Below, piece by piece: positions 1 to 64,000 of a stretch of DNA of 64,000 nucleotides. Origin of the DNA: a virus. The stretch lies in the IMG/VR virus record IMGVR_UViG_3300018005_000012, positions 27,435-91,434 of that record. One strand, 5' to 3'. A program made the position numbers and the translations under genes. Within the stretch, counting starts at the first letter, position 1. The number at the start of each line of letters is the position of its first letter. The notes under the pieces were generated by a model, which saw nothing but the letters and a program-made list of their open reading frames with translations, did no database searches and was not told the DNA's origin.

Positions 1-255
1 AACATAGGCAGGCCCACCCATATCCACAATCTTTGCTGGAGCCGCACCACCCCCATACCCTATGTATTGGACATCAGCATACAAAACCAACTGAGTGTAA
101 GCCTTTAGAGAGAGAAAATTATATTGAATAGAGTAACCAGAGATGGGAGAACATCCACCGATACAAGAGAGATTTGAAGTGAAGATAGGAAGTTTCGTAT
201 TCTGAACTAAAGGCCCACCTCTGCCAGCGAATCTAATCGGATTTTTGAGAACCAC
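1..255 (-). CDS. Partial protein of unknown function (C-terminus off window)
   Basis: An open frame of 85 codons runs off the left edge on the minus strand. It has no ATG. The best start is GTG at 255, two bases after the stop of the ATPase gene (258), so it is probably the next gene of that operon. The visible part is Gly-rich, low in charge and beta-prone (GRGGPLVQN, IGYGGGAAPAKIVDMGG), which suits a structural or surface protein. No family is recognised. Codon choice resembles the neighbours. Confidence 0.55.
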   Translation of the reverse strand, partial: MVLKNPIRFAGRGGPLVQNTKLPIFTSNLSCIGGCSPISGYSIQYNFLSLKAYTQLVLYADVQYIGYGGGAAPAKIVDMGGPAYV

Positions 256-257
256 GT

Positions 258-2198
258 TTATCGCCCTGCATGGGTGTTAAGATGATTGAGATAGTCTTTC
301 TCATACTTGAAAGCCTGCCCATCGAACTCACAACGGAAGGCCCCCTCTTGCTTCTCTGCCTCTGGTTCTTCAGTGGGTTCCTCTTCAGGTGGCTCTCCTT
401 CAGGTGGGAGTTCGGGTTCCTTACCCCCCTCGCCAATAGATGGCGTGGGTGGCCCCTTCTCCTTTGGCTCGCTAGGTTCCTTCCCCTTCTCTGGCTCTGG
501 CTCTTTGCCCTTCTCCTTATCCTTCCCCTTCGGCTTCTTGGGTGGAGTAGGCTTTGCAGTAGGCTTGGTAGTAGGCTTCTCAGGAACCTTACCCACCCAC
601 ATCTGTTCTCCATTGTGGAAGAGGATGGCCTCAAACTCCTGAAGGTCACGGAAGACTGTTTCATCCTGTGCAAACCAATCAATCAGAACGTCCAAGTCCT
701 GAGGTAGAATGTGTTGGAAAGTGAAGATGTAGGGCGAGTTGGCTAGGATGTCCTTGTTAACATCAGCCGTTCTTCGAGCCGCAAAGATGCCGCCCACATT
801 GTAGTTACGACCAACGTTGACCAACTCATTGAGCATACTTCCGGGCTTGGAGTTGTAACGGTCAACCTCGTCCAACACTATCATACAATCTCCTCTCTCC
901 AATGCTGCATAGATTATCTCATCTACACCCGCTTGGTCGGAAGGCGTGACCTGATGATAGTCTATGTTTGGCTGACCATTATACTCAGCAAAATTACCAA
1001 GAGCATCCAATAGGATAAACTGATAGTCCTTAAGGATGTCCGATAGAAGCACCTTGATGAGATTGGTCTTGCCCGAACCCGTCTTACCGAGTATGGTAAT
1101 CTTGTCCGAGACATCAACCTCAAGTTTGGGCTTCTCTTTGCTCTTCGCTTCTACAGTCGCAGGGTCAGTGCCAGCGACCTTCTGGGCCTCTGGCGAGAGT
1201 TGGGACTCAGGCTCCTTGCCCTTATCCTTCTCTGCAATGCGTGGGTCTTTGAGTTCCTCGGTTTTCCGACCTTGATATTCGCTATGACCACACTCATCGC
1301 AAATCCATGAGTTTGTATCTCCACCATAATAAGACATCGCACCCCCACATTCAGGACAGACCACTTCCTCGCTCTTAGACTGCCCTTCTTTTTGCTCTTT
1401 GATAACCTCGTTACAATCTGCACAGTTGTTAGGGCAGACATCATTATCCATAACACACTCTACACAAGAAGGTTCACAATCCAAAGAATATTCTTTCTTA
1501 CCATAGGTTTTTGATTCCCAATCTCGTTGTGGAAAACAGGTAGGGCATTCGGCATATCTTCCTTCATGATGCAGTATCTTGTGTTCTTCCTCACTGAACT
1601 GGGCTTCGCCTGTGAACTCTGAACTCTCTTCCTGAAGTTCGTCTCCATTATCTTCATCTGGCCCAAACTCCAATTCAATGAAGTCTTCAACATCTCCAAT
1701 TGGATACGAGTAACCACACTGAGAGCAAACCCACTTCCCCGCCTTCAGTGCGTCTGCTTGCTCTTCTGGCCCCATAGCCCACGGAAAGCCACAGTCGGGA
1801 CAATCGAAGAGAATGTAATCATCAACATCGCCCTCTCCCTTACCAGTAGGTGCTGTCATTTGAGTGCTAGTAGGAGTGAATTGGCTCTGAGTGAATGGAC
1901 TAACATTCTGTTGTGTAGTGGGGTTCAATTGCTGAGAAGGGTCGCCTTGGCTCTGTCCTTCCCAACCCTGTCCTGTTGAAGCGTCACCCTGCTCACCATA
2001 CCACTTCTCTTTCCATTCTGGATGATGCTGAAGAACGTGCTTGTCCATGTCCTCACTAGCCATCTCAGCCAAGTCCTGCCCACAGTCTGGGCAGACGGTA
2101 TCAGAAGACGACTGTTCAAATCTAACAGGGTCAGAAGGCTTGGAGCCAACACGGTGGTTAGGCCAATCTAAGACTTTCCTCACACTTTTGTCACTCAA
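258..2198 (-). CDS. Zinc-finger protein with HerA/FtsK-like ATPase domain
   Basis: 646 residues. The N-terminal half is a string of zinc motifs: a C2H2 finger (CPDCG...HVLQHH, about residues 35-60), a ribbon (CPDCG/CSQCG, 130-165), a Cys cluster (about 215-270) and another ribbon (CPECGG/CDECG, 280-305). A P-loop ATPase follows: Walker A ILGKTGSGKTN near 370 and Walker B CMIVLDEVDRY near 438, then a segment (GIFAARRTADVNKDIL) typical of HerA/VirB4/FtsK-type DNA-pumping ATPases. A Pro/Lys/Glu-rich linker (about 540-615) ends in a degenerate finger. The start is TTG with GGTGAT just upstream, overlapping the stop of the HNH gene before it. DNA translocation or packaging support is inferred; terL is separate at 32606. 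Confidence 0.8.
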   Translation of the reverse strand: MSDKSVRKVLDWPNHRVGSKPSDPVRFEQSSSDTVCPDCGQDLAEMASEDMDKHVLQHHPEWKEKWYGEQGDASTGQGWEGQSQGDPSQQLNPTTQQNVSPFTQSQFTPTSTQMTAPTGKGEGDVDDYILFDCPDCGFPWAMGPEEQADALKAGKWVCSQCGYSYPIGDVEDFIELEFGPDEDNGDELQEESSEFTGEAQFSEEEHKILHHEGRYAECPTCFPQRDWESKTYGKKEYSLDCEPSCVECVMDNDVCPNNCADCNEVIKEQKEGQSKSEEVVCPECGGAMSYYGGDTNSWICDECGHSEYQGRKTEELKDPRIAEKDKGKEPESQLSPEAQKVAGTDPATVEAKSKEKPKLEVDVSDKITILGKTGSGKTNLIKVLLSDILKDYQFILLDALGNFAEYNGQPNIDYHQVTPSDQAGVDEIIYAALERGDCMIVLDEVDRYNSKPGSMLNELVNVGRNYNVGGIFAARRTADVNKDILANSPYIFTFQHILPQDLDVLIDWFAQDETVFRDLQEFEAILFHNGEQMWVGKVPEKPTTKPTAKPTPPKKPKGKDKEKGKEPEPEKGKEPSEPKEKGPPTPSIGEGGKEPELPPEGEPPEEEPTEEPEAEKQEGAFRCEFDGQAFKYEKDYLNHLNTHAGR

Positions 2199-2550
2199 CT
2201 TGTATCACCAAATAGTTGCTTGCCATTCTAAGCAGATTCGGGTCATCTTTGAAACACCCAAGACCACGATTGCAGTTTTCACATAAGACCCCTCTCAATT
2301 TGTTGGTCTTATGGTCGTGGTCGAGATGCTTGTTACGACCTTCAACTTCTACTCCACAAATCATACAATGAGAACTTGAATCGTAAACTGCTTGTGCTTC
2401 TTTCACATTCAATCCTCTAGTTTTCCAAGCACCGTGCCTTCCATTGAACTTCACACGCTCTGGATTCAAGGCTTTCCATTGTCTTAAATACTCTGGATTC
2501 TGCCTTCCATCAGGAAGCGAGTATGGAACCGTTGGTCTCTTATCAGACAT
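2191..2550 (-). CDS. HNH endonuclease, endonuclease VII-like (homing)
   Basis: 119 residues with CMICGVEVE, then the HNH core LDHDHKTNKLRGVLCENCN, typical of the recombination endonuclease VII family (two CxxC zinc pairs around DHDH). An A/T box lies 29 nt before ATG 2550. It is the first gene of the unit and its end overlaps the TTG start of the ATPase gene, so it has been inserted between the operon promoter and the ATPase. Related free-standing genes lie at 31812, 48648, 53909 and 55656, which suggests a mobile, homing-type gene rather than a resolvase. Confidence 0.88.
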   Translation of the reverse strand: MSDKRPTVPYSLPDGRQNPEYLRQWKALNPERVKFNGRHGAWKTRGLNVKEAQAVYDSSSHCMICGVEVEGRNKHLDHDHKTNKLRGVLCENCNRGLGCFKDDPNLLRMASNYLVIQVE

Positions 2551-2574
2551 ACTACATTGAATAAGCCCCTTCTC

Positions 2575-2583
2575 CTATTTAAA
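2575..2583 (-). promoter_or_regulatory. TATA box for the HNH-ATPase operon
   Basis: TTTAAATAG on the minus strand, centred 29 nt upstream of ATG 2550. It is back to back with the portal promoter. Confidence 0.75.
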
Positions 2584-2610
2584 CGTAGCCACTCCCTCGT
2601 AACGCAAACT

Positions 2611-2619
2611 CTTATAAAG
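2611..2619 (+). promoter_or_regulatory. TATA box for the portal gene
   Basis: CTTATAAAG centred 29 nt upstream of ATG 2644. The closer TTTAAATATAG at 2632-2642 is too near the start codon to direct a leaderless transcript beginning there. Confidence 0.7.
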
Positions 2620-2643
2620 GAGAAACGCCACTTTAAATATAGT

Positions 2644-4542
2644 ATGTCTGATAACTCCACCGATGACAAACCGAGAGATAACGTCATCACTGGCACACTG
2701 AAACGTCTGGGGTTCATCTCAGCCGCACCAAACAATCTGGTGACAGGAAAAGGATTGAGCGACCCAACTGCCCAAGCATCCTACAAGCCGCCCTTGGAAT
2801 CTCAGTTAGGACAGATTGATAGGGGTGAGGCGTGGTGGAGAGACTTCGCTTGGGAAGAGTATGCGACCAAAGACCTGCCCGGTCTCGGTCTAGGCTTCAC
2901 GGTCTACCCGTATGTTGCCGTCTGGGAGAAGATATGGGGAGCCGTCCCTACCGAAGACTACGAGAAGTATAAACAATACTACGTTCAGGAGCCGTTCATC
3001 AGAGCCACGATAGACTTCCACACACAGATGACTATCTCACAGGGCTATGAGTTGGACTACCCACTCGCTACTGTAGTGAAGGACGTTAAGGCTTTCCTTG
3101 ACAGACACGATTTCGTCAATCTACTGAAGGTCATGGTGAAGGATATGCTCGTCTTCGGTAACTCCTACACAGAGGTTGTCAGAACTTGGTTCTGCCACGA
3201 GACGGGTCACGACCTACAGGAACTAAGGATTTCCTATGAGACACAGGGAAAGGATGGAGAACCGGGATACTGGTGGACAGACAGAGTGGACGTTGCCGAT
3301 AAGCACAACAAGTTGTATCCGACCCACAAGTTGGAGAACCCCTATGGTGAGATTACCCGCTTCAAGCCACTCGACCCCATGTATATGCGTGTCAGAAGGG
3401 ATGCCTACGGAACCATCCTTGGGTATGTCCAGTATTACGTTTTTCCGTTGGTCACGTTCTTGGCTGACGAGATAGTTCACCTAAGATATATGCCTACCTC
3501 TTGGACTTACGAATCAGTCTACGGAGTTTCAATGCTGAGACCTATCCTCTTCCATCAGGAACTCATGAAGAACTATGAGCAAACGATGGGAGCCATCATG
3601 AATGTCTTCCTGAAACCGATGTTCCTAGTCCATGTTGGCACTTCAGATAACGGCCTGCCTACAGGAGAAGTAACCAACCAACAGTATAATGCGGTAAGGA
3701 GATACTTCCAGTCGAGCCAGCCCGGACAGTCCATCGTAATCAGAGCCTCAAGTCCCGTGAAGGTAGAGCCAATCAACCCACCCATTGACAGAATGCAGAC
3801 CACATCCTTCTGGCTTCAGTGGTTACACAACATGAGAACCTACGCCCTATCTGTTCCCAAGTTCTTCACCGACCCTGCTGGACTCAACAGAGCCACAGCC
3901 CAGACAGTAGAGAGAGGATACTTTACTTTCATCAGTTCCAACCGCCAGTCCTTGAACAGCCAACTAGAACGGAGCATCATGATAATGGTGTTGAAGTCGC
4001 TCTATGGTAAGGTTGCAGACGAACTCATCCATGAGTATGATGTGCCCAAGTTTATCTGGAAACCAGTGAAAGAGGACTCCCTAGAGGACAAAGCAAAAAC
4101 TTATTTACCCCTCTACGCAAGCCGTATCCTGACAAGAGATGAAGTCAGAAAGGCACTCGGCTTTGAGCCACTGGATGAGGAAGCGTTGGAACAGGAGATA
4201 GGTGAGACAATGCCACCTATGGCTCAGACAGGAGCAGGAGCACCCGGAGTGACACATGAAGGAACACCGACCTTCGGTAGTCCAGATGAGAAGATGGCCA
4301 CAAGACCGCCTGACGTTGGTGTATCGCCAAACGTAGGAGCCGAACCAGAATGGGGAGCAGACATGGCAGAGAAGACCGAACAAGGAGAAAGACTAACAGA
4401 GGTAGAAGACGACATAGATGCCTTGAGACAGGAGTTTAGTGCTCTTAAGAGAGAGGCACAAGGCTTGTTAGATATGCCCACTACAGAGGACATAGAAAAG
4501 AATCTAACAGAAATGAAGAAACGGCTTGGCGGGAAGCAATGA
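2644..4542 (+). CDS. Portal protein
   Basis: 632 residues, a usual size for a siphovirus/myovirus portal. It has the portal-type core: WEKIWGAVPTEDYEKYK, then FIRATIDFHTQMTISQGYEL, LVFGNSYTEVVR, the long stem/clip segment and the crown helix around PKFFTDPAGLNRATAQTVE (the 'Q/R-A-T' region of HK97-type portals). The C-terminal 120 residues are acidic and coiled-coil-like. In-frame ATGs exist upstream to 2557, but 2644 fits the promoter spacing. The portal is the DNA entry vertex of the capsid and the docking site for terminase and connectors. It is followed by a 47-residue gene with an ATGA overlap. Confidence 0.9.
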   Translation: MSDNSTDDKPRDNVITGTLKRLGFISAAPNNLVTGKGLSDPTAQASYKPPLESQLGQIDRGEAWWRDFAWEEYATKDLPGLGLGFTVYPYVAVWEKIWGAVPTEDYEKYKQYYVQEPFIRATIDFHTQMTISQGYELDYPLATVVKDVKAFLDRHDFVNLLKVMVKDMLVFGNSYTEVVRTWFCHETGHDLQELRISYETQGKDGEPGYWWTDRVDVADKHNKLYPTHKLENPYGEITRFKPLDPMYMRVRRDAYGTILGYVQYYVFPLVTFLADEIVHLRYMPTSWTYESVYGVSMLRPILFHQELMKNYEQTMGAIMNVFLKPMFLVHVGTSDNGLPTGEVTNQQYNAVRRYFQSSQPGQSIVIRASSPVKVEPINPPIDRMQTTSFWLQWLHNMRTYALSVPKFFTDPAGLNRATAQTVERGYFTFISSNRQSLNSQLERSIMIMVLKSLYGKVADELIHEYDVPKFIWKPVKEDSLEDKAKTYLPLYASRILTRDEVRKALGFEPLDEEALEQEIGETMPPMAQTGAGAPGVTHEGTPTFGSPDEKMATRPPDVGVSPNVGAEPEWGADMAEKTEQGERLTEVEDDIDALRQEFSALKREAQGLLDMPTTEDIEKNLTEMKKRLGGKQ

Positions 4543-4682
4543 AAAGCGACAATGAGACGTTCTTCGCTTGCATTCGCCACCCCTGTTCTCTAACCTTTAG
4601 AGAGGTTTTCTTTCTGATACATCTAGGTTTCGAGCCATGCCCAATGTGCGGCTGTCCTTTAGGTTCTCACAAAGAAGTGTGA
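4539..4682 (+). CDS. Small Cys-rich protein (47 aa)
   Basis: Starts with ATGA overlapping the portal stop, which indicates translational coupling. It contains CIRHPC and CPMCGCP, a likely single zinc site. No family is recognised. A short inverted repeat with a T-rich tail (about 4584-4612) lies inside the frame and may be a weak terminator. The frame is supported by the exact overlap and by the paired Cys motifs. Confidence 0.55.
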   Translation: MKSDNETFFACIRHPCSLTFREVFFLIHLGFEPCPMCGCPLGSHKEV

Positions 4683-4688
4683 GAATCC

Positions 4689-4697
4689 TTTTATACC
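4689..4697 (+). promoter_or_regulatory. TATA box for the OB-fold gene
   Basis: TTTTATACC centred 26 nt upstream of ATG 4719; this favours ATG 4719 over GTG 4713. Confidence 0.65.
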
Positions 4698-4718
4698 CTG
4701 CTACAGTAGGGGGTGGTA

Positions 4719-5558
4719 ATGACGCAACCTACAATCGAGGAAATGCTCCGCAAATACCCCGCCCTCAAACGGTTTGAGAGCAACCCAGACGCAGTTCGCC
4801 AACTCTTCGCAGAACTCAATCCTAAGAAGAGCCTCTCTGATTTAGGAGAGGGAGACTATGTGAATGGGATTGATGTCCTGATTGTGAGAGTCATTGGCAC
4901 ATCCTACTATGTGGGATGTCCAGTGTGCTACCGCAAGAAGGAAGGCGTTGAGATTGGCACATCATTCGACTGCACCGATGTCAAGTGCCATACACAGAGA
5001 GTCGCAACCAAACTGACCAAGTGGACACTGCTAGGTGGAGACGAAAAGACAAAGGCCATTCTCGACTTCCCACCCTTCGCCTACAAGATAGAAGACGGAA
5101 ACGAATACTTGGCGAAGGTTGTCAACATCAAAGGAAGAGTGCAAAAGATGACCGACCAAAAGCAGAATGGACAGGTGGTAGGGAAGACCCCCGTAATCAT
5201 GGTGAGAGACATGACTGTTGTCTCAGACATAAGAGACGCAGAAGTGGAACCTCTCGCAGAGATAATCACCAAATCTACGTTGGCAGAAGCCGCCCAAATA
5301 CCGTTGACTCCGACTGCCACAGCACCTACTCAAGCGTCTCCACCTGCTCCACCCGTCCCAACCATCCCCGAAGCCAAACTCAAAGCGTTCAACACTTGGA
5401 TGACCATCATGAAGACGGTGACAGATGCCCAACTGAAGAACCACGTTGAGAACAACCTCAAGTTGAAGTTGGATGACGTTCTGCCTCTTGTGGACAAGCA
5501 CTTCCTAGACAACAACCAGACAACCGTATTTACGCTGAGACCTGAACCTACACACTGA
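4719..5558 (+). CDS. Probable OB-fold, zinc-containing ssDNA-binding protein (RPA-like)
   Basis: 279 residues. A helical N-terminus (about 1-40) precedes a beta-rich OB-like domain (about 45-165) that contains a four-Cys zinc loop (CPVCYRK ... CTDVKC). A Pro/Ala/Thr linker and a helical C-terminus (about 210-265) follow. An OB fold interrupted by a zinc loop is the pattern of archaeal RPA-type single-strand binding proteins. The virus has an otherwise nearly complete replication set, and no other SSB candidate is visible here. The assignment is by pattern only; a translation-type or structural OB protein is possible. Confidence 0.5.
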   Translation: MTQPTIEEMLRKYPALKRFESNPDAVRQLFAELNPKKSLSDLGEGDYVNGIDVLIVRVIGTSYYVGCPVCYRKKEGVEIGTSFDCTDVKCHTQRVATKLTKWTLLGGDEKTKAILDFPPFAYKIEDGNEYLAKVVNIKGRVQKMTDQKQNGQVVGKTPVIMVRDMTVVSDIRDAEVEPLAEIITKSTLAEAAQIPLTPTATAPTQASPPAPPVPTIPEAKLKAFNTWMTIMKTVTDAQLKNHVENNLKLKLDDVLPLVDKHFLDNNQTTVFTLRPEPTH

Positions 5559-5578
5559 GGTTCGGGTCTTCCCCTTTT
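5540..5578 (+). terminator. Stem-loop terminator after the OB-fold gene
   Basis: Arms ACCTGAACCT (5540-5549) and AGGTTCGGGT (5558-5567) pair over 10 bp with one G-U, followed by CTTCCCCTTTTCT. The stem overlaps the end of the coding region. Confidence 0.55.
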
Positions 5579-5587
5579 CTGAACACC

Positions 5588-5596
5588 TTTAAATAG
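5588..5596 (+). promoter_or_regulatory. TATA box for the JAMM gene
   Basis: TTTAAATAG centred 29 nt upstream of ATG 5621. Confidence 0.75.
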
Positions 5597-5620
5597 TCCC
5601 GTCACTCTTATCTCCTTAGT

Positions 5621-6712
5621 ATGCAACCGCCTTACGCACCTGCATCGCCCCAACAGCCAGCACCGAAGCAGGGCCAGCCGAACTATCCTAACATCGAGAA
5701 GTTCAATGAAGAGCAACCCAAAGGGCCATGTGCACTTTGCGACCAACCGTGGGAAAATCATTGGACTATAGACGACCATGAGTATATGCCACTAAAGACG
5801 GAAGAGCCAGCCCCTAGTGATGTTTGTCAAGAATGTGGAGACTTGCTTTCAGTAGAAGAGATAGAAAAGGGTGAGATATACTGTTCTAACTGTAAAACCG
5901 ATGTTATGGAGAAACAGGAACCAGACCCTAGCAATCCTGATAGAGAGTTGGACACTGACCCTGAGATTCCAGAGCCAGTAGAGCCGGGTGAGGACGAGGA
6001 CGAGAAGAAGCCTTTTGACGGTAAGCCAGTCACAACCGAAGGGCTAGAGGTTCCAGACAAGATTGAGATACCTGAGAGGCTCTACAACGACCTGATGATG
6101 ATGATTGAATACTCCGTGAGTAATGACAATGAAGCGGGTGGCTTCCTCATAGTTGCCAAGCATGGTGAACTAGGTGTAGTGGGAGAGCAGTTTGGGAAGG
6201 ACAGGGAGATAGTGCTGGAGCCTAACGAGCAACTCCATGAAGGGGAGTCTCTCATTGGAACAGTCCATATGCACCCCGTAACTCCAACGGCCAGCACTGG
6301 CGATGTCTCTGGTTACTTGGGCGATGAAAACGAGAAGGTCATGGTGGTCGTGGGACAGGACAAGTCTATCAACTTCTTCTTCAAGACCCCCTTCACAGCC
6401 GAAGGAGACTACGGAGAGGAGATAAGCGACAACTTCGAGCAGGAAGACATGGATATGCTGGCCGAAGGGCTAGGCTTCATCTGGTATCGGGGCGAGGAAT
6501 CGGACAGGACTACCCTCAACCTCATGTCCAATACGGTGGACAACGTGGAGTTGAACATCGTAGAAGACGTTTGGCCCGTTGAAGACCTCGTGAAAGGGCT
6601 AGGGATTAAGGGCAGACCTGACATACCGGAAGAGTATTCAACCAAAAAACAGCCACTTCGTCTTCAGATACCGTTCCATCTACACTGCAACGAGAGAAGG
6701 CTAATTGGATAG
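5621..6712 (+). CDS. JAB/JAMM (MPN) metalloprotease-like protein with zinc ribbons
   Basis: 363 residues. A Pro-rich start is followed by CALCDQPWENHW and a CQECG...CSNC ribbon (about 65-90), an acidic linker, then a JAMM domain (about 145-330): the catalytic Glu in EAGGFLIVAK near 170, and HMHPVTPTASTGD near 216 as the HxH...S..D zinc motif. The spacing between HxH and Ser is six residues rather than the usual seven. JAMM proteins cleave isopeptide or ubiquitin-like bonds, and some phage tail-tip proteins carry the fold. It lies near the portal, so roles in virion maturation, tail-tip assembly or removal of host ubiquitin-like modifiers are all possible. The domain assignment is good; the role is open. 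Confidence 0.72.
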   Translation: MQPPYAPASPQQPAPKQGQPNYPNIEKFNEEQPKGPCALCDQPWENHWTIDDHEYMPLKTEEPAPSDVCQECGDLLSVEEIEKGEIYCSNCKTDVMEKQEPDPSNPDRELDTDPEIPEPVEPGEDEDEKKPFDGKPVTTEGLEVPDKIEIPERLYNDLMMMIEYSVSNDNEAGGFLIVAKHGELGVVGEQFGKDREIVLEPNEQLHEGESLIGTVHMHPVTPTASTGDVSGYLGDENEKVMVVVGQDKSINFFFKTPFTAEGDYGEEISDNFEQEDMDMLAEGLGFIWYRGEESDRTTLNLMSNTVDNVELNIVEDVWPVEDLVKGLGIKGRPDIPEEYSTKKQPLRLQIPFHLHCNERRLIG

Positions 6713-6719
6713 CATAATC

Positions 6720-6728
6720 TTTAAATAG
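6720..6728 (+). promoter_or_regulatory. TATA box of a short transcript
   Basis: TTTAAATAG. The sequence 20-25 nt downstream has only overlapping GTG codons opening frames of 7-18 codons (the longest from 6743 to 6799). It may drive a small RNA or a tiny peptide ending at the palindrome at 6802. Confidence 0.45.
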
Positions 6729-6801
6729 TCTGCTACCATAGGGTGTGTGCGAACCATCAGATGTATGACACCCATACTTGCCGTGTGAATGAAGCGTGAT
6801 T

Positions 6802-6820
6802 GGGGGTATAGTATACCCCC
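6802..6820. repeat. Perfect 19-nt palindrome upstream of a membrane-protein gene
   Basis: GGGGGTATAGTATACCCCC: 9-bp arms around a single central G. It ends 11 nt before the TATA box at 6832, where an archaeal repressor or activator could bind. It could also terminate the short transcript from 6720. The half-site GGGGGTAT recurs at 6855-6862 across the ATG of the next gene. Confidence 0.6.
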
Positions 6821-6831
6821 TAAACGCAATG

Positions 6832-6840
6832 TTTAATAGG
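6832..6840 (+). promoter_or_regulatory. TATA box for the small membrane protein
   Basis: TTTAATAGG centred 25 nt upstream of ATG 6861, flanked by the palindrome and by a repeat of its half-site. Confidence 0.6.
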
Positions 6841-6860
6841 TATGAATGTGAAAAGGGGGT

Positions 6861-7100
6861 ATGGTAGCCCTCTCAGACGTTGGGAAATATCTGAAGGAAG
6901 AGGCCAAGTTCCTTGGTGTTACTCTGTTGGCAACAGCCGCAGGGGGCATCGTTGGAGCAGTGATAGCATGGGTCATTTCACTATTCAGTGGAGTGCCCGT
7001 TCTCTCATCGGCAATCGTTCAGCCTGCCTTTGTAGCCCTAGCACCGCTAGGAGCATTGGCTGGCTTTGCGACCTCTTTCATACGCAGGATGTTGGCGTAA
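6861..7100 (+). CDS. Small two-helix membrane protein (holin-like)
   Basis: 79 residues. An amphipathic start (SDVGKYLKEEAKFLG) precedes two hydrophobic segments, about residues 17-42 (LLATAAGGIVGAVIAWVISL) and 50-72, and a short basic tail (RRMLA). Size and topology match class II holins, but any small membrane protein would look similar. It has its own promoter with the flanking palindrome, and a strong terminator overlaps its end, so it forms a monocistronic and probably regulated unit. Confidence 0.65.
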   Translation: MVALSDVGKYLKEEAKFLGVTLLATAAGGIVGAVIAWVISLFSGVPVLSSAIVQPAFVALAPLGALAGFATSFIRRMLA

Positions 7101-7127
7101 GGAAATCTACGCCAACACGGTTTTTTT
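7090..7127 (+). terminator. Strong stem-loop with T tract
   Basis: Perfect 10-bp arms TGTTGGCGTA (7090-7099) and TACGCCAACA (7108-7117), loop of 8, then CGG and seven T. The left arm overlaps the last codons and the stop of the membrane protein gene. Confidence 0.75.
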
Positions 7128-7144
7128 CTAACCTAGCCTATATC

Positions 7145-7153
7145 TTTATATAG
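7145..7153 (+). promoter_or_regulatory. TATA box for the 7175 gene
   Basis: TTTATATAG centred 26 nt before TTG 7175 and 23 nt before GTG 7172; it decides between the two starts in favour of TTG. Confidence 0.6.
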
Positions 7154-7174
7154 GTCACTCTCTAAGGAAATGTG

Positions 7175-7555
7175 TTGCCAAAGAAAACATGGGGTGTTAT
7201 TGAAATTAGAAGAACCACCAGTGGGTGGTGGGATGGAGTTGTCAACATTGAAGCGTTGGTTGAAGCAGTTCCAGAGGTTACGGGGCCACTCTTCGATGTA
7301 GACAATGATAAGGGGCTGAAGCCTATAGCCGCCAGACGAGAAGTGCCAGCCGACAGGTCTTTCATGACTGAGACTCTCTTGAAGGAAATGGGCATCCTTC
7401 ATTACAACGACTCGTGGATAGGCTCGGATGAGATAGAAGAGGTCTTCAGCGTTACAAGACCGAAGAAGGGATGGGCCACCGTCTTCAATCTCATTAAGAA
7501 CTTTGCCTCACAGTATGGCGGAGAGAACGTAAGGCTGATTGTCTGGTTTAGTTAG
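7175..7555 (+). CDS. Hypothetical protein (about 126 aa)
   Basis: Alpha/beta soluble protein, start TTG 7175 (or GTG 7172). Visible pieces are KKTWGVIEIRRT, an acidic middle (PLFDVDNDKGLKP) and a C-terminus ending in VRLIVWFS. No family is recognised. It lies alone between a strong upstream terminator and the promoter of the surface-protein gene. Confidence 0.6.
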   Translation: MPKKTWGVIEIRRTTSGWWDGVVNIEALVEAVPEVTGPLFDVDNDKGLKPIAARREVPADRSFMTETLLKEMGILHYNDSWIGSDEIEEVFSVTRPKKGWATVFNLIKNFASQYGGENVRLIVWFS

Positions 7556-7571
7556 GATTTTGCTTAGAATC

Positions 7572-7580
7572 TTTATATAG
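7572..7580 (+). promoter_or_regulatory. TATA box for the Thr-rich surface protein
   Basis: TTTATATAG centred 26 nt upstream of ATG 7602; AAGGGTAGCCG lies directly before the start. Confidence 0.7.
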
Positions 7581-7601
7581 GTTGCTCACTAAGGGTAGCC
7601 G

Positions 7602-8561
7602 ATGAACATATCCAGAAAGACAGCAACACGAGTTCTTCCTTCACTCATAGTCGCAACTCTACTTGTTCTGGCCATCATGATACCAGTAGTGTTGGCATGG
7701 AACGGAACCTGTAGCGAAACCTATCCATCAGACACTAACCTTGGCACAGCATCCGTATCAGCAAACGGAATTTATCATGTTGTGCAAGGAGACCCATTCA
7801 CAATTCCTAGTCTCACTGGTTGGTGTTGGAATCTGAATGTGAATGTGCCAACGAAGGGCACGACCACAACCACAGTAACTTCGCCTACCACTACAACTAA
7901 GACGATGCCGACTACAGTGACGAGCACCGTTACTGGCCCAACAACAACTAAGACCGCTACAACAACCCTTCCAGCAAATACAGTGACAAACACACAAACT
8001 TCTACAGAAACGCAAAGTGTCACTACAACTGAAACAGAGACCCTTCCGGTCACTACTACACAGACTCTTACACAGACTAGCACCGAAGTCCAGACTCAGA
8101 GTGTAACGCAAACTGAGACAACAACCGTAACTAACACGGTAACTGGTGAGGGTCAGAATGTGACTGAGACAGTAACAGAGACTAACACACAAGTTGTTCC
8201 TGTAGTAACGACTCAGACTGTTACAGAAACAACAACAGAGTTTGGTATTGGATTTGTTACTCAAGTGATAACAACGACTCTACCGAACCCGAACACTGTT
8301 ACTCAGACCACAACTCAGACTAACACCCAACCGACCACAGTAACGGCACAAGGCCCAACGATAACAACGACAGAACAGGGGCCGACTGGAACCGTAACAC
8401 ACACAGTCACACAAACTGTCACTCACACACCACTAACCACTCCTCCGCCCACTGGCAACTTCCCCATCTTAGGACTTCCGTTCCTAGTATGGCTTTGGGT
8501 ATTGGTGGCTGGCGGCTGTGGTATCGTCATAGGTTACACCGTCACACGGAAGAAACCGTAA
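7602..8561 (+). CDS. Thr-rich, membrane-anchored surface protein
   Basis: 319 residues. A signal peptide or N-terminal membrane segment (about 10-33) leads to a small Cys-containing ectodomain (NGTCSETYPS ... TGWCWNLNV) and then about 190 residues of very Thr/Val-rich low-complexity sequence with TVTETxT-like repeats (about 85-275). A C-terminal membrane helix (about 285-312) and a basic tail (TRKKP) follow. This is the layout of archaeal O-glycosylated cell-surface proteins: head outside, mucin-like stalk, anchor. It may decorate the infected cell (superinfection exclusion, adhesion) or be released with virions. Low-complexity DNA makes the opposite strand appear open as well. Confidence 0.75.
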   Translation: MNISRKTATRVLPSLIVATLLVLAIMIPVVLAWNGTCSETYPSDTNLGTASVSANGIYHVVQGDPFTIPSLTGWCWNLNVNVPTKGTTTTTVTSPTTTTKTMPTTVTSTVTGPTTTKTATTTLPANTVTNTQTSTETQSVTTTETETLPVTTTQTLTQTSTEVQTQSVTQTETTTVTNTVTGEGQNVTETVTETNTQVVPVVTTQTVTETTTEFGIGFVTQVITTTLPNPNTVTQTTTQTNTQPTTVTAQGPTITTTEQGPTGTVTHTVTQTVTHTPLTTPPPTGNFPILGLPFLVWLWVLVAGGCGIVIGYTVTRKKP

Positions 8562-8567
8562 AGGGAC

Positions 8568-8585
8568 TCAGGGATTAGTCCCTGA
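8568..8585. terminator. Hairpin between convergent genes
   Basis: TCAGGGA-TTAG-TCCCTGA: 7-bp stem with a 4-nt loop, followed by TTCCTTCCCCCTTTT. It lies between the converging genes ending at 8561 and 8599 and could serve both. Confidence 0.5.
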
Positions 8586-8598
8586 TTCCTTCCCCCTT

Positions 8599-8910
8599 TT
8601 AAATAAGAACGTGCAAGAAGTAGAGTATCGTTGCTAAGGCCGCACCAGACGCAATTACTCCGCCTATGGTAGCGAAGAGTTTAATCGTAAAGTCCCTGTA
8701 GTCTGTGCCCTTCTGCACTCCTCTTTCGAGAACACCAACACGCTCTGCCAAGACAGTGCTGTTGTGATTCATAATGGCACAACTCTCTTTAATCGAGTCT
8801 ATCTTCACTCCAAGTGTGGCTCTATCGGCTTTGCTCTCAGCAATGAAATCAGTCAACTTATCATTCAGTTGAAGTAACAAATCTCGTGTGGTTGAACCAT
8901 TCTCAGCCAT
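8599..8910 (-). CDS. Coiled-coil protein with C-terminal membrane anchor (XhlA-like)
   Basis: 103 residues from ATG 8910, which overlaps the TGA of the upstream gene (GTG 8913 is possible). The N-terminal 70 residues are helical and coiled-coil-like (LLQLNDKLTDFIAESKAD, LAERVGVLERGV). One membrane helix (LFATIGGVIASGAALATILY) sits at the C-terminus. This is the layout of XhlA-type holin accessory proteins and of membrane-tethered coiled coils generally. A lysis role is a guess. Confidence 0.6.
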   Translation of the reverse strand: MAENGSTTRDLLLQLNDKLTDFIAESKADRATLGVKIDSIKESCAIMNHNSTVLAERVGVLERGVQKGTDYRDFTIKLFATIGGVIASGAALATILYFLHVLI

Positions 8911-9755
8911 CACGCTTCACCCTTCTCTGGCGTTGGCTCTGAGGGAGTGGGCGAAGTCAGACTTCTCATATACTCTCTTGGCGAGGCCATATGGATAGTC
9001 TCTTCGGGTGGTTCTTCGACTGTCTCTTCTGGCGTTGGGAAGCCCATCTCCTTTGCCTCCTTTAGTGCTGTCATGATACTGTTGACGACCTCAATCGCAC
9101 TATCTATGTCCTCGAAGTCCAAGTCTTCGATAGTGGCCAAATAACTCTCGATTCCCTGAACGAGATTGGTTGCATCAGTTAAAGCATCAGTCAAGACCGA
9201 CTTGACCATCTTAGCATCAAGCGGTGCTTCCTCTTCCCCTTTACTTGCTTCTTGATAAGTCTTACAAGGGCAATCTGCCGCACCGGGAAAATAAGAGGTG
9301 GGTGCATGACAACCATCTTCTTGATGATAACCTTCTACATGACCACATACACACTTGCCCTCTTCCTCTCGCATGGGTATGTCTTCTGGAGCAGTGAACG
9401 GTGTCCTTTTAGTTGCAAACTCTCCAGTCTCGGCTTGGTGTTGACTTACATGATGACTCCTCTTTTCGGGGTCAGAAGGTAGTTTGTTTCCACAGACTGG
9501 ACACGGATGGCCTGATTCCTCATCCTCACTTCTGCTTACCTCAATAGGCTCGGTGGGTGAGACCTTACTGTTAGGAGTAAGACACTCTTCGGCTTTTCTG
9601 AGAGCATCTTCAGCCTTCTCGTAGTAGGCCATCTCAGTCCCCCTTACCTTATCAATCTCAGTCATAGGGTCGTCCCGACTGTAGAACTCTTCGGCCTTAG
9701 AGACATCCTCTTCGGCCTTCTGAAGCAGGGCTGGCCAACTCAGTTTGTAACTCAT
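8910..9755 (-). CDS. Acidic C2H2 zinc-finger protein with helical ends
   Basis: 281 residues. The helical N-terminus (about 1-60) is rich in Glu/Lys/Ala. A C2H2 finger (CPVCGNKL...HHVSQHQ, about 85-110) and a second Cys/His cluster (CVCGHVEGYHQ...CPCKT, about 135-170) follow, then a helical domain (about 180-245) and a Pro/Glu-rich tail. It belongs to the acidic finger family also seen at 258, 34663, 43411 and 44570. Start ATG 9755; the likely TATA box (9785-9793) sits 34 nt upstream, leaving a short leader. Function unknown; DNA- or virion-associated roles are plausible. Confidence 0.7.
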   Translation of the reverse strand: MSYKLSWPALLQKAEEDVSKAEEFYSRDDPMTEIDKVRGTEMAYYEKAEDALRKAEECLTPNSKVSPTEPIEVSRSEDEESGHPCPVCGNKLPSDPEKRSHHVSQHQAETGEFATKRTPFTAPEDIPMREEEGKCVCGHVEGYHQEDGCHAPTSYFPGAADCPCKTYQEASKGEEEAPLDAKMVKSVLTDALTDATNLVQGIESYLATIEDLDFEDIDSAIEVVNSIMTALKEAKEMGFPTPEETVEEPPEETIHMASPREYMRSLTSPTPSEPTPEKGEA

Positions 9756-9784
9756 CCTATATCAAGTCTTTATAGGGTTGGGAA

Positions 9785-9793
9785 CTATTTAAA
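9785..9793 (-). promoter_or_regulatory. TATA box for the 9755 operon
   Basis: TTTAAATAG (minus strand) centred 34 nt before ATG 9755, slightly further than usual. Confidence 0.55.
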
Positions 9794-9802
9794 GGTGCTG
9801 TC

Positions 9803-10495
9803 CTACAGCAATTCATGAGGCGACTTCAGAAAGACTTTCCAATCTATCGGAGTCGGTTTACGCTGGTAGAGTTGATAGAACTCATTGACGTAGTTCTCTG
9901 GATATTGGCTCCGTCTCAGAATCTCTTGAAGTGAGAGAGTAGGGTCTACTGGGATTTTCCATCGCACAGGGGTAGGATGCTCAGGGTCAACCGAGTGCTT
10001 GGTGAGGGTGATGCGACAAATCCTGTCCAGACTTATGAAGACTCGCTTATCGTGAAGATACTGAAGCCAAGTGGCTAGGTTCCAATAGAGTTCGTCCCGA
10101 TACTCACGCAACTCTTTGTAGGTAGCGGGAGTGATGTAGATGTAGAAGTGGAAACCCTTACCCGCACTGAAGAACATATCCACGTTGTTCCAGAACCGAG
10201 TGCCAAAGAACTTTGCCTTCTCCAAGACACTGGTGAAGGTATCACCATCTTTCACATCTATGTCTACAAAGAGTCGGTTAATCACCACTGCATCCTTCTG
10301 CTCTTGTGGCCACTCTTTGGTCTTAAGAGGGGCATAGAATGGGAAGTAGGCATCTTCAACCCCAATCAATCTATCTAATACATAACTATAATATTCGCTG
10401 ATTGTGCTCACATGGTATCTATACAACCCTACGTCTGCCGGAATCTGAGGCAGGTCTCTGTCCCAATAGGCTTTCGCCAGACTAAGTAATGGCAT
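9803..10495 (-). CDS. Archaeo-eukaryotic primase (AEP), small-subunit-like
   Basis: About 230 residues (start ATG 10495; TTG 10510 possible, both overlapping the helicase gene). AEP motifs are present in order: LFVDIDVKDG (motif I, two catalytic Asp, near 75), SAGKGFHFYI (motif II, sGxGxH, near 108) and SLDRICRITLTKHS (motif III region, near 155). AEPs synthesise RNA/DNA primers. There is no zinc-ribbon or fused helicase domain, so partners must come from other genes: the MCM-like helicase directly upstream and the small helix-bundle protein at 13724 are candidates. Confidence 0.85.
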   Translation of the reverse strand: MPLLSLAKAYWDRDLPQIPADVGLYRYHVSTISEYYSYVLDRLIGVEDAYFPFYAPLKTKEWPQEQKDAVVINRLFVDIDVKDGDTFTSVLEKAKFFGTRFWNNVDMFFSAGKGFHFYIYITPATYKELREYRDELYWNLATWLQYLHDKRVFISLDRICRITLTKHSVDPEHPTPVRWKIPVDPTLSLQEILRRSQYPENYVNEFYQLYQRKPTPIDWKVFLKSPHELL

Positions 10496-11828
10496 ATTTG
10501 ATTGAGTCAAGATTCATGGCCTTTATTTGTTCCACATAAGTCTGAGCCTGTTCAATTACATCGTCCACAATCTTCTCCAAGTCGCCCACCATCAGAACCT
10601 CCACTGCGGCCAATCTTGGCAGATTGTCCACCAGAGCACAATTCAAAGCCCCACCCCGAATGTGAGGGAAGGAGTGAGCGTAGTGGGCTTTGAGAAAGGA
10701 TGAGACTTCTATTATCTCACAATTCTCAATCTCCTCAAAAAGCCCTCTCTCATAGACAGGTGTATTGCAAAAGTCCCGAACCTTGTGATTGAACCAGAAC
10801 TTCCTCAGAGTCAGGGTTATCCTCTCTTCTAAGGCCCGATAGTCATCAATCAATCCCTTGTGCAAATCGCTGTCGTATCCCATATCTTGTAGCGGAGCAT
10901 AGTCTCCATATGCGAGAATCCCAAACCGTCTCCCCATTGCGTAACTATTTCTGCAAAGGAAGCCGAGAATATCTCTGAAGACGGAGACATGAGTTCCCTG
11001 TAGAGCGAGAGGATTGGCCGTCACTACAAAGGGACACGCACCTGTCACCGATAGTGTTGTGCCACCGCCAGCCACCGTTGCCCTTCCCGATTCCAGAAAG
11101 CCCAACAAGAATCCTGCCATGTTCTCTACCGTCTGGCTCTCAATCTGGTCTATGGCAAGCGGATAGTATTGCTCATGGAACAAGCCGTAAGCCTTGTCGT
11201 CAGTCCACTTGGCCGACCCTAGAAGGGTGTTCTTGGTGGCCTTATCAATCAGTCTACCAGCCAACTCGAAGAAGGTGCTCTTGCCAGTGTTGGGCGGGGT
11301 AATCTGCAACTCGTGAGGCTGATACCTCATGACATAGCCTCTTGGCAGGGTGGCCCTGTTAGCCAAAACCAGAGCAGGGTCTCTTGTGCAATTGTATTCC
11401 ATGATGCCCTTGATGAGATTGTTATACTCTTCGGTGGGTTTGTCAGCCACAACATCGAGCCACCTACCAAGAGTAGCGTCATTGAACTGATAGTCCGTCC
11501 CGAAAACATACATTCCCAAATCGTTCCATTCTTCGAGCCTTGGGTCGCCTCTCTGAATCTTATTCATGATGTAACCCTGCTCCTTCAGTTCAAAAATCCC
11601 ATCTAAATCCTTAATAGTCATCTCAGTGAGAGGTAAGGCAGACTTCTTGCTATGGATAACACTCTTGGTATCCACGATGTAGATAGGCGGAGTTATCACT
11701 GTCGGATAGGCCCGATAGAGTTTGGCCCCAACGGTAATGAAGATTCCGTTGTCAGTCTTCTCAATCTCCGACTTCTGATAGATGGGTTCGACTTGCTCAA
11801 ACGTATTGAGCACTTTGTTTTCGGACAA
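10482..11828 (-). CDS. MCM-like AAA+ replicative helicase
   Basis: 448 residues. AAA+ core: Walker A PPNTGKST near 178, Walker B YPLAIDQIES near 223, then SGRATVAGGGTTLSVTG and sensor-1 FVVTANP near 265. The Walker B, hairpin and sensor-1 order resembles the MCM family (pre-sensor-1 hairpin before an 'ANP'-type sensor), with Gln in place of the usual Glu after the Walker B Asp. The N-terminal 165 residues are not recognised as the MCM N-domain. Start TTG 11828 sits 27 nt below a TATA box. Co-transcribed with, and overlapping, the primase gene. Expected role: hexameric fork helicase; an SF3-type assignment is the alternative. Confidence 0.75.
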   Translation of the reverse strand: MSENKVLNTFEQVEPIYQKSEIEKTDNGIFITVGAKLYRAYPTVITPPIYIVDTKSVIHSKKSALPLTEMTIKDLDGIFELKEQGYIMNKIQRGDPRLEEWNDLGMYVFGTDYQFNDATLGRWLDVVADKPTEEYNNLIKGIMEYNCTRDPALVLANRATLPRGYVMRYQPHELQITPPNTGKSTFFELAGRLIDKATKNTLLGSAKWTDDKAYGLFHEQYYPLAIDQIESQTVENMAGFLLGFLESGRATVAGGGTTLSVTGACPFVVTANPLALQGTHVSVFRDILGFLCRNSYAMGRRFGILAYGDYAPLQDMGYDSDLHKGLIDDYRALEERITLTLRKFWFNHKVRDFCNTPVYERGLFEEIENCEIIEVSSFLKAHYAHSFPHIRGGALNCALVDNLPRLAAVEVLMVGDLEKIVDDVIEQAQTYVEQIKAMNLDSIKYAIT

Positions 11829-11850
11829 CTACTTACCCTTCGTGAGTATC

Positions 11851-11859
11851 CTATTTAAC
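11851..11859 (-). promoter_or_regulatory. TATA box for the helicase-primase operon
   Basis: GTTAAATAG (minus strand) centred 27 nt before TTG 11828; divergent from the box at 11878. Confidence 0.65.
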
Positions 11860-11877
11860 TGTTCTCACCCATAATTC

Positions 11878-11886
11878 TTTAAATAG
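11878..11886 (+). promoter_or_regulatory. TATA box for the acidic protein at 11911
   Basis: TTTAAATAG centred 29 nt upstream of ATG 11911. An out-of-frame ATG at 11903 lies closer and is not used by the long frame. Confidence 0.65.
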
Positions 11887-11910
11887 GCCGATTGCGTAGG
11901 GTATGGTAGC

Positions 11911-12579
11911 ATGGCAGAGACGGAGAAGCCAGTTGAGAAGCCGACAAAAGAGGCATTGGAAGACCTTTATCCAGATGTGGATATGCCCCACCTTCAGACT
12001 GTCATTCAACTGCTCTATCACACTGGCTATGAGATTGACGACATTGAGAGCATGGATGCCACTCCCTATGTAAGAGTCTATGTGGGTGGTGAAGAGTGGT
12101 TCATCATGAGCGATACTGAGGCCGATGAATATGCCGAAGAGGACGCAGAGAACTTGTTTGACGAGATGGAAATGGATGCGTTGCCCGGAGACTGGCCCGA
12201 CTTCATAATGAACAAAGATGACTTCGATAGTGCTCTGGCTGAAGCCATTCAGAACTACATTGAAACCGCTAGAGAGGAGCCGTCCAACGACCCTACAACC
12301 TACGATAGCAAACTAGACGAGGAGATGGCCGGAGCCAATACCGCCTCAGAACAGGACTTCGAGGATTATCTCACTACTCAATGGGTTCCAGATGGAGACG
12401 TTATCCAGTGGTTCATCAGCGAGTATGGCCACGAAGCCTTTAAGGAGACAGCCAATGTTGATACTGCGGCTCTCGCCAAACACATCATGGAAACAGATGG
12501 CAGGGGTTCCATCATCTCTGACTACAATGGAGAAGAGATTGACCTTGGTAAAGGTTACTACGCCTACAGATTAGCATAA
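11911..12579 (+). CDS. Acidic hypothetical protein
   Basis: 222 residues, strongly acidic throughout (runs such as EADEYAEEDAENLFDEMEMD). The last 50 residues (KHIMETDGRGSIISDY, then a Tyr-rich YYAYRLA end) resemble short C-terminal modules seen in phage early proteins, and such acidic proteins can be DNA mimics. No family can be named with confidence. It begins the plus-strand replication unit (RadA-like, helix-bundle, PolB), though the next gene has its own promoter. Confidence 0.65.
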   Translation: MAETEKPVEKPTKEALEDLYPDVDMPHLQTVIQLLYHTGYEIDDIESMDATPYVRVYVGGEEWFIMSDTEADEYAEEDAENLFDEMEMDALPGDWPDFIMNKDDFDSALAEAIQNYIETAREEPSNDPTTYDSKLDEEMAGANTASEQDFEDYLTTQWVPDGDVIQWFISEYGHEAFKETANVDTAALAKHIMETDGRGSIISDYNGEEIDLGKGYYAYRLA

Positions 12580-12584
12580 AATCC

Positions 12585-12593
12585 TTTTATACC
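12585..12593 (+). promoter_or_regulatory. TATA box for the RadA-like to PolB operon
   Basis: TTTTATACC centred 25 nt upstream of ATG 12614; AAGGGTAGCCT directly precedes the ATG. Confidence 0.7.
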
Positions 12594-12613
12594 CTGCTAA
12601 CGAAGGGTAGCCT

Positions 12614-13594
12614 ATGAAATTCCTCGAATTAGACGAACCCATGATACCATACATCTGTATGGGAACCTGCGGTAAGAAGCAGGCCGGAAAGAGCCTCTAC
12701 TCTCGTGAGTTGGGCTATAAGATAATCAAAGAAGAGGGGGGCGAAATTCTATGGCTGTCCACCGAAGAGCCTACTGACTTCATGTTCACCATCGAGATTG
12801 AAGAGCATGAGGGGTGGGATAAGGTCTTCGCTAAGAAGTATGGTGTCGAACCTATCGTCCATTGGGAGTATCTTCCGAATGCGGAAGAGGTCATGCGATA
12901 CATCGGAGTGGATGGCAGAATCATCATTACTGAGGCAGAACCAGTCGAACCTAAACCTCTGAAAGACATAAAGGGAGAGACACCAGAAGCGAGAGCAAAG
13001 AGAGAAGAGGAAGTCAAGAAAGCGGCAAACGACAGACAGAAGGGCATCAAGTTGGAGTTCAAGACCATTAAGGTGGACACCGACCATTCGCCACTCGCCA
13101 AGATGCTGGAAGAGCACGACATCCGTTACATCGTTCTCGACTCCCTTACCACGCCATTCGACCAACTCCTAATAGGTGGGAGACAGAACTTCGGCATCAG
13201 AGCACAACTTGAGGAAGCCTTCCTGAACACCACTCAACAGTTGGTCGTCAAGAGGGGCAAAGTGACCAAAAAGAACATCTACGTCATGACCACCAATCAC
13301 ATCACCAACGACCCAACAGACCGTTTCACAAAACTGATGATTGAAAAGGAGTTAGTAGAGAAGGGTGGTGGGGCGGTGGGTTACAATCTCAAAGTCCTCT
13401 ACGGCTTCAAACCAAAGCAAACGCCTCACGGTTCGAGAGAGGTCTGGGTGATAAGGTTCCCCAACCTACCGGACTATGGCAAGATGTATAACCTACTCAT
13501 CACCAACAAGGGCTTCACCAAGACATCGAAAGACGAATTGAAGGATGTAAAAGAAGAGCAAAAGGCTGAGAGAAAAGAAGCGAAAGAAGCATGA
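12614..13594 (+). CDS. RecA/RadA-superfamily ATPase
   Basis: 326 residues. Walker A MGTCGKKQAGKSLYS near 17-30 and Walker B IRYIVLDSLTTPF near 170, followed by GRQNFGIRAQLEEAF and IYVMTTNHIT, the layout of RadA/DnaB-like RecA cores (GRQ...L, then VTNQ-like). A charged insertion (about 105-150) separates the Walker motifs, and a Lys/Glu-rich tail ends the protein. It lacks the helix-hairpin-helix N-domain of host RadA. Likely roles are strand exchange, recombination mediation or a replication accessory ATPase. First gene of a tightly overlapping operon ending with PolB. Confidence 0.75.
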   Translation: MKFLELDEPMIPYICMGTCGKKQAGKSLYSRELGYKIIKEEGGEILWLSTEEPTDFMFTIEIEEHEGWDKVFAKKYGVEPIVHWEYLPNAEEVMRYIGVDGRIIITEAEPVEPKPLKDIKGETPEARAKREEEVKKAANDRQKGIKLEFKTIKVDTDHSPLAKMLEEHDIRYIVLDSLTTPFDQLLIGGRQNFGIRAQLEEAFLNTTQQLVVKRGKVTKKNIYVMTTNHITNDPTDRFTKLMIEKELVEKGGGAVGYNLKVLYGFKPKQTPHGSREVWVIRFPNLPDYGKMYNLLITNKGFTKTSKDELKDVKEEQKAERKEAKEA

Positions 13595-13746
13595 CTCAAT
13601 TAGCCAATGAAAAGGAGTTGGAAAAGGCACGAGAGTCATCAGTAGAGTTGTTGGATAGAGAGGCTCGTCTCCAACTTCTAAAGGACAACCTAAACGAAAT
13701 CAAAAGGAGAGTAGAAATAAGACATGAGCAACTTAGACAAGTTTAA
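13591..13746 (+). CDS. Small coiled-coil protein (51 aa)
   Basis: Starts with ATGA on the stop of the RadA-like gene and overlaps the next start by 23 nt. Almost entirely charged helix (ELEKARESSVELLDREARLQ). It begins MTQLANEKEL, similar to the starts of the two small genes at 14122 and 14307. Function unknown; the tight coupling suggests a replication accessory factor. Confidence 0.6.
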   Translation: MTQLANEKELEKARESSVELLDREARLQLLKDNLNEIKRRVEIRHEQLRQV

Positions 13747-14125
13747 TACAGCCAACTTCAAGGCCCAATTCCATACGGAAGGGGAATACACCGGAAGCGG
13801 AGACATGGGCGGCAGTTACGAGTATATCGCCAAACTCCTGCTCAATCCTGTATCGGATGGTCGGAACAGACTCCTATGGTTGGTTCTGGCTCCCTATGCT
13901 GTATCCATCCTCAAACTGGATAGAGAGAAGGCCATAGACTTGGTGACAGAATACATAAAAGCCTGTCACGAACTCAAACCCTGTCAGGATGTGATTGATA
14001 AGGTGGAGCAATATGTGGACAATGCGGCAAACGTGGAGAACGGATTAAAGCCGCCTCACTTGGATACTCTCCAACAGAGCGACCCAGAACTATATGAGAT
14101 AGTTCAAGAGGCGATTAGAGAATGA
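13724..14125 (+). CDS. Helix-bundle protein, possible PriX/primase-accessory subunit
   Basis: 133 residues. The core LLNPVSDGRNRLLWLVLAPY, the repeat helices up to ACHELKPCQDV, and GLKPPHLDTL resemble the helix-bundle domain found in the primase subunit PriX and at the C-terminus of plasmid pRN1-type primase-polymerases ('P.DGR..L....APY'). In those proteins the domain helps bind template and initiating nucleotide. The viral AEP at 9803 lacks this part, so the two could form a split primase. The similarity is from memory of the pattern and needs a profile search. Confidence 0.5.
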   Translation: MSNLDKFNTANFKAQFHTEGEYTGSGDMGGSYEYIAKLLLNPVSDGRNRLLWLVLAPYAVSILKLDREKAIDLVTEYIKACHELKPCQDVIDKVEQYVDNAANVENGLKPPHLDTLQQSDPELYEIVQEAIRE

Positions 14126-14310
14126 GTCTAGCCAATGAGGAACAACTTTTAGAAGCGAAGTTCGAGTCCTTCATACCATTTCGTCCTTTGCTTTTGGATG
14201 AACACAAAGCAATTTTTGTAATGATTAACTCAAAGGTAGTTGACGATTGGTTTGTGCTGACCGTTAAATTGACTAATGGAGACACAATAGTATTTGGTGA
14301 GATGAGATGA
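14122..14310 (+). CDS. Small hypothetical protein (62 aa)
   Basis: ATGA overlap with the previous gene. It begins MSLANEEQLLEAK and ends in a beta-rich half (WFVLTVKLTNGDTIVFGEMR). No family is recognised. Its first bases are almost identical to those of the frame at 14307. Confidence 0.55.
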   Translation: MSLANEEQLLEAKFESFIPFRPLLLDEHKAIFVMINSKVVDDWFVLTVKLTNGDTIVFGEMR

Positions 14311-14456
14311 GTCTAGCCAACCAACAGGAACTTGATGAGACCAGAGAACCGTGGTGGTCACACTTGGATTCTACAACCTACGCATCAATAACGATTCCAA
14401 CTTGTATGTATGGGATGCCCCGTATCCATGTCTCAAGAGAGGCGATTTCAGAATGA
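14307..14456 (+). CDS. Possible small protein (49 aa)
   Basis: ATGA overlap with the previous stop; begins MSLANQQELDETREPWW, sharing the start of the 14122 gene. It overlaps the better-supported 14351 frame by about 105 nt, so either only one is translated or this is a decayed duplicate of the 14122 gene. Confidence 0.35.
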   Translation: MSLANQQELDETREPWWSHLDSTTYASITIPTCMYGMPRIHVSREAISE

Positions 14457-14647
14457 TTCCCTTCTATCTCTTAGTCAATCAAGTGGAACTTGCTCGTGCA
14501 AAACACGCCAAGTGCCCTAGTAAGCACTCGTGGAATTTAGAGATTGATACTTGCAAAGACTGTGGAATCTTGAGAGAAGAATACGAGGACTTCATCGTTG
14601 CAAAACTTACCTTAAGAGAGGCGTTTGGAATTGATACCATTCGATAG
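14351..14647 (+). CDS. Hypothetical zinc-binding protein (98 aa)
   Basis: Start GTG 14351 or 14354 (no ATG; the frame opens after a TGA at 14336). It carries KCPSKHSWNLEIDTCKDCG, a likely Cys/His zinc site, and a helical end overlapping the TTG start of PolB by 23 nt. The overlap and the Cys pattern support it as a member of the replication operon. Confidence 0.5.
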   Translation: MVVTLGFYNLRINNDSNLYVWDAPYPCLKRGDFRMIPFYLLVNQVELARAKHAKCPSKHSWNLEIDTCKDCGILREEYEDFIVAKLTLREAFGIDTIR

Positions 14648-16739
14648 TGCGACCTATACCACACAGAACGGGAAGGTCAAGATGAAGGTCTATAGGAATG
14701 GAGAGGTCGAACTCATAGACCCCACACCCATGCCCTACTGTTACGCCCCGGCCAAGTATGAGATTCAGACGCAAGCCAAGATGACGAGAACAGACTTCAG
14801 GACTTTCGATACGGGAGAGGGCGTGAAGAGATACACCTTCCCACAGCCTATGAACGTAAAGGCGTTCCGTTCATTCCAAGAGGCGAAGGGCATTCCTATC
14901 TATGAAGCCGACAAAAAGTATGTTGGAGTTTGGATGGCAGACAATGAGTTCGTATGCGATGACTATCCTAACCAAGCCGCATGGGACACAGAAGAAGACG
15001 ACTCGAAAGCCAAGCCCGACCCAGAGACGGCCAACGTTCCAATCACAGCCATAGGCATAGTCTATAAGGGCCAGAGGTATGCGTGGACTGGTATAGAGAA
15101 GGAGATTCTTAAGGGGGCAGTGGACTTCATAGTGGAGAACAAGATTCATATGTTGAAGGGTTGGAACACCCACTTCTGGGACGTTCCTTTCTTCGCCAAA
15201 CGACTGGCCTTTGCGGGTATCAAATTCGACTTCAGTTCCGTCAGGTTCCTAGACTTAGCCCTCTGCTATCGTTTCATGGAAAAGAACTTCCGAAGTCAGT
15301 GGTCGTTGGAGAAGGTAGGCAGACGACTGTTCAATGAGCAGAAGCCCTTCGTCAATACCAGACTCAGCACCCTACCGCCAGAGCAACTAAAGGAGAGGGT
15401 GTTGTGGGATGCGGAGATGACTAATAGGATAGACGATAAGAAGGGGTATACTGGGGTGGCTACACAACTGGCCAAGCAGAGCCATATCTTTCCAGACCAG
15501 ATATTCGGAATCCACCCCCTCAAGAAGTCCATCACCATTACTCCTGTCTTAGACCAATACTTTCTGCGGTATGCCCATAAGATTAACTATGTATTACCAT
15601 GTAAGTCGGGGTATAAGCAGAGGCCAAAATATACAGGAGCATGGGTCGAAGTCTTCGAGCAAGGGTTCTTTGAGGATGTGCTACAGTATGATGTAGACTC
15701 CCTATATCCCAACATCATCCTAGCGTATAAGTTGGCCCCATTGAACAGGTTCGAGTTGGTGGAACCTATCGTCAAAGACCTGCTTGCTGGCAAGCGAAAC
15801 GCTAAAGACGAGGTAGAGAGATGGGCTATGAAAATCACGGTCAATGCCCTGTATGGTCTCTTCGCTAGTTCTTACTACAGATTTAAGGCCGTAGAGGTGG
15901 CAGATGCTATAACCTACCACGGAAGGGACATCGTTACCCATACAGCAGAGTTCCTAAGAAGTATGGGTTATACGGTCTACTACATAGATACGGACTCTTG
16001 CTTCGTGAAGGGTAAGTTCGATGAGGCGGAGACTATAAGAGACCTGATGAACACTTATATTCAGAGGACATACAACGTGGACAATATCAAGTTCGGGTTG
16101 GAGAACGATTGGAGGCTGCTCGGATTCCCAAGAGGAGCCAAAGGAGAGAAGACCAAGAAGCGTTACTATGGTATAGTCCATGTCAACAAGAAGGGTGAAG
16201 TGGTGGACAAGTTTGAAGAGGCTGGCATGGAAGGGTTGCGTGGAGATTGGTGCGAGTTGGCGAGGAACGTGCAAGACGCAATCAAGAGGTTCCAAGTCAC
16301 AAAGGTTCCGAAGGAGAAGATGCTTGAGTTCTATGAGGATACGAAAGTCAACTTATACAAAGGACTCTACGACCCCCTTCTGGTTATGGAGAAACATATG
16401 GGGAAGGATGTCTCAGAGTATGGTCAAATGAAGAAGGATGAGAAGACGGGGAAGATAAGAAAGATGCCCACCCCACAACACGTTAAGGCTTTGCGAGATG
16501 CGATGGAACATGGATGGGTTCCCAACGATATGGTTCAGTATGGTGTGGTTCAATACTATATGTGTAGAGGAGCCATACCCAAACTGGTCAATCTAGTGAA
16601 GCAGGGTGAGATAGACTATGCTTGGTATTGTAGTCACCAGATAGACCCCATAGTGTGGAGACTTGGCCTCATCGAAGAGATGACCAAGTATAAGAAGGAG
16701 AAGGTTCAGCCATCAGACCAAACAACTCTTGTTTCTTGA
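14625..16739 (+). CDS. polB: Family B DNA polymerase with 3'-5' exonuclease
   Basis: 704 residues from TTG 14625, compact for the family (host PolB is about 780). Exonuclease motifs: WDTEEDD (ExoI, near 120), GWNTHFWDVPF (ExoII, near 180), LWDAEMTNRIDD (ExoIII, near 259). Polymerase motifs: YDVDSLYPNII (A, near 355), KITVNALYG (B, near 403), YYIDTDS (C, near 450). All catalytic acidic residues are present, so proofreading and synthesis should both work. No N-terminal uracil-sensing domain is obvious. Last gene of the replication operon; its end overlaps a convergent HNH gene by 27 nt. Confidence 0.95.
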   Translation: MELIPFDSATYTTQNGKVKMKVYRNGEVELIDPTPMPYCYAPAKYEIQTQAKMTRTDFRTFDTGEGVKRYTFPQPMNVKAFRSFQEAKGIPIYEADKKYVGVWMADNEFVCDDYPNQAAWDTEEDDSKAKPDPETANVPITAIGIVYKGQRYAWTGIEKEILKGAVDFIVENKIHMLKGWNTHFWDVPFFAKRLAFAGIKFDFSSVRFLDLALCYRFMEKNFRSQWSLEKVGRRLFNEQKPFVNTRLSTLPPEQLKERVLWDAEMTNRIDDKKGYTGVATQLAKQSHIFPDQIFGIHPLKKSITITPVLDQYFLRYAHKINYVLPCKSGYKQRPKYTGAWVEVFEQGFFEDVLQYDVDSLYPNIILAYKLAPLNRFELVEPIVKDLLAGKRNAKDEVERWAMKITVNALYGLFASSYYRFKAVEVADAITYHGRDIVTHTAEFLRSMGYTVYYIDTDSCFVKGKFDEAETIRDLMNTYIQRTYNVDNIKFGLENDWRLLGFPRGAKGEKTKKRYYGIVHVNKKGEVVDKFEEAGMEGLRGDWCELARNVQDAIKRFQVTKVPKEKMLEFYEDTKVNLYKGLYDPLLVMEKHMGKDVSEYGQMKKDEKTGKIRKMPTPQHVKALRDAMEHGWVPNDMVQYGVVQYYMCRGAIPKLVNLVKQGEIDYAWYCSHQIDPIVWRLGLIEEMTKYKKEKVQPSDQTTLVS

Positions 16740-17114
16740 AGCACGAATCTCCTTCTTTACCGATGCTTTCACAAATTGACAACTCATACAAAGCACTTGA
16801 ACATCTTCGGGATAGTTATTGGTCTTAAGCCAACGATAAAGAGCAGTCCCACTTCGATAGACATTGGCTCTTTGTATTTTGCCATCACCATTAATATGGT
16901 CAATCGAAAGTGCTCGTGAATCGTGAACAGGACATAATCCCTTGTGCCAACAATCTTCGCCTTGACACATACAATGGGGCGGATTGGTTCCAGAATAGTG
17001 GACAAGAACTTCAAACTTCAATTGATGATGGATTTTCTGTTGAAGTAACTTATGTTTGACATACTGCTCTGGCTTCTTTTTCCAATATTCTTTCATCTGC
17101 TCATAGGTAGTCAA
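16713..17114 (-). CDS. HNH endonuclease (LSIDHI.G type)
   Basis: 133 residues. CMCQGEDCWHKGLCPVHD gives a Cys/His zinc site, followed by LSIDHINGDG and YPEDVQVLCMSCQF, the HNH core shared with the genes at 28009, 30321 and 42167 (SIDHI.GGG ... YQVLC..C). Start TTG 17114 lies 28 nt below a TATA box. It ends inside the polB 3' end, a typical free-standing homing endonuclease position next to a conserved gene. Confidence 0.82.
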   Translation of the reverse strand: MTTYEQMKEYWKKKPEQYVKHKLLQQKIHHQLKFEVLVHYSGTNPPHCMCQGEDCWHKGLCPVHDSRALSIDHINGDGKIQRANVYRSGTALYRWLKTNNYPEDVQVLCMSCQFVKASVKKEIRASRNKSCLV

Positions 17115-17137
17115 CGGTATCTCTATAAGATTGCTTT

Positions 17138-17146
17138 CTTATAAAC
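17138..17146 (-). promoter_or_regulatory. TATA box for the HNH gene at 17114
   Basis: GTTTATAAG (minus strand) centred 28 nt before TTG 17114. Confidence 0.6.
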
Positions 17147-17147
17147 A

Positions 17148-17405
17148 TTACTTGTAAGCAGTAGGTAGTGGTGTATCGCCTTCTTTCTCCATACGGTCAT
17201 TTACTTCCTTAATGAAAGAATCGAAATTATGGGCATTGAGAAGAGTCATCTCCAAGTCAGACTTGTAGTTGGCCATTATCACACTCATCTTCCTGCTCTG
17301 GTCTTTGATGATGCCAAAGCACCCTACTAGGAGAAGGGTATCAATGAGAGTAATCGCACCGAACAGAACTAGAAGAGCCACAGTGATTAAGTCCAATTTA
17401 AACAC
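17148..17405 (-). CDS. Small membrane protein (85 aa)
   Basis: Start GTG 17405 overlaps the stop of the upstream gene (GGTGTTTAAA), which is preferred over an ATG at 17450 inside that gene. A long hydrophobic stretch (LITVALLVLFGAITLIDTLL, then LLVGCFGII) gives one or two membrane helices, followed by a soluble charged C-terminus. No family is recognised. Confidence 0.55.
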   Translation of the reverse strand: MFKLDLITVALLVLFGAITLIDTLLLVGCFGIIKDQSRKMSVIMANYKSDLEMTLLNAHNFDSFIKEVNDRMEKEGDTPLPTAYK

Positions 17406-17835
17406 CCTTGCATTGGAGCCACCACTCCATTGCTTTATTGTTAATCTCATCCATTCTCCATCCCGTTCTCAGATTATGTCTCACATCATTATGTAGACTT
17501 GAAGGAATGTAGATGGCAACAGATGGAGTCACATGATGAAGATGTGCTCCTTCAAAGGACTTATTTAGAATGAAATCGGTAGGAAGGTCACGTTCCCTTC
17601 TATCCTTATAAAGCCGTCCCTTCTCTGGATGCTCTCTTGCCCATTTTCGCTTATAGCCCAAAACCTTCTCTCGGTTAAAACTTTGCCATTTGGCAACCAC
17701 TTTCTTAGAACAAGACTTACATACAAACTGAGGAGAAGATGTCCCACGGTCATTGTGAAACGTCCAATAGAAGTCGGTAAGAGGCTTAATCTGATGACAA
17801 GCATTACACTCTTTAGGGTCAGACGATTTGTTCAA
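17398..17835 (-). CDS. Zinc-finger HNH-like protein
   Basis: 145 residues. An N-terminal zinc ribbon (CNACHQIKP ... CKSCSKK), a basic middle, and HLHHVTPSVAIYIPSSLHN followed by VRHNLRTGWRMDEIN. The HHV...IYIP..LH..V.HNL.TG pattern recurs in uncharacterised archaeal zinc proteins and looks like an HNH-type active site. Start TTG 17835, about 31 nt below AGTATATAAG. It forms a two-gene unit with the membrane protein. Confidence 0.65.
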   Translation of the reverse strand: MNKSSDPKECNACHQIKPLTDFYWTFHNDRGTSSPQFVCKSCSKKVVAKWQSFNREKVLGYKRKWAREHPEKGRLYKDRRERDLPTDFILNKSFEGAHLHHVTPSVAIYIPSSLHNDVRHNLRTGWRMDEINNKAMEWWLQCKGV

Positions 17836-17860
17836 GGTATAGGGTATATCCCTTCTTCGG

Positions 17861-17870
17861 AGTATATAAG
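17861..17870 (-). promoter_or_regulatory. TATA box for the 17835 unit
   Basis: CTTATATACT (minus strand), centred about 31 nt before TTG 17835. Confidence 0.55.
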
Positions 17871-17878
17871 GATTCTAA

Positions 17879-18268
17879 TCAGGTAGGGAGATTGTAGGTC
17901 TCGGTCATAGTCACATCTACAACATAGTAGAAGGGTTGGCCACCCTCATGTTTCGTTCCTATCTGTGTAATCCTAACCAGATGTCCAACGCTTTCTACAT
18001 CTATTAGAAGTTGGTCTTGTGATTGCATCCCCGCAAGCAGAGTTTCGATGTCCTCGTGACCAGTGAAGTCTTGCGGAACCGCTATCTCCATGTTGTATTC
18101 GGCATTGTAAGCACCCACTATAAGAGAGACATCTGAGAAGGCTTGGACTCGTGAATAGGTCTTGAGTTTGGCCTTTCTCGACTCATCAAAACTGACAACC
18201 TCTAAGTTTATCGGAACTCCCAATGGAGTTCCTGTAGGACTAGCAGGCACAAGTGTAATCTGTGTCAT
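17879..18268 (-). CDS. Probable tail-associated structural protein
   Basis: 129 residues, beta-rich (VPINLEVVSFDESRKAKLKT, VRITQIGTKHEGGQPFYYVV), starting at ATG 18268 with its own TATA box. It is the last gene of the tail module, after the propeller-like fibre. The pattern of beta strands without a catalytic motif fits a small tail or baseplate protein; the exact role is unknown. Confidence 0.55.
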   Translation of the reverse strand: MTQITLVPASPTGTPLGVPINLEVVSFDESRKAKLKTYSRVQAFSDVSLIVGAYNAEYNMEIAVPQDFTGHEDIETLLAGMQSQDQLLIDVESVGHLVRITQIGTKHEGGQPFYYVVDVTMTETYNLPT

Positions 18269-18290
18269 CGAGTAATGAAGGAGCGAAGTT

Positions 18291-18299
18291 CTATTTAAC
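18291..18299 (-). promoter_or_regulatory. TATA box for the 18268 gene
   Basis: GTTAAATAG (minus strand) centred 27 nt before ATG 18268. Confidence 0.6.
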
Positions 18300-18311
18300 T
18301 CTATTGAGCCT

Positions 18312-20198
18312 CTACAAGTCGTTTATGTTGTAGATGCCATCCTCACAAAGAATCACAGGTGTCCCATTGTAAGACAGCATTTGCACCGTTGCAAAGGGAG
18401 CGTAAGCATCAGTAAAAGTAACTTTACTATCTGGAAGATGCTTGGTTGTTGCCAAAGTGAAAGCGGGATAGTTGTAAATGTAGACCGTAGCAGGAGTGCC
18501 TCGTGTCGCAACATAGAACTTATTGCCTATGAGCAACATTCTACCGACTATTCCTTGAGCATTCGGAACCGTAAGGACGAGAGTAGGGGTAATATTGCCA
18601 CCACCACTTAGAGTCAATTTATAGACATGACCCACACCATCGCCACAATAAACGTTGCCATCTAGATAAGCCAAAGCCCCTACAGAGTGGGCAAAAACAC
18701 CAGACGCAAGCCAAGTTAATGGAGGAGTAAAGGCCATAACCGTCCCTAATTGAGCGACAATCCACCAAATATTACTTCCATCGTATAGTGATTCGTTTCC
18801 AGCAGTGACCTGATGAGGGTCAAATGTGTTCACTTGAAAAGATAGGGTCGGGTCATATTCAAAAAGCCATCCGCCCTCGCTGAAATATACGTTGCCACCA
18901 GCCGCTATAGTCAGGACTGTCATAGTGTTAAGAGGACTAAAATACGTTGCCACAAGAGTCATGGTGATTGGGTCTATTTCGGTAATTGGAACCTCCGGTG
19001 GGGGAATGGGAAAGGTAAATGTATCGTAGGCCGCATAGAGATATACTCCATCATACCAAAGATTGTAGGCATTGAGACCACCACCAAGCCCCTGATTGAA
19101 AGTAGCAACAACAGTTCCATAGATATCTACCTTGTAAATATTACCTACACTTGCACCAGTATCATAAGTAGAAACATAGAAGTAAGTTCCATCTGTGGCC
19201 ATTGCAAGGCAATCGCTAAGAGATATGATTGGGGGCACTGGCACTGGAACAGGTGGGGCAGTAGTATCAATATTTGTTTCACCATCCGCCTTTATCAGAC
19301 TGAAGGAGATGTCATACAACTCCTGTCCTGTAGCGGTGACAGCAATAGAATCTGTAGTCGGAAGAGGCACACCAACCCATCCCGCTTCACTGTGTCTCTT
19401 TACATCACTAAGGTATCCAGTAGCCTGTTGGGTGGGAGTGACGAGTTCCAAAGGAATGGCTCTCACAAGTTTGTCCTCTAGCCACCGATAGGCCGCTACA
19501 GTAATCTTCGGTATTGTTACTGCCTTAGACCTGCTCGAAATGCCCAACTGCTGGATGATGTCTATGTCGTTGGGAATGGTCTGAGATTGAGTCTTCTTTG
19601 GAATAGAAACGTTCAAACTTTGCCCACCCTGATTGATGTAGTCACCAGACCCAAGAGCCACATAGTCTATAACGGCTCCATTATCAGCATACATGGCAAT
19701 TCCCCAAACATCAGAAGCAGGAGAAATCGCATATGTGTAATGAGTATAGAGACTCGAAGATAAAGTAAAGTTCTTACTGAGAATCACACCAAAAGCGGAG
19801 TTTAGAAGTTCGATAGTAAGAGTGGAACTCACACCAAGGTTCTTTGCCCTGAGGCGAATAGAACCTATAGTGTTATGAGGAAGAGCAACGGGGAAGTCCT
19901 TCTCTATCACAACAACACCAATCTGATTTGGAAGAGTGAGTTCGTCTCCATTTGAAAGGACTGGACTAGGAGCACCAAAGGCTCCATATGTGGTCACACC
20001 ACCAGTCATTGTGCTAGGACTGGCTGTATTGGAGAAGGTAATAGCATTGTCAGTGGTGTTATCCCACCAACCGAGCATTCCAGCAGGAACACCGGGGCTT
20101 ACAAACAGACCAGATTCATGGTCGGCTTGTTTGAAGGAATCGTCTTTCCAAACCAACCGCCTTATCTCAAGACCAATTGGTATTATAGTTGAAGCCAT
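18312..20198 (-). CDS. Tail fibre-like protein with beta-propeller C-terminus
   Basis: 628 residues. The N-terminal 300 residues contain a jelly-roll-like segment (LRAKNLGVSSTLTIELLNSA). A Pro-rich hinge (PPVPVPVPPIISLSD, about 315-330) joins a C-terminal half of repeated blades such as ATDGTYFYVSTYD, YDGVYLYAAYD and LDGNVYCGDGVG, the NHL/YVTN-type beta-propeller pattern. Propellers on tail proteins usually bind receptors. SD-like AGGTGA precedes ATG 20198, and it follows the 20207 gene closely. Confidence 0.65.
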   Translation of the reverse strand: MASTIIPIGLEIRRLVWKDDSFKQADHESGLFVSPGVPAGMLGWWDNTTDNAITFSNTASPSTMTGGVTTYGAFGAPSPVLSNGDELTLPNQIGVVVIEKDFPVALPHNTIGSIRLRAKNLGVSSTLTIELLNSAFGVILSKNFTLSSSLYTHYTYAISPASDVWGIAMYADNGAVIDYVALGSGDYINQGGQSLNVSIPKKTQSQTIPNDIDIIQQLGISSRSKAVTIPKITVAAYRWLEDKLVRAIPLELVTPTQQATGYLSDVKRHSEAGWVGVPLPTTDSIAVTATGQELYDISFSLIKADGETNIDTTAPPVPVPVPPIISLSDCLAMATDGTYFYVSTYDTGASVGNIYKVDIYGTVVATFNQGLGGGLNAYNLWYDGVYLYAAYDTFTFPIPPPEVPITEIDPITMTLVATYFSPLNTMTVLTIAAGGNVYFSEGGWLFEYDPTLSFQVNTFDPHQVTAGNESLYDGSNIWWIVAQLGTVMAFTPPLTWLASGVFAHSVGALAYLDGNVYCGDGVGHVYKLTLSGGGNITPTLVLTVPNAQGIVGRMLLIGNKFYVATRGTPATVYIYNYPAFTLATTKHLPDSKVTFTDAYAPFATVQMLSYNGTPVILCEDGIYNINDL

Positions 20199-20206
20199 TA
20201 TCTCAC

Positions 20207-21334
20207 CTAAAGACTATTGACCACCTGTATCACTGTGTATGCTGAAGTAGTGACCCCATTTGCATCGGTTCCTATCAATTTGAACAGCCCATGATAGGTA
20301 GTGGAGTCTCCACTTATAGGAATAGCCGGAGCCACATAAAGAGTAATTATGACAGGAAGAGGCGGACTGTTTCTACTGAATCCAGAAGGTATCACAATCT
20401 GATTTGTGTAGACAGGATTAACACCACCAATGCCAAAATCGTAAGTCACACCATTATAGTAGATGGTGCTATTGGCAACATCTATTACGTTATCGGTTGG
20501 TTGAAATGCGTTGACTGGTTGACCAAGAGTAATGGTGACATCCGTTGGTGCGGTAGATTGGGGTTCAAGAGGATAGAAAGTGAAATACAAAACAGCAAAA
20601 TTTGGCGGAGTAAGGCCAGCCCCATTAGGGAGCAAATTCACAGTATTGGCAAAGACCAACGGATTAGTTACAGGGTCAGGAGATTTGGTTGGGTCTGAGA
20701 GTATTTTTCCATACACTCCTAATCCATAATTTGTCACACTCGGTAAGACTACAAGTGTGAAACTACAAGCGGCATACTTGGGATTGAGAGGGTCTGAATT
20801 ATCTAAAGCATAGATGTTGACCTGATAAGAAGGTGGGTGATTGGGGTCAATAGCACCACCAGTGCCTAACGGATTTATCCAAAGAGTCTGATAGTTCATA
20901 GCCGCATAATAATGGAGAGGATTGGTCGTATCAGTCGAAGGAGTAAGAGTGAAAAAAGCGGGTGCTCCCTTCCAACCGTTCTCTATACTATCATAAGTGC
21001 CTGTAATCCAATTAGCAGGACTTGAACCTATCTGTCCTTGCCAATCGGCAGTAGTCGCATCAATCGGATTCAAATTTGGGTCTACAATGGTATCAATCCT
21101 TTGTATGAAGAAGGAAACGGCCAAGGTGTCATGGAAGCCTTTGATGGCAGAAAGATAGATTGTAACACTATCTTTGGTGGTTGCGGTAGCAGTATTAGTA
21201 GGAACTAAAGGGCCAGTGGGCGGATTGGGTGTTGAAGGGGGGTTGGCTGGAACGGTGTAGTTCTGAGGCACTTGAATCATGGCATTGTCTACGCCTATCT
21301 GGAAGTCGATTGAAAGCGTGGGCGGTGGAACCAT
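20207..21334 (-). CDS. Beta-sandwich tail structural protein
   Basis: 375 residues, rich in Pro, Thr, Asn and Val, with repeated Ig-like strands (SVTIYLSAIKGFHDTLAVSF, YQVNIYALDNSDP). No catalytic motif. It has its own TATA box (CTTATAAAT region) 30 nt before ATG 21334 and lies between the hub and the propeller fibre. A baseplate or fibre-connector role is inferred from position. Confidence 0.6.
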   Translation of the reverse strand: MVPPPTLSIDFQIGVDNAMIQVPQNYTVPANPPSTPNPPTGPLVPTNTATATTKDSVTIYLSAIKGFHDTLAVSFFIQRIDTIVDPNLNPIDATTADWQGQIGSSPANWITGTYDSIENGWKGAPAFFTLTPSTDTTNPLHYYAAMNYQTLWINPLGTGGAIDPNHPPSYQVNIYALDNSDPLNPKYAACSFTLVVLPSVTNYGLGVYGKILSDPTKSPDPVTNPLVFANTVNLLPNGAGLTPPNFAVLYFTFYPLEPQSTAPTDVTITLGQPVNAFQPTDNVIDVANSTIYYNGVTYDFGIGGVNPVYTNQIVIPSGFSRNSPPLPVIITLYVAPAIPISGDSTTYHGLFKLIGTDANGVTTSAYTVIQVVNSL

Positions 21335-21359
21335 ACTAAGATTCTAGAGGGTCTGAGGG

Positions 21360-21368
21360 CTTATAAAT
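21360..21368 (-). promoter_or_regulatory. TATA box for the 21334 gene
   Basis: ATTTATAAG (minus strand) centred 30 nt before ATG 21334, just before the end of the upstream hub gene. Confidence 0.55.
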
Positions 21369-21373
21369 GTTCC

Positions 21374-24300
21374 TTACGGAGCCACATATCCGTGAGTTCC
21401 ATACACCCTTCGTTGAGTGGGGTCGTATACAATAGCGTTGTTAGGATTGCTAGTTCCACCGCTAGTGTAAATCTTAGTGTGAGCAGGGTCACACAGAAAG
21501 GAGTAGTTGACATAGACAGTATAGACAGCGTTAGTAGAAGCAGTCTGTGTGAGAGCCTGTGGCGTTTGGGTTCCAACTGCAATCGTTCCATCGTCCTCAA
21601 AGACCGTGGTTGGAGCAGTCACAGTAGTAAGCAACTTGAGATTAGACGAGGGATAAGGATTGGCTGGACTATTGGCTCTGTAAATATTGTAACTCTGAGC
21701 ATACGGAACGGCTGGCCAAGAGATTTCAATGGTTTGAACAGCCGGAGGCGGAACCCAAGCCGATTCGGATACTGCATTAAGAGCAGGTTCAGGCACACTG
21801 TTATTGTTAGTGTTGTCTAGAGGAAGATTGAATGTAGTGTTTGCTTGGGAATATTCGGTCTCGATGCCTTCTGGATTCAATGCCGCTATGACATACCAAT
21901 ATTGGTCGCCACCCACAAACGATGAGCCAACAGGAACAGCATTTCCAGTGTATGCAACATTCAATCCTTTTGGCTGTCCTGCGGCAGTAAGAGACTGAAC
22001 AAAGGGTTGGGTATTGGATGTGGGGGCCGTAAGAAAGTCATCCGAGAATGAGGGAGTAGGCACATTAGTAATGTATTCAAAAAGAAGCGGGTCTTGAATC
22101 AGGTTTGTAGTATCGTAAAATCCTCGATAGATGTTGTAACGAATGACAGGAAGCCCTGTCGTTGGGTCTATAACTGCTGGCCAAGTGACAAGCACAGGAC
22201 TTATGTTAGTGCCAAAATTGACACTAAAGGTCTCATACGACATACCAAACTCATTATTGTTAGAATCAACAGGACAATATATGTAACAAGGGCTATTCGC
22301 TGGCCCTGCTATTACACCACCACTTACAGTAGGTGCGGGAAGAGACGAGAAGAGTGGAGTAGGACACCAAGGCAGTGCTCGTGAGTTGCGAAGTATGATT
22401 TCATACTTTCCACTCAAGTTAGGGTTTCCAACATCGTCATAAAAGAAAGGAGCAGAAGTATCAGTTCGAGGAGGTGGAGGCGGTAAAGATGTATGAGACT
22501 TAGAGATGAGAGAAAGGATGTTGGCTAGTTGATTGAGTGGTTGAATTCCATCATATATGGCCATCCCGTCTGGTTGGATGACCGTCAAATAGACATCGTT
22601 TGGTGTGACAGATGTATTGCCAGTAGAAGTGGTTTGAGTATCAACTTCAACCCCAAATTGATAGATAAGAATGTCGTCTCCTTTCACCGAGGCTCCACTT
22701 AGACTTATAGCATCCATAGTATTAGGTGTGGTCTGGGCAAAAATCGGGATGTCCAAAGACTCCTCATCCGCAACCCACACTCCACTCATTAGGTCTGGCG
22801 GTTCGTCTGCAACTTTTACATTGAAAGGATTATTTCTGTTGGTAATGAAGTCACCACCACTCTGATGGGTAGCCGCCCCTTCCGCTTGTCGCCCCCTTCC
22901 AAGCAAAGTCTTAGCGGCTGGCTCGACTACAGTATACATGAATTGCATTGCTCCTGCGGGAGACCCATGTATTTGATTATAGTTGGCGGCATCCCAATCT
23001 GCTATCGGAACATTCTGAACAGGGAAGGACAGAGTAAGTGTAATATCCTCACCATCGTCTGGATTCCACGTTATGTCTATAGTCTTGATTCTAGCAGTGA
23101 AAGCGGCTGTTATGAGTCCTGTCGTTATACTATCGTAAGAACCTTCCAAAAGATTCCCATTGCTATCTTCCATCACATTAGCAAGACTTGGAGCATTTAC
23201 CAGAACATAGTCTCCCGGATACATCGTATGGGTGCTTGCGTAAACGTAGTCTGGCTTTATCACGATGTTGGGGATAGGGTGCTGGAAGAAGTTGATGCTC
23301 GTCCCTACAAAGCGACTAATCTCTCCTTGGTCTACTACGTTGGAAAGGGATTGGTTAGTCTGTTTCAACCCATACTCAGCAATGCTTCTCTGATTGTCTA
23401 TCGGAAGAGCCACCACATCCGACCCCTGAAAACTGCCGCCAGAGAGAACATAACTGTTGTTCATCACCAAATAGTCGTAGGTGAGGTCAATTGAAACGAT
23501 GCTATCTCCTTCTGAAAAGATTATAGTATCTATAGGTTCGTATCCGTTTGTCACTCCAAACTCTACATAAGACATTGGATACACAAGAGCAGACGGAAGT
23601 GTTCCGATAGGGTCATAAGAGTTGTCTCCGAGATGGATTCCTGTTCTGTTGTTGCCATTGCCCAACTTACTATGAACAGGGTCGAAAAGCATCACAGTTA
23701 CAGTCGGTAGTTTGGGCGTAACAAACTCAGGATGTGGAATAGTAGAAGTAGGAGTGGGGTAGTCTCCAATGTCCATTCTATACTCTGCAAGGAAAGGCTT
23801 GCCTTGGTTGGAATTGAATAGAGCAGATGTTACCAATCTATCCACCACAGCAGAGATAGACTGATATTGAACATTCATATTATCATTCACCACAATAGTA
23901 TCAAAATCAGTAACATATGGGGGTATTACACCTATATTCATATTCCCTGCTCCATCATCAGCCAAATTAGCCAAGTGGAGTGGGGGAAGATGCCCAGTCG
24001 AATAGGACTCTTGAAAGGCAAAGGTAACGATGTCTGCCCAAAGTTGGCCAAAAGCCAGACCCAATGTTGGATTGAGATACACCAGATAAGGGTTGGTATT
24101 AGGCTGAAGTGGCGGTGGACTCTTACCTGCAATCTGAAAGAGACGGGTCTGAAGCATATACCACAGACTGGCAATCTGAACGGTGGTAACAAGTCCATCA
24201 TCGGCAACGTGATAGGTCGGATTTGTAGTCATTCCTCTGAACTTGAGAGTCGTAGTTGTGTCTGAATTAACACGATAGATGTAGACCTCTCTAGCCGCAT

Positions 24301-24460
24301 CAATCTTCTGGATTCCAGCGAGAGTGATGGTTGCATTGTCTTCGGAAGGGGCGATGTTGCGTTGAAATTTGATGTCTTTGAGAGGAGCAAGATAGGTTGG
24401 AGTGGGCAGAGTATTGATGTCTGAGTTGTATGTGACCAAGTAGTTGATTTTGTTAGACAT
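21374..24460 (-). CDS. Tail hub / tail-tip protein with fibronectin III-like repeats
   Basis: 1028 residues. The N-terminus (LKDIKFQRNIAPSEDNATIT, then YIYRVNSDTTTTLKFRGMTT) looks like the hub domains of siphovirus Gp37/Tal-type proteins, which cap the tail tube and carry the tip. The C-terminal third has at least two Fn3-like modules (ISWPAVPYAQSYNIYRANSP; TWPAVIDPTTGLPVIRYNIY). Directly downstream of the tape measure gene, as in siphovirus tail modules. The start ATG 24460 follows GAGGTGTGT. Confidence 0.7.
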   Translation of the reverse strand: MSNKINYLVTYNSDINTLPTPTYLAPLKDIKFQRNIAPSEDNATITLAGIQKIDAAREVYIYRVNSDTTTTLKFRGMTTNPTYHVADDGLVTTVQIASLWYMLQTRLFQIAGKSPPPLQPNTNPYLVYLNPTLGLAFGQLWADIVTFAFQESYSTGHLPPLHLANLADDGAGNMNIGVIPPYVTDFDTIVVNDNMNVQYQSISAVVDRLVTSALFNSNQGKPFLAEYRMDIGDYPTPTSTIPHPEFVTPKLPTVTVMLFDPVHSKLGNGNNRTGIHLGDNSYDPIGTLPSALVYPMSYVEFGVTNGYEPIDTIIFSEGDSIVSIDLTYDYLVMNNSYVLSGGSFQGSDVVALPIDNQRSIAEYGLKQTNQSLSNVVDQGEISRFVGTSINFFQHPIPNIVIKPDYVYASTHTMYPGDYVLVNAPSLANVMEDSNGNLLEGSYDSITTGLITAAFTARIKTIDITWNPDDGEDITLTLSFPVQNVPIADWDAANYNQIHGSPAGAMQFMYTVVEPAAKTLLGRGRQAEGAATHQSGGDFITNRNNPFNVKVADEPPDLMSGVWVADEESLDIPIFAQTTPNTMDAISLSGASVKGDDILIYQFGVEVDTQTTSTGNTSVTPNDVYLTVIQPDGMAIYDGIQPLNQLANILSLISKSHTSLPPPPPRTDTSAPFFYDDVGNPNLSGKYEIILRNSRALPWCPTPLFSSLPAPTVSGGVIAGPANSPCYIYCPVDSNNNEFGMSYETFSVNFGTNISPVLVTWPAVIDPTTGLPVIRYNIYRGFYDTTNLIQDPLLFEYITNVPTPSFSDDFLTAPTSNTQPFVQSLTAAGQPKGLNVAYTGNAVPVGSSFVGGDQYWYVIAALNPEGIETEYSQANTTFNLPLDNTNNNSVPEPALNAVSESAWVPPPAVQTIEISWPAVPYAQSYNIYRANSPANPYPSSNLKLLTTVTAPTTVFEDDGTIAVGTQTPQALTQTASTNAVYTVYVNYSFLCDPAHTKIYTSGGTSNPNNAIVYDPTQRRVYGTHGYVAP

Positions 24461-24462
24461 GA

Positions 24463-25338
24463 TTAATACACACCTCTTTGTCTCTGTGCCGCTAGAAGGG
24501 TCTTAGCCAAAGCCGTTTCCACTTCCTGTCTCACTCTTGCCAAGTCCACATTGCTTGAAGCGTTAATGGTAATCTGAACGTTGCCCATTCCTGCTCCAGC
24601 CGTCCCACCTTTCGGAACCACGGTCTCGCCCTGATGGAGCGTATATGGGCCAGTTCTAGGAACATAGCCACCGCTTTGCATACCGGGTGCAGCAACATGG
24701 GGAACTGTAGCCGCCTGATATAGCCCAATTCCTAATGCGGCTATGCCACCAATAACCGGAATCATTGAAAGTGCCATTCTTGCACTACTCTCAGCCGCAC
24801 TCGCACCGACCAACCCCAAAGAAATAGTAAACAAATTCATAGAGGTTATCACATCAGTAAAAGATGAAGTAATGGTCGCCAAGTTCTTGGCTGTTGCTGT
24901 AACATAGTCATTGAGAGCAACCATCTCGTTCTTCTTAGACTGAGTGTAGAGAGCACCAACATAACTTGCGGCTGTGGTTGCTCTCGTTGCCTGTTCTGAG
25001 CCTTTGCCATAGATATTGACAGCCGTTGCCTGCAAAGCAAGTGCCTGAGTATATTTATTCTGAGTCTGAATGACATTGATTTGAGCCTGATACAAATCCA
25101 CCAACTCATCAATGTTACCAGATACCATGTCGGCTGTAGCATTGAAAATAGTCTGCCAATCCTTTATAGCAGTCTGAAACGTTTTCACTCCCTGAATAGC
25201 CGCATTCTGAGTATCAGAAAGTGCGTGTAGTGCTTCATTATATTCTTTAACCGAAATAGCCTCGTGCTCCAGTGCCATTTTTAGGTCTTCTATACTTTCT
25301 GCTAAGTCGATAATCTCTTTCCCACTCAGAGTTGGCAT
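24463..25338 (-). CDS. Tape measure-like protein (short)
   Basis: 291 residues. A helical N-terminal region (about 1-190), a hydrophobic segment (SMIPVIGGIAALGIGLYQAA) and the motif QSGGYVPRTGPYTLHQGETV, which is characteristic of the C-terminal part of phage tape measure proteins. Position between the frameshifted chaperone and the hub also fits. Tape measure length sets tail length (about 1.5 Angstrom per residue), so a helical region this short would imply a very short tail, or the protein is only part of the ruler. Confidence 0.7.
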   Translation of the reverse strand: MPTLSGKEIIDLAESIEDLKMALEHEAISVKEYNEALHALSDTQNAAIQGVKTFQTAIKDWQTIFNATADMVSGNIDELVDLYQAQINVIQTQNKYTQALALQATAVNIYGKGSEQATRATTAASYVGALYTQSKKNEMVALNDYVTATAKNLATITSSFTDVITSMNLFTISLGLVGASAAESSARMALSMIPVIGGIAALGIGLYQAATVPHVAAPGMQSGGYVPRTGPYTLHQGETVVPKGGTAGAGMGNVQITINASSNVDLARVRQEVETALAKTLLAAQRQRGVY

Positions 25339-25352
25339 CCTACTCTATAAGT

Positions 25353-25897
25353 CTACGTCTCGCCTTTTAAGCCTTCCGCCTGTCCTAACTTCTTCTGTTC
25401 TCTCTCAAGTCTCCTCTTCTCGGCTTCAATGGTAAACTCATGGGCTAGAAGGAGTTCCCTTATCTCAAGACTGGTCATCTTAAGGGCTTCCTCTCTGGGG
25501 ATGCCTATCTGGTCTTGGAGCACTTTCAGAACGACATACTTGTTGTATTTGTTCAGAATGGCCTTGGCTTCGTTTACTGTTTCTTGGTCTTTTCTTGTGG
25601 TAACTCCTGTAACGGTAAGTTCTTTAAGAGCGATAAAAAACTGGTTTCGTATTGGTTGAATCTTCGTATCTCAACCCAAAGATGCAATACCACTTCTCTA
25701 TCCGCCACTTTCACCGCTTGTATGGACTCAAACTTAGGGGCGGCTGTCCCATAGAAGACAGTAAGGGCTTGCTGTTCCACAATCTTGTTTTGGTTGGCAT
25801 CAACAAAGTCGTCCACGACAGCACCCTCTTCAAAGCCAAAACGCTTGATGGTGTAGGTCACTCCCTTAATCTTTAGAACCTTAGTGTCGGTAGTCAC
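25353..25897 (-). CDS. Tail assembly chaperone, -1 frameshift fusion (gpGT-like)
   Basis: Reading the 25897 frame to the T TTT TTA heptamer (25640-25634) and then shifting -1 adds about 93 residues, ending at TAG 25355-25353. The extension is helical and charged (KDQETVNEAKAILNKYNKY, IEAEKRRLEREQKKLGQ). The -1 frame is closed by TGA about 30 nt before the heptamer and has no ATG/GTG/TTG until half way through, so it is not an independent gene. Location between tail tube and tape measure is that of phage lambda G/GT, whose fusion loads the tape measure. Confidence 0.72.
25574..25897 (-). CDS. Tail assembly chaperone, unshifted form (gpG-like)
   Basis: 107 residues from GTG 25897 (26 nt below its TATA box; TTG 25903 is too close). 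Begins MTTDTKVLKIKG with a short beta domain, then helices through VADREVVLHLWVEIRRFNQY, and terminates 60 nt after the slippery heptamer with LPQEKTKKQ. In tailed phages the unshifted and shifted forms act together during tail assembly and are absent from the virion. Confidence 0.72.
   Translation of the reverse strand: MTTDTKVLKIKGVTYTIKRFGFEEGAVVDDFVDANQNKIVEQQALTVFYGTAAPKFESIQAVKVADREVVLHLWVEIRRFNQYETSFLSLLKNLPLQELPQEKTKKQ
25634..25640 (-). promoter_or_regulatory. Slippery heptamer T TTT TTA for -1 ribosomal frameshifting
   Basis: In the zero frame the codons are AGT TTT TTA (25642-25634), a canonical X XXY YYZ arrangement. The -1 frame beyond it is open for about 93 codons. No obvious pseudoknot was worked out downstream. 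Confidence 0.72.
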
Positions 25898-25917
25898 AAA
25901 CAATAGAAGGGCGAGAG

Positions 25918-25928
25918 ACTATATAAAT
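25918..25928 (-). promoter_or_regulatory. TATA box for the chaperone-tape measure-hub operon
   Basis: ATTTATATAGT (minus strand), centred 26 nt before GTG 25897; this decides the start. Confidence 0.6.
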
Positions 25929-25931
25929 GTT

Positions 25932-26306
25932 TTACTCGCCACGAATGGCCCTTGCGTTCTCATCGAGCATTCTCTTCAAGTCTTTCGCCTCTAGTTCCTG
26001 TCTGAGTCTCATTACCTCACTTGCGGCAGAACCAGCCACTACGTTCTGATAGGGGTAATCTCGCATGACCTCTGCAACAGAAGGAAGGACTTCTCCTCTT
26101 TCTCTTGCAATTTTCCCTATCTCTGCATCTCTTTTCGCACCCACATATATGCCCATAAGAGCGACTGGAACAATTATTGCGGTCATTGCTCCAATTCCTA
26201 TCATTATCACTTCAATGTTTCCCATGAGTGTTCCTAGTGCCGTCATGCCAACTCCTATCAGACAGGCGATTCCGTATCCCCATCCACTTGTCATTTGTTT
26301 TTTCAC
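25932..26306 (-). CDS. Membrane protein with coiled-coil C-terminus
   Basis: 124 residues from GTG 26306 (ATG 26294 possible). Two hydrophobic segments (GIACLIGVGMTALGTLMG and VIMIGIGAMTAIIVPVALMG) form a hairpin, followed by a charged helix (SEVMRLRQELEAKDLKRMLD). It lies inside the tail module between tail tube and chaperone and has its own promoter. Function unknown. Confidence 0.6.
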   Translation of the reverse strand: MKKQMTSGWGYGIACLIGVGMTALGTLMGNIEVIMIGIGAMTAIIVPVALMGIYVGAKRDAEIGKIARERGEVLPSVAEVMRDYPYQNVVAGSAASEVMRLRQELEAKDLKRMLDENARAIRGE

Positions 26307-26334
26307 TCTCCTGAGCAGTGGTATAGTGAGCAGG

Positions 26335-26343
26335 CTTTATAAG
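26335..26343 (-). promoter_or_regulatory. TATA box for the 26306 gene
   Basis: CTTATAAAG (minus strand) centred about 33 nt before GTG 26306. Confidence 0.5.
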
Positions 26344-26366
26344 GTTTCTTGCCGAAATGTCAAGTT

Positions 26367-27518
26367 CTATGTGTGCACAGTGGCTCCAGTGGCAGTCCAG
26401 TCCAAGTTCAGAGCAACTAGGTCAGCAATGGGTAGGGTGAGGTCTATCTTAGGTAGCACCGCACCTGTATAGGTCAAATAGTAGGTGGTAGCGGTAGAAG
26501 ACTTGTATCCAAGTTTCAAAGTAATCTCCTGTTGAGACAGACCAGATGGGGCGATATCCAAATCAACAAGATATACATCACCACCACCAACAGTTGGAAC
26601 AGGTGAAAATGCGGCAGTGGTTATTGTGGTTGCAGTGTTTGACAAGATTATCTGCTTTTGACCAGCCGCAGGGCCAGTGAAGTAAGTAAGAGTCATGCCA
26701 ACAAAGGCATTGACTGTCCAACTTTTGGTGCTGTCAGTTAGTATCGTTGCTATTGCACTTGTAGTTGTGCCTTGAATATTCAAGATGTTGACCTCATTCG
26801 CTACATCAGTGAAAGTGGCAAAGGTGGCTGTGATAGTGCCATCGGCCTTGCGTATCAGAGTCGGAATGCTTCTGATAACGTCTGTATCAAACTGAGGCAC
26901 ACGCTGTAGATTATTGGTGATAGTGCCAGTGAAGGTCAAAGCCTGCACTCGTGGAGTTCCGGTTGGAACCTGAACACTCTCTTGAGAGAAGTAGAATGGG
27001 ATGTTGGTAGGGTCAACAATGCCGGGGTCAGTAGGGAAGGTAGGGCCAACAGGAAGCCCATTCATGATGTTTTGACACCAATAGGTGACTTCGACTTCGA
27101 GTGCTCCCCCTGTCTTTCCGCTAATCCGCACACTATTAGCCACGGCTCCAGTAACGGTATAGGTCTGGAGTGTATCATAATTCTTGATGATGAAAACGTG
27201 AGAGACCGTATTGACTCCAAGACTGTTAATGTCGTCAATCAGCATTTTAATGTCCTGTGGCCAATAGGTGATGGTGAAGTCTACGTTTCTCTGTCCTTTC
27301 AGTAGGTAGGCAGGAAAATCAGTCATCCCATCCATTCTGTAGACAAAGATTGGATTCTTATCTATCGTTGCCTTCATATTCTGCACTGCACCAACCCAAT
27401 TGTAGACGGTTCCACCGGGATTGGACGTAGAGAGAGGAGCAACCCCATAGATGGCTTCTGGATACCATCCTACTGCGGCTCTCCAACCTGCGGCTATAAG
27501 CGGAAATGTAGTCGGCAT
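26367..27518 (-). CDS. Major tail tube protein
   Basis: 383 residues. The N-terminal part (GWRAAVGWYPEAIYGVAP, FVYRMDGMTDFPAYLLKGQR, DFTITYWPQDIKMLIDDI) follows the tail tube pattern of long-tailed phages: an E..YG.AP start and beta-barrel core with a domain-closing strand near the C-terminus. A middle insertion (about 235-310, low complexity Thr/Ala) may be a surface decoration. It is the first gene of the tail module with a strong promoter, as expected for an abundant protein. Confidence 0.75.
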   Translation of the reverse strand: MPTTFPLIAAGWRAAVGWYPEAIYGVAPLSTSNPGGTVYNWVGAVQNMKATIDKNPIFVYRMDGMTDFPAYLLKGQRNVDFTITYWPQDIKMLIDDINSLGVNTVSHVFIIKNYDTLQTYTVTGAVANSVRISGKTGGALEVEVTYWCQNIMNGLPVGPTFPTDPGIVDPTNIPFYFSQESVQVPTGTPRVQALTFTGTITNNLQRVPQFDTDVIRSIPTLIRKADGTITATFATFTDVANEVNILNIQGTTTSAIATILTDSTKSWTVNAFVGMTLTYFTGPAAGQKQIILSNTATTITTAAFSPVPTVGGGDVYLVDLDIAPSGLSQQEITLKLGYKSSTATTYYLTYTGAVLPKIDLTLPIADLVALNLDWTATGATVHT

Positions 27519-27542
27519 TCTAAGAAGATAAGGGCTTCCCTT

Positions 27543-27551
27543 CTATTTAAA
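27543..27551 (-). promoter_or_regulatory. TATA box for the tail tube gene
   Basis: TTTAAATAG (minus strand) centred 29 nt before ATG 27518. Confidence 0.75.
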
Positions 27552-27559
27552 GATGTCTT

Positions 27560-27964
27560 CTACAGAGCGTAAGTCATTAACAGTCCTTCTTCATCAGGAT
27601 TCTGGTAGTAGTGAGGAATGGTCAAATTGGCCGTATACCCGAACTTCTCATACATCCGAATGGCAGGCTCGTTGCTCTTCCGCACCTGAAGTCCGGCCAT
27701 CGGCAAGCCTCGCATCCTCATCGCTCTATGTGCCGCTTGCATCAGAAGTTCTCCTATGCCCTGCCTCTGGTGCTCCTTATCTACGGCCACAGAGATGACG
27801 AGACCCATCATCATATAGCCAATCTTCTCCTCTCTACACATAACGTAGCCCACCACCTTGCCATCCACCTTGGCTACATAGAACATATCGCCAAACTGGT
27901 TGTAGTGAGTCGTCCAAAACATCGGTTGATAACGCTCTGGCATACTAGCCATGTTGAGTTTCAT
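27560..27964 (-). CDS. GNAT N-acetyltransferase (RimI-like), start codon uncertain
   Basis: At least 134 residues. Acetyl-CoA site SVAVDKEHQRQGIGELLMQA (Q/RxxGxG) and LQVRKSNEPAIRMYEKFGY are classic for RimI/NAT proteins. The first ATG (27964) falls after strand 1. In the same frame upstream the sequence reads TFAITHATRADIPACMKLN, a typical GNAT beginning, but contains no ATG, GTG or TTG before a TGA at 28026-28024. This upstream stretch overlaps the end of the HNH gene by about 15 nt. Either a non-standard start is used or the HNH gene replaced the original start. Likely acetylates a protein N-terminus or Lys. Confidence 0.78.
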   Translation of the reverse strand: MKLNMASMPERYQPMFWTTHYNQFGDMFYVAKVDGKVVGYVMCREEKIGYMMMGLVISVAVDKEHQRQGIGELLMQAAHRAMRMRGLPMAGLQVRKSNEPAIRMYEKFGYTANLTIPHYYQNPDEEGLLMTYAL

Positions 27965-28008
27965 GCAAGCAGGGATGTCGGCTCGTGTGGCATGAGTAAT
28001 AGCAAAAG

Positions 28009-28518
28009 TTACACTCGTTTTAACTCACCATTTTTTGCTCTCTTGATGAATTGACAACACATACAGAGGACTTGGTATCCCTCTGGAAAGTTGTTCTTGA
28101 TGAGCCATGGATAGATTGCTTGGGTTCCTATTGCTTTTAAATGTTTGTTTCCACCACCTTCAATGTGGTCTATGCTAAGTGCTCGAATGTCTTTGGCTAG
28201 AGGACAATTCGGAAGATGTTTATGAAAGATGTCTCGACAATGGGGTTCAATAGCATCAGGGTCGAAAATTCTGGTGTAATGAAGCAGAACAATCTCTTTG
28301 TTCGTCACCCATCGCTCATGACTTGCGACAAGAATGAATTTGCGTTTCTGTCTGTAATAGCCTTTCTTTTGTTTCAACACTTGGGGTTTTCGACTAGCGT
28401 AATTCTCTTTGCTTCGTTTACATTGACATGACTTACACGCATAATAGTTCTGGCGAAAGGATGCTGGATACCAGTTATCTTCGGTAAGAGAGACACCACA
28501 ATACTTGCAAACTGCCAT
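28009..28518 (-). CDS. HNH endonuclease (LSIDHI.G type)
   Basis: 169 residues from ATG 28518. An N-terminal zinc ribbon (CKYCGVSLTEDNW ... CKSCQ) is also present in the genes at 30321 and 42167. A basic linker and the HNH core LSIDHIEGGG ... YQVLCMCCQFIKR follow. Its end runs into the GNAT gene and appears to have displaced that gene's start. Confidence 0.85.
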   Translation of the reverse strand: MAVCKYCGVSLTEDNWYPASFRQNYYACKSCQCKRSKENYASRKPQVLKQKKGYYRQKRKFILVASHERWVTNKEIVLLHYTRIFDPDAIEPHCRDIFHKHLPNCPLAKDIRALSIDHIEGGGNKHLKAIGTQAIYPWLIKNNFPEGYQVLCMCCQFIKRAKNGELKRV

Positions 28519-28538
28519 ACCCATTCTTCGGCACAAGA

Positions 28539-28547
28539 CTATTTAAG
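28539..28547 (-). promoter_or_regulatory. TATA box for the HNH gene at 28518
   Basis: CTTAAATAG (minus strand) centred 25 nt before ATG 28518, selecting it over ATG 28524. Confidence 0.65.
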
Positions 28548-28575
28548 TCTTATGGAGAAAAGTGGTCTTTCAGCA

Positions 28576-29268
28576 TTAGGTAAATCCAAGTATCTCAACA
28601 AACTCCTGAAGATACTTCTTAGGGATAGTTTTCCCACTTCGATAGGTCTTCGGGAGTTTGCCCAATATTTCATCCTTTGAGAGAGGACTGTTTAAAAGGT
28701 CTTTGAGAGTAACACTTCCTATCGCTTTCGCAAACTGACTACCCATTGCATCTAGCAGATATTCTCTCTTCTGTTCAAGTGTCCAATCACGCTTCATACC
28801 CTCTCTTAAGGGGTAATCTTTCTTCTCCTTAGGCTTGCCCAACTTCACGTTCTGATGAGTGAGAAAGAGGGCGGTGTCATACTTATCCGTGGTGATGACC
28901 AATCCTACACCAAAGGCACGGAAGGCGGTCAATACCTCATAGAAGGCCATCTTCCTCTCTGGATGATGGCTAAAGTAGTCCGACAAACTCAACCACTTCT
29001 TGACCGACCAATCGTAGAATCCTAGCCCTTCGAGAATAATGAAAGGCTCATAAGCATCCTTGTTGTTCGAGAGGTCTTTCAACTGTTCAAAGATACGTCC
29101 ATCATGAACAGAGGCCAGAAAGTCCTTCAGTTCTTTCCTCTCATACATCCTGTTCTTCTCCACGCCCTGAATGATGATGTCAGTGCCAATCTCAGAGTCC
29201 ACTACAGTATCGGGTGGCAGATACTCCTTCAGAGTCTCAAATTCCTGCTTGTTGAGGAAGAGCGTCAT
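28576..29268 (-). CDS. ERCC4 (XPF/Mus81-type) nuclease
   Basis: 230 residues from ATG 29268 (ATGA overlap with the preceding gene). The signature is DIIIQGVEKNRMYERKELKD, the G...(V/Y)ERK...D core of the ERCC4 fold, followed by GRIFEQLKDL. The C-terminal part (about 150-230) is helical and may hold degenerate helix-hairpin-helix motifs. No helicase domain, as in the short archaeal XPF. XPF nucleases cut 3'-flap and branched DNA, so the viral enzyme could resolve replication or recombination intermediates before packaging. Confidence 0.8.
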   Translation of the reverse strand: MTLFLNKQEFETLKEYLPPDTVVDSEIGTDIIIQGVEKNRMYERKELKDFLASVHDGRIFEQLKDLSNNKDAYEPFIILEGLGFYDWSVKKWLSLSDYFSHHPERKMAFYEVLTAFRAFGVGLVITTDKYDTALFLTHQNVKLGKPKEKKDYPLREGMKRDWTLEQKREYLLDAMGSQFAKAIGSVTLKDLLNSPLSKDEILGKLPKTYRSGKTIPKKYLQEFVEILGFT

Positions 29269-29699
29269 AACCACTCACACATCTCTTTCAGAGATGAGAA
29301 GATTTGGAAAGCCTCTTTTGGAATATCGTAAAACTTCTCATTATCTCCGCCTGCCTTGTTGGGCACAACGACCATCGGAGAAGCCTTGATTTTGTCTACT
29401 GAGGTTATGAACACTCTCTCCGAGATTTCAATCAAGAGGTCGAAGTTTAGCGACTCATCGGGAAGATGGACAGTAGAAAAGTAGTCCAAATCGTAAAAAC
29501 GCTTCTCTATTTGCAGTCTCTTCTGATTCCCATGAATTGAACACAAAATGTCAAATGGAGACCTATCAGGAATAGTCTTTCCGGCCTCTCCCAAGACCTC
29601 GATTCCTGCCTCTTTCAATGCGACAACCACAGCATTTTGCCCTATCATACCTAGTTCCCCATGTTCCTTGTCATAGATTTTCCTAGTTCCTTCTGGCAC
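29265..29699 (-). CDS. Hypothetical protein, possible nuclease fold
   Basis: 144 residues from GTG 29699, five bases after the upstream stop and preceded by AAGGGAT. The segment GQNAVVVALKEAGIEVLG followed by SPFDILCSIHGNQKRLQIEK has the helix-strand order of restriction-endonuclease-like folds, but the K position of PD-(D/E)XK does not line up. It is coupled to the ERCC4 nuclease by ATGA, which suggests a joint function. Confidence 0.6.
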   Translation of the reverse strand: MPEGTRKIYDKEHGELGMIGQNAVVVALKEAGIEVLGEAGKTIPDRSPFDILCSIHGNQKRLQIEKRFYDLDYFSTVHLPDESLNFDLLIEISERVFITSVDKIKASPMVVVPNKAGGDNEKFYDIPKEAFQIFSSLKEMCEWL

Positions 29700-29701
29700 A
29701 T

Positions 29702-29929
29702 CTATCCCTTTAGCCCGAACCTTAATAAGTGTTTCAGCGTCTTGAGGCTGGTGTTCTCATCCCAATTCACGTTCTTCTTGATAGACTTATCCCAACACTT
29801 ATCACCCATTGGATAGCCCATTCCTGTAACACTTATCGTGGCCAACTCCTTCCCATTACAGAAGAGGCACAGTTTGTCGTCTATGGTCGGCACATTTCCC
29901 AACGGATTTGCTGTCGCTTTCTTGCCCAT
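29702..29929 (-). CDS. Small Cys-containing protein (75 aa)
   Basis: CLFCNGKE near the N-terminus and a Cys in GDKCWDK give a possible zinc site. First gene of the unit leading to the ERCC4 nuclease. ATG 29929 lies 25 nt from a TATA element shared with the divergent gene at 29981. Confidence 0.6.
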   Translation of the reverse strand: MGKKATANPLGNVPTIDDKLCLFCNGKELATISVTGMGYPMGDKCWDKSIKKNVNWDENTSLKTLKHLLRFGLKG

Positions 29930-29948
29930 ACCACCCCTATGGCATAAA

Positions 29949-29958
29949 CCTTTTTAAG
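29949..29958. promoter_or_regulatory. Single TATA element shared by divergent genes
   Basis: CCTTTTTAAG. ATG 29929 (minus) and ATG 29981 (plus) lie about 25 and 27 nt on either side, and no other A/T box with suitable spacing is visible for either gene. Confidence 0.55.
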
Positions 29959-29980
29959 TCTTTCTGTCCATAGGTTGCCG

Positions 29981-30124
29981 ATGAGATTCGACATACAGCA
30001 TCTCTGTGCCTGCAATTGCGGATGCAAAAGGATGTGTCCCATAGACTATGACTTGTGCATTGTCTGTGTAGCCAGTGGTCATGTAAAACCCTTAAATAGG
30101 GTGGCGAGAGAGGGTGTGGTATGA
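29981..30124 (+). CDS. Small Cys-rich protein (47 aa)
   Basis: Seven Cys, six within the first 30 residues (CACNCGCKRMCPIDYDLCIVC), an arrangement able to hold two zinc ions or a metal cluster. The TGA overlaps the ATG of the next gene (ATGA). No family is recognised. Confidence 0.5.
   Translation: MRFDIQHLCACNCGCKRMCPIDYDLCIVCVASGHVKPLNRVAREGVV
30091..30099 (+). promoter_or_regulatory. TATA box for the 30121 gene
   Basis: CTTAAATAG centred 26 nt upstream of ATG 30121, inside the preceding small frame. Confidence 0.55.
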
Positions 30125-30273
30125 AAGAAGAAGAGTTCAAAGCCCAGAACCAGAAGGAAGCCCAACTGTGTCCAAGAGGACACGCCCATGCTAGAGCCAG
30201 AGACGAAGGGAAACTCAAGTGTGAAAGTTGCGACTGTGCAGTAGTATGTAGGGTGGACACACTTAGAACTTGA
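30121..30273 (+). CDS. Small zinc-ribbon protein (50 aa)
   Basis: Helical basic/acidic start, then CPRGH...KCESCDCAVVC, a one-zinc ribbon. It has its own TATA box and also an ATGA overlap with the upstream frame. Function unknown. Confidence 0.55.
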   Translation: MKEEEFKAQNQKEAQLCPRGHAHARARDEGKLKCESCDCAVVCRVDTLRT

Positions 30274-30289
30274 TATTTCGGCAAAAAGA

Positions 30290-30298
30290 CTTAAATAC
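30290..30298 (+). promoter_or_regulatory. TATA box for the HNH gene at 30321
   Basis: CTTAAATAC centred 27 nt upstream of ATG 30321. Confidence 0.65.
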
Positions 30299-30320
30299 TC
30301 GCTCCATATACATATAAGGT

Positions 30321-30845
30321 ATGGTCAACTGTAATAGGTGCGGAGTTGAGTTAACTCCTGAAAATTGGTCTGCAAAAGGAACACATGGATTCAGATGTAA
30401 AAATTGCCATGCCTTAACAATGAGAGAATGGCGACAAAAGAACCCACAAAAGGTTCTAGACTATCGCAAAGACTACGGTAACACTCATAGAAAGGAGATT
30501 CGTGAAGGAGATGCACGACACAGAGAAAGAGCCAAAATTATCGTCAACGAATACTATTCTAATGGAACGAATGCGTGTGCAGACCCCCATCATTTGCATC
30601 TTCCCAATGACCCCATTGCTCGTGATATTCGTGCTCTTGAGATAGACCACATCGGAGATGATGGACAAGACGAGAGAAAGAAACTTGGAAAGGTAGGGTC
30701 TGGATGGCTATTCTACGATTGGCTCATTAAACACAACTTTCCAAAGGGATACCAAGTGTTATGTGCCAGTTGTAACCGTATTAAGCAAATAGAACACCTT
30801 AAGAGAGAACGCTTAAATAGGTTAAAGCAGATACCCCTGCCATGA
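30321..30845 (+). CDS. HNH endonuclease (IDHI.GDG type)
   Basis: 174 residues. N-terminal zinc ribbon (CNRCGVELTPENW ... CKNCH), basic linker, then LEIDHIGDDGQ and YQVLCASCNRIKQ. Close relative of the genes at 28009 and 42167. Its TGA overlaps an ATG at 30842, and it sits directly upstream of the disrupted reading frame that precedes terL. Confidence 0.85.
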   Translation: MVNCNRCGVELTPENWSAKGTHGFRCKNCHALTMREWRQKNPQKVLDYRKDYGNTHRKEIREGDARHRERAKIIVNEYYSNGTNACADPHHLHLPNDPIARDIRALEIDHIGDDGQDERKKLGKVGSGWLFYDWLIKHNFPKGYQVLCASCNRIKQIEHLKRERLNRLKQIPLP

Positions 30846-30872
30846 GACTCGTAAAGAGAGGTGATAAAACAA

Positions 30873-31164
30873 TTGGCATATAGGAATCCTGATAGAGAAG
30901 ACCCTGATAGCCATAGTTGCTTTCGGTAAGGCTCGTGAGATACAGCGAAGGACTGGCATCCTTCTAGGTCTGGAGAGTCATTCTATCATTTCTGAGATGT
31001 GTAGGCTCTGGGGTGTTAACAACGCAGACGAGTTCTATATGAGGATGAACTCAATGACCAATGCCGAACTTATAGCGGCTGTGGATGCGGCCAAGGCCAG
31101 ACTAAGAAAGAAGAAAGGATTGACGGTGGCAGACCAAATAGAGGTGTTGGCTGGAGTTGCCTGA
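30873..31164 (+). CDS. Frameshifted or broken gene, possible small terminase-region protein
   Basis: A strong Shine-Dalgarno (AGAGGTGAT, 30858-30865) sits 7 nt before TTG 30873, which opens an 18-codon frame (YRNPDREDPDSHSCF) ended by TAA 30927. One base further (+1) the frame GKAREIQRRTGILLGLE continues for 79 codons to TGA 31162. The shift point reads TTT CGG TAA, where tRNA-Phe could slip from UUU to UUC. A rival start ATG 30842 would need a -1 shift at ATA TAG. The long part is helical and basic and overlaps the next gene. Interpretations are a programmed +1 frameshift, a real mutation, or a sequencing error. Confidence 0.45.
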
Positions 31165-31828
31165 TTCTCGCAAACTTTCCGACATTGAGAAGCAACTCGT
31201 CCAACAGAGCATTCAGAGGCACATGGACGAACTCTTCCAGTGGACTCAGGTGAAGATGGCTCTCCGTCTGCTTAAGGAAGACGAGGGCATAAATCAGGAC
31301 GAATTGAAGTATGTGGAACAGGGGTTGAACGGGGTCTTCAACAACATCCTCAGAGACATCGTGCCAAGAGTGGAGAAGAGAAAGAAGACCTTCATTGAGA
31401 TGACGGATGAAGACTTCGGTGAAATGGTCAAATCCGACCCTCTACTCTCTTACTTCCGAAAGGAAGATTTCATCTACCACGTTACGGCCCCAGACTACGA
31501 AGAGAAGGAGCATCCCATCAAAGACCTCATCTATTCGCCACCTAGCAACAACCGTTTCATGCTAATCGCAACCATAGGAAAGGACGCTCATGGCGTAGAG
31601 CAGAGTTGGGCAATCGTAGACTCCAATCCAGTCACCCAAGCAGTTGTTTCAACTAACAAAGATGGAACTCCCAAAGATACGGTTGCTCACGGAGTCTACC
31701 GAATCTACTGTTTCAAGTGTAAGGAGTTCTTTACCTTTGAGTTGAATGCGGGACAAAACGTGGAGCAGATAGCCTGCGACAAATGCAACTCCACGATAAT
31801 TGAGAAGAGGTTTAAGGTTCATCAGTAG
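31157..31828 (+). CDS. Zinc-ribbon protein upstream of terminase
   Basis: 223 residues, start TTG 31157 overlapping the upstream frame. The helical N-terminal half (about 1-90) is followed by a beta-rich part and a C-terminal zinc ribbon (YCFKCKEFF ... ACDKCNST). In many tailed viruses the small terminase or a packaging adaptor lies just before terL, and the ribbon suggests nucleic-acid binding. No specific family is recognised. Confidence 0.6.
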   Translation: MPDSRKLSDIEKQLVQQSIQRHMDELFQWTQVKMALRLLKEDEGINQDELKYVEQGLNGVFNNILRDIVPRVEKRKKTFIEMTDEDFGEMVKSDPLLSYFRKEDFIYHVTAPDYEEKEHPIKDLIYSPPSNNRFMLIATIGKDAHGVEQSWAIVDSNPVTQAVVSTNKDGTPKDTVAHGVYRIYCFKCKEFFTFELNAGQNVEQIACDKCNSTIIEKRFKVHQ

Positions 31829-32240
31829 TTTCGAGAACGTTGGCAAGAAGATAATTATCTGCCAAGGCTTTCCATTCCGTTTTTTCGAGAAACCCAAGTC
31901 CAGTATTGCAACCATTACAAAGTAAACCTCTTACCTTACCAGTTTTATGATTATGGTCAACTCCATATCCATGTTGAGTTCTTTTCAATGGCTTTTGGCA
32001 AATTGCACAAAGACCATTTTGAACTAACCACATTGTCTCAAAATCTTCTAAAGAGAGACCAAGTTTTTTCAAACGCATAATGAGAAATTCTTGTTTATCT
32101 CGTCTCTTAATGTGCCGAAGTCTTTCCTTTGCCTGTAGTTGTTCTCTATGTGATTTACGATATTCTCGATTGTATTCGTTCCAGTGCTCCCTATTTTTAC
32201 GTCTCCATTCTCTGCAATATTCCTTATTATCATAAGGCAT
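31812..32240 (-). CDS. HNH endonuclease, endonuclease VII-like
   Basis: 142 residues from ATG 32240, chosen because CTTATAAG at 32262-32273 is centred 27 nt upstream (GTG 32264 would lie inside the box). The basic helical N-terminus leads to LCAICQKPLKR and VDHNHKTGKVRGLLCNGCN, the endonuclease VII core. It overlaps the convergent 31157 gene by 17 nt, and its promoter is embedded in the end of the peptidase gene. Confidence 0.85.
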   Translation of the reverse strand: MPYDNKEYCREWRRKNREHWNEYNREYRKSHREQLQAKERLRHIKRRDKQEFLIMRLKKLGLSLEDFETMWLVQNGLCAICQKPLKRTQHGYGVDHNHKTGKVRGLLCNGCNTGLGFLEKTEWKALADNYLLANVLETTDEP

Positions 32241-32260
32241 ATAATTACCATAATACAGAC

Positions 32261-32521
32261 TCACTTATAAGTGTTTCCATACTCTTCGGCCAAAGTTTCG
32301 TCAAGCCTTTCTGCTATAGAAATCAAATAAGTTAGATAATGATAAAACTCGTGAGCCAATGTTTGTTTTGAAACATTACTATTTACAACAATGACACATT
32401 TCCCAATATCAAATTGGGCTTCAAAATCATCGTGAATTTTGGTGGCCATCACTCCTATATAGGGAACACGATACTTTTCACATAAACCATCTATCATTCG
32501 TTGGGCTTGTTCATGATTCAT
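32261..32521 (-). CDS. Mini-metallopeptidase (HExxH)
   Basis: 86 residues. QTLAHEFYHYL contains HEFYH (gluzincin-type zinc site) and RLDETLAEEYG supplies a downstream Glu for the third ligand. Such small single-domain zinc peptidases occur in phages and in ImmA/SprT-like families that cleave regulators or act in DNA-protein repair. No DNA-binding domain is attached. The promoter is not clear (ATAATACAAG at about 32540 is a weak candidate). Confidence 0.7.
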   Translation of the reverse strand: MNHEQAQRMIDGLCEKYRVPYIGVMATKIHDDFEAQFDIGKCVIVVNSNVSKQTLAHEFYHYLTYLISIAERLDETLAEEYGNTYK

Positions 32522-32574
32522 TCAATCACCTTATAAGGCCATAATACAAGACCTTCACCCGCTTAGTCATAACA

Positions 32575-32583
32575 CTTATAACC
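32575..32583 (+). promoter_or_regulatory. TATA box for terL
   Basis: CTTATAACC centred 27 nt upstream of ATG 32606; ACTATATAAAC at 32590 is too close to the start. Confidence 0.6.
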
Positions 32584-32605
32584 ACCCCAAACTATATAAA
32601 CATTC

Positions 32606-34159
32606 ATGAGCAGTGTGAACGAAAGGCTCCTTAAGACCATAGAAACCGAGTTCGGTCAAATCAAGGACATACAGCCAAAGGACGTAGAGTTAGACCTTAG
32701 TGACCCCGTTACATTTGTTGAGAAGTATGTGACCCTGCCAGAGAAGGCCCCACCCGAACAGAAGACTTGGTTCGAGAAGCGGCCTTGGCTTCCAGAACTC
32801 TACCGAGATGAGAGCAAACGAATCGTCATAGTCAAGGGCAGACAGATGGAAGTCTCCGAGTATGCTGTCAATATGCTCTTCTATTGGGGTCTCAAGTGGC
32901 CGGGAAAGTATATCTACGCTTCATCTTCGGGTGAGAAGGCAGACAACTTCAGCCACGATAGGTTCCAAAAGCAACTGCTCCGAAGCCCCACTCTTCAAGC
33001 CCTCACAAGAGGGCAGGCTGTCAGAAGGATTGTCTATGGCAACTCTCAACTCTACTTCATGACAGGCTATGAAGACACCAAAACCTTGAGAAGCATTGAC
33101 GCTGATGGCATCATTCTAGACGAGTTCCAAGACTATAGAGCCAACTCCGTCCCTATCGCAGAAGAGGGCATCCAACACAGTGCTCTGAAGAGGCTGTGGG
33201 TAATCGGAACGCCTCTGCTAACCGGAACCAACTTCTCCAATCTCTGGGATAACAGCACAAAGAAGGAATGGAAGGTGGATAAACAAGTGTGGGAAGTGGA
33301 GAATCCTGAGTCCGATAAGGCATGGACTGGATACCACATCAGTCAAGATTTCGCTGTGAATGTCTGGATTACACCAGAAGACATGGAATACAGACGCAAG
33401 AAGAAGCCACGACAGGAGTTCATGAACGAGGTCTTGGGGCTATTCTATGCTGGTCTTGGCAGACCAACTGACTACGGTTACATGAGAACCCTCTTCAGTC
33501 CGGTCTTGACGAAGGGACAGTTTGCGGCAAACGATTTGCTACTGGCTGGTGTAGATTGGGGTGTCTCAAAGGCCAACACCGTCTTCTACGTCATCCGTCC
33601 CCGCCTCTTGGAGTTACCAGACATCTACACTCTCGACACCATCTACATCGAGAAGGTGGAAGACCCAGACCTCACCAAACAGATTACCAGAGTGGCCACC
33701 CTGCTCAAGACCTTTCCCATAAGACTAGCCATGCTAGACTATGGTTCAGGCTTCGTCCAGAATCAGACACTCTTCAAGGAGTTCGGCAATCGTGTGATGC
33801 AAGTGGAGTTGGGCAGTGGCAAAGCGGGCCAACCCATCACCATTGAAAACACACCTTTTGGCAGATTTGTGAAGGTGAACAGAACGTGGGCCATTGACAC
33901 GGCTATGGATTACGTCACCAAACCAGAGAGGTTCAGAATCTACAGTGAGGTAGATGAAGGAACACGAGACTGGATTATCAGCGACTTCCTAGCGGAGTAT
34001 CCAGAGAACAGCACGACTACGGGCAAGAAGATATGGGTTCACAACCCCGATACCACCGATGACGTTCTCATGGCCTTCGTCAACGCTGTAATAGGCTTCC
34101 ACCTTCAGAAGGGCTCCACGGTATCGGGAAATGCCGAAGACTGGATTTCCTTCGTCTAG
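32606..34159 (+). CDS. terL: Terminase large subunit
   Basis: 517 residues. ATPase: IVIVKGRQMEVSEYAV near 75 is the Walker A position with a non-standard sequence (no GKS/T; the Arg-Gln of viral terminases is kept), Walker B DGIILDEFQD near 168, and coupling motif WVIGTPLLTG. Nuclease (RNase H fold): LLAGVDWGVS near 314, LAMLDYGSG near 375 and TTDDVLMAF near 484 supply the acidic residues. The protein packages DNA through the portal and cuts the concatemer. It is followed by a LAGLIDADG gene. Confidence 0.93.
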   Translation: MSSVNERLLKTIETEFGQIKDIQPKDVELDLSDPVTFVEKYVTLPEKAPPEQKTWFEKRPWLPELYRDESKRIVIVKGRQMEVSEYAVNMLFYWGLKWPGKYIYASSSGEKADNFSHDRFQKQLLRSPTLQALTRGQAVRRIVYGNSQLYFMTGYEDTKTLRSIDADGIILDEFQDYRANSVPIAEEGIQHSALKRLWVIGTPLLTGTNFSNLWDNSTKKEWKVDKQVWEVENPESDKAWTGYHISQDFAVNVWITPEDMEYRRKKKPRQEFMNEVLGLFYAGLGRPTDYGYMRTLFSPVLTKGQFAANDLLLAGVDWGVSKANTVFYVIRPRLLELPDIYTLDTIYIEKVEDPDLTKQITRVATLLKTFPIRLAMLDYGSGFVQNQTLFKEFGNRVMQVELGSGKAGQPITIENTPFGRFVKVNRTWAIDTAMDYVTKPERFRIYSEVDEGTRDWIISDFLAEYPENSTTTGKKIWVHNPDTTDDVLMAFVNAVIGFHLQKGSTVSGNAEDWISFV

Positions 34160-34164
34160 TAGGC

Positions 34165-34173
34165 TTTAAATAA
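34165..34173 (+). promoter_or_regulatory. TATA box for the LAGLIDADG gene
   Basis: TTTAAATAA centred 26 nt upstream of ATG 34195. Confidence 0.65.
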
Positions 34174-34194
34174 GACGAGTATTATAATACTCAT

Positions 34195-34638
34195 ATGGAT
34201 TGGTCTTACGTTGCTGGTCTGTTTGATGGGGAAGGTAGTGTTACATTCCTCAAAAATAAGGGGAGTTTCCATCTTATGATAAGCATTTCGGCTTCACATC
34301 AACCAACTCGACAAGCATTGGAAGAGTTCTTAACTCAGAGGGGGATTAGTTCGTCTACTTCCACTACCAAAAATCCTTTGGGTCAAAGTAGTCGTATCGT
34401 AATAGAAAACTGGGATGGAGCAAGAAAGTTTTGTCATGCCATTCTTCCTTATGTAATCGAGAAGAAACGTCATATTGCGATAGTATTCAAGATTTTCCAA
34501 TTAAGAACAAAAGTGGCCTTGAATGATGAGATGTTTATCTCTCATACTGCCGAATTTGACGCTTTGCGGCAAGAACTTCATGCTCTAGCCAACAAAGGGC
34601 CGTCCCTTAAGAGAGAGTGGGAAAACACCTTTAAATAG
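34195..34638 (+). CDS. LAGLIDADG homing endonuclease (single motif)
   Basis: 147 residues. YVAGLFDGEGSV near residue 5 is the LAGLIDADG helix; SSTSTTKNPLGQSSRIVIEN fits the DNA-binding beta sheet. With one motif it would act as a homodimer. Its last codons and stop (TTT AAA TAG) are exactly the TATA box of the next gene, so it is packed tightly between terL and 34663. Confidence 0.85.
   Translation: MDWSYVAGLFDGEGSVTFLKNKGSFHLMISISASHQPTRQALEEFLTQRGISSSTSTTKNPLGQSSRIVIENWDGARKFCHAILPYVIEKKRHIAIVFKIFQLRTKVALNDEMFISHTAEFDALRQELHALANKGPSLKREWENTFK
34630..34638 (+). promoter_or_regulatory. TATA box for the 34663 gene
   Basis: TTTAAATAG centred 29 nt upstream of ATG 34663; it doubles as the Phe-Lys-stop codons of the LAGLIDADG gene. 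Confidence 0.7.
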
Positions 34639-34662
34639 TTCCCTCACCCTAATCATGTTAGT

Positions 34663-36249
34663 ATGGCACAGCCCCCAGATGAAGGAGTCATTCCTAGAGA
34701 CCCAACAGTTTGGAATTACATTGAACCGAGTGCTCCTGCTCCAGAACCAGAGGCCCAACCACTAAGTCCTGAGACAGCACAATCTACACCTGCTCCTTAC
34801 GATACAATAAATGTTGCTTTGGACGGATGGGAATATCGCATCTTCACAGAATGGTTGGGCGAAGACGAGATAGAGCAAAAGAAGAATGTGGACATCTTCC
34901 TTGACATACTTAAAAAGTATGACTCCTCTGCGTCAGCCACTCATGAGAAATCTAAGAAACATTCCGGCTACTCTTGGGTATTTCGTTTCGGCTTGCTTGG
35001 CGACCCTGCAAACGTGACAGAAGCAATCGAGAATACCGATGCCCAACTCCTTAGTATGACCTCAAATTGGAAAGTAAAAAACGGAACAGCGAAAGCACTT
35101 GTGAAAAGGATGGATGGAACAGAAGACGTTTACGAACTTCCTCCAGACCTAATCTCTTCCGACATCGCCACCACCATGTATAGACTTCTAGACTTGGTGC
35201 AAACTGGCGGGACTAAACCATCCCCTGAGACTGAATCCAGAACCTCAGAACTCCGCCAAATGACATCTCCCGATTCTGATGAGTATTGCACAGAGCATAA
35301 TAAGACGGGTGCAGAACACACCGATGAAGAGAGAGAACAAGACATATTAGGAGCAAAAGGAGAGGAAGGCTATCCAGAGGACAGAGTTGATATGAAATTG
35401 TCATACCCCTCAAGACCAGAACCAGTGCCAGAGCCAGAAGAGAAAGAACCGCTTATAGACATTCCGAGTCTTGTTGAAGGTATACAAAGAGGAGAGAAAG
35501 AGGACGAGGCTGGTCACAAGTGCCCAAATTGTGGGTCATACAATACCACCCCAATAAACGAAGCAAAAACTCAATACAGATGTCTGGACTGTCACGAGCC
35601 TTGGGAGTGTGAGAAATGCACCAAAGATTGGGAGAAGAGTGAAGATGATGGCATCGCTAGTCTTGAGTCAGAATTAGAAGGTTTAGAGACTGCCATTCAG
35701 AGCATGGACTTTGGAAATAAGAGTTGGACTCCGGGCTATCAGGCCGTTCCAAAGGCTCTGACTGAAGGTAAAGAGCCATTCAAACACAAACCAATCAAAC
35801 CACGAATGGGAGACCTGCCCGGTTCCGAGACCACTGAATTTGACGAAACTGGAAGACCCAAGCAATATCCCTATCTTGAACAAGAACCCATGCCAGAGCC
35901 AGAGCCGCAACCCGACTGGGGCAGATGGAAAAAGGACGTAGATACCTACAGCACAGAGATGTCCAATCTCATTGACACCGTTCTCAAAATCGGAGACGAC
36001 CCAACAGGGACTCCTGAGGCGATAGAAAAGACTGGAAAGGTAGCCGCAGACAGAATGAAAGAGATTGTGGATTGGGCAACAGAGTTGCTTGAGAAGGTCA
36101 CAAAACAGATGGAAACCTCTCTAGACGCAGGCCCAGACCCAGAGTATATCATAGACAGTCTCCAGAACATGATTGACTACGGGAACCGTTTCCATATGCT
36201 TCTCATCCAAAGTCAAGAGAAGGCTAAGACGATGAGCATCCCACAGTAG
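34663..36249 (+). CDS. Acidic protein with zinc ribbon and helical C-terminus
   Basis: 528 residues. A Pro-rich start, a small folded domain (about 45-185), an acidic Pro/Glu region, a double zinc ribbon (KCPNCGSYN...RCLDCHEPWECEKC, about 285-325) and a long helical C-terminus (about 425-525). It has the composition of the acidic finger family (258, 8910, 43411, 44570). Position after terL might suggest a head or packaging component; no HK97 capsid pattern is visible. Confidence 0.65.
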   Translation: MAQPPDEGVIPRDPTVWNYIEPSAPAPEPEAQPLSPETAQSTPAPYDTINVALDGWEYRIFTEWLGEDEIEQKKNVDIFLDILKKYDSSASATHEKSKKHSGYSWVFRFGLLGDPANVTEAIENTDAQLLSMTSNWKVKNGTAKALVKRMDGTEDVYELPPDLISSDIATTMYRLLDLVQTGGTKPSPETESRTSELRQMTSPDSDEYCTEHNKTGAEHTDEEREQDILGAKGEEGYPEDRVDMKLSYPSRPEPVPEPEEKEPLIDIPSLVEGIQRGEKEDEAGHKCPNCGSYNTTPINEAKTQYRCLDCHEPWECEKCTKDWEKSEDDGIASLESELEGLETAIQSMDFGNKSWTPGYQAVPKALTEGKEPFKHKPIKPRMGDLPGSETTEFDETGRPKQYPYLEQEPMPEPEPQPDWGRWKKDVDTYSTEMSNLIDTVLKIGDDPTGTPEAIEKTGKVAADRMKEIVDWATELLEKVTKQMETSLDAGPDPEYIIDSLQNMIDYGNRFHMLLIQSQEKAKTMSIPQ

Positions 36250-36256
36250 TCAAATC

Positions 36257-36265
36257 TTTAAATAC
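36257..36265 (+). promoter_or_regulatory. TATA box for the 36287 operon
   Basis: TTTAAATAC centred 26 nt upstream of ATG 36287. Confidence 0.65.
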
Positions 36266-36286
36266 TAAGAGAGACATACCCTTGCC

Positions 36287-36613
36287 ATGAGTCTTCCAGA
36301 TGAAGTTCCAAAGACTGAGGCTCAGGTCATGGAGGTAATGAGAAACCTATTCTCATCCACATATGCTCTCGATAAACCCGACAGAGAACTTGTTTTCCGT
36401 CTCATGCAATATGGGAAGGATAAGGTCGGATTGGAGAAGGAAGAGATAGCCCTGCTCCAAGCGAAAGGACTGATGGATAAGGACGAGACTTTCCTCATTC
36501 CAGATGAGTTCTGGTTCAGAGGCTTGGTAACGCCTTCCTTCTGGCTTAAGTGTTTGTTGGCCTTTCACGATTTGTTGGACTTCACCGGACTCCAAGGGGA
36601 AGAGAAGAAATGA
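36287..36613 (+). CDS. Hypothetical helical protein (108 aa)
   Basis: Mostly helical and acidic (EVPKTEAQVMEVMRNLFSS, KDKVGLEKEEIALLQAKG), with an aromatic, hydrophobic C-terminus (FWLKCLLAFHDLLDF). First of three overlapping genes. No family is recognised. Confidence 0.6.
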   Translation: MSLPDEVPKTEAQVMEVMRNLFSSTYALDKPDRELVFRLMQYGKDKVGLEKEEIALLQAKGLMDKDETFLIPDEFWFRGLVTPSFWLKCLLAFHDLLDFTGLQGEEKK

Positions 36614-36975
36614 AACTCCACCCACAGGATTGGGTTGCCATCGTTTCAATCGTCTCAGACATAGTGATAGGAGCCGTCTTCTTTACTATGGGCAATATCC
36701 CAATGTCACTGTTCGCCATCGCTGGAAGCATCGTACCAGTCGTGCTCGTGGACTACTACGAAGACCGCTTCTACAGAAGGGGAGGAAAGATTACTTGGCT
36801 TGACTTCATGCAAATTCGGGATTTGATGGCCCACGGAAACAACTTTGAGGCCATAAAGTTTACCATGAAACGAGCCTTCAACATGGACGAAAAGGAGATT
36901 CTTGTCCTCAAACCAGAGGAGTTCGCAAACCTTATGAGCAAGTTGCGTGTAGAACAACGCAAAGATGAGACATAA
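36610..36975 (+). CDS. Two-helix membrane protein (121 aa)
   Basis: ATG 36610 overlaps the previous stop (ATGA). Two hydrophobic segments (VAIVSIVSDIVIGAVFF; SLFAIAGSIVPVVLV) precede a charged cytoplasmic-type domain (YYEDRFYRRGGK onward). Function unknown. Confidence 0.6.
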   Translation: MKLHPQDWVAIVSIVSDIVIGAVFFTMGNIPMSLFAIAGSIVPVVLVDYYEDRFYRRGGKITWLDFMQIRDLMAHGNNFEAIKFTMKRAFNMDEKEILVLKPEEFANLMSKLRVEQRKDET

Positions 36976-37268
36976 TGGCTTGGCTTCCACCCGACTTCTC
37001 TGAAGCCCTACAGGGGCTAGAGACCGAAAAGTATGTGTTCGTGAAGTGTTTAGTATGCCAATCGGTCTACAGGTGGGGCATCTATGGCTTTCAAGAGGGG
37101 GCTGTCCACTGCCCGATTTGCGGGGCTGTAACTTGGAATCCTAAACTGGTAAGCAAGATGGACTACCTCCACTTCCTACAGAAGATGGGAAGCGTAAAGA
37201 ATCTAGCAGACTTACAGAAGAAACTCTGGGACTACAGACGAAATGATGAGAATCAGCAAAGACGCTGA
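36975..37268 (+). CDS. Zinc-ribbon protein (97 aa)
   Basis: TAATG overlap with the membrane gene. CLVCQSVYRWG ... CPICGAVTW forms a two-CxxC ribbon (about 25-55); the C-terminus is helical and basic. Function unknown. Confidence 0.6.
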   Translation: MAWLPPDFSEALQGLETEKYVFVKCLVCQSVYRWGIYGFQEGAVHCPICGAVTWNPKLVSKMDYLHFLQKMGSVKNLADLQKKLWDYRRNDENQQRR

Positions 37269-37280
37269 ACTACTCACTAC

Positions 37281-37481
37281 TTAGGCCGGAGCAATCTGCT
37301 CTTCTGTGGTTAGGAATACGACTACTACACCTACGACAGCCGCTACAAAGACAACGACTGGCCCTGAAACGGCTAGAGGGAGATATGCCGGAAGTATGGC
37401 TCCTAGCAATGCCCCTAGTGCAGTTACGACACCTATACACAGACCAAGGATTGGCTTACTCACGGATAGAGTTGTGGTCAT
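37281..37481 (-). CDS. Small two-helix membrane protein (66 aa)
   Basis: ATG 37481 overlaps the upstream stop (ATGA). Two long hydrophobic segments (ILGLCIGVVTALGALLGAIL and VVVFVAAVVGVVVVFL). Last gene of the nucleotide-metabolism operon; holin-like size, role unknown. Confidence 0.6.
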   Translation of the reverse strand: MTTTLSVSKPILGLCIGVVTALGALLGAILPAYLPLAVSGPVVVFVAAVVGVVVVFLTTEEQIAPA

Positions 37482-37981
37482 GTCTTCTTCTTACGTTTGC
37501 TTCCCTTATAAGCATTCTGTAGTATCTCTTTCTTCATCTTTCCCATTGCTTTTGCGTAAGGGCCAAAGTCTATGACTGGAAATGGCGTTACAATCATATC
37601 TGGCTTGGGTTGTGGAAGGTAGTTCGTAACGCCATCGGCTAACTCCTTAGGAAGCAAGCCTCTCTCTATCATCTCTTCAGTGTGGATAATACAAGCGATG
37701 TTCCACAGGGCGGCTGAAAGGTGGTCTTCCTCTCTATATCCCTCTCTCCATTCGTTGAGATGGCGTAGAGCACTGTCCAAGAATCGAGTAATGGGAATCC
37801 CTTTCTCCCAGTTGCGGTCTCCATACTTCCGTGCCCCGTTCTCATAGTGCTTGGCCAACCTTCGGAGAACTATCGGTGAGATAAGGTCATAACGTCCCTT
37901 ACCACATTGAATGTCTCGCACTGCTCCCGTTTTGAACTTTTGTCTCGTTCCTGAGTCTTTGACCTCTTCGTATTCAGTCAT
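37478..37981 (-). CDS. dATP/dGTP diphosphohydrolase-like protein (MazG superfamily)
   Basis: 167 residues. KGRYDLISPIVLRRLAKHYE, GARKYGDRNWEKG, FLDSALRHLNEW and HLSAALWNIACI are the all-alpha metal-binding signature of the phage dATP/dGTP diphosphohydrolase N-terminal family (former DUF5664), related to MazZ of phages with modified purines. It hydrolyses dNTP to dNMP and pyrophosphate. ATGA overlaps on both sides place it in an operon with a deoxyribosyltransferase-like gene. No PurZ-like gene is visible here. Confidence 0.7.
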   Translation of the reverse strand: MTEYEEVKDSGTRQKFKTGAVRDIQCGKGRYDLISPIVLRRLAKHYENGARKYGDRNWEKGIPITRFLDSALRHLNEWREGYREEDHLSAALWNIACIIHTEEMIERGLLPKELADGVTNYLPQPKPDMIVTPFPVIDFGPYAKAMGKMKKEILQNAYKGSKRKKKT

Positions 37982-38469
37982 TTGCTCTTCCCCCTTGCCA
38001 GATTGAATGAGGCGATGAACTCATCAACACTGGTGAAGATGGCTGTAGCATAATACACCAACCACGGATGCCCCATCTTGGTCTTATCTTCAATTATGAT
38101 GTAAACAGGATGATGAAGAACTTTGCTGGCATAGAAGACTTCCATCGGTGTCCCAACTGAAATTTTGTCCGTGAAGAACGCAACAACACCATCGGTCTTT
38201 CGTATGGCTCGAAGGTCACGTTCCACCACAACTTTCGGAACGTTGGCTTTCAATCCCCATCTAGACCACTTCTGTCGTTCTGCTTTGTCCTTTAACTTCT
38301 CCTTCTTGGATAACTTGTCGAAACGTTTAACATCGGTTCGCCCTTCAACATCATAGAAAGGATTGACCAACTTAAGCCCTGTCTTCTTCTCTATCTGTAG
38401 TTCTTCCTTACGGAGCCGAAGCCTATCTCCGAAGGGATGGGCCATATACAGTGTGTGAATCCGTTTCAT
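37978..38469 (-). CDS. Nucleoside 2-deoxyribosyltransferase-like protein
   Basis: 163 residues. TLYMAHPFGD at the N-terminus and VVAFFTDKISVGTPMEVFYA (D...GT..E...A) at about 105-125 match the nucleoside 2-deoxyribosyltransferase fold, in which the Glu is the nucleophile. Related enzymes exchange bases on deoxynucleosides or hydrolyse deoxynucleotides. A basic insertion (about 45-85) is unusual. Co-transcription with the MazG-like gene points to remodelling of the dNTP pool. Confidence 0.68.
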   Translation of the reverse strand: MKRIHTLYMAHPFGDRLRLRKEELQIEKKTGLKLVNPFYDVEGRTDVKRFDKLSKKEKLKDKAERQKWSRWGLKANVPKVVVERDLRAIRKTDGVVAFFTDKISVGTPMEVFYASKVLHHPVYIIIEDKTKMGHPWLVYYATAIFTSVDEFIASFNLARGKSK

Positions 38470-38490
38470 GGCTTACCCCTCGCATCCAAA

Positions 38491-38499
38491 GTATAAAAG
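38491..38499 (-). promoter_or_regulatory. TATA box for the nucleotide-metabolism operon
   Basis: CTTTTATAC (minus strand) centred 26 nt before ATG 38469. Confidence 0.65.
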
Positions 38500-38517
38500 G
38501 ATTCTGTTCCCCCAATC

Positions 38518-38526
38518 TTTATATAG
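38518..38526 (+). promoter_or_regulatory. TATA box for the 38551 gene
   Basis: TTTATATAG centred 29 nt before TTG 38551. Confidence 0.55.
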
Positions 38527-38550
38527 GTCGCAAACGGTAAGTATGCTATC

Positions 38551-38739
38551 TTGGTAAAGGAATGGAAAAAGTTGATTAGCACGGCTCATGCGACCACCCG
38601 TATTGCTCACATCAATGCTGACTTGATTCGAGAACTCATTCCAAACGCCACTGCAAAGACTCCGCTTCGTGGTAAATGGACTGTCGAACAGAGAGGAGAT
38701 AAGAAGGTTCTGATTCTAGAGATACACGAGAGCGAGTGA
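38551..38739 (+). CDS. Small hypothetical protein (62 aa)
   Basis: Start TTG 38551 after its own TATA box. Short alpha/beta protein (HINADLIRELIPNATAKT, then KWTVEQRGDKKVLILEI). No family is recognised. Followed 4 nt later by the 38744 gene. Confidence 0.5.
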   Translation: MVKEWKKLISTAHATTRIAHINADLIRELIPNATAKTPLRGKWTVEQRGDKKVLILEIHESE

Positions 38740-38743
38740 GAGA

Positions 38744-39037
38744 ATGGCCGAACCCCAACCGAAGACGAGGCATCGTGAGCCGCAACATCGGACACTATTC
38801 GTCCCTATAGAAGACCTCAACCTGAATACACCAGAAGGGCAGGATGAGTTGTTGAAACGGATGCAGACGCTTCTTGCCACTCACGACCACAATGGCCTAG
38901 ACTTGAATGCCTTCAAGATTCTGCAAGCCACCGTAAAGACCAAGACCGACCTGAACGTGCTAAGACTCTTTACCGAGATGAAGAAAGAAATGGACGCATG
39001 GAAGGCCCGTCAAGAAGCAAATGAGAAGAATCCTTAA
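38744..39037 (+). CDS. Hypothetical helical protein (97 aa)
   Basis: Basic disordered start (QPKTRHREPQHRT), then helical (EGQDELLKRMQTLL, LNVLRLFTEMKKEMDAWK). Could be a small DNA-binding or terminase-type protein; no motif decides it. Confidence 0.55.
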   Translation: MAEPQPKTRHREPQHRTLFVPIEDLNLNTPEGQDELLKRMQTLLATHDHNGLDLNAFKILQATVKTKTDLNVLRLFTEMKKEMDAWKARQEANEKNP

Positions 39038-39041
39038 ATAC
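39033..39041 (+). promoter_or_regulatory. TATA box for the 39065 gene
   Basis: CTTAAATAC centred 28 nt upstream of ATG 39065; it also spans the stop codon of the 38744 gene. Confidence 0.55.
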
Positions 39042-39064
39042 TTAGCCACTATAGGTATGCCGTC

Positions 39065-39175
39065 ATGAAGGGAGAAAGAGAGGAAAGACGATACTACTTC
39101 TGGAGAACGATAACAGGGACGATTTCAGCAGTGGGCACGATACTCGTTCTCTTGAAGGTCTTTGGAATAATCTAG
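39065..39175 (+). CDS. Single-span membrane miniprotein (36 aa)
   Basis: Charged start (KGEREERRYYFWR) then one membrane helix (TITGTISAVGTILVLLKVFG). Its TAG and the stop codon of the convergent 39172 gene share the palindrome CTAG, so the two frames end on the same four bases. Confidence 0.5.
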   Translation: MKGEREERRYYFWRTITGTISAVGTILVLLKVFGII

Positions 39176-39663
39176 GCTTCCGTCATGAAGGGCACGCCTG
39201 ACTCATCCTTCGGCTCTTCGAGGTCATACTCTTCTGAAGTCTCGTCAGCCGGATTCCCCTTATGCTTCTCGCTCTCGTAAGTGGAGCCTAACTCGCTCTG
39301 AGTCTCTGGAGTCGTAATCATCGCATCGCCATCTGGCGTGGTGATGTAACCGCCATACTCAGTCTCGACCACCAATCCTTGGTCTATCAGACTCTTCACG
39401 ACTGGCTTGACCTTTGGCGTTCCTTCCTTCACAGCATCCATTATTGCGTCATGGAGTTCAGAATCCTTCTCCTGAATCTCAAAGGCGATGTCGGCCATGC
39501 TTGCTGGCCCACCATACTCTTCTTTGTAGTGGGCAATCTGAAAGAGCACTTCGGCTTCGAGGTCTAAGTCATCTCCACCTTCCAAGCCCGTCTCTGGAGC
39601 CATCTCCGGTTCCTTTGGCTTCTCCACAGGCTCTTCAACTGGTTCTGCGTTTACCTCTGCCAT
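39172..39663 (-). CDS. Acidic winged-helix-like protein
   Basis: 163 residues. Acidic ends flank a compact helical/beta core (about 38-115): FQIAHYKEEYGGPASMADIA, KVKPVVKSLIDQGLVVET and a wing-like YGGYITTPDG, the order of a winged helix-turn-helix. It may be a transcription regulator. It is divergent from the head-tail connector gene and shares one TATA element with it, so it could control both. Confidence 0.6.
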   Translation of the reverse strand: MAEVNAEPVEEPVEKPKEPEMAPETGLEGGDDLDLEAEVLFQIAHYKEEYGGPASMADIAFEIQEKDSELHDAIMDAVKEGTPKVKPVVKSLIDQGLVVETEYGGYITTPDGDAMITTPETQSELGSTYESEKHKGNPADETSEEYDLEEPKDESGVPFMTEA

Positions 39664-39682
39664 AGGATAGGAGTAGTCAAGG

Positions 39683-39692
39683 TTATATATTA
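39683..39692. promoter_or_regulatory. Single TATA element shared by divergent genes
   Basis: TTATATATTA. ATG 39663 (minus) lies 25 nt to the left of its centre and ATG 39715 (plus) 27 nt to the right. Same geometry as at 29949. Confidence 0.6.
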
Positions 39693-39714
39693 GGCTTGCG
39701 TTTACAGTAGTAGG

Positions 39715-40188
39715 ATGAGCACTAACACTCCGGTTCCCTACTGTAACACTCAGGACATCGTAAAGCAGTTGGGCTTACAACAGTCCACCACTGACCCTAG
39801 CAAGTATATGGTCTGGCAGATTCCGACCAGCACCGACATCATCAACACCTTCGTAAAGCAGGCCAACGAACAGACCACTTCACTCTTTGGAGACCTCACT
39901 CAATCTTATTCATACGGACTCGCCAAGCAGTATGCGACATGGAGAGCCGTTCTCAATCTAATTGAAACGATGACCGTGAACTGGGTGATTGCTGGTATGC
40001 CTGTAACAGTAGGCGACATCAGTTTCAGTCGTCTCGGAGCCATGCAAGCGGCAACCGTTGAACTTAAGGAGAACGCAATCAGAGAGTTGGCGAGACTCTA
40101 CATCATGTTGTCCGAGTTCAGTTTCCCCAACAACTACCATAGCCCAAGCCCGTTTGTGGATACGGGAGGTCAGATGTTCTTCTCTTAG
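39715..40188 (+). CDS. Head-tail connector protein
   Basis: 157 residues, helical. Begins with YCNTQDIVKQLGL, continues with STDIINTFVKQANEQTTSLF and a repeated helix (YATWRAVLNLIETM), as in gp6/gp15-type head completion adaptors that sit under the portal. It is followed by two more genes with head-closure and tail-terminator features. Confidence 0.6.
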   Translation: MSTNTPVPYCNTQDIVKQLGLQQSTTDPSKYMVWQIPTSTDIINTFVKQANEQTTSLFGDLTQSYSYGLAKQYATWRAVLNLIETMTVNWVIAGMPVTVGDISFSRLGAMQAATVELKENAIRELARLYIMLSEFSFPNNYHSPSPFVDTGGQMFFS

Positions 40189-40197
40189 GTGGTATAG

Positions 40198-41577
40198 TTG
40201 ACCAATTACACGGTTGCGGCCTTTGACGGAACACCCGGCACTAATGCGACTACTGTAGACTCTTACACAATTGGAAACACATCCTTCACCCTCCAATTCC
40301 TAATACGCAGACCTGTTGCCCCGGCTAGTGATGTTCCGTGGAAGTTCCTTACTACGCTTGGATATATGTGGCTCCAAGAAATTGGTAGTGGTTTTGCCAA
40401 CATAAAAGAGATACGTTGGGATACTCATGATTCTTCATTTGGCAACTTAGCCGCCTCTAATGACCATTGGATATTCTATTCCTATGCCTATGATATGGTT
40501 GCACACACAGTAACTCTACTAATGTCAGATGTCACAGATGTAGGTAATTCAAATAACATAGATGTGACAGCATATTCAGTTTTGAACTCAGTTCCAGCCG
40601 CACCCTTTGGCCCTTTCTCTTCTGGCACTAACCCCTTCAACTTGGGAGACAATGGGTTTAATTTTGCGGGAAGAATATTTGGTGGAGCGGCCTACAATAC
40701 GACCCATGCAATTGATGATACTACCGCAAAGACCGACATTATGAAAATAGTCAATAGCACTGTTTCAGCCGACAGCATCTATCTGTTTAACGGAGAAGGC
40801 GGCCAGATAGAGGAGTATAAAACGGGACACAACCTCAGTCCGGTAGGCGGAATAACCTTCCCAATAATTACTCTTACCCCACCCCCTACTTTAGTCACAA
40901 TTACAGATAGTGCAACTGCAACCGATTCTGTCTCCACTCTCATAAGTGGAATTAGTATAACAGACTTCGCTCTTGCAACTGATAGTGTGATTAGTTACAA
41001 ACCTACGATTATCACAGACTTTGCCTATGCCGAAGACAACATCTCAATTAACAGAGGCACAACCGTAATCTGTGGAACACCCTCTGGAGCCATTCCTCTA
41101 ACACCAATGGAGAAAGACTACATCAACCTCAGTTACCAGCAGATAATAGACATGAGTGGACTTCCCATTACCTACAGGATTGCGACAATAGTTGGCGAAG
41201 ACGCATACGAGCATCCCATCATCACCTACACCGACAAAACCATCGTAGCCTTCGTCACCATCCTCAGAAACGATGAGTATGAGTATGTTGAGCCGGGATT
41301 CCTGCCCAATCACTACGCCAGTATGTGGGTCTACTGCGTGACTCCACAAGTGGGAGACCATGTAGTATGGCAAGGGATTGAGTGGGAAGTAAGGAACTCC
41401 ATACCTAAGGTGATAGGTGGCGATACCGTCTACTATCAAACCATCCTCAGAAGGGTGCTTGCTCGTCTACCACTTACAGGAGAGCCGGGAGATGGAACTA
41501 ACTTAGGCGATACAACAGGGACAGGCGGAACCCTTATATCCGGTGGCGTTCAATATCCACCCGAAGGCGACCCATAA
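40198..41577 (+). CDS. Lectin-like domain fused to a head-closure protein
   Basis: 459 residues from TTG 40198, with AGGTGG 9-14 nt upstream. The N-terminal part (about 1-205) has the LamG/concanavalin-like order (TSFTLQFLIRRPVAP, SNDHWIFYSYAYDMVAHTVT, FNFAGRIFGGAAYNTT). A linker carries three ITDxAxAxDS-like repeats (about 235-285). The C-terminal 160 residues (YRIATIVGEDAYEHPIITYT, GDHVVWQGIEWEVRNSIPKV, YYQTILRRVL) resemble head-closure/stopper proteins. A surface-exposed lectin on a neck protein would be unusual. Confidence 0.6.
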   Translation: MTNYTVAAFDGTPGTNATTVDSYTIGNTSFTLQFLIRRPVAPASDVPWKFLTTLGYMWLQEIGSGFANIKEIRWDTHDSSFGNLAASNDHWIFYSYAYDMVAHTVTLLMSDVTDVGNSNNIDVTAYSVLNSVPAAPFGPFSSGTNPFNLGDNGFNFAGRIFGGAAYNTTHAIDDTTAKTDIMKIVNSTVSADSIYLFNGEGGQIEEYKTGHNLSPVGGITFPIITLTPPPTLVTITDSATATDSVSTLISGISITDFALATDSVISYKPTIITDFAYAEDNISINRGTTVICGTPSGAIPLTPMEKDYINLSYQQIIDMSGLPITYRIATIVGEDAYEHPIITYTDKTIVAFVTILRNDEYEYVEPGFLPNHYASMWVYCVTPQVGDHVVWQGIEWEVRNSIPKVIGGDTVYYQTILRRVLARLPLTGEPGDGTNLGDTTGTGGTLISGGVQYPPEGDP

Positions 41578-42038
41578 TGGTGCTAATCTCTCAACCGCCA
41601 ACCGGGATAGACCCTATCCTCTTTCTACAGAACTTACTAGAAGGTTTCGTCTTTGACGAGAAGGGAAACGTTGTGCCCTTAGGAACCGTCTTTCCAAAGT
41701 CCATAAACAAACTGCCAAGAGTGATTGTCAACCAAAAGACAGAAGAGATGAAGTTCATCAGTATCCCTGCTCTCAGACGTAGGTGGACTACGCCCTTCAC
41801 CCTCGAATGTTGGGCCTTGAGCGTGGAGCAGAGATACGCCATAAAGCAAAGTCTTATGGCCAGATTGGATACACTTACTGGCAACCCCGGAGTGCAACTT
41901 GCAGATAACTACGTCTATATGTGGTTCAAGATTCATGAGCCAAAAGACCAGCCGAGCAGATTTGGACAGCCCGTATTCACGATAGGTTTCGAGGTTACTC
42001 TGGTTTACGATACCCTAACCGGAAGTGTGCCCCCATGA
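41577..42038 (+). CDS. Tail terminator / tail completion protein
   Basis: 153 residues, TAATG overlap with the previous gene. The pattern FLQNLLEGFVFDEKG, LPRVIVNQKTEEMKFI, FTLECWALSVEQRYAIKQSL and a beta-rich end follow lambda gpU/gp17-type completion proteins, which close the tail tube at the head side. Context (connector, closure, terminator in order) supports it. Confidence 0.62.
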   Translation: MVLISQPPTGIDPILFLQNLLEGFVFDEKGNVVPLGTVFPKSINKLPRVIVNQKTEEMKFISIPALRRRWTTPFTLECWALSVEQRYAIKQSLMARLDTLTGNPGVQLADNYVYMWFKIHEPKDQPSRFGQPVFTIGFEVTLVYDTLTGSVPP

Positions 42039-42094
42039 TAACAAGAGAGCAAGTTCCAATAGTCAATACAGGTGCTCTGTTTATTCCATCCTAA
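42035..42094 (+). CDS. Possible 19-residue peptide
   Basis: ATGA overlap with the tail terminator stop, then MITREQVPIVNTGALFIPS. Too short to judge; it may be the remaining start of a gene interrupted when the HNH gene at 42167 arrived. Confidence 0.3.
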   Translation: MITREQVPIVNTGALFIPS

Positions 42095-42136
42095 CATCCT
42101 CTACAGAGAGGAGTGCTTTGGCCAATTAGCACAATC

Positions 42137-42144
42137 TTTATATG
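42137..42144 (+). promoter_or_regulatory. TATA box for the HNH gene at 42167
   Basis: TTTATATG centred 27 nt upstream of ATG 42167. Confidence 0.6.
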
Positions 42145-42166
42145 TTAGCAAAGGATATACCAACAT

Positions 42167-42694
42167 ATGTCTCGTTGTCGTGTCTGCAAAATTGAACTTA
42201 CGTCAGAGAACTGGTTTCTCTCGAAACAAAAGGCTCATTCCTACATCTGTAAATCGTGCCATAATACCTACAATCGAAAGAACGTGGCAAAACACTTACC
42301 AGAAATCAAAGCAAAAAAGAAACGTTACCGAGAACAAAATAGAGAGAGAATAAGAGAAGGTTGGATAGAGTGGTTCAGAAAACTAAAATACAAGGCCCTA
42401 TGTTTTGTTTCTGGCACAGACCCGCCTCAGTGTGCTAATCCTTATGGTATGCACGAGCCTAATTGTCCTCTTCTAACCGCTATAGAGAGTCTTTCAATAG
42501 ATTATATTGCTGGTGGTCATAAGAGAAAGAACCTTCCTTTCAGTGCACCACTCTATTCTAAAATTCTAAAGGAAAAGAAATTTGGAGAATGGCAAGTCTT
42601 GTGTATGTGCTGTCAATTCATCAAACGATACAAAAATCACGAAATACCAAGTCATGTTGTTAGTTCAACAGAGTTGACCGCTAACAACGCATGA
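42167..42694 (+). CDS. HNH endonuclease (LSIDYI.GG type)
   Basis: 175 residues. Zinc ribbon (CRVCKIELTSENW ... CKSCH), basic linker, CANPYGMHEPNCPL, then LSIDYIAGGH and WQVLCMCCQFIKRY. The first catalytic His of the IDHI motif is Tyr here (IDYI), so nuclease activity may be lost. It overlaps the convergent 42652 gene by 43 nt. Confidence 0.8.
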   Translation: MSRCRVCKIELTSENWFLSKQKAHSYICKSCHNTYNRKNVAKHLPEIKAKKKRYREQNRERIREGWIEWFRKLKYKALCFVSGTDPPQCANPYGMHEPNCPLLTAIESLSIDYIAGGHKRKNLPFSAPLYSKILKEKKFGEWQVLCMCCQFIKRYKNHEIPSHVVSSTELTANNA

Positions 42695-42960
42695 GCCAAC
42701 TCATCAAAGTAGGGGCTGTTCACCAACCCACCCACCAAAGAATACTTCTCGGCCAACTCGCCCACAAGCGTTACAACGTCCTCATCGTCCACCACTTCCG
42801 ACCCACAGTAGATGGCCATCGGAGCCTTAGTCTCCTTACAAAAGACGAAGTTGTAGTCAAGAACTCTTGCAATGTGCTTAGTGTGCTTACAATCCTCGTG
42901 GTTCCCTTCAAATAGCAAAACATAATGACCATCACTCGCCTTGGCCCCAGATAGCCTCAT
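42652..42960 (-). CDS. Hypothetical protein (102 aa)
   Basis: Alpha/beta protein (HYVLLFEGNHEDCKHTKHIA, MAIYCGSEVVDDEDVVTLVG). Its promoter TTTAAATAAG is centred 26 nt before ATG 42960. No family is recognised. Confidence 0.6.
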   Translation of the reverse strand: MRLSGAKASDGHYVLLFEGNHEDCKHTKHIARVLDYNFVFCKETKAPMAIYCGSEVVDDEDVVTLVGELAEKYSLVGGLVNSPYFDELAHALLAVNSVELTT

Positions 42961-42980
42961 AAGGGATATACGGTATACAC

Positions 42981-42990
42981 CTTATTTAAA
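42981..42990 (-). promoter_or_regulatory. TATA box for the 42960 gene
   Basis: TTTAAATAAG (minus strand), divergent from the box at 43006. Confidence 0.6.
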
Positions 42991-43005
42991 CATTCGCAAC
43001 ACAAC

Positions 43006-43015
43006 CTTTAATAAG
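43006..43015 (+). promoter_or_regulatory. TATA box for the 43038 gene
   Basis: CTTTAATAAG centred 27 nt before ATG 43038 and 21 nt before ATG 43032, favouring the second ATG. Confidence 0.5.
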
Positions 43016-43037
43016 GGTGCGGAGAAGGGGTATGTTC

Positions 43038-43370
43038 ATGTATAACGCAGAAATCAACCGAGAATGGGGCACTGAGGTCTATCCGTTAATCCTCACGCCA
43101 ACGATGAAGGAACTGCAACTCAGCAAAGGGACTGTTTGGAAGAACACAGTAGACAAGAAGGGCAAAGTCATAAGTGATATGGCAGACCGCCTCACTAGAA
43201 AGACAGGCATCAAACCGAAGGGCACTCACTTCAAGATGGACGTAGGCCAAAGGAAGGTAGGGCTGAACGAGTTGCTGGTCATCCACGCCAAAGAGGACGG
43301 CCTGAACGACTTTACTAAGAGAGTCGAACTGATGGCTATCCCCATGAAGAGCGTAAGGAACCGGAAGTAG
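43038..43370 (+). CDS. Hypothetical basic protein (110 aa)
   Basis: MYNAEINREWGTEVYPLILT then a basic helical middle (DMADRLTRKTGIKPKGTHFK) and a C-terminus ending in KSVRNRK. Could bind nucleic acid. ATG 43032 is an alternative start. No family is recognised. Confidence 0.55.
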   Translation: MYNAEINREWGTEVYPLILTPTMKELQLSKGTVWKNTVDKKGKVISDMADRLTRKTGIKPKGTHFKMDVGQRKVGLNELLVIHAKEDGLNDFTKRVELMAIPMKSVRNRK

Positions 43371-43377
43371 GAACACC

Positions 43378-43386
43378 TTTAAATAG
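43378..43386 (+). promoter_or_regulatory. TATA box for the 43411 operon
   Basis: TTTAAATAG centred 29 nt upstream of ATG 43411. Confidence 0.7.
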
Positions 43387-43410
43387 TCCAATCTCCCTTA
43401 TTTACTTGAG

Positions 43411-44310
43411 ATGCCATTCGCTGATTACAAGGACTTTAAGGACTGTGTGGCGAAGAATAAAGATAAAGACTCGCCTGACGCTTACTGCGGTTACATCAAA
43501 CATCAAGTTGAAGGCGGAAAAAAGAAAGAGGAAGTTTGTGTTGAATGCGAAGAGCATGAGGCTTACCACCTTGAGGAAGAGGTCAAGAGGATGGAAGAGG
43601 CAATGCCCTATCCGTGTGAGTATTGCTCACTGAAGTTCCCAAGTTACGAGGCTCGTGCCGAGCACATGGGTATTGACCATCCAGACAAGTTCCCACATCA
43701 AGAAGAGGCCAATGCTGAAGAAATCAACAGACTACGCTTCCTGAATCAGAAGGAAGTGGACTACGGCCTGCCGCCAGATGAGACGGCTGAACGAGATGGC
43801 CTTATGAAGAAACTCTATCCCAACGTTGGAAAGGAAGGGCCAGCCGCATTGGGAGAAGAAGGGAGAAAAGAGCCACACACAATGTGGAACCGTGGGCGAC
43901 TTCCGAGGGGAGCAGAACACACTTTGGAAAAAGTAGGTGGGCCAGAAGCGTTGGGTGCACCTGAAAGTGAGTTGGAAAAGGCCAAAGCCGAGTTCCTAGA
44001 TACTCTCACAGCAACGGTTGACCTAATGACAGTAATGGCAAAAGACACTGGCTATATGAGCGTCTCTGAGAAGGTAAGCCCTACCAAACCAACCTATATG
44101 TATGAGGTCAAGCAACCGATGGCCGATGTCTTTGTAAAGCAGGCAGGTGGCTTAGAAGTGAAAGTCAACTGGTTCAACGAGAGTATGGCCGAACTTCAGG
44201 ACATCGTAAAGAGTGCCAACAAGTTCTTCACTGATGCTGGTTGGAACTCCAAAGAGGTAGTAAGGGAGTATGAGAAGCACAAGAAGAAGTGGGGCAAGGA
44301 CTGGGATTAA
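43411..44310 (+). CDS. C2H2 zinc-finger protein with phage head-associated N-terminal motif
   Basis: 299 residues. The N-terminus FADYKDFKDCVAKNKDKDS followed by PDAYCGYIKHQ is a short motif often found in phage structural or head-protease gene products ('DF.DCV.KN.DK..P.AYC..I'). A C2H2 finger (CEYCSLKFPS...EHMGIDH, about 69-90) follows, then a disordered middle and a helical end (about 190-295). Member of the acidic finger family. A capsid-associated or scaffold role is possible; no protease triad is evident. Confidence 0.65.
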   Translation: MPFADYKDFKDCVAKNKDKDSPDAYCGYIKHQVEGGKKKEEVCVECEEHEAYHLEEEVKRMEEAMPYPCEYCSLKFPSYEARAEHMGIDHPDKFPHQEEANAEEINRLRFLNQKEVDYGLPPDETAERDGLMKKLYPNVGKEGPAALGEEGRKEPHTMWNRGRLPRGAEHTLEKVGGPEALGAPESELEKAKAEFLDTLTATVDLMTVMAKDTGYMSVSEKVSPTKPTYMYEVKQPMADVFVKQAGGLEVKVNWFNESMAELQDIVKSANKFFTDAGWNSKEVVREYEKHKKKWGKDWD

Positions 44311-44532
44311 ATGATAACCGCATCTTCGTCTACTGTGTATGTGCCATTACCACCTTGCCGAGTCTGTAGTGGAACGGGAATAGTCTATGGCTTGGATGGA
44401 AGACCCTATCTCTGCCCAAAGTGCAATGGTGAAGGAACACCTATGCCTACTTATCCAACACCAATCTATTGGTGTCAACCACCGTATGAGATTGGAGACC
44501 CCATAGGCCAAGAGCCGATTACCGTCTGCTGA
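44311..44532 (+). CDS. DnaJ-type zinc finger miniprotein (73 aa)
   Basis: CRVCSGTGIVYG and CPKCNGEGTP are the CxxCxGxG repeats of DnaJ central fingers, here isolated with a Pro/Tyr-rich tail. The start directly follows the previous stop. Similar CxxCxGxG pairs occur in the genes at 44570 and 54455. Confidence 0.6.
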   Translation: MITASSSTVYVPLPPCRVCSGTGIVYGLDGRPYLCPKCNGEGTPMPTYPTPIYWCQPPYEIGDPIGQEPITVC

Positions 44533-44536
44533 AGTC

Positions 44537-44545
44537 CTTATATAG
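44537..44545 (+). promoter_or_regulatory. TATA box for the 44570 gene
   Basis: CTTATATAG centred 29 nt upstream of ATG 44570. Confidence 0.7.
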
Positions 44546-44569
44546 TTCCTCTACCTTAATTCTACTTGT

Positions 44570-47143
44570 ATGTCTAAGGATGAGGCTTACGGTAAGACGA
44601 CTCCATATGCCACCTGTCCTATCTGTAGTGATATAATGCTAACTGAAGAGTATGACGACCACATGATACACAGTCACAACCAAGAACAACGAGACACGCT
44701 CACCAGACAAAAAAAAGATGAAGGGCCACAAGGCCATTTCTATGGCGATGTCTGGTGGAAGTATGAAGCAGACCCAGAACTAGACCAAATCAATCCAGAC
44801 TATTGGGACATTATCTCCAACGAAGCATGGGAAGGAGAGGGATGTGAGATATGTCGGGAGATAGTCCAAAACGTAGAGCAAATGGATGGAAAGTATTTCA
44901 TCTATGCGACCCCAGAACAAGAGCAACACATGACCGAGATGTTTGGTGTTGCACCCGGCCCAGAAGAGGCGACATCGGGTTATCTCGACCCTTCAGACCC
45001 CAAATGGACACAGGGAACAGTTCCACACATCCAAGAGTGGCATCAGAAACATCCCGGTGGCAAAGGTGGAGGAACGTTTGGGCCACAGTCAGGAATGACA
45101 AGAGGAGAGCCTACTCGTGACGAATGGAGTCCCGGTTCCTACCTTGATGAACTTGGTATACCTTGGACTCATAAAAAGAAGTTGAGCGAAATAGACCATG
45201 CTGAAACAAGTGAACACTCCACAATAAGAGAGGGGGAACCGGGTCATCCACTGATTGAGTATGACATCTTTCTAGAAGATGGTAGTTACATTGCCATTGA
45301 AACTTCTCCCGGTTGGCATAAAGGTGGGCCAAGTGAAGGTAGTTTTCCAAGGGTCACTTTCGATGACGAATACAAAGCCGAATTTGCCAAGAAAAATGGT
45401 ATTGACTTTATCACAGTTGACCCCAAACAGGACAATGTAAAATTCATCAATAGGGAATTGGTTCCCCGACTACAATCGTTAGGGTATGATGCTGAAGAAG
45501 TAGGTGCAGGAGAGTTGACAGGAGACATACCGATTCCACCTGTAAAGGGCGAAGAGAAGGAAAGACTGATATGGTGTGGCGATTGTGGTAGCCTCTTCGA
45601 GACCAAGCCAGAATTGACCAAGCACTTCCAACAGACCGGACACAGTTCTGTAGGCGAAGGAACGGCAGAGAAAGTAGAAGACAAAGGAGACTACTTCGAT
45701 AAAGAGATTTACTTGGACAATGGCTATGGCTTCAACTTCACCACAACCATTAGTTATCCAATAGACCCTGCTCTTCCTATGCTGATTGATAGTAAGACCA
45801 AAGAAGAATTGGAGAAAGAGAGAGATGAACTCATAAAAACAATAACAATGGCCATAAATAGAGCCGTTGCAGAAGACCCTCAAGAATTAACAGATGAGGA
45901 TATAGAGGAGATTGTAAACTATATGACTGCCTACGATAGAGTTCTCCCTAAGAATCTACAAATGATTGCAGACGAACTTACCGTTGCAAGAGACAGTGTT
46001 GTGGCCAATAATGCTAATGCAGTTGTAGAGATAGAGATGCTTTTACAGGCTCTAAATGATGCTGAAGGCGTTGCACCTGAAGACATGGGAGTGGAACTAG
46101 AAGACTTGGAAGACATACCTGATGTAGAAAAGGTAGAAGAGTTTGAGAAGGGCAACCCCTTCAACCAGCAATATATCTACCGAGAAAAGGCAGGATACGA
46201 TTGGGATTACAACGTGAAGTATAGAGAGAAGCCCATCCTTGAAGAGCAAATTGATGTTCCAGAAGGCGTAGTTCCACCCGAAGGATATGCAAGACAAACC
46301 GATGAAGAAACAGCCTACAGTATTGTAGAGCACTTGAAGGAAGGGCCAGAGGCTTTTGATTCGTGGAAAGAGTTCGTAGAACACTTCCAATATTTGGCAG
46401 ACATCAACTATCTCTCTCTTCTACAACCCCCTATTGTGTCTGAAGAGTTCTACCAAACCTACAAGCCTCTCATAGATGGGGCAAGCAGACAGATGACTAG
46501 ATACCCTGACCTTAAAGAGCAGTCTGGAATCAATCAGAACATTCCCACTGGCAAATATACCACTGTAGAACCTCTAGCCCTAGACCAGTCCCAGAACGTG
46601 CCCAGATACCCAGAGCGTGGGAAGGTCAACACCATAGAACAGGAAAGTGGTGGAGAAGAGTTGGCGGCTGACAGCCACCTGTTCCAAGAACAGGAAGAGG
46701 GCGGAGTTTACCTAGCCTGTCCGAAATGCACTGGCAGTGGTGGTCTCTACGATAAGAGAAATGATAGATGGATTCCCTGTCCAGTGTGCGGTGGGACGGG
46801 CCACGGAGAGAAGCAGTTCGATTGGCCAGAGGATGTGAGAGATGTGAAGAGCGAAGGACGATGGGACAGGCCACAAATTCCCGACCCTAAGAGAGCAAAA
46901 CAATTGGAAGACTGTCAGAAGATAGTAAACGAAGTAACGGATGCTATCACAAAAGCAATTGAAGAAGGCGAACTTACCTCAATGGAAAGCGATACGATGA
47001 TTAACTACTTGGCCGAAATCCAAGACGCACTTGCAAGGGAGAACATTGAAGAAGCAGCCTCTATCATACGCAAGATGACAGAACTTGTAGATAGAAAGAC
47101 TGCAACTATGTCTGAACCCCAAGCCGAGTTAGGAGAGCCGTAA
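44570..47143 (+). CDS. Large acidic multi-zinc-finger protein
   Basis: 857 residues. N-terminal C2H2 finger (CPICSDIML...HMIHSH, about 16-37), a CEIC pair near 97, a folded alpha/beta region (about 215-315: YDIFLEDGSYIAIETSPGW ... KKNGIDFITVD) that resembles a nuclease-type sheet without a clear active site, a second C2H2 finger (CGDCGSLF...HFQQTGH, about 340-362), helical segments, DnaJ-type pairs (CPKCTGSGG ... CPVCGGTG, about 718-745) and a helical C-terminus like that of 8910. Largest member of the acidic finger family. It converges on the SWIM gene with a 38-nt overlap. Confidence 0.65.
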   Translation: MSKDEAYGKTTPYATCPICSDIMLTEEYDDHMIHSHNQEQRDTLTRQKKDEGPQGHFYGDVWWKYEADPELDQINPDYWDIISNEAWEGEGCEICREIVQNVEQMDGKYFIYATPEQEQHMTEMFGVAPGPEEATSGYLDPSDPKWTQGTVPHIQEWHQKHPGGKGGGTFGPQSGMTRGEPTRDEWSPGSYLDELGIPWTHKKKLSEIDHAETSEHSTIREGEPGHPLIEYDIFLEDGSYIAIETSPGWHKGGPSEGSFPRVTFDDEYKAEFAKKNGIDFITVDPKQDNVKFINRELVPRLQSLGYDAEEVGAGELTGDIPIPPVKGEEKERLIWCGDCGSLFETKPELTKHFQQTGHSSVGEGTAEKVEDKGDYFDKEIYLDNGYGFNFTTTISYPIDPALPMLIDSKTKEELEKERDELIKTITMAINRAVAEDPQELTDEDIEEIVNYMTAYDRVLPKNLQMIADELTVARDSVVANNANAVVEIEMLLQALNDAEGVAPEDMGVELEDLEDIPDVEKVEEFEKGNPFNQQYIYREKAGYDWDYNVKYREKPILEEQIDVPEGVVPPEGYARQTDEETAYSIVEHLKEGPEAFDSWKEFVEHFQYLADINYLSLLQPPIVSEEFYQTYKPLIDGASRQMTRYPDLKEQSGINQNIPTGKYTTVEPLALDQSQNVPRYPERGKVNTIEQESGGEELAADSHLFQEQEEGGVYLACPKCTGSGGLYDKRNDRWIPCPVCGGTGHGEKQFDWPEDVRDVKSEGRWDRPQIPDPKRAKQLEDCQKIVNEVTDAITKAIEEGELTSMESDTMINYLAEIQDALARENIEEAASIIRKMTELVDRKTATMSEPQAELGEP

Positions 47144-47327
47144 CGTGGTAGCACTTTCCATTGAAAAAATGACCCTCACAATCACAACTACTTATCCTAT
47201 CAATCTTATTGTAGAAGACATTATGCCAAATGTTTGAGTATCGTTTAGAGGGAACCCTAGCAAAAATCAGGTCTCCTTCCTGAAGCACCTCTATCCTATC
47301 AAGAAGACTTTGGCTTACCGAGTCCAA
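47106..47327 (-). CDS. SWIM zinc-finger miniprotein (73 aa)
   Basis: SCDCEGHFFNGKCYHV is a CxC-x8-CxH SWIM motif, preceded by the usual beta strands (FARVPSKRYSNIWHNVFYN). Start TTG 47327 overlaps the upstream gene. SWIM domains bind DNA or protein partners, including RecA/Rad51-family complexes, and the virus has a RadA-like ATPase at 12614. A partnership is speculative. Confidence 0.7.
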   Translation of the reverse strand: MDSVSQSLLDRIEVLQEGDLIFARVPSKRYSNIWHNVFYNKIDRISSCDCEGHFFNGKCYHVTALLTRLGVQT

Positions 47328-47550
47328 GACCCCTCAACCTCGCCTGCTTTTCTGCTTCAGTCTCAAAGGGCATGACGACTCCTTCCTCATATCTCATCCC
47401 CTCTTCAGCCGTCTGAGACTCTGAAGTGACTGGAGTAATTTCGCCAAGTCCGCCACCCGTCTCATAGACGATGCACTCTGGCCTCTGATGGTCGAGGTCG
47501 TCCTGCGTGGTCTTGATAGTGACATGGTGCGTCACACATACTTTCTCCAT
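47299..47550 (-). CDS. Hypothetical protein (83 aa)
   Basis: MEKVCVTHHVTIKTTQDDLD then a flexible acidic middle and a basic end (KQARLRGLGLGKPKSS). No family is recognised. ATG 47550, with a TATA box about 33 nt upstream. Confidence 0.5.
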   Translation of the reverse strand: MEKVCVTHHVTIKTTQDDLDHQRPECIVYETGGGLGEITPVTSESQTAEEGMRYEEGVVMPFETEAEKQARLRGLGLGKPKSS

Positions 47551-47578
47551 ATCTATCGGAATGGTATGGTTGGGAGTG

Positions 47579-47587
47579 CTATATAAA
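47579..47587 (-). promoter_or_regulatory. TATA box for the 47550 unit
   Basis: TTTATATAG (minus strand), centred 33 nt before ATG 47550, right after the end of the uS2 gene. Confidence 0.55.
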
Positions 47588-47591
47588 GATT

Positions 47592-48272
47592 CTAAGAGTC
47601 CTCTTCCGGCTCCTCAATCTTCGTCTCGAAGTCCTCAATCTTGAGAGGCTTCTTGGTCGTGTAATCAATCATTTCTTCTTCTGGCTTTATCCATCCCTTC
47701 TCAAGTTGGATAGACCTAGCCAAGAGATAGAAGATGGTGGCAATGGCCTTTGCACCCGCATTGTTAGCCGGGATACAGAAGTCTACGTCCTCGAAGGTGG
47801 CGTTGGTGTTGCAGATGGCTATCACTGGAATGCCGACATCTCCAGCCTCCTTCATGGCCCTTCGGTCTCCCCTTATGGCTTCGCCTATCTTCTTTGGTAT
47901 GCCATTGGTCGGGTCAGAGACAATCAACACATTGGCATCAATGTAGTATTGGGATTGGGCATTCGTGAGACAACCGGGCATGAAGCGATGGAAGACGGTG
48001 GGTATGAGAGTGGCCCTCTTGAATGCCGTAAGAGCGTTCTCGAACCTCGCATCGGTGGCATAGAGCACAGCACTTTCGGACTTGACTATGAACTTGCCAG
48101 CCGAGTCCAGTCGAGTGAGGATGGCGTTCACATCCAAGATGGGATTGCCGCTTGGAGCATATTCGGTAACAAATTGGGTCATGTCTCTAGTCACTGCTCC
48201 TCTGATTCCCAAGTGTATTCCGGTGGCCTTTAGAGGCTCTTCTGTGAGGGTCTTGGGCAGGATGTGACTCAT
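47592..48272 (-). CDS. rps2: Ribosomal protein uS2 homologue (archaeal type)
   Basis: 226 residues, close to archaeal uS2 length (about 200-230). Family hallmarks in order: TGIHLGIRG (GxHxG), a VLD-type strand before a helix (ILDVNAILTRLDSAGKFIV), RFMPGCLTN near 96, VLIVSDP near 117, RRAMKEAGDVGIPVIAICNT near 140-160, VDFCIPANNAGAKAIATI and FYLLAR. An insertion of about 15 residues (PTNGIPKKIGEAIRGD) follows the SDP motif, and the C-terminus is acidic. uS2 joins the small subunit late, next to the mRNA exit/Shine-Dalgarno region. ATGA coupling with the upstream 73-residue gene. It could replace host uS2 or act outside the ribosome. Confidence 0.9.
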   Translation of the reverse strand: MSHILPKTLTEEPLKATGIHLGIRGAVTRDMTQFVTEYAPSGNPILDVNAILTRLDSAGKFIVKSESAVLYATDARFENALTAFKRATLIPTVFHRFMPGCLTNAQSQYYIDANVLIVSDPTNGIPKKIGEAIRGDRRAMKEAGDVGIPVIAICNTNATFEDVDFCIPANNAGAKAIATIFYLLARSIQLEKGWIKPEEEMIDYTTKKPLKIEDFETKIEEPEEDS

Positions 48273-48490
48273 TGCTTTTCACCTATCATCTCTAATATCA
48301 CATCAGGACAAATATGGTCATCTTGTGGCTTATACTCATTAGCCAACTTTTTAAGACCATTCAATTTTTCATGTGCCCAGAATTTGCATTCAGATTCGGG
48401 GACGGGTTTGCTTGAAGCAAAATCGAGCCAATGATATTCCAATTCGACTGCTTTCCCCATTGAGTCAATACACTTCTGGCAGTAACTCAT
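48269..48490 (-). CDS. Small Cys/His protein (73 aa)
   Basis: CQKCIDSMG near the start, ECKFWAHEK and HICPD supply further possible metal ligands. ATGA overlaps with both neighbours place it in a tight operon directly before uS2. No family is recognised. Confidence 0.6.
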   Translation of the reverse strand: MSYCQKCIDSMGKAVELEYHWLDFASSKPVPESECKFWAHEKLNGLKKLANEYKPQDDHICPDVILEMIGEKQ

Positions 48491-48651
48491 TTCTTTGGTT
48501 CCACCCGCATTACATAAGTGTAGAAGTAAATCGTTGAACCGTCTTTGGTAGTCCCTTCGAGATGACCCCCTGCATATGGATGGCCTTCCGTTGAATCAGT
48601 CTCACACACCATCTCCAACTTTACTATCTCTACTCTTTCTCCTATTTTCAT
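48487..48651 (-). CDS. Small beta-rich protein (54 aa)
   Basis: MKIGERVEIVKLEMVCETDS then an HLEGTTKDGSTIYFY strand pair, compatible with a small SH3/OB-like barrel. Starts with ATGA on the HNH stop and ends with ATGA on the next gene. No family is recognised. Confidence 0.55.
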   Translation of the reverse strand: MKIGERVEIVKLEMVCETDSTEGHPYAGGHLEGTTKDGSTIYFYTYVMRVEPKK

Positions 48652-49112
48652 GTCTTACTCGCCTCTACCGACTTGAGATAATCTATTACTTTAGGTAATA
48701 GTCCAGATTCTACCAGTCCCACAAGAACATTACACCGATTACAAATGATTCCTCGCACTTTATTGGTCTTATGGTCGTGGTCAACACATGGTTCTTTCTT
48801 ACCAACAAAATCTTCACCACAGATTTTACACTTATTGTGCTGATTCTGTATCATCTTCGTGACATCCTCTATCGTCAATCCATACTTTGTTTTGAAATGC
48901 CAACGTCTACTATCTAGTCTTGCCGCCTCAATGTGAGCATTCCTATAGTTCTGACTTCCTCTTTTCACCATCTCATAATAACCTTTATGCTCTTGCGACA
49001 AACAAGACTCCGAGGGCTTACGAGATGTTCCCCTTTTACAACTTTTACAGATAGAGCGATAGTATGTCTTTCCATTCTTGCTTACAAGTTTAACTGTGTT
49101 GTATTTGCTCAT
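48648..49112 (-). CDS. HNH endonuclease, endonuclease VII-like
   Basis: 154 residues. Zinc ribbon (SICKSCKRGTS), helical basic region, CKICGEDFVG, then CVDHDHKTNKVRGIICNRCN. Inserted in the operon between the RecJ-like gene (3-nt gap) and the uS2 cluster, without an obvious promoter of its own. Confidence 0.87.
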   Translation of the reverse strand: MSKYNTVKLVSKNGKTYYRSICKSCKRGTSRKPSESCLSQEHKGYYEMVKRGSQNYRNAHIEAARLDSRRWHFKTKYGLTIEDVTKMIQNQHNKCKICGEDFVGKKEPCVDHDHKTNKVRGIICNRCNVLVGLVESGLLPKVIDYLKSVEASKT

Positions 49113-49115
49113 GTT

Positions 49116-50303
49116 CTATCCCTTAGAGAGTTCTACCGACCTCACCAAATCATCGAGTATGGCCTCAATGTTGTTGGTATGAGTCTTGGCAGAGCCAGCA
49201 GGCTTTATGCCACCACCTTCCATAATGGCTGGATTGGCACATCTGAAGACCCGCCCTATGTGGAGTTTGCCGTCCCTTCCACCCCTACCAGAGACATGAA
49301 CCCCATACTCAGGGATGTTGTTGATAACGAACCAAGTCTTATGGTTGGCGTTGCTCAACTTACTACATAGAGCAGAACCCATGTTCCACTTATGACTGAT
49401 GATGGTCACACCAAAGTCAGGATAGTCAAGTTGGGTATAGTTGCCTCGCTTCTCTACATCTCCCTTGTTCTTTCTATAGTTTACGGTAAGTTCCAGAAGC
49501 ATCTTAAGATTGGGACTTACTGTCCACCCACCCACGGCTTCTTTATTGACATACTCGTAAAAACCGAGCCAATTAGGAATCTGCTCCATCTCCTTCATCG
49601 CTTCATAGCAGACGGGTGGAGCCTTGTTGTATATCATGCGTCTAGGGTTGTGGAAGAGTTGGGCGTAAAACGCTAGGATGCTCCAATCGTAACTGCTATT
49701 CAGAGCCTTGGAAGCAAGCAAGCCCCGCATGGAAGGATGCTTGTCTAGAAGTTCTTGGAAGAGAGGGCCGCCCTCTTTGGTCTCGGTTGCGACATCTCCT
49801 TCTAATCCTATCAAAGCCCATTTGTCCATGTTGACCAAAGGCCAATTGAACTTCTTGACAAAGTTGTAGGCTATACCAGTGGTGCAGTTTTCGGTGGATG
49901 ATTCGTAGTAGAAGAAGGGCAGGTTGGGAAAGACAAACTTAGCCCTCACGTTCTCCAACATCTTGACAAAGATGCCAAAATTATCTTGGTCTTCCACTTC
50001 AGGGTCGGGTGGGTGGTTGTCTAGAATGATGGTATTGATGCCATTGGCTAAAAAGGCTGTGGCATAGTTCAACATATCCATGCCGCTTCCAATGTCCAGA
50101 ATGAAGACCGTTGCTGGCTTCAGGTCAAGAATGTCTGAGACATTAGAATCGGTCATCCCAAAGATGTCCCAGTCTTGCCACATGACAGTATGCGTGGCCT
50201 TAGGGTGCATCTGTGTAACGGCATTATGGATGATGCGAGTGGCCATCATTCCATCAGTATCTTCATCGCTGAAGATGACGGTATCAGTGTTTGTGTTGCT
50301 CAT
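49116..50303 (-). CDS. DHH-family exonuclease (RecJ/GAN-like)
   Basis: 395 residues. DHH motifs: FSDEDTDGMMAT (near 12-22), FILDIGSGMD (near 70), IILDNHPPD (near 93, DNH instead of DHH); DHHA1-type end HVSGRGGRDGKLHIG and EGGGIKPAGSAKT (GGG..(K/H).AG). Archaeal RecJ-like proteins (GAN) are single-strand exonucleases that travel with the replisome beside MCM and GINS, and Cdc45 is an inactive relative. A viral copy would complement the MCM-like helicase. First gene of the uS2 operon. Confidence 0.82.
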   Translation of the reverse strand: MSNTNTDTVIFSDEDTDGMMATRIIHNAVTQMHPKATHTVMWQDWDIFGMTDSNVSDILDLKPATVFILDIGSGMDMLNYATAFLANGINTIILDNHPPDPEVEDQDNFGIFVKMLENVRAKFVFPNLPFFYYESSTENCTTGIAYNFVKKFNWPLVNMDKWALIGLEGDVATETKEGGPLFQELLDKHPSMRGLLASKALNSSYDWSILAFYAQLFHNPRRMIYNKAPPVCYEAMKEMEQIPNWLGFYEYVNKEAVGGWTVSPNLKMLLELTVNYRKNKGDVEKRGNYTQLDYPDFGVTIISHKWNMGSALCSKLSNANHKTWFVINNIPEYGVHVSGRGGRDGKLHIGRVFRCANPAIMEGGGIKPAGSAKTHTNNIEAILDDLVRSVELSKG

Positions 50304-50324
50304 ACCAGACCCTTAGTAACCAAC

Positions 50325-50334
50325 CTATAAAAAG
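50325..50334 (-). promoter_or_regulatory. TATA box for the RecJ-like to uS2 operon
   Basis: CTTTTTATAG (minus strand) centred 26 nt before ATG 50303. Confidence 0.6.
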
Positions 50335-50337
50335 ATT

Positions 50338-50523
50338 CTACTTCTTCTCGGAGAACGGCCCAATCTTCTGAATCTTGAATTGTTCAAAAAGACACTCTCT
50401 CATCTCCGTAGTGTCGCTTTTATGAAGTAGGCGTTTCGTCTTCTCGTCTTGAATGTAGTGATTGCGGTTCTGACAGTAATTCATCTCTGGAAAGTGTGGC
50501 TTGTTATTGTCTGAGGTTATCAT
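50338..50523 (-). CDS. Small hypothetical protein (61 aa)
   Basis: ATG 50523 overlaps the stop of the exonuclease gene (ATGA). NYCQNRNHYIQDEKTKRLLH and ECLFEQFKIQKIGPF; hydrophilic, with two Cys and several His. No family is recognised. Confidence 0.5.
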   Translation of the reverse strand: MITSDNNKPHFPEMNYCQNRNHYIQDEKTKRLLHKSDTTEMRECLFEQFKIQKIGPFSEKK

Positions 50524-51176
50524 ATGCTCCTCCGCAACCCTTTGATGTAGGGTAGAAGTTTCTCATGGGCCTTCTCCAGAAGGATGACATCCCGCTTGTT
50601 GTGCTCCTGAATGTAGTCTCTGGCCTTCGGACTGAGTAGTGCTTGAGTCCAGATGTCTGGGTCAAGGTGCGTCTTAAGCCCTTGCAAGCCCAAGAGGTTG
50701 CCCACGTTCTCCAGTCTGTTTCGGCTCAACTTCAGTTTGGACTTCGCCACATAGTAGAGGTCGTGATGGATGACAGAACCATACTCTGGAAAGGCTAGGC
50801 CCCACTTCAAAGCACGAGTGCGTATGAAGGGAATGTCGTAACCCGTTCCGTAGTAGGTCACTACCATGTCGAACTTGAGCAAATCCACAAGAAGTTTCTC
50901 CATGAGAGGCTTGTCCAACCTCAATGCGTCTATGTCTTTCTGCTCAATTACATTTGAGTAGATAATGTCTTTGCCTCTTACCTTAAAGGCATAAGACAAA
51001 AGAACACCGAAGTCCGCATCCAAATTGGTCGCTTCAATGTCGAAGTAACCAACTCGAAAGTCGTTTTCAGTATTCTCTACGAACTTTGTCCAACATTCTG
51101 GATGTTCTGTTCCACGGTGGCCGTGAACACAATGCCAATGTTCGGCAACAATCAACAGTTTCTTTGGGTCTTTCAT
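50520..51176 (-). CDS. DEDD 3'-5' exonuclease (DnaQ/PolB-exo-like)
   Basis: 218 residues. ExoI VGYFDIEATNLDADFG (near 41-56), ExoII TYYGTGYDIPFI (near 107-118), ExoIII HNKRDVILLEKAHEK (near 194-208). This matches stand-alone RNase H-like exonucleases related to the proofreading domain of PolB. The N-terminus has a His/Cys-rich stretch (HWHCVHGHRGTEHPEC) that may bind zinc. Expected to degrade or proofread DNA ends. It lies in an operon with a nucleotidyltransferase. Confidence 0.82.
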   Translation of the reverse strand: MKDPKKLLIVAEHWHCVHGHRGTEHPECWTKFVENTENDFRVGYFDIEATNLDADFGVLLSYAFKVRGKDIIYSNVIEQKDIDALRLDKPLMEKLLVDLLKFDMVVTYYGTGYDIPFIRTRALKWGLAFPEYGSVIHHDLYYVAKSKLKLSRNRLENVGNLLGLQGLKTHLDPDIWTQALLSPKARDYIQEHNKRDVILLEKAHEKLLPYIKGLRRSI

Positions 51177-51177
51177 G

Positions 51178-51912
51178 TTACACTACCACACCCTTCGTTG
51201 CCAGCCCTTTTAAGTGTTCTGCTTTATGAAGCCCCTCTACCGTCCCACAATCCAAGTATACACCCTTGGCCTTGACCGCCTTGAATACTGTTCCCTTTAG
51301 CATCATTAGTGAGATAACATCACCCATAGTTCCTCTTTGGAATTGGCCATACTTTGAGAGTTGTTTCACCGTAGTCTTCATCATATCTGTGAACACCCAA
51401 CCCTCTGAATGAACGTTAAGCGTCCCACAAACGTAGGGCGGAGTCTTGATTTTTCCTTTCCAATCGAGGGTTAGAGCAGGTCGTCCAAGCATATCACCCT
51501 TCGCCACCACTATTGCGTGTTCTTGTTCCATCAACCTATCCATAAAGTTGAAGTTCTCAAAGTAGGAGTCAATGGCCGAGAAGATGACCTCTGTGAAGAC
51601 TCGATGAGATGAGAGAGCCGGAAACGCACTGGTCATCCAAAGAGAGGGATTGTTGACCTGACCATTCCTATCTTGCTGGTCTAAAAAGGTGCTGATGCTC
51701 TTATCCTTGAAAGTGGTCGTTACATTCTCATGAAGCCAGTTGTTCCACCAACCTTGATTCCACTGATTGTGAACTATCCACACCGTATCTGCTGGCACAG
51801 CATCAATAATCCTCTCAAAGAGGCGAAGACCGTTAACGGCCAACAGGTGTTTCTGCACCGCTTCGACTGGATACCCACCAGCCATCAGAACAAGCACACG
51901 ATTCTGGCTCAC
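51178..51912 (-). CDS. Sugar-phosphate nucleotidyltransferase-like protein
   Basis: 244 residues from GTG 51912 (GTGA overlap). VLVLMAGGYPVEAVQKHLLA then VNGLRLFERIIDAV matches the nucleotide-binding start of GlmU/RmlA-type transferases, with the usual GxGxR loop shortened to AGGYP. GTLNVHSEGWVF and VYLDCGTVEGLHKA (W/Y.D.GT...L..A) match the substrate-binding part. It would charge a sugar for glycosylation of virion, cell surface or DNA. Not certain that it is catalytic. Confidence 0.65.
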   Translation of the reverse strand: MSQNRVLVLMAGGYPVEAVQKHLLAVNGLRLFERIIDAVPADTVWIVHNQWNQGWWNNWLHENVTTTFKDKSISTFLDQQDRNGQVNNPSLWMTSAFPALSSHRVFTEVIFSAIDSYFENFNFMDRLMEQEHAIVVAKGDMLGRPALTLDWKGKIKTPPYVCGTLNVHSEGWVFTDMMKTTVKQLSKYGQFQRGTMGDVISLMMLKGTVFKAVKAKGVYLDCGTVEGLHKAEHLKGLATKGVVV

Positions 51913-52061
51913 TTCATCATCAACCTCTCTCGTGCTCTTTCTAGTATTTTTGTAACGTAGGCGTTGTAGAGGTCAGCCGTGGCTACCTCATTTGTCTCAA
52001 ACGTGACCTCTGCCGTGGTCATGATGAATCCGTGGTCGTCCAACGTTATGGTTATCTTCAT
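51909..52061 (-). CDS. Small protein (50 aa)
   Basis: MKITITLDDHGFIMTTAEVT, then a helical basic end (YVTKILERARERLMMK). ATG 52061 is 26 nt below its TATA box, and the stop overlaps the next start. Could be a small antitoxin-like or ribbon protein; no family is recognised. Confidence 0.55.
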   Translation of the reverse strand: MKITITLDDHGFIMTTAEVTFETNEVATADLYNAYVTKILERARERLMMK

Positions 52062-52082
52062 CGCAATCCCTACTCTCCTACC

Positions 52083-52091
52083 CTATTTAAA
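52083..52091 (-). promoter_or_regulatory. TATA box for the 52061 operon
   Basis: TTTAAATAG (minus strand) centred 26 nt before ATG 52061. Confidence 0.7.
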
Positions 52092-52102
52092 GATTCTTGA
52101 TG

Positions 52103-53020
52103 CTATGCCAGCATATTCATTCCTTTTCTCACAGTCCAGAAGTCAGACGCTAGGTTGGAATTGATGAGATAGGCATACGGAATGGTGAAGTATCCCTTCT
52201 GACCCCATGAACTACCCCATGAGTTGCGACAGATGAATCTTTGGCTGGCATCGTCATATCCGAGACACATTACAGCGTGACCACCCAAGATACTTTCATT
52301 CGGCCCCGGCATCGGGACTACACCAGTCTGAGCCACTACATCAGACTCAAAACTACTATAGACGGTGAAACCGAAGACGAAGGGGAAGCCTGCGTCTAGA
52401 CAAGCCTTTATATCGGCCAACGTAGTGATTCTGAAGTATTGGGTAATCTCGTGTTGAGTTCCTTCAGTATAGGCATTGGCTGGCGGTTGGACGACAAATT
52501 TGCTGATGTCGTATGCCCATGTCGCTTCGTAACACGACCCTTGTGATGCAAGAGTAGACGCACCATCACGAAGTTCTGCTCCAGAATCGGTGCTAGTCGT
52601 TCCTTCAATAGCCCGTTCATTCCAGTAGATGAAGAGACGAGAGAAGTTGAGTCCCCCTGTCTTCTCCTGAAGACCGTCCTTAATTTCGAGGAACTGAAGT
52701 GCTCCAGCCCAAGCATTCGCAGTGCAACTTCCTAAATCGCCTTGGTCTTCGATTGGTGAGTCCTGTGGCCTCAAGTCAACATGATTATTAACGGGTGGAG
52801 TTGGAGTTGGCGGGGTCGGAGGCGGTGTCGGTTTTGGGCAGAAACTATTCTTGAGCCAAGTTACGAAATCATCCCATGCTCCTGTCTCAACGACTTCTGC
52901 CTTTTTTACTTCTCTCTTCATATCCTGCCCTGCGTGATAGATGAAATCACGAGAGTCTGGATGGTCTTTTCGCCAACCATTGTAGTTATGCTTCTTAGGT
53001 TCCTTCTTAGTTTCTGGCAT
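52103..53020 (-). CDS. Papain-family (C1A) cysteine protease
   Basis: 305 residues. A hydrophilic N-terminus, a Pro-rich spacer (PKPTPPPTPPTPTPP, about 62-77), then a complete C1A catalytic set: oxyanion Gln and nucleophile in QGDLGSCTANAWAG (Cys near 97), His in GGHAVMCLGYDD (near 246) and Asn in RNSWGSSWGQKG (near 262). The N-terminal WRKDHPDSRDF resembles the short lead-in of non-secreted viral and bacterial C1 proteases. No signal peptide or long propeptide. It may process virion proteins, act as an ejected protease, or cleave the host envelope. Confidence 0.9.
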   Translation of the reverse strand: MPETKKEPKKHNYNGWRKDHPDSRDFIYHAGQDMKREVKKAEVVETGAWDDFVTWLKNSFCPKPTPPPTPPTPTPPVNNHVDLRPQDSPIEDQGDLGSCTANAWAGALQFLEIKDGLQEKTGGLNFSRLFIYWNERAIEGTTSTDSGAELRDGASTLASQGSCYEATWAYDISKFVVQPPANAYTEGTQHEITQYFRITTLADIKACLDAGFPFVFGFTVYSSFESDVVAQTGVVPMPGPNESILGGHAVMCLGYDDASQRFICRNSWGSSWGQKGYFTIPYAYLINSNLASDFWTVRKGMNMLA

Positions 53021-53042
53021 TAAGCCTTAATACCCTTCCTTC

Positions 53043-53051
53043 CTATTTAAA
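53043..53051 (-). promoter_or_regulatory. TATA box for the C1A protease
   Basis: TTTAAATAG (minus strand) centred 27 nt before ATG 53020. Confidence 0.7.
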
Positions 53052-53056
53052 TGTTA

Positions 53057-53359
53057 TCAGAGTCGGGGCACATCCTTCTCTGTATAGGTCAAAACGCTTC
53101 GTCCCTTCTCATGTTTGATAGTGAAGACCACTGCTACCAGAACGAGACTCTGGTATTGGCTTTTGATGGTCTTGAAGAGTTGAGTGGCATAGGCTTGAGG
53201 ATTAGCCCTACTCTCCTGAGAGATACCCATCATCATCGTATAGAGGTCAAGTCGAGTCTTCCACACGACCTTAGGTTCAATCTCCTTCTCTCTCATCTTA
53301 GGAATGTCTACCACAAGAGCGACTTCTGGCTCCCCATCGTAGGTGTAAGTAAGTTGCAT
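53057..53359 (-). CDS. Hypothetical protein (100 aa)
   Basis: Alpha/beta (MQLTYTYDGEPEVALVVDIP, then LVLVAVVFTIKHEKGRSVLT). No family is recognised. The start is arranged in an interleaved divergent promoter with the 53396 gene. Confidence 0.6.
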   Translation of the reverse strand: MQLTYTYDGEPEVALVVDIPKMREKEIEPKVVWKTRLDLYTMMMGISQESRANPQAYATQLFKTIKSQYQSLVLVAVVFTIKHEKGRSVLTYTEKDVPRL

Positions 53360-53365
53360 GGCAAG

Positions 53366-53374
53366 TTTATATAC
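53366..53374 (+). promoter_or_regulatory. TATA box for the 53396 gene
   Basis: TTTATATAC centred 26 nt before ATG 53396; it lies within 12 nt of the opposite start codon at 53359. Confidence 0.6.
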
Positions 53375-53382
53375 GGGGCCAC

Positions 53383-53391
53383 CTATTAAAG
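53383..53391 (-). promoter_or_regulatory. TATA box for the 53359 gene
   Basis: CTTTAATAG (minus strand) centred 28 nt before ATG 53359; it lies between the plus TATA box and the plus start. Confidence 0.6.
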
Positions 53392-53395
53392 GATT

Positions 53396-53854
53396 ATGGC
53401 AGTTGGCTCGGCATTCGGCACTCAGGAAAACCCGGTATTCTGGCGTATCTCAACAGACATGAATCCTGCTCATAAGACGCTTCAGATTCAGTCGGACACT
53501 GCCGTAGTCTATGTCTTCCACGATGAAAACTCTGGCCCGCTAGGTGAGGCACAAGCCCCAGATGGAACATGGAGTCCATTCGTAGCAACAATAACCTTCG
53601 ATATACCCTATCCAGCCACCGTTGAAGTAAACGTGTTAGATGCGGCCAGCCATCAATCATTAGGAACAGGTCAACTAGAACTCTTCGGATTAGATGTCTT
53701 CAAGATGAGAGTTACCTACACGAGCAACAACCCTGCTTCACACGGTTACATTGATGCCATGATTAACGGGAACCGCCAAACCGTCTATGGACAGAACTAC
53801 ATACAACAGGAGTTCTACAACGAGGACGTTTGGACGAGGGGAAGCGATGGGTAA
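53396..53854 (+). CDS. Beta-rich hypothetical structural protein (152 aa)
   Basis: Almost all beta strand with a Gly/Asn/Asp-rich character (KTLQIQSDTAVVYVFHDENS, TVEVNVLDAASHQSLGTGQL, KMRVTYTSNNPASHGYIDAM). Such sandwiches are common among baseplate and decoration proteins, and it sits at the edge of the second fibre module. Confidence 0.55.
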   Translation: MAVGSAFGTQENPVFWRISTDMNPAHKTLQIQSDTAVVYVFHDENSGPLGEAQAPDGTWSPFVATITFDIPYPATVEVNVLDAASHQSLGTGQLELFGLDVFKMRVTYTSNNPASHGYIDAMINGNRQTVYGQNYIQQEFYNEDVWTRGSDG

Positions 53855-53877
53855 AAGTATGGATTCCGGTAAAAAGA

Positions 53878-53886
53878 CTTATATAG
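53878..53886 (+). promoter_or_regulatory. TATA box for the HNH gene at 53909
   Basis: CTTATATAG centred 27 nt upstream of ATG 53909. Confidence 0.65.
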
Positions 53887-53908
53887 TTACCACTGCCTAG
53901 TATAGTCC

Positions 53909-54454
53909 ATGACCAAAGGACATGGATGGAAATCAAAATATGGTAGAAACTGGTATATTGAACATAGAGACGAGCAACTTTTGAAAATGAAAGCATGGCG
54001 AGAAGCAAATCCAGAGAAGATGAAAGCGGCTCATCAACGATGGAATGCTACTCATAAAGAACAGAACAAACAAACCCATAAAGAGTATCGTAAAAAGAAT
54101 CGAGACCGTGTGCGTGGATGGAAGAACGACTGGTATGAGAAACATCCAGAGAGGAAGAAAAGTATAGACAGAAATACTTACTTCAAAAGAGAACATGGTA
54201 TAACTCTAGAGACGTATGAGAGAATGATACAAGAGAGAAATAATAAATGCGATATATGCGGTAGCGAATGTAACAAGACAACTTCTTCTGGTAAGAAGTT
54301 AGAACCGTGTGTAGACCATAACCACAAGACAAATGAACTAAGAGGATTGCTTTGTACTCGCTGTAATCAAACACTTGGTAAAGTAGAGGACAACACCGAG
54401 TTGCTCTCTAAGATGATAGACTATCTCAATAGAACGAGAGGAAGCGGCAACTAA
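53909..54454 (+). CDS. HNH endonuclease, endonuclease VII-like
   Basis: 181 residues. A long basic helical N-terminus (about 1-100), CDICGSECNKT, then CVDHNHKTNELRGLLCTRCN. Convergent and abutting with the 54455 gene. Confidence 0.87.
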   Translation: MTKGHGWKSKYGRNWYIEHRDEQLLKMKAWREANPEKMKAAHQRWNATHKEQNKQTHKEYRKKNRDRVRGWKNDWYEKHPERKKSIDRNTYFKREHGITLETYERMIQERNNKCDICGSECNKTTSSGKKLEPCVDHNHKTNELRGLLCTRCNQTLGKVEDNTELLSKMIDYLNRTRGSGN

Positions 54455-54706
54455 CTACTCTTTCGGATTGTGTATCAGAGTCTTCCAATACTCTCCTCTA
54501 TCAACCAGATAGCCCGACCCATGACACTGAGGACAGGGCTTCAGACCCTCTGGAGTGGCTGTCTGCAACTGTTCAGCATTGGCTAAGATAGTTGTGGTTC
54601 TCGCCACAAATTTCTCAATGGCATCGAACTCGTCTGCCACCGCATCACCCGAACATCTGGGACATATCGCCCAGACTCTCTTTCTGTTCCTTCGCAAACT
54701 GTTCAA
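54455..54706 (-). CDS. DnaJ-type zinc finger miniprotein (83 aa)
   Basis: CPRCSGDAV and CPQCHGSGYL provide two CxxCxG pairs. Start TTG 54706 (or TTG 54697), overlapping the upstream gene by about 60 nt; no ATG is present before the first CxxC. Related in motif to 44311. Confidence 0.5.
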   Translation of the reverse strand: MNSLRRNRKRVWAICPRCSGDAVADEFDAIEKFVARTTTILANAEQLQTATPEGLKPCPQCHGSGYLVDRGEYWKTLIHNPKE

Positions 54707-54890
54707 CTAACGTGGCTTGGAAGAGCGTCCTCATAAGGATGACCTTGCATTCTGCTAACCAGTGCTCCTTCTCCACTAGGTCATAGAGTTCGATGATTTC
54801 GGCTGGTTTCATGTCAGGATGTAAAGTGGAGGCAAACTCCACAAGACTCCTCTCCATCGCCTTATCCACTATTCCAGTATACTTACCCAT
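54645..54890 (-). CDS. Hypothetical helical protein (81 aa)
   Basis: ATG 54890 fits the TATA box (GTG 54896 is too close). Helical throughout (ERSLVEFASTLHPDMKPAEI, FQATLVEQFAKEQKESLGDM). No family is recognised. Confidence 0.55.
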   Translation of the reverse strand: MGKYTGIVDKAMERSLVEFASTLHPDMKPAEIIELYDLVEKEHWLAECKVILMRTLFQATLVEQFAKEQKESLGDMSQMFG

Positions 54891-54911
54891 GCTCACCCTA
54901 TCCTTTCCTAA

Positions 54912-54920
54912 GTATTTAAG
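54912..54920 (-). promoter_or_regulatory. TATA box for the 54890 gene
   Basis: CTTAAATAC (minus strand) centred 26 nt before ATG 54890. Confidence 0.6.
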
Positions 54921-54949
54921 TGTTCAGTTTTTAGAACTTTCTCAGAATC

Positions 54950-54958
54950 CTTATTAAC
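54950..54958 (+). promoter_or_regulatory. TATA box of a short transcript
   Basis: CTTATTAAC centred 26 nt before ATG 54980, in a 280-nt stretch without a large gene. Confidence 0.45.
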
Positions 54959-54979
54959 TCTGCTTAACATAGCGAGCCT

Positions 54980-55057
54980 ATGGCACGCCTCCCCTATATG
55001 CGAGCCACCAACTCTCTGGGTTCACTGGGCGGAGAAGAAGTCGAAGATGCCAAATAA
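54980..55057 (+). CDS. Possible 25-residue peptide
   Basis: MARLPYMRATNSLGSLGGEE, then VEDAK. It starts at the right distance from a TATA-like box. The remainder up to 55131 holds another short frame (55079-55150) and a direct repeat of GGTTCACTGGG (about 55019 and 55081). The stretch could equally encode a small RNA. Confidence 0.35.
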   Translation: MARLPYMRATNSLGSLGGEEVEDAK

Positions 55058-55131
55058 GCAAGAACAAATCTGAACACTATGGTTCACTGGGGAATCCTTC
55101 TTAATAGTGTAGGTATGGGGCCGAGCCGTAA

Positions 55132-55156
55132 GGCTGAAATGTTTATATAGTCAGCC
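55132..55156. repeat. Inverted repeat enclosing a TATA box
   Basis: GGCTGA (55132-55137) and TCAGCC (55151-55156) flank TTTATATAG (55142-55150). A dimeric protein bound here would block TBP/TFB, so this is a candidate operator of the 55172 operon. Confidence 0.5.
55142..55150 (+). promoter_or_regulatory. TATA box for the 55172 operon
   Basis: TTTATATAG centred 26 nt upstream of ATG 55172, inside the inverted repeat at 55132-55156. Confidence 0.7.
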
Positions 55157-55171
55157 GAGTATGGGTAGGCG

Positions 55172-55363
55172 ATGAGCACATCAACAACCCATTATGAGGG
55201 CTATTGGATAAAGGAACCAATATGGAAAATCTTAGAGACCTTTCTTATTGAGAAAGGATATAGTCAATCTGTAGCACACAGAGCCGCAGTAGAGGAAATG
55301 TCCGTTCTTTGTGAGAGAGCCGAACACAGAGCAGAAGCAATAGTCGCAAGTGAGACAAAATGA
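55172..55363 (+). CDS. Small hypothetical protein (63 aa)
   Basis: Helical (PIWKILETFLIEKGYSQSVA, AAVEEMSVLCERAEHRAEAI). First of four ATGA-overlapping genes. No family is recognised; small early-type protein. Confidence 0.6.
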   Translation: MSTSTTHYEGYWIKEPIWKILETFLIEKGYSQSVAHRAAVEEMSVLCERAEHRAEAIVASETK

Positions 55364-55659
55364 GCACACCAGCCCCACCTGAGAAAGAACACTATCCTGC
55401 ATTTGAAGATAGTGACATCGTAGTTCTAGAAGGGAAAACCATGAGTAAAGGTAATGGTTGGTGGCAAGCAGTTTTGTTAGTTAAGACTTATGGAAAACTT
55501 CAGTGTAAACTTTACCTTTGGCAAGAAAGGCAAGATAAAACAACAGGTCAAAAGGTTTGGAAACGAAAGCAAAGTTGGACTATTAATTCATACAATTGGA
55601 CAGATACACAAAAAGTCATTAACGAATTTCTAGAGAAGCGTAAGACGATGAAAATATGA
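55360..55659 (+). CDS. Hypothetical protein (99 aa)
   Basis: Beta-rich body (DIVVLEGKTMSKGNGWWQAV, GKLQCKLYLWQERQDKTTGQ) ending in WTDTQKVINEFLEKRKTMKI. The last 20 residues closely match the C-terminal tail of the HNH gene that follows, which indicates insertion of that HNH gene into this gene's 3' end. Confidence 0.6.
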   Translation: MSTPAPPEKEHYPAFEDSDIVVLEGKTMSKGNGWWQAVLLVKTYGKLQCKLYLWQERQDKTTGQKVWKRKQSWTINSYNWTDTQKVINEFLEKRKTMKI

Positions 55660-56066
55660 ATCATACTGATTATACAAGAGAATGGGGTCGCAAACATCCT
55701 GAATCTAAGAAAAATTCACATCTAAAGAGTAGATACGGAATTACTCTTGACCAATTCAAAGAAATAGAATTAAAACAAAATGGTCTATGTGCGATTTGTG
55801 ACCAACCATTACCTGTAAATCCCAAGTTCCATCAGGTTGACCACAATCATCGAACAAATCATCTTCGAGGAATTTTATGTTTCTCTTGTAATCGTTTAAT
55901 CGGTGCTTGTGGAGAAAACTATCTTATACTTGCGAAGGCTATTGATTATTTGATGGATGACTCAGAAATGATACCTAACTGGGAGGAATGTAAGAAGATA
56001 ACAGACGAGTTCTTAGCCAAGAGAAAGACCGTGGTTTCAACAACTCCGGTGTATGAGAGGAAATGA
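55656..56066 (+). CDS. HNH endonuclease, endonuclease VII-like, with captured C-terminal tail
   Basis: 136 residues. LCAICDQPLPV and VDHNHRTNHLRGILCFSCN form the nuclease core (about 1-105). The remaining tail WEECKKITDEFLAKRKTVVS, ending TTPVYERK, is not part of the endonuclease VII pattern and resembles the end of the gene upstream (WTDTQKVINEFLEKRKT). ATGA overlaps on both sides. Confidence 0.83.
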   Translation: MNHTDYTREWGRKHPESKKNSHLKSRYGITLDQFKEIELKQNGLCAICDQPLPVNPKFHQVDHNHRTNHLRGILCFSCNRLIGACGENYLILAKAIDYLMDDSEMIPNWEECKKITDEFLAKRKTVVSTTPVYERK

Positions 56067-56269
56067 GCACCTTAGACGACCAAGTGAAGAAAGCCTTTGC
56101 CGGGCTTATCACAGCCAATGATTCTGTCCTAAGTAGAGACCAGATTAAAGCCATCTACTTAATCTGTGAAAACGTAGACTTTGCTAGGGCAGTAGGTAAA
56201 GAACTCATAAGACTAGGGATAGTCAAGATTCCGAAGGAACCCACTTCTTCCGAAAGTCAAAAAACCTAA
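56063..56269 (+). CDS. Small hypothetical protein (68 aa)
   Basis: Helical (LDDQVKKAFAGLITANDSVL, RDQIKAIYLICENVDFARAV) with a flexible Ser/Lys end. ATGA overlap with the HNH gene; convergent overlap of 47 nt with 56223. No family is recognised. Confidence 0.55.
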   Translation: MSTLDDQVKKAFAGLITANDSVLSRDQIKAIYLICENVDFARAVGKELIRLGIVKIPKEPTSSESQKT

Positions 56270-56423
56270 TCAGATTCTTCCTGTATAGATTTCGGGCCTG
56301 TCGCTTAGTGTAACCCTGTGAAACTAGGGTGTTCACAATCTCGTCTCTTGACCTCAGTTCCATGAGGCAAGTATAGATATACTGCGAGATAGATGGGTAG
56401 CCAAGAAAGGGACGGTAGGGCAT
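56223..56423 (-). CDS. Small basic hypothetical protein (66 aa)
   Basis: ATG 56423 overlaps the TAA of the upstream gene (TAAATG). Helical and Arg-rich (MELRSRDEIVNTLVSQGYTK, RQARNLYRKNLIRFFDFRKK), the C-terminal half resembling a helix-turn-helix of recombinase/regulator type, but too short to decide. Confidence 0.5.
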   Translation of the reverse strand: MPYRPFLGYPSISQYIYTCLMELRSRDEIVNTLVSQGYTKRQARNLYRKNLIRFFDFRKKWVPSES

Positions 56424-56771
56424 TTACGGGTGGCCTACGATGATGTTGATTGTAAAGGTTTCAGTTGACTCTTCTAAGTTGACAGGTGGTAAGGGTGGTA
56501 GAGTGTCGGTCATTACGAGTTCAGCATCAAAGGTTCCTAACTCGTCAAAGTTACCAGTTGCGACTTGGTAGGTGCAGATTCCAAGAAGTGCTTGAGGAGC
56601 AGTGCTAGAGCAGGCTCCTGAGAAGAGCATAGTAGGGCTTTCCTCTTGTGTGAAGGTATAAAGGGTAACAAACAGACCAGTAAGGTCTCTCACAGTCCCA
56701 TCAGCGTTCTTTACGTTGAACGTGAGAATGTAGCCGAAATTGTGTATCTTGACGACCAGACCTGTTGGCAT
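56424..56771 (-). CDS. Baseplate/fibre-associated Ig-like protein (BppU N-domain-like)
   Basis: 115 residues. YILTFNVKNADGTVRDLTGL, LLGICTYQVATGNFDELGTF and FDAELVMTD follow the beta-sandwich pattern of the N-terminal domain of phage baseplate upper proteins (strand, D.TG, ...G.C.Y, F...G.Y.AEL). Located in the second fibre module. Promoter 29 nt upstream. Confidence 0.55.
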   Translation of the reverse strand: MPTGLVVKIHNFGYILTFNVKNADGTVRDLTGLFVTLYTFTQEESPTMLFSGACSSTAPQALLGICTYQVATGNFDELGTFDAELVMTDTLPPLPPVNLEESTETFTINIIVGHP

Positions 56772-56795
56772 CCTACCTTTCTTTTAGTGAACCGA

Positions 56796-56804
56796 CTATT
56801 TAAA
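56796..56804 (-). promoter_or_regulatory. TATA box for the 56771 unit
   Basis: TTTAAATAG (minus strand) centred 29 nt before ATG 56771. Confidence 0.7.
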
Positions 56805-56810
56805 GATGCC

Positions 56811-56927
56811 TCACTCTTGGCTCTCTTGCACGAAGGTAAGGTCTATGGGTAGAGTCTTCGTAACCATTACCTTCTTAGGCATGACGCTGACCGTTATCTG
56901 TAAGACCTCACCAGTGGGTGCAGGCAT
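56811..56927 (-). CDS. Small protein (38 aa)
   Basis: MPAPTGEVLQITVSVMPKKV, then VTKTLPIDLTFVQESQE. Two beta strands; ATG 56927 lies 26 nt below a TATA box that overlaps the stop of the repeat-protein gene. Unknown function. Confidence 0.5.
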   Translation of the reverse strand: MPAPTGEVLQITVSVMPKKVMVTKTLPIDLTFVQESQE

Positions 56928-56948
56928 GAGATAGATAAGGAAGGTGGG

Positions 56949-56957
56949 CTATTTAAG
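56949..56957 (-). promoter_or_regulatory. TATA box for the 56927 gene
   Basis: CTTAAATAG (minus strand), centred 26 nt before ATG 56927; its bases include the TAA stop of the 929-residue gene. Confidence 0.6.
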
Positions 56958-59742
56958 GACTGCCTTCTTCCTCTTCAGGCCACTTGGTTCGGAGCACGAT
57001 GCCCTTCTTGAAAGCCTTTACTATGAGGTCTTTCACCGTTATCTCCTTAACTCTTGCGTTGATGCGAGAAACCTTGGTAGCATGGCCTAGTGCACTTATA
57101 CCTAACGAACCTTGCACTATATCATTAGTAATCACAGACGCTAAGAGATTGGCTCCTATTGCACCCTTCGTCTTCTGATGAGTTATTACCACTCCTAATA
57201 GGGAGGCCCCTATCTCTCCTACGACCAAATCATTGGTTCTAACCACGCCAAGTAGTTGACCACCTATACTACCCTTTACCACTTGGCTGATGATGTTCTG
57301 TGCCGTTATCTGAGTGCCTATCTCTCCAACCACCGCTTGACTGATGATGACCGTTTCTGCGGCACTCGCACCAATTTCACCAGCGACCTTATCACTGGTT
57401 ATGGGTATTCCGTGCTCACTTACTCCAATCTTGCCAGAGACTACATCATGAGTGATAGGTATCCCATGTTCGCTTACACCAATCTCACCCTTCACTTTTT
57501 GGGCGGTGATGACTGCTCCTATCTCTGAGACTCCAACGCTACCCTTGACTATATCTCTAGTGACCACTGCTCCAAATAGGCTTTCACCAATTTCACCAGT
57601 CACAGTTTGGTGTGTAATGGTAGATACAGCACTCTCACTTACACCAATCTCACCAGATACTACATCATGGGTAACGACTGTGCCAACCTCCTTCGACCCA
57701 ATTTCTCCCTTTGTTTCTTGGTGAGTAATCTTTGAGACGGCCAATAGAGAGTCACCGATTGCACCTGAAACGAGGTCATTCGTAATCACCACACCAAGTG
57801 CATTGGCTCCTATACTACCGCTAACCAAGTCACTGGTTATAACACCAAGACTCAGACTGTCACCTATACTTCCCTGTGTCTCTTGATGCGTAATCTCCGA
57901 TACAGCCATCAATTCAGCACCGATAGTCCCAAACGTTTGAAGACTTGTAATCGCTACCCCAGTCTCCGAGACACCGATACTTCCTGAGACCACATCATTA
58001 GTGATTATCTCTCCTTGAGCACTGCTACCAGCACCGACCTCAACATACACATAGTCATTGGTCACAGTCTTCGCCTTCAGCATATCTCCAATCTCACCAA
58101 CCACTTCTTGGTGGGTAATCTCAGTATCTAGTGTGAAAGCATCACCAACTTCTCCAACAACCTCTTGGTGAGTGATTTTTAAGGTCTCGCTCAGATTGGC
58201 TCCTATTAAACCATAAACCATCAGACCAGTTATTGCGACTCCTGATAGTGAATTACCAATCTCTCCCATCACTTCTTGGTGAGTGATGGTCATTACACCA
58301 GTAATCTCATCTCCAATTTCGCCTACCACTGCTTGGTGAGTGATTTTTGATGTTCCACTGATACTTCCGCCAATTGAACCAGAGACCACATCATGAGTGA
58401 TTGCAACACCAGAAGCAGTATCACCAACGGCTCCTACTGTTTCTTGGTGAGTGATGGTCATCACACTAGAAGCAGAGTCACCGATTCTTCCTGAGACAAC
58501 ATCATCAGTAACCACTTGACCTCTAACCGAGTCTCCAACAGAGCCAATGACCGCTTGGTGGGGGATTGTAGTTACTCCGCTTATACTGTCTCCTACCGCA
58601 CCATTGGCCGTCTGATGAGTTATCTTACTTATCCCATTAACAGAGTCGCCTATGGCTCCGGCTACTAAATCGTTAGTCACGGTCTTTACCGTGAGGCTGC
58701 TTCCAATCTCACCTACCGAAGTTTGATGAGGTATGGTTACAACACTAGATATAGCATCTCCTATAGAACCAGATACCTTATCATTAGTCTTGACTACACC
58801 TGTAACACTATCACCCACTGCTCCAATGACCACTTGATGGGTTATCTTAGCCACACTCGAAGTAGCGTCACCAATTGAGCCAGAGACCTTATCATTGGTC
58901 TTAATGCTTCCAGAACCAGCAGAACCTAGTGAGGCCGAGATAATATCACCAGTCTTTACACTACCAGAAGTGCTTCCACCAACTCCCGCACTTACTGTCT
59001 GATGTGTGATAGTCGCAACACTAGATGCGGCATCGCCTATAGCACCTCTCACTGCTTGGTGAGTTATCTTGGTCACACTAGATGCACTGTCTCCAATCGA
59101 ACCAGATACTTTCTCATTGGTCTTAACTGAACCAGAAGCAGAATCTCCGATACTTCCACTAACTTTATCGTTGGTTATCACTTCTCCTAGAGCACTGCTA
59201 CCAGCACCCACATTCACATATACCTTATCATTGGTCACAGTCTTTGCCGTTAGATTGCTTCCAATCGCACCCGTTGTCGTCTGGTGTGTTATCTTCACTA
59301 CTCCAGAAGCACTACCTCCTATAGACCCGCTTACCTTATCGTTGGTCTTTACTGCTCCACTAGCACTATCCCCAATAGACCCAGATACTTTATCGTTGGT
59401 TTTGACCGAGCCTGAAGCACTACTTCCAATAGTCCCGCTTGCCTTGTCATTAGTCTTGACGGAACCAGAGAGGGCATTACCAATGGCTCCCTTTACTACT
59501 TGATGACTTACTTTTGCAACGCCAACTAACCCATCTCCAATTGCTCCATTTACTGCTTGATGGCTTACCTTCGTAACGCCAGCCAACCCACTCCCGATTG
59601 ACCCACTCACTATCTGATGGATTACGACTGTTGCTGAGATTCCGCTAACAACTGTTCCACTTACTGGCTGTGGAGGGATTTGCTCGTAGATGGCTTCATC
59701 ACTCGGAAAGGGAGTAGTTAGGAAGTTCCCTAGACTGGCCAT
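56953..59742 (-). CDS. 929-residue repetitive fibre protein
   Basis: After a short leader (about 1-30) the protein is built of roughly 40 repeats of about 20 residues, of the form (V/I)xGxIGdsxxg(V/T)xkT(N/H). Two variants mix: TNDKVSGSIGDSASG and ITHQAVxGxIGdsxxg. The regular hydrophobic/Gly pattern suggests a beta-solenoid or intertwined trimeric fibre. The last 40 residues are basic and different (RINARVKEITVKDLIVKAFK), possibly an attachment end. DNA repeats of about 60 bp are diverged but could recombine and change fibre length. Followed by other fibre genes. Confidence 0.7.
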   Translation of the reverse strand: MASLGNFLTTPFPSDEAIYEQIPPQPVSGTVVSGISATVVIHQIVSGSIGSGLAGVTKVSHQAVNGAIGDGLVGVAKVSHQVVKGAIGNALSGSVKTNDKASGTIGSSASGSVKTNDKVSGSIGDSASGAVKTNDKVSGSIGGSASGVVKITHQTTTGAIGSNLTAKTVTNDKVYVNVGAGSSALGEVITNDKVSGSIGDSASGSVKTNEKVSGSIGDSASSVTKITHQAVRGAIGDAASSVATITHQTVSAGVGGSTSGSVKTGDIISASLGSAGSGSIKTNDKVSGSIGDATSSVAKITHQVVIGAVGDSVTGVVKTNDKVSGSIGDAISSVVTIPHQTSVGEIGSSLTVKTVTNDLVAGAIGDSVNGISKITHQTANGAVGDSISGVTTIPHQAVIGSVGDSVRGQVVTDDVVSGRIGDSASSVMTITHQETVGAVGDTASGVAITHDVVSGSIGGSISGTSKITHQAVVGEIGDEITGVMTITHQEVMGEIGNSLSGVAITGLMVYGLIGANLSETLKITHQEVVGEVGDAFTLDTEITHQEVVGEIGDMLKAKTVTNDYVYVEVGAGSSAQGEIITNDVVSGSIGVSETGVAITSLQTFGTIGAELMAVSEITHQETQGSIGDSLSLGVITSDLVSGSIGANALGVVITNDLVSGAIGDSLLAVSKITHQETKGEIGSKEVGTVVTHDVVSGEIGVSESAVSTITHQTVTGEIGESLFGAVVTRDIVKGSVGVSEIGAVITAQKVKGEIGVSEHGIPITHDVVSGKIGVSEHGIPITSDKVAGEIGASAAETVIISQAVVGEIGTQITAQNIISQVVKGSIGGQLLGVVRTNDLVVGEIGASLLGVVITHQKTKGAIGANLLASVITNDIVQGSLGISALGHATKVSRINARVKEITVKDLIVKAFKKGIVLRTKWPEEEEGSP

Positions 59743-59766
59743 ACTACATTAGATAAGATAGTGCCG

Positions 59767-59776
59767 ATATTTAAAG
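59767..59776 (-). promoter_or_regulatory. TATA box for the repetitive fibre gene
   Basis: CTTTAAATAT (minus strand) centred 30 nt before ATG 59742. Confidence 0.65.
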
Positions 59777-59781
59777 CCGTC

Positions 59782-61425
59782 CTATGATGAGAGCACTTGC
59801 ATCGAAGTCGTGACGGGGTAACTCTTCCCCGTTCCACCCGTCTGCTTAAGCGTGACCCTATAAAGGTTGCCCTTGTAGAAGGTCTTGCCGTGGAACCTGA
59901 TGAGGGGAGAGACTTGTGTTCCAGAGATAGTGGCCTGTTGGTAGATGTGGGAGTTGGAGTCATCAACAGCCGTGTATTCTCTAACAACCACCGTGTCTCC
60001 AGAGACCATGTTACGAAGGTCGAGAAAACTCTCCACTATGAAGTCTCCAGATTGGTTGCCTTCAGAATAGAGTTGTGCTATTTCAGTGGTTGAAAGACCA
60101 CGGTTGTAGAGACGGACTTCATCAATAGTGCCATCAAACATGAGACCACCATAAGTGCCTAATCTCCCAATTCCAAGACTTGTTGTGTCCTGATATATTG
60201 TTCCAGACCACGATAACGGGGTTCCTGCAACACCATCGAGATACAACGTTTCGGTAGACCCATTAAAAGTTCCAACTATGAAGTGCCAATTGGTATCAGA
60301 AATAGTAGCAGGGCCATATACTGATTTATCATGACTTCCATCTCCAAGGAGCATAAGAACATCATCACCAACAGTAAACTCTATCCAATAAGGCGAAGTT
60401 CCCGGCCCACTACCATTTGCCTTTCCAATGAAGATTTCTCTTGTTCCGCTTCGAGCACGTTTAATCCAAAGAGATAGTGTTATTTGTGAAACACTGAGAC
60501 TTGGAGAATATGGCACAGTCACATAATTTGAGCCACTGAAGTTTAGTGCGTTACCAAATTTTCCTATTGTCCATACTGGTGAACCTCCAAGTGTCCCTGT
60601 ATTAGCATATAGACTTGAATCGTAAGCATATGTTCCTGTTCCCTCATCAAAGTGCCAGATTCCTACAGCCCCACTTAAGGGCACAATATCTACAATGTCA
60701 GTTTCATTGTTGATGATGACAGAAGGAGCACCCTCGTTGTAGAGTTGTGCTGCCTCGGTAACAGATAGACCACGATTGTAGAAACGAACCTCGTCTAAAG
60801 TGCCAGTTATCCCATTTCCGTAACCAGTAGCATACGTTCCAAGATAGTAAGCCCGATTGGTTGATGGATAGACTGGTGTTGTCATACCAGCCGAAGAATA
60901 AGGTGCTCCATTACGATAGAAAGCGATTGTATTGGCAGAGTAATCTGCTACAATAGTCACATGAACCCAAGTATCATAGTATTCACCACTTGACCCAAAG
61001 AAATTGGAAGAACCAGCCCAAACAGGATTGACTCCGTTGGCATATTGGTAAATCAAATCATTTCCACTAAGATGAATCAGAACATATCCAACTGTGCCCG
61101 ATTGACTCGCATCACCAATGATTACTTGACCCCCCGGAGCATCTGTGTTAATCCAAAAACTGAAAGATATTGCCGAGTTAGTGAACGCAAGTGAGAGAGT
61201 TTGAACTCCTTGGTCGCTTGCCGTGACAAAGTGCAACGCCCTTCCATACACACCTTGAACCCATGTTGGTGTATTGAAAAGAGTTCCTGTTCTGCCCTGT
61301 CCACTAGCATCATAAGTGGTAGCCCCCGTTCCTTCATCCAAGTGCCACATCCCGACAAGACCATAGGTAAGAGCCGTTCCATTAGTGAGATTCTGGTCGG
61401 TCTTAGAGGCAACCGAGATTGTCAA
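59782..61425 (-). CDS. Double LamG-domain virion/fibre protein
   Basis: 547 residues. A short N-terminal part, then two LamG/pentraxin-like (concanavalin-fold) modules: MWHLDEGTGATTYDASGQGR ... ITGTLDEVRFYNRGLSVTEA (about 25-230) and IWHFDEGTGTYAYDSSLYAN ... FDGTIDEVRLYNRGLSTTEI (about 255-460). The C-terminal about 90 residues (LDLRNMVSGDTVVVREYTAV ... SYPVTTSMQV) are shared with the next two genes. LamG folds bind glycans, so receptor binding or virion decoration is likely. ATGA coupling with the upstream paralogue. Confidence 0.82.
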   Translation of the reverse strand: MTISVASKTDQNLTNGTALTYGLVGMWHLDEGTGATTYDASGQGRTGTLFNTPTWVQGVYGRALHFVTASDQGVQTLSLAFTNSAISFSFWINTDAPGGQVIIGDASQSGTVGYVLIHLSGNDLIYQYANGVNPVWAGSSNFFGSSGEYYDTWVHVTIVADYSANTIAFYRNGAPYSSAGMTTPVYPSTNRAYYLGTYATGYGNGITGTLDEVRFYNRGLSVTEAAQLYNEGAPSVIINNETDIVDIVPLSGAVGIWHFDEGTGTYAYDSSLYANTGTLGGSPVWTIGKFGNALNFSGSNYVTVPYSPSLSVSQITLSLWIKRARSGTREIFIGKANGSGPGTSPYWIEFTVGDDVLMLLGDGSHDKSVYGPATISDTNWHFIVGTFNGSTETLYLDGVAGTPLSWSGTIYQDTTSLGIGRLGTYGGLMFDGTIDEVRLYNRGLSTTEIAQLYSEGNQSGDFIVESFLDLRNMVSGDTVVVREYTAVDDSNSHIYQQATISGTQVSPLIRFHGKTFYKGNLYRVTLKQTGGTGKSYPVTTSMQVLSS

Positions 61426-63092
61426 TAGTTAATCACCTGCATTAGAGAGGTCACTGGATAACTCTTACCTGTTCCGGCAGTTTGCTTGAGAGTGACCTTG
61501 TAGAGATTCTTCTTGTAGTATATCTTACCGTGGAACCTCACAAGAGAAGCCACCTGTGCTCCAGAGTAGGTAGTTTGCTGATAGATATGAGAGTTAGAAT
61601 TGTCAATCGCCATATACTCCGTAATAACTGTCGTGTCTCCGGCAAGCATATTGCGAAGGTCGAGAAGCCCTTCCATCATGAAGTCGCCTCTCTCAAGACC
61701 CTCATTGTAGAGTTGGGCTATTTCACCAGTGGCAGACTGTCCTACAGATACTCCACCATCACTTAGAGCACGATTGTAAATCCTTGCTTCATCAATCCAT
61801 CCATCCCATCCCGGAGCACCACCCCAACAAATCCCTATATGCCAGTCATTACCTATGGTATCCGCATAACTCGTAACTGTTACCGACCCCTGACTTAGAA
61901 GTAAGATACCATCACAATAGATTCTAACTGTTCCTGCCTGATTAATTGCGGGTGCATCGTAAGAAGCCTCAATGTAATGCCATGCAGAATCATTCAAATT
62001 CTTGGAAACACTGTAATCGAAGCCATCTGCATAAGCACCTGCCTCAAAGTAAATAAGATGGTTCACACCATCATAGTAAAATCCGTTATTACCAGTAGCA
62101 CCTGTGCGTTGTATAATTGGCATATAACTGCCCGGAGTTCTAACCTTAACCCAGACGGCTATAGTTATTGGATTGGTTACATATCTAAGAGTGCCAGACG
62201 GGTCTGAGGTTTGAATGTAAGCAGGATTGTTTGGGCCAGTATAGGTGAACAGAGCACAATAGCCAAGTTTACCTACATCCCATCCTACGGTTCCTCCCGT
62301 ATTATTGTAAAGTGTTCCTGTGGCTCCAGATATACTTGCGTCATGAGCAGTCGTGCTCGTCCCTTCATCAAAGTGCCAACATCCAACCAAACCAGAAAGA
62401 GGCACAATGTCTATGATGTCATTCTCGTTGTTAATAACAACACTCTGATTATAGAGTTCCGCTACTTCAGTAGATGAAAGAGCACGAGTGTAGATACGAA
62501 CATCATCCATAGTTCCTTGATACCACTTATTACCATTGTCGTTTCCAATCATTAAACAATTCATTGATGCAGTAGAATAGACCGTTGTGCCATCTGATGA
62601 ACCATTTATGTAAAGGGTTATGTTGGAAGAATCAGAGACCATAGTAACAAAAGACCATTGACCATTAGTAAACGTATGACTCGACTCAAGAACATCACCA
62701 CCGCTACTTCTATAGTAAGCAAGATGATTTGTTGGTGAAACGAAGAATCCATTGCTACTATCTTGGGTTACTATACCAGACCAAGCACTCCTTAGAATTG
62801 GGTTTATCCATGCTGAAATTGTGAAACTTGTGCCCGAAGCGACTCCCGCTAAATCAACTGAGCAACCATTACCAGCACCACTTGTGAAGTTTAGTGCGTT
62901 TCCAAACTTTCCCGTTGTCCAAGTTGGCAAAGAATGAGTAGAACCAAGAGTTCCTATATTACCCTGACCACTGGTATCGTAAGCATAAATTCCTGTTCCT
63001 TCATCAAAATGCCAAAGCCCTACGATATTAGAGAGAATATCACCACCAATAGTGAGGTTCTGGTCGGTTTTTGAGCCTACTACGACTGTCAC
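61422..63092 (-). CDS. Double LamG-domain virion/fibre protein (paralogue 2)
   Basis: 556 residues, same plan as the 59782 gene: LWHFDEGTGIYAYDTSGQGN ... MDDVRIYTRALSSTEVAELY, CWHFDEGTSTTAHDASISGA ... IDEARIYNRALSDGG, then the shared end (LDLRNMLAGDTTVITEYMAI ... SYPVTSLMQV). The LamG loops differ strongly from the paralogues while the C-terminal module is conserved, as expected if the end attaches to a common partner. ATGA overlaps with both neighbours. Confidence 0.82.
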   Translation of the reverse strand: MTVVVGSKTDQNLTIGGDILSNIVGLWHFDEGTGIYAYDTSGQGNIGTLGSTHSLPTWTTGKFGNALNFTSGAGNGCSVDLAGVASGTSFTISAWINPILRSAWSGIVTQDSSNGFFVSPTNHLAYYRSSGGDVLESSHTFTNGQWSFVTMVSDSSNITLYINGSSDGTTVYSTASMNCLMIGNDNGNKWYQGTMDDVRIYTRALSSTEVAELYNQSVVINNENDIIDIVPLSGLVGCWHFDEGTSTTAHDASISGATGTLYNNTGGTVGWDVGKLGYCALFTYTGPNNPAYIQTSDPSGTLRYVTNPITIAVWVKVRTPGSYMPIIQRTGATGNNGFYYDGVNHLIYFEAGAYADGFDYSVSKNLNDSAWHYIEASYDAPAINQAGTVRIYCDGILLLSQGSVTVTSYADTIGNDWHIGICWGGAPGWDGWIDEARIYNRALSDGGVSVGQSATGEIAQLYNEGLERGDFMMEGLLDLRNMLAGDTTVITEYMAIDNSNSHIYQQTTYSGAQVASLVRFHGKIYYKKNLYKVTLKQTAGTGKSYPVTSLMQVINY

Positions 63093-64000
63093 GAGGACAT
63101 CACTTGCATTATTGAAGTGACAGGATAACTCTTTCCTGTGCCCACAGTTTGGTCGAGTGTGACACGATAGAGTTGGCTCTTGTTGGTGAGTTTACTATGG
63201 AAACGATAGACAGGGGCCGTCAGAGCACCAGTGAGAATGTCCTGTTTGTATATTTCCGAGTTCACGCCATCCGCAGAGACGTATTCTGTAATGGTTGAAC
63301 TATCTCCACTCACCATGTTGGTGAGGTCTACATAACTCTCTACAACGTAATCTCCAGTTTGAGCACCTTCGCTGGCGAGTTGGGCCACTTCTGCGGCTGA
63401 GAGCGCACGATTGTAGAAACGAACTTCGTCTATGGTGCCACCGAATGGGTCAGAACTAGGGTCGGTTCCTATCATGCCCGTTCCGGTGAGAGTTGTATTC
63501 AGTGCGATTCCACCACTAAGAGAGCCTGTGTAACCAGTTGACCCAATGTAAATCGTGACTGTTGTGGCACTCGCCACGTAAGTGAATCCAACCAAAGTCC
63601 AAGTGTTCAAAGGCACAGTTGCGGCTGTTCTCCAATCGTTGCCATCTGCATAAAATTGGAGAGCACCCGAGCCATAGAGCAACAGATAGACACTGTGGTT
63701 GGTGCCATACGTTCCGTATCCAAAGACTGCCGGATTTCCTGCGGGTGGGTAGGCCGTCAAGTAAACCCACGCAAACATACTTCTTGCGGCAGAACCAGTA
63801 GGCAAATTTGAATCGGAAAATGAGACGTATTGATTGCTTGCGGCCACAAATTGTAACGCCTTTCCGAATCTACCAGTCACCCACGTTGGAGTGTGAACCA
63901 ACGTTCCGGTGCGGGCATACTTACTAGCATCATAAGTGGATGTTCCCGTTCCCTCGTCTAAGTGCCAGATTCCAATGGCTCCGTTGAGAGGAACGATGTC
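63089..64000 (-). CDS. LamG-domain virion/fibre protein (paralogue 3), N-terminus off window
   Basis: The frame is open to the right edge and reads IVPLNGAIGIWHLDEGTGTS just before the edge, so the ATG-like codon at 63901 is internal. One LamG module (to IDEVRFYNRALSAAEVAQLA) and the shared C-terminal module (YVDLTNMVSGDSSTITEYVS ... SYPVTSIMQV) are visible. The missing upstream part probably holds a further LamG module. Confidence 0.8.
   Translation of the reverse strand, partial: DIVPLNGAIGIWHLDEGTGTSTYDASKYARTGTLVHTPTWVTGRFGKALQFVAASNQYVSFSDSNLPTGSAARSMFAWVYLTAYPPAGNPAVFGYGTYGTNHSVYLLLYGSGALQFYADGNDWRTAATVPLNTWTLVGFTYVASATTVTIYIGSTGYTGSLSGGIALNTTLTGTGMIGTDPSSDPFGGTIDEVRFYNRALSAAEVAQLASEGAQTGDYVVESYVDLTNMVSGDSSTITEYVSADGVNSEIYKQDILTGALTAPVYRFHSKLTNKSQLYRVTLDQTVGTGKSYPVTSIMQVMSS

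Follow-up and report, generated by a model that had tools for sequence, protein, structure and literature searches.

The 64-kb window analysed here, a 64,000-nucleotide stretch of an IMG/VR virus record of 91,434 bases, carries on its minus strand, at 47592–48272, a gene for a 226-residue homologue of ribosomal protein uS2; according to the ORF translation, the plus-strand reading of the same interval is not a uS2 protein. A Shine-Dalgarno-like GGTGA (48279–48283, minus strand) lies 6 nt before the ATG, so that, judging by its sequence, the gene looks Shine-Dalgarno-led. All the neighbours named next are likewise on the minus strand. The start codon of the uS2 gene is overlapped by a called ORF for a small CxxC protein (48269–48490). 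A free-standing endonuclease VII/HNH-type gene follows (48648–49112; Pfam PF02945, E 5e-18), and beyond it lie genes for a DHH/DHHA1 RecJ-like nuclease (49116–50303; NCBIfam RecJ_archaeal, E 1.7e-11; PHROG 2484), a stand-alone DEDDy-type proofreading exonuclease (50520–51176; Pfam RNase_H_2, E 7e-14; PHROG 403, DNA polymerase exonuclease subunit) and a conserved protein (51178–51912) that has no Pfam or NCBIfam match and is nucleotidyltransferase-like by eye only. Elsewhere, on the plus strand, the window encodes a terminase large subunit, a viral hallmark (32606–34159; PHROG 675, E 3.5e-51; Pfam GpA_ATPase), and a family B DNA polymerase, PolB, with its exonuclease on a separate gene (14625–16739; Pfam PF00136, E 4e-24); LamG lectin-like proteins are also encoded. 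The loci scanned for tRNAs contained none, and the window has no Rfam match.

The assignment to uS2 agrees at the levels of sequence and fold. The Pfam model PF00318 (Ribosomal_S2) matches the protein with 62.9 bits (E 3.4e-17), above the curated cut-off of 26.1, and the NCBIfam archaeal/eukaryotic model TIGR01012 (uS2_euk_arch), which fits far better than its bacterial counterpart, gives 131.7 bits (E 2.3e-38). The latter score falls short of the 211.5-bit equivalog threshold, and the protein is therefore a diverged uS2. A phmmer search of the PDB matched archaeal ribosome chains at E 1e-26. Based on 30 aligned sequences, AlphaFold2 produced a model with a pLDDT of 89.7 and a pTM of 0.86, for which all 50 PDB matches listed by Foldseek are uS2 chains, either ribosomal or free, with TM-scores (normalised by target length) of about 0.9 to archaeal ribosomal uS2. 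Among viral resources, the protein has no match in PHROG, and no uS2-like structure was found among the BFVD predicted viral structures at E ≤ 0.001. The profile searches and the structure prediction, both suggested in the initial annotation, point to the uS2 fold, and its central claim of a uS2 homologue at this locus is borne out on the minus strand: the ORF is a real, strongly diverged archaeal-type uS2 homologue.

Since uS2 is a universal cellular gene and the sequence is of metagenomic origin, an assembly chimera or host contamination had to be considered. However, uS2 homologues turned up on four further IMG/VR contigs (labelled L002, L006, L007 and L090), which come from four additional metagenome samples. 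On the contigs of 105.7, 105.3, 37.5 and 106.9 kb, respectively, identity to the window copy is 84, 62–66, 61–64 and 53% for uS2, 94, 74, 74 and 57% for the terminase, and 92, 73, 72 and 70% for PolB. The neighbours of uS2 are syntenic in all five. Moreover, a viral uS2 profile scores viral proteins at 382–449 bits and any cellular uS2 among the matches listed at no more than 143 bits. Because the five independent contigs have the same neighbours, terminase and PolB, a chimera can be dismissed with near certainty, in agreement with the original view that the gene is virus-encoded. The three contigs of 105–107 kb suggest a genome near 106 kb. Further contigs sharing the terminase are short fragments, none of which was returned by the uS2 protein scans. 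For two close viral pairs, omega for uS2 is 0.13–0.14, similar to that of the neighbouring nuclease and indicative of purifying selection.

The gene order is equally stable. In all five viruses the conserved protein, the stand-alone exonuclease, the RecJ-like nuclease and uS2 follow one another on one strand, and every viral contig found with either the RecJ-like gene or uS2 has both. The RecJ-like nuclease gene and uS2 overlap by 4 nt, stop to start, in L002 and L006, where relatives of the small CxxC protein gene sit downstream of uS2. In the window, the small CxxC gene and the endonuclease VII-type gene separate the RecJ-like gene from uS2; the endonuclease VII-type gene occupies this site in the window virus only and is absent there from the other four contigs.

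The viral proteins differ from cellular uS2 in several respects. The initial annotation had noted an insertion of about 15 residues after the SDP motif. The insertion itself is present in all five viral proteins and in none of 150 cellular archaeal uS2, but it is 12 residues long (residues 122–133, TNGIPKKIGEAI, encoded at 47874–47909 on the minus strand); in the predicted structure it would form a loop between a β strand (115–118) and a helix (136–145). The motif ahead of it is SDP except in L090, which has ADP. To describe the uS2 signature as preserved over the whole length proved too strong. In a thinned set of 63 cellular uS2, conservation reaches 90% or more at 47 columns. The five viral proteins agree in retaining 25 of these (mainly core Gly, Pro, Asp and Asn) and in having lost 11, and the remaining 11 survive in some of them; five of the lost columns are invariant among the viruses yet different from cellular uS2. 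At five of the 13 conserved basic columns (26, 37, 39, 172 and 174), Lys and Arg are missing from every viral protein; in cellular uS2, positions 37 (mostly Glu in the viruses), 39, 172 and 174 carry a basic residue in 86% of sequences or more. Basic positions 54, 60, 76, 96 and 175 and the FE motif of the tail are retained. As for the acidic C-terminus, it does not set the viral protein apart: net acidity over the last 20 residues is 4 to 8 in viral tails and reaches at least 6 in 23 of the 150 cellular ones. Some Bathyarchaeia uS2, such as L103, end in PLTIEDFEAKISKEEEES, and because some members of this group carry tails similar to the viral one (PLTIEDFE..K..EEE), the acidic tail is not a viral novelty.

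In a tree with archaeal uS2, the viral proteins form one clade (support 100/100) on a very long stem, placed among Thermoproteota. With so long a branch, the tree yields no firm donor. Recent capture from a host was considered and ruled out, as the single viral clade is not nested in any sampled lineage and the best cellular identity is about 41%. Viral-type uS2 was absent from cells among the matches listed for 986 archaeal genomes of three phyla, where the best cellular scores were 142.9 bits in the Thermoproteota-type phylum and 129.6 and 123.7 bits in two euryarchaeal groups. The nearest cellular proteins, those of Bathyarchaeia (Thermoproteota), share with the viral ones the fold, the Gly/Pro/Asp/Asn core and the VSDP motif, and differ from them by the identity ceiling, the insert, the five missing basic residues and the sub-threshold equivalog score.

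Several observations bear on the host. Mean identity to viral uS2 is highest for Bathyarchaeia (39.2%), nearly tied with other Thermoproteota (38.9%). VSDP occurs in 12 of 13 Bathyarchaeia uS2 compared with two of 137 other archaeal sequences. A full-length relative of the terminase (34% identity, E 7e-57) was found in one Bathyarchaeia-class genome (G044, contig L178, 1786–3405), at the edge of a contig that carries clearly archaeal genes; it might be a provirus remnant. Terminase relatives were absent from 233 Thermoplasmatota genomes, and among 237 genomes of the methanogen-containing phylum weaker matches appeared in only two. A search for CRISPR spacers, in which a 20-kb stretch was compared with 257 genomes from the class that includes a Bathyarchaeota reference, gave only short matches, none of them shown to be a spacer; several fall in the uS2 gene region. 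The VSDP motif, the similar tail in some members and the terminase relative are weak but concordant signs that the host or donor probably belongs to Bathyarchaeia. The view that a tailed virus encodes an archaeal-type uS2 homologue is supported.

What might a virus gain from its own uS2? We put at about even the chance that this is a virus-adapted uS2 docking on the host 30S subunit. According to this proposal, a strongly diverged archaeal-type uS2, vertically kept in a family of tailed viruses with genomes of about 106 kb that probably infect Bathyarchaeia, would take the place of uS2 on the host 30S. The homology and predicted fold speak for docking, as do the gene's presence in five syntenic contigs of one terminase/PolB family and the low omega. 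Retention of the core, of the five basic positions and of the FE motif is what one would expect of a protein that still uses much of the ribosomal interface. On the other hand, the cellular basic residues absent from all five viral proteins, the very long branch and the score under the equivalog cut-off argue against docking. Furthermore, uS2 does not belong to the loosely bound 'dynamic' proteins usual in viruses (PMC6375957), and the gene lies among replication nucleases rather than translation genes, in loci without tRNAs.

In the archaeal ribosome, uS2 is located at the end of the mRNA exit chamber (PMC7531240). With a core small-subunit protein of its own, bearing at the mRNA exit side an insert that only the viruses have, the virus might create virus-specialised archaeal ribosomes during infection, a suggestion that we make tentatively. 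The benefit could be a selection of viral mRNAs, a step less secure than docking itself. It had been proposed that this genome mixes leaderless first genes with Shine-Dalgarno-led internal genes and that a viral uS2 could tilt host ribosomes towards the leaderless viral mRNAs. Shine-Dalgarno-like sites precede 7 of 43 internal and 3 of 27 first genes against a background of 4%; since this enrichment is modest and the starts of the automatically called ORFs were chosen mechanically, such a split is not established. In E. coli, leaderless translation is favoured when both uS2 and bS1 are absent (PMC7531240, PMC9031893), whereas here a variant uS2 is present.

Because conserved basic residues have been lost and the nuclease neighbourhood is fixed, non-ribosomal and decoy roles also stay in contention. 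The first would be that of a neofunctionalised uS2 fold working off the ribosome with the RecJ-like nuclease and the polymerase exonuclease, where it might, for instance, serve viral genome replication or repair as a processivity partner or an adaptor that binds nucleic acids. The invariant order of exonuclease, RecJ-like nuclease and uS2, the 4-nt overlap in two viruses and the strict co-occurrence of the RecJ-like gene and uS2 are all consistent with such a partnership, and so is the loss of near-invariant ribosomal residues, five of which have been replaced by others that are invariant among the viruses. Nevertheless, the viral proteins retain roughly half of the strictly conserved uS2 columns, and a shared gene run is also expected of any co-expressed takeover gene; we regard this role as rather unlikely. 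Less probable still is a decoy, or dominant-negative protein, that would bind uS2 assembly partners or enter 30S precursors and stall host ribosome production or translation. A retained fold with an altered basic patch would suit a decoy, and there is an analogy in tagged phage bS21, which in E. coli ribosomes reduced in-vitro translation to about 5% (PMC6375957). However, the virus itself needs host ribosomes and we found no other sign of shut-off, making this explanation improbable.

Ribosomal proteins are known from other viruses. Phages encode bS21, bL12, bL9, bL31, bL33 and others (Mizuno et al. 2019, PMC6375957), PhiMa05 has bS1, uL1, uL11 and others (PMC13157829), and huge phages carry S4, S1, S21 and L7/L12 (PMC7162821). 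These cases resemble ours in that a ribosomal gene resides in a dsDNA tailed virus, and purifying selection was also reported in PMC6375957; they differ in having bacterial hosts and in that no uS2 is named in the text. Closer in kind are the tailed archaeal viruses with ribosomal proteins, namely haloarchaeal Hafunaviridae with L21e homologues (PMC8651126) and the Bathyarchaeia virus Kunpengvirus with bL19 (PMC10848311), but those are large-subunit proteins. Kunpengvirus likewise has PolB and a DEDDy exonuclease as separate genes (PMC10848311), a likeness of gene organisation as described there. The main text of PMC6375957, PMC7162821, PMC13157829, PMC8651126 and PMC10848311 names other ribosomal proteins and no viral uS2, in line with the initial annotation, according to which uS2 is not known from a tailed virus. 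Within the scope of these main texts, uS2 is an addition to the known virus-encoded ribosomal proteins, which for archaeal viruses have so far been L21e and bL19. Our tblastn search of 50,697 phage records gave weak uS2 matches only: the annotated ones fall in bacterial-type records as rpsB or ribosomal protein S2, whose remaining counterparts in the hit list lie in records that carry no annotation. The phage collection contained no match for the RecJ-like protein and no close match for the terminase or PolB.

Whereas the viral ribosomal proteins reported in these papers are mostly exchangeable or peripheral, the uS2 described here has been kept since the common ancestor of its virus family and combines a new element, itself conserved, with changes at conserved residues. 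Its presence in large tailed viruses with probable Bathyarchaeia hosts hints that the host's ribosomes may be partly rebuilt or blocked, and provides a concrete test of whether viruses can remodel the ribosomal mRNA exit side or recruit a ribosomal fold for genome maintenance.

Several other genes deserve mention. Short Cys-rich, free-standing HNH/endonuclease VII-like genes are scattered among the viral genes (17398–17835, 28009–28536, 30321–30845, 31812–32264, 42167–42694, 48648–49112, 53909–54454 and 55656–56066), two of them confirmed by Pfam PF02945; their sites vary between related viruses, which suggests mobile genes. A LAGLIDADG-type homing endonuclease gene (34195–34638; Pfam PF14528) directly follows the terminase gene. 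At 44570–47143 lies a gene for an 857-residue protein with zinc-finger-like motifs, whose length in relatives ranges from 578 to 1011 residues. Outside the window, weak Pfam matches indicate a class II glutamine amidotransferase-like domain in a large protein (L003, 10124–11797), and the virus also encodes an RlaP-like nucleotidyltransferase of the RNA repair pathway polymerase beta family (Pfam, E 3e-9; L004, 5327–5941, corresponding to 25327–25941 of the record). Finally, L002 and L090 also conserve the window's papain-family cysteine protease (52103–53020, minus strand; Pfam PF00112, E 5.7e-11), which could act in head maturation or in lysis.
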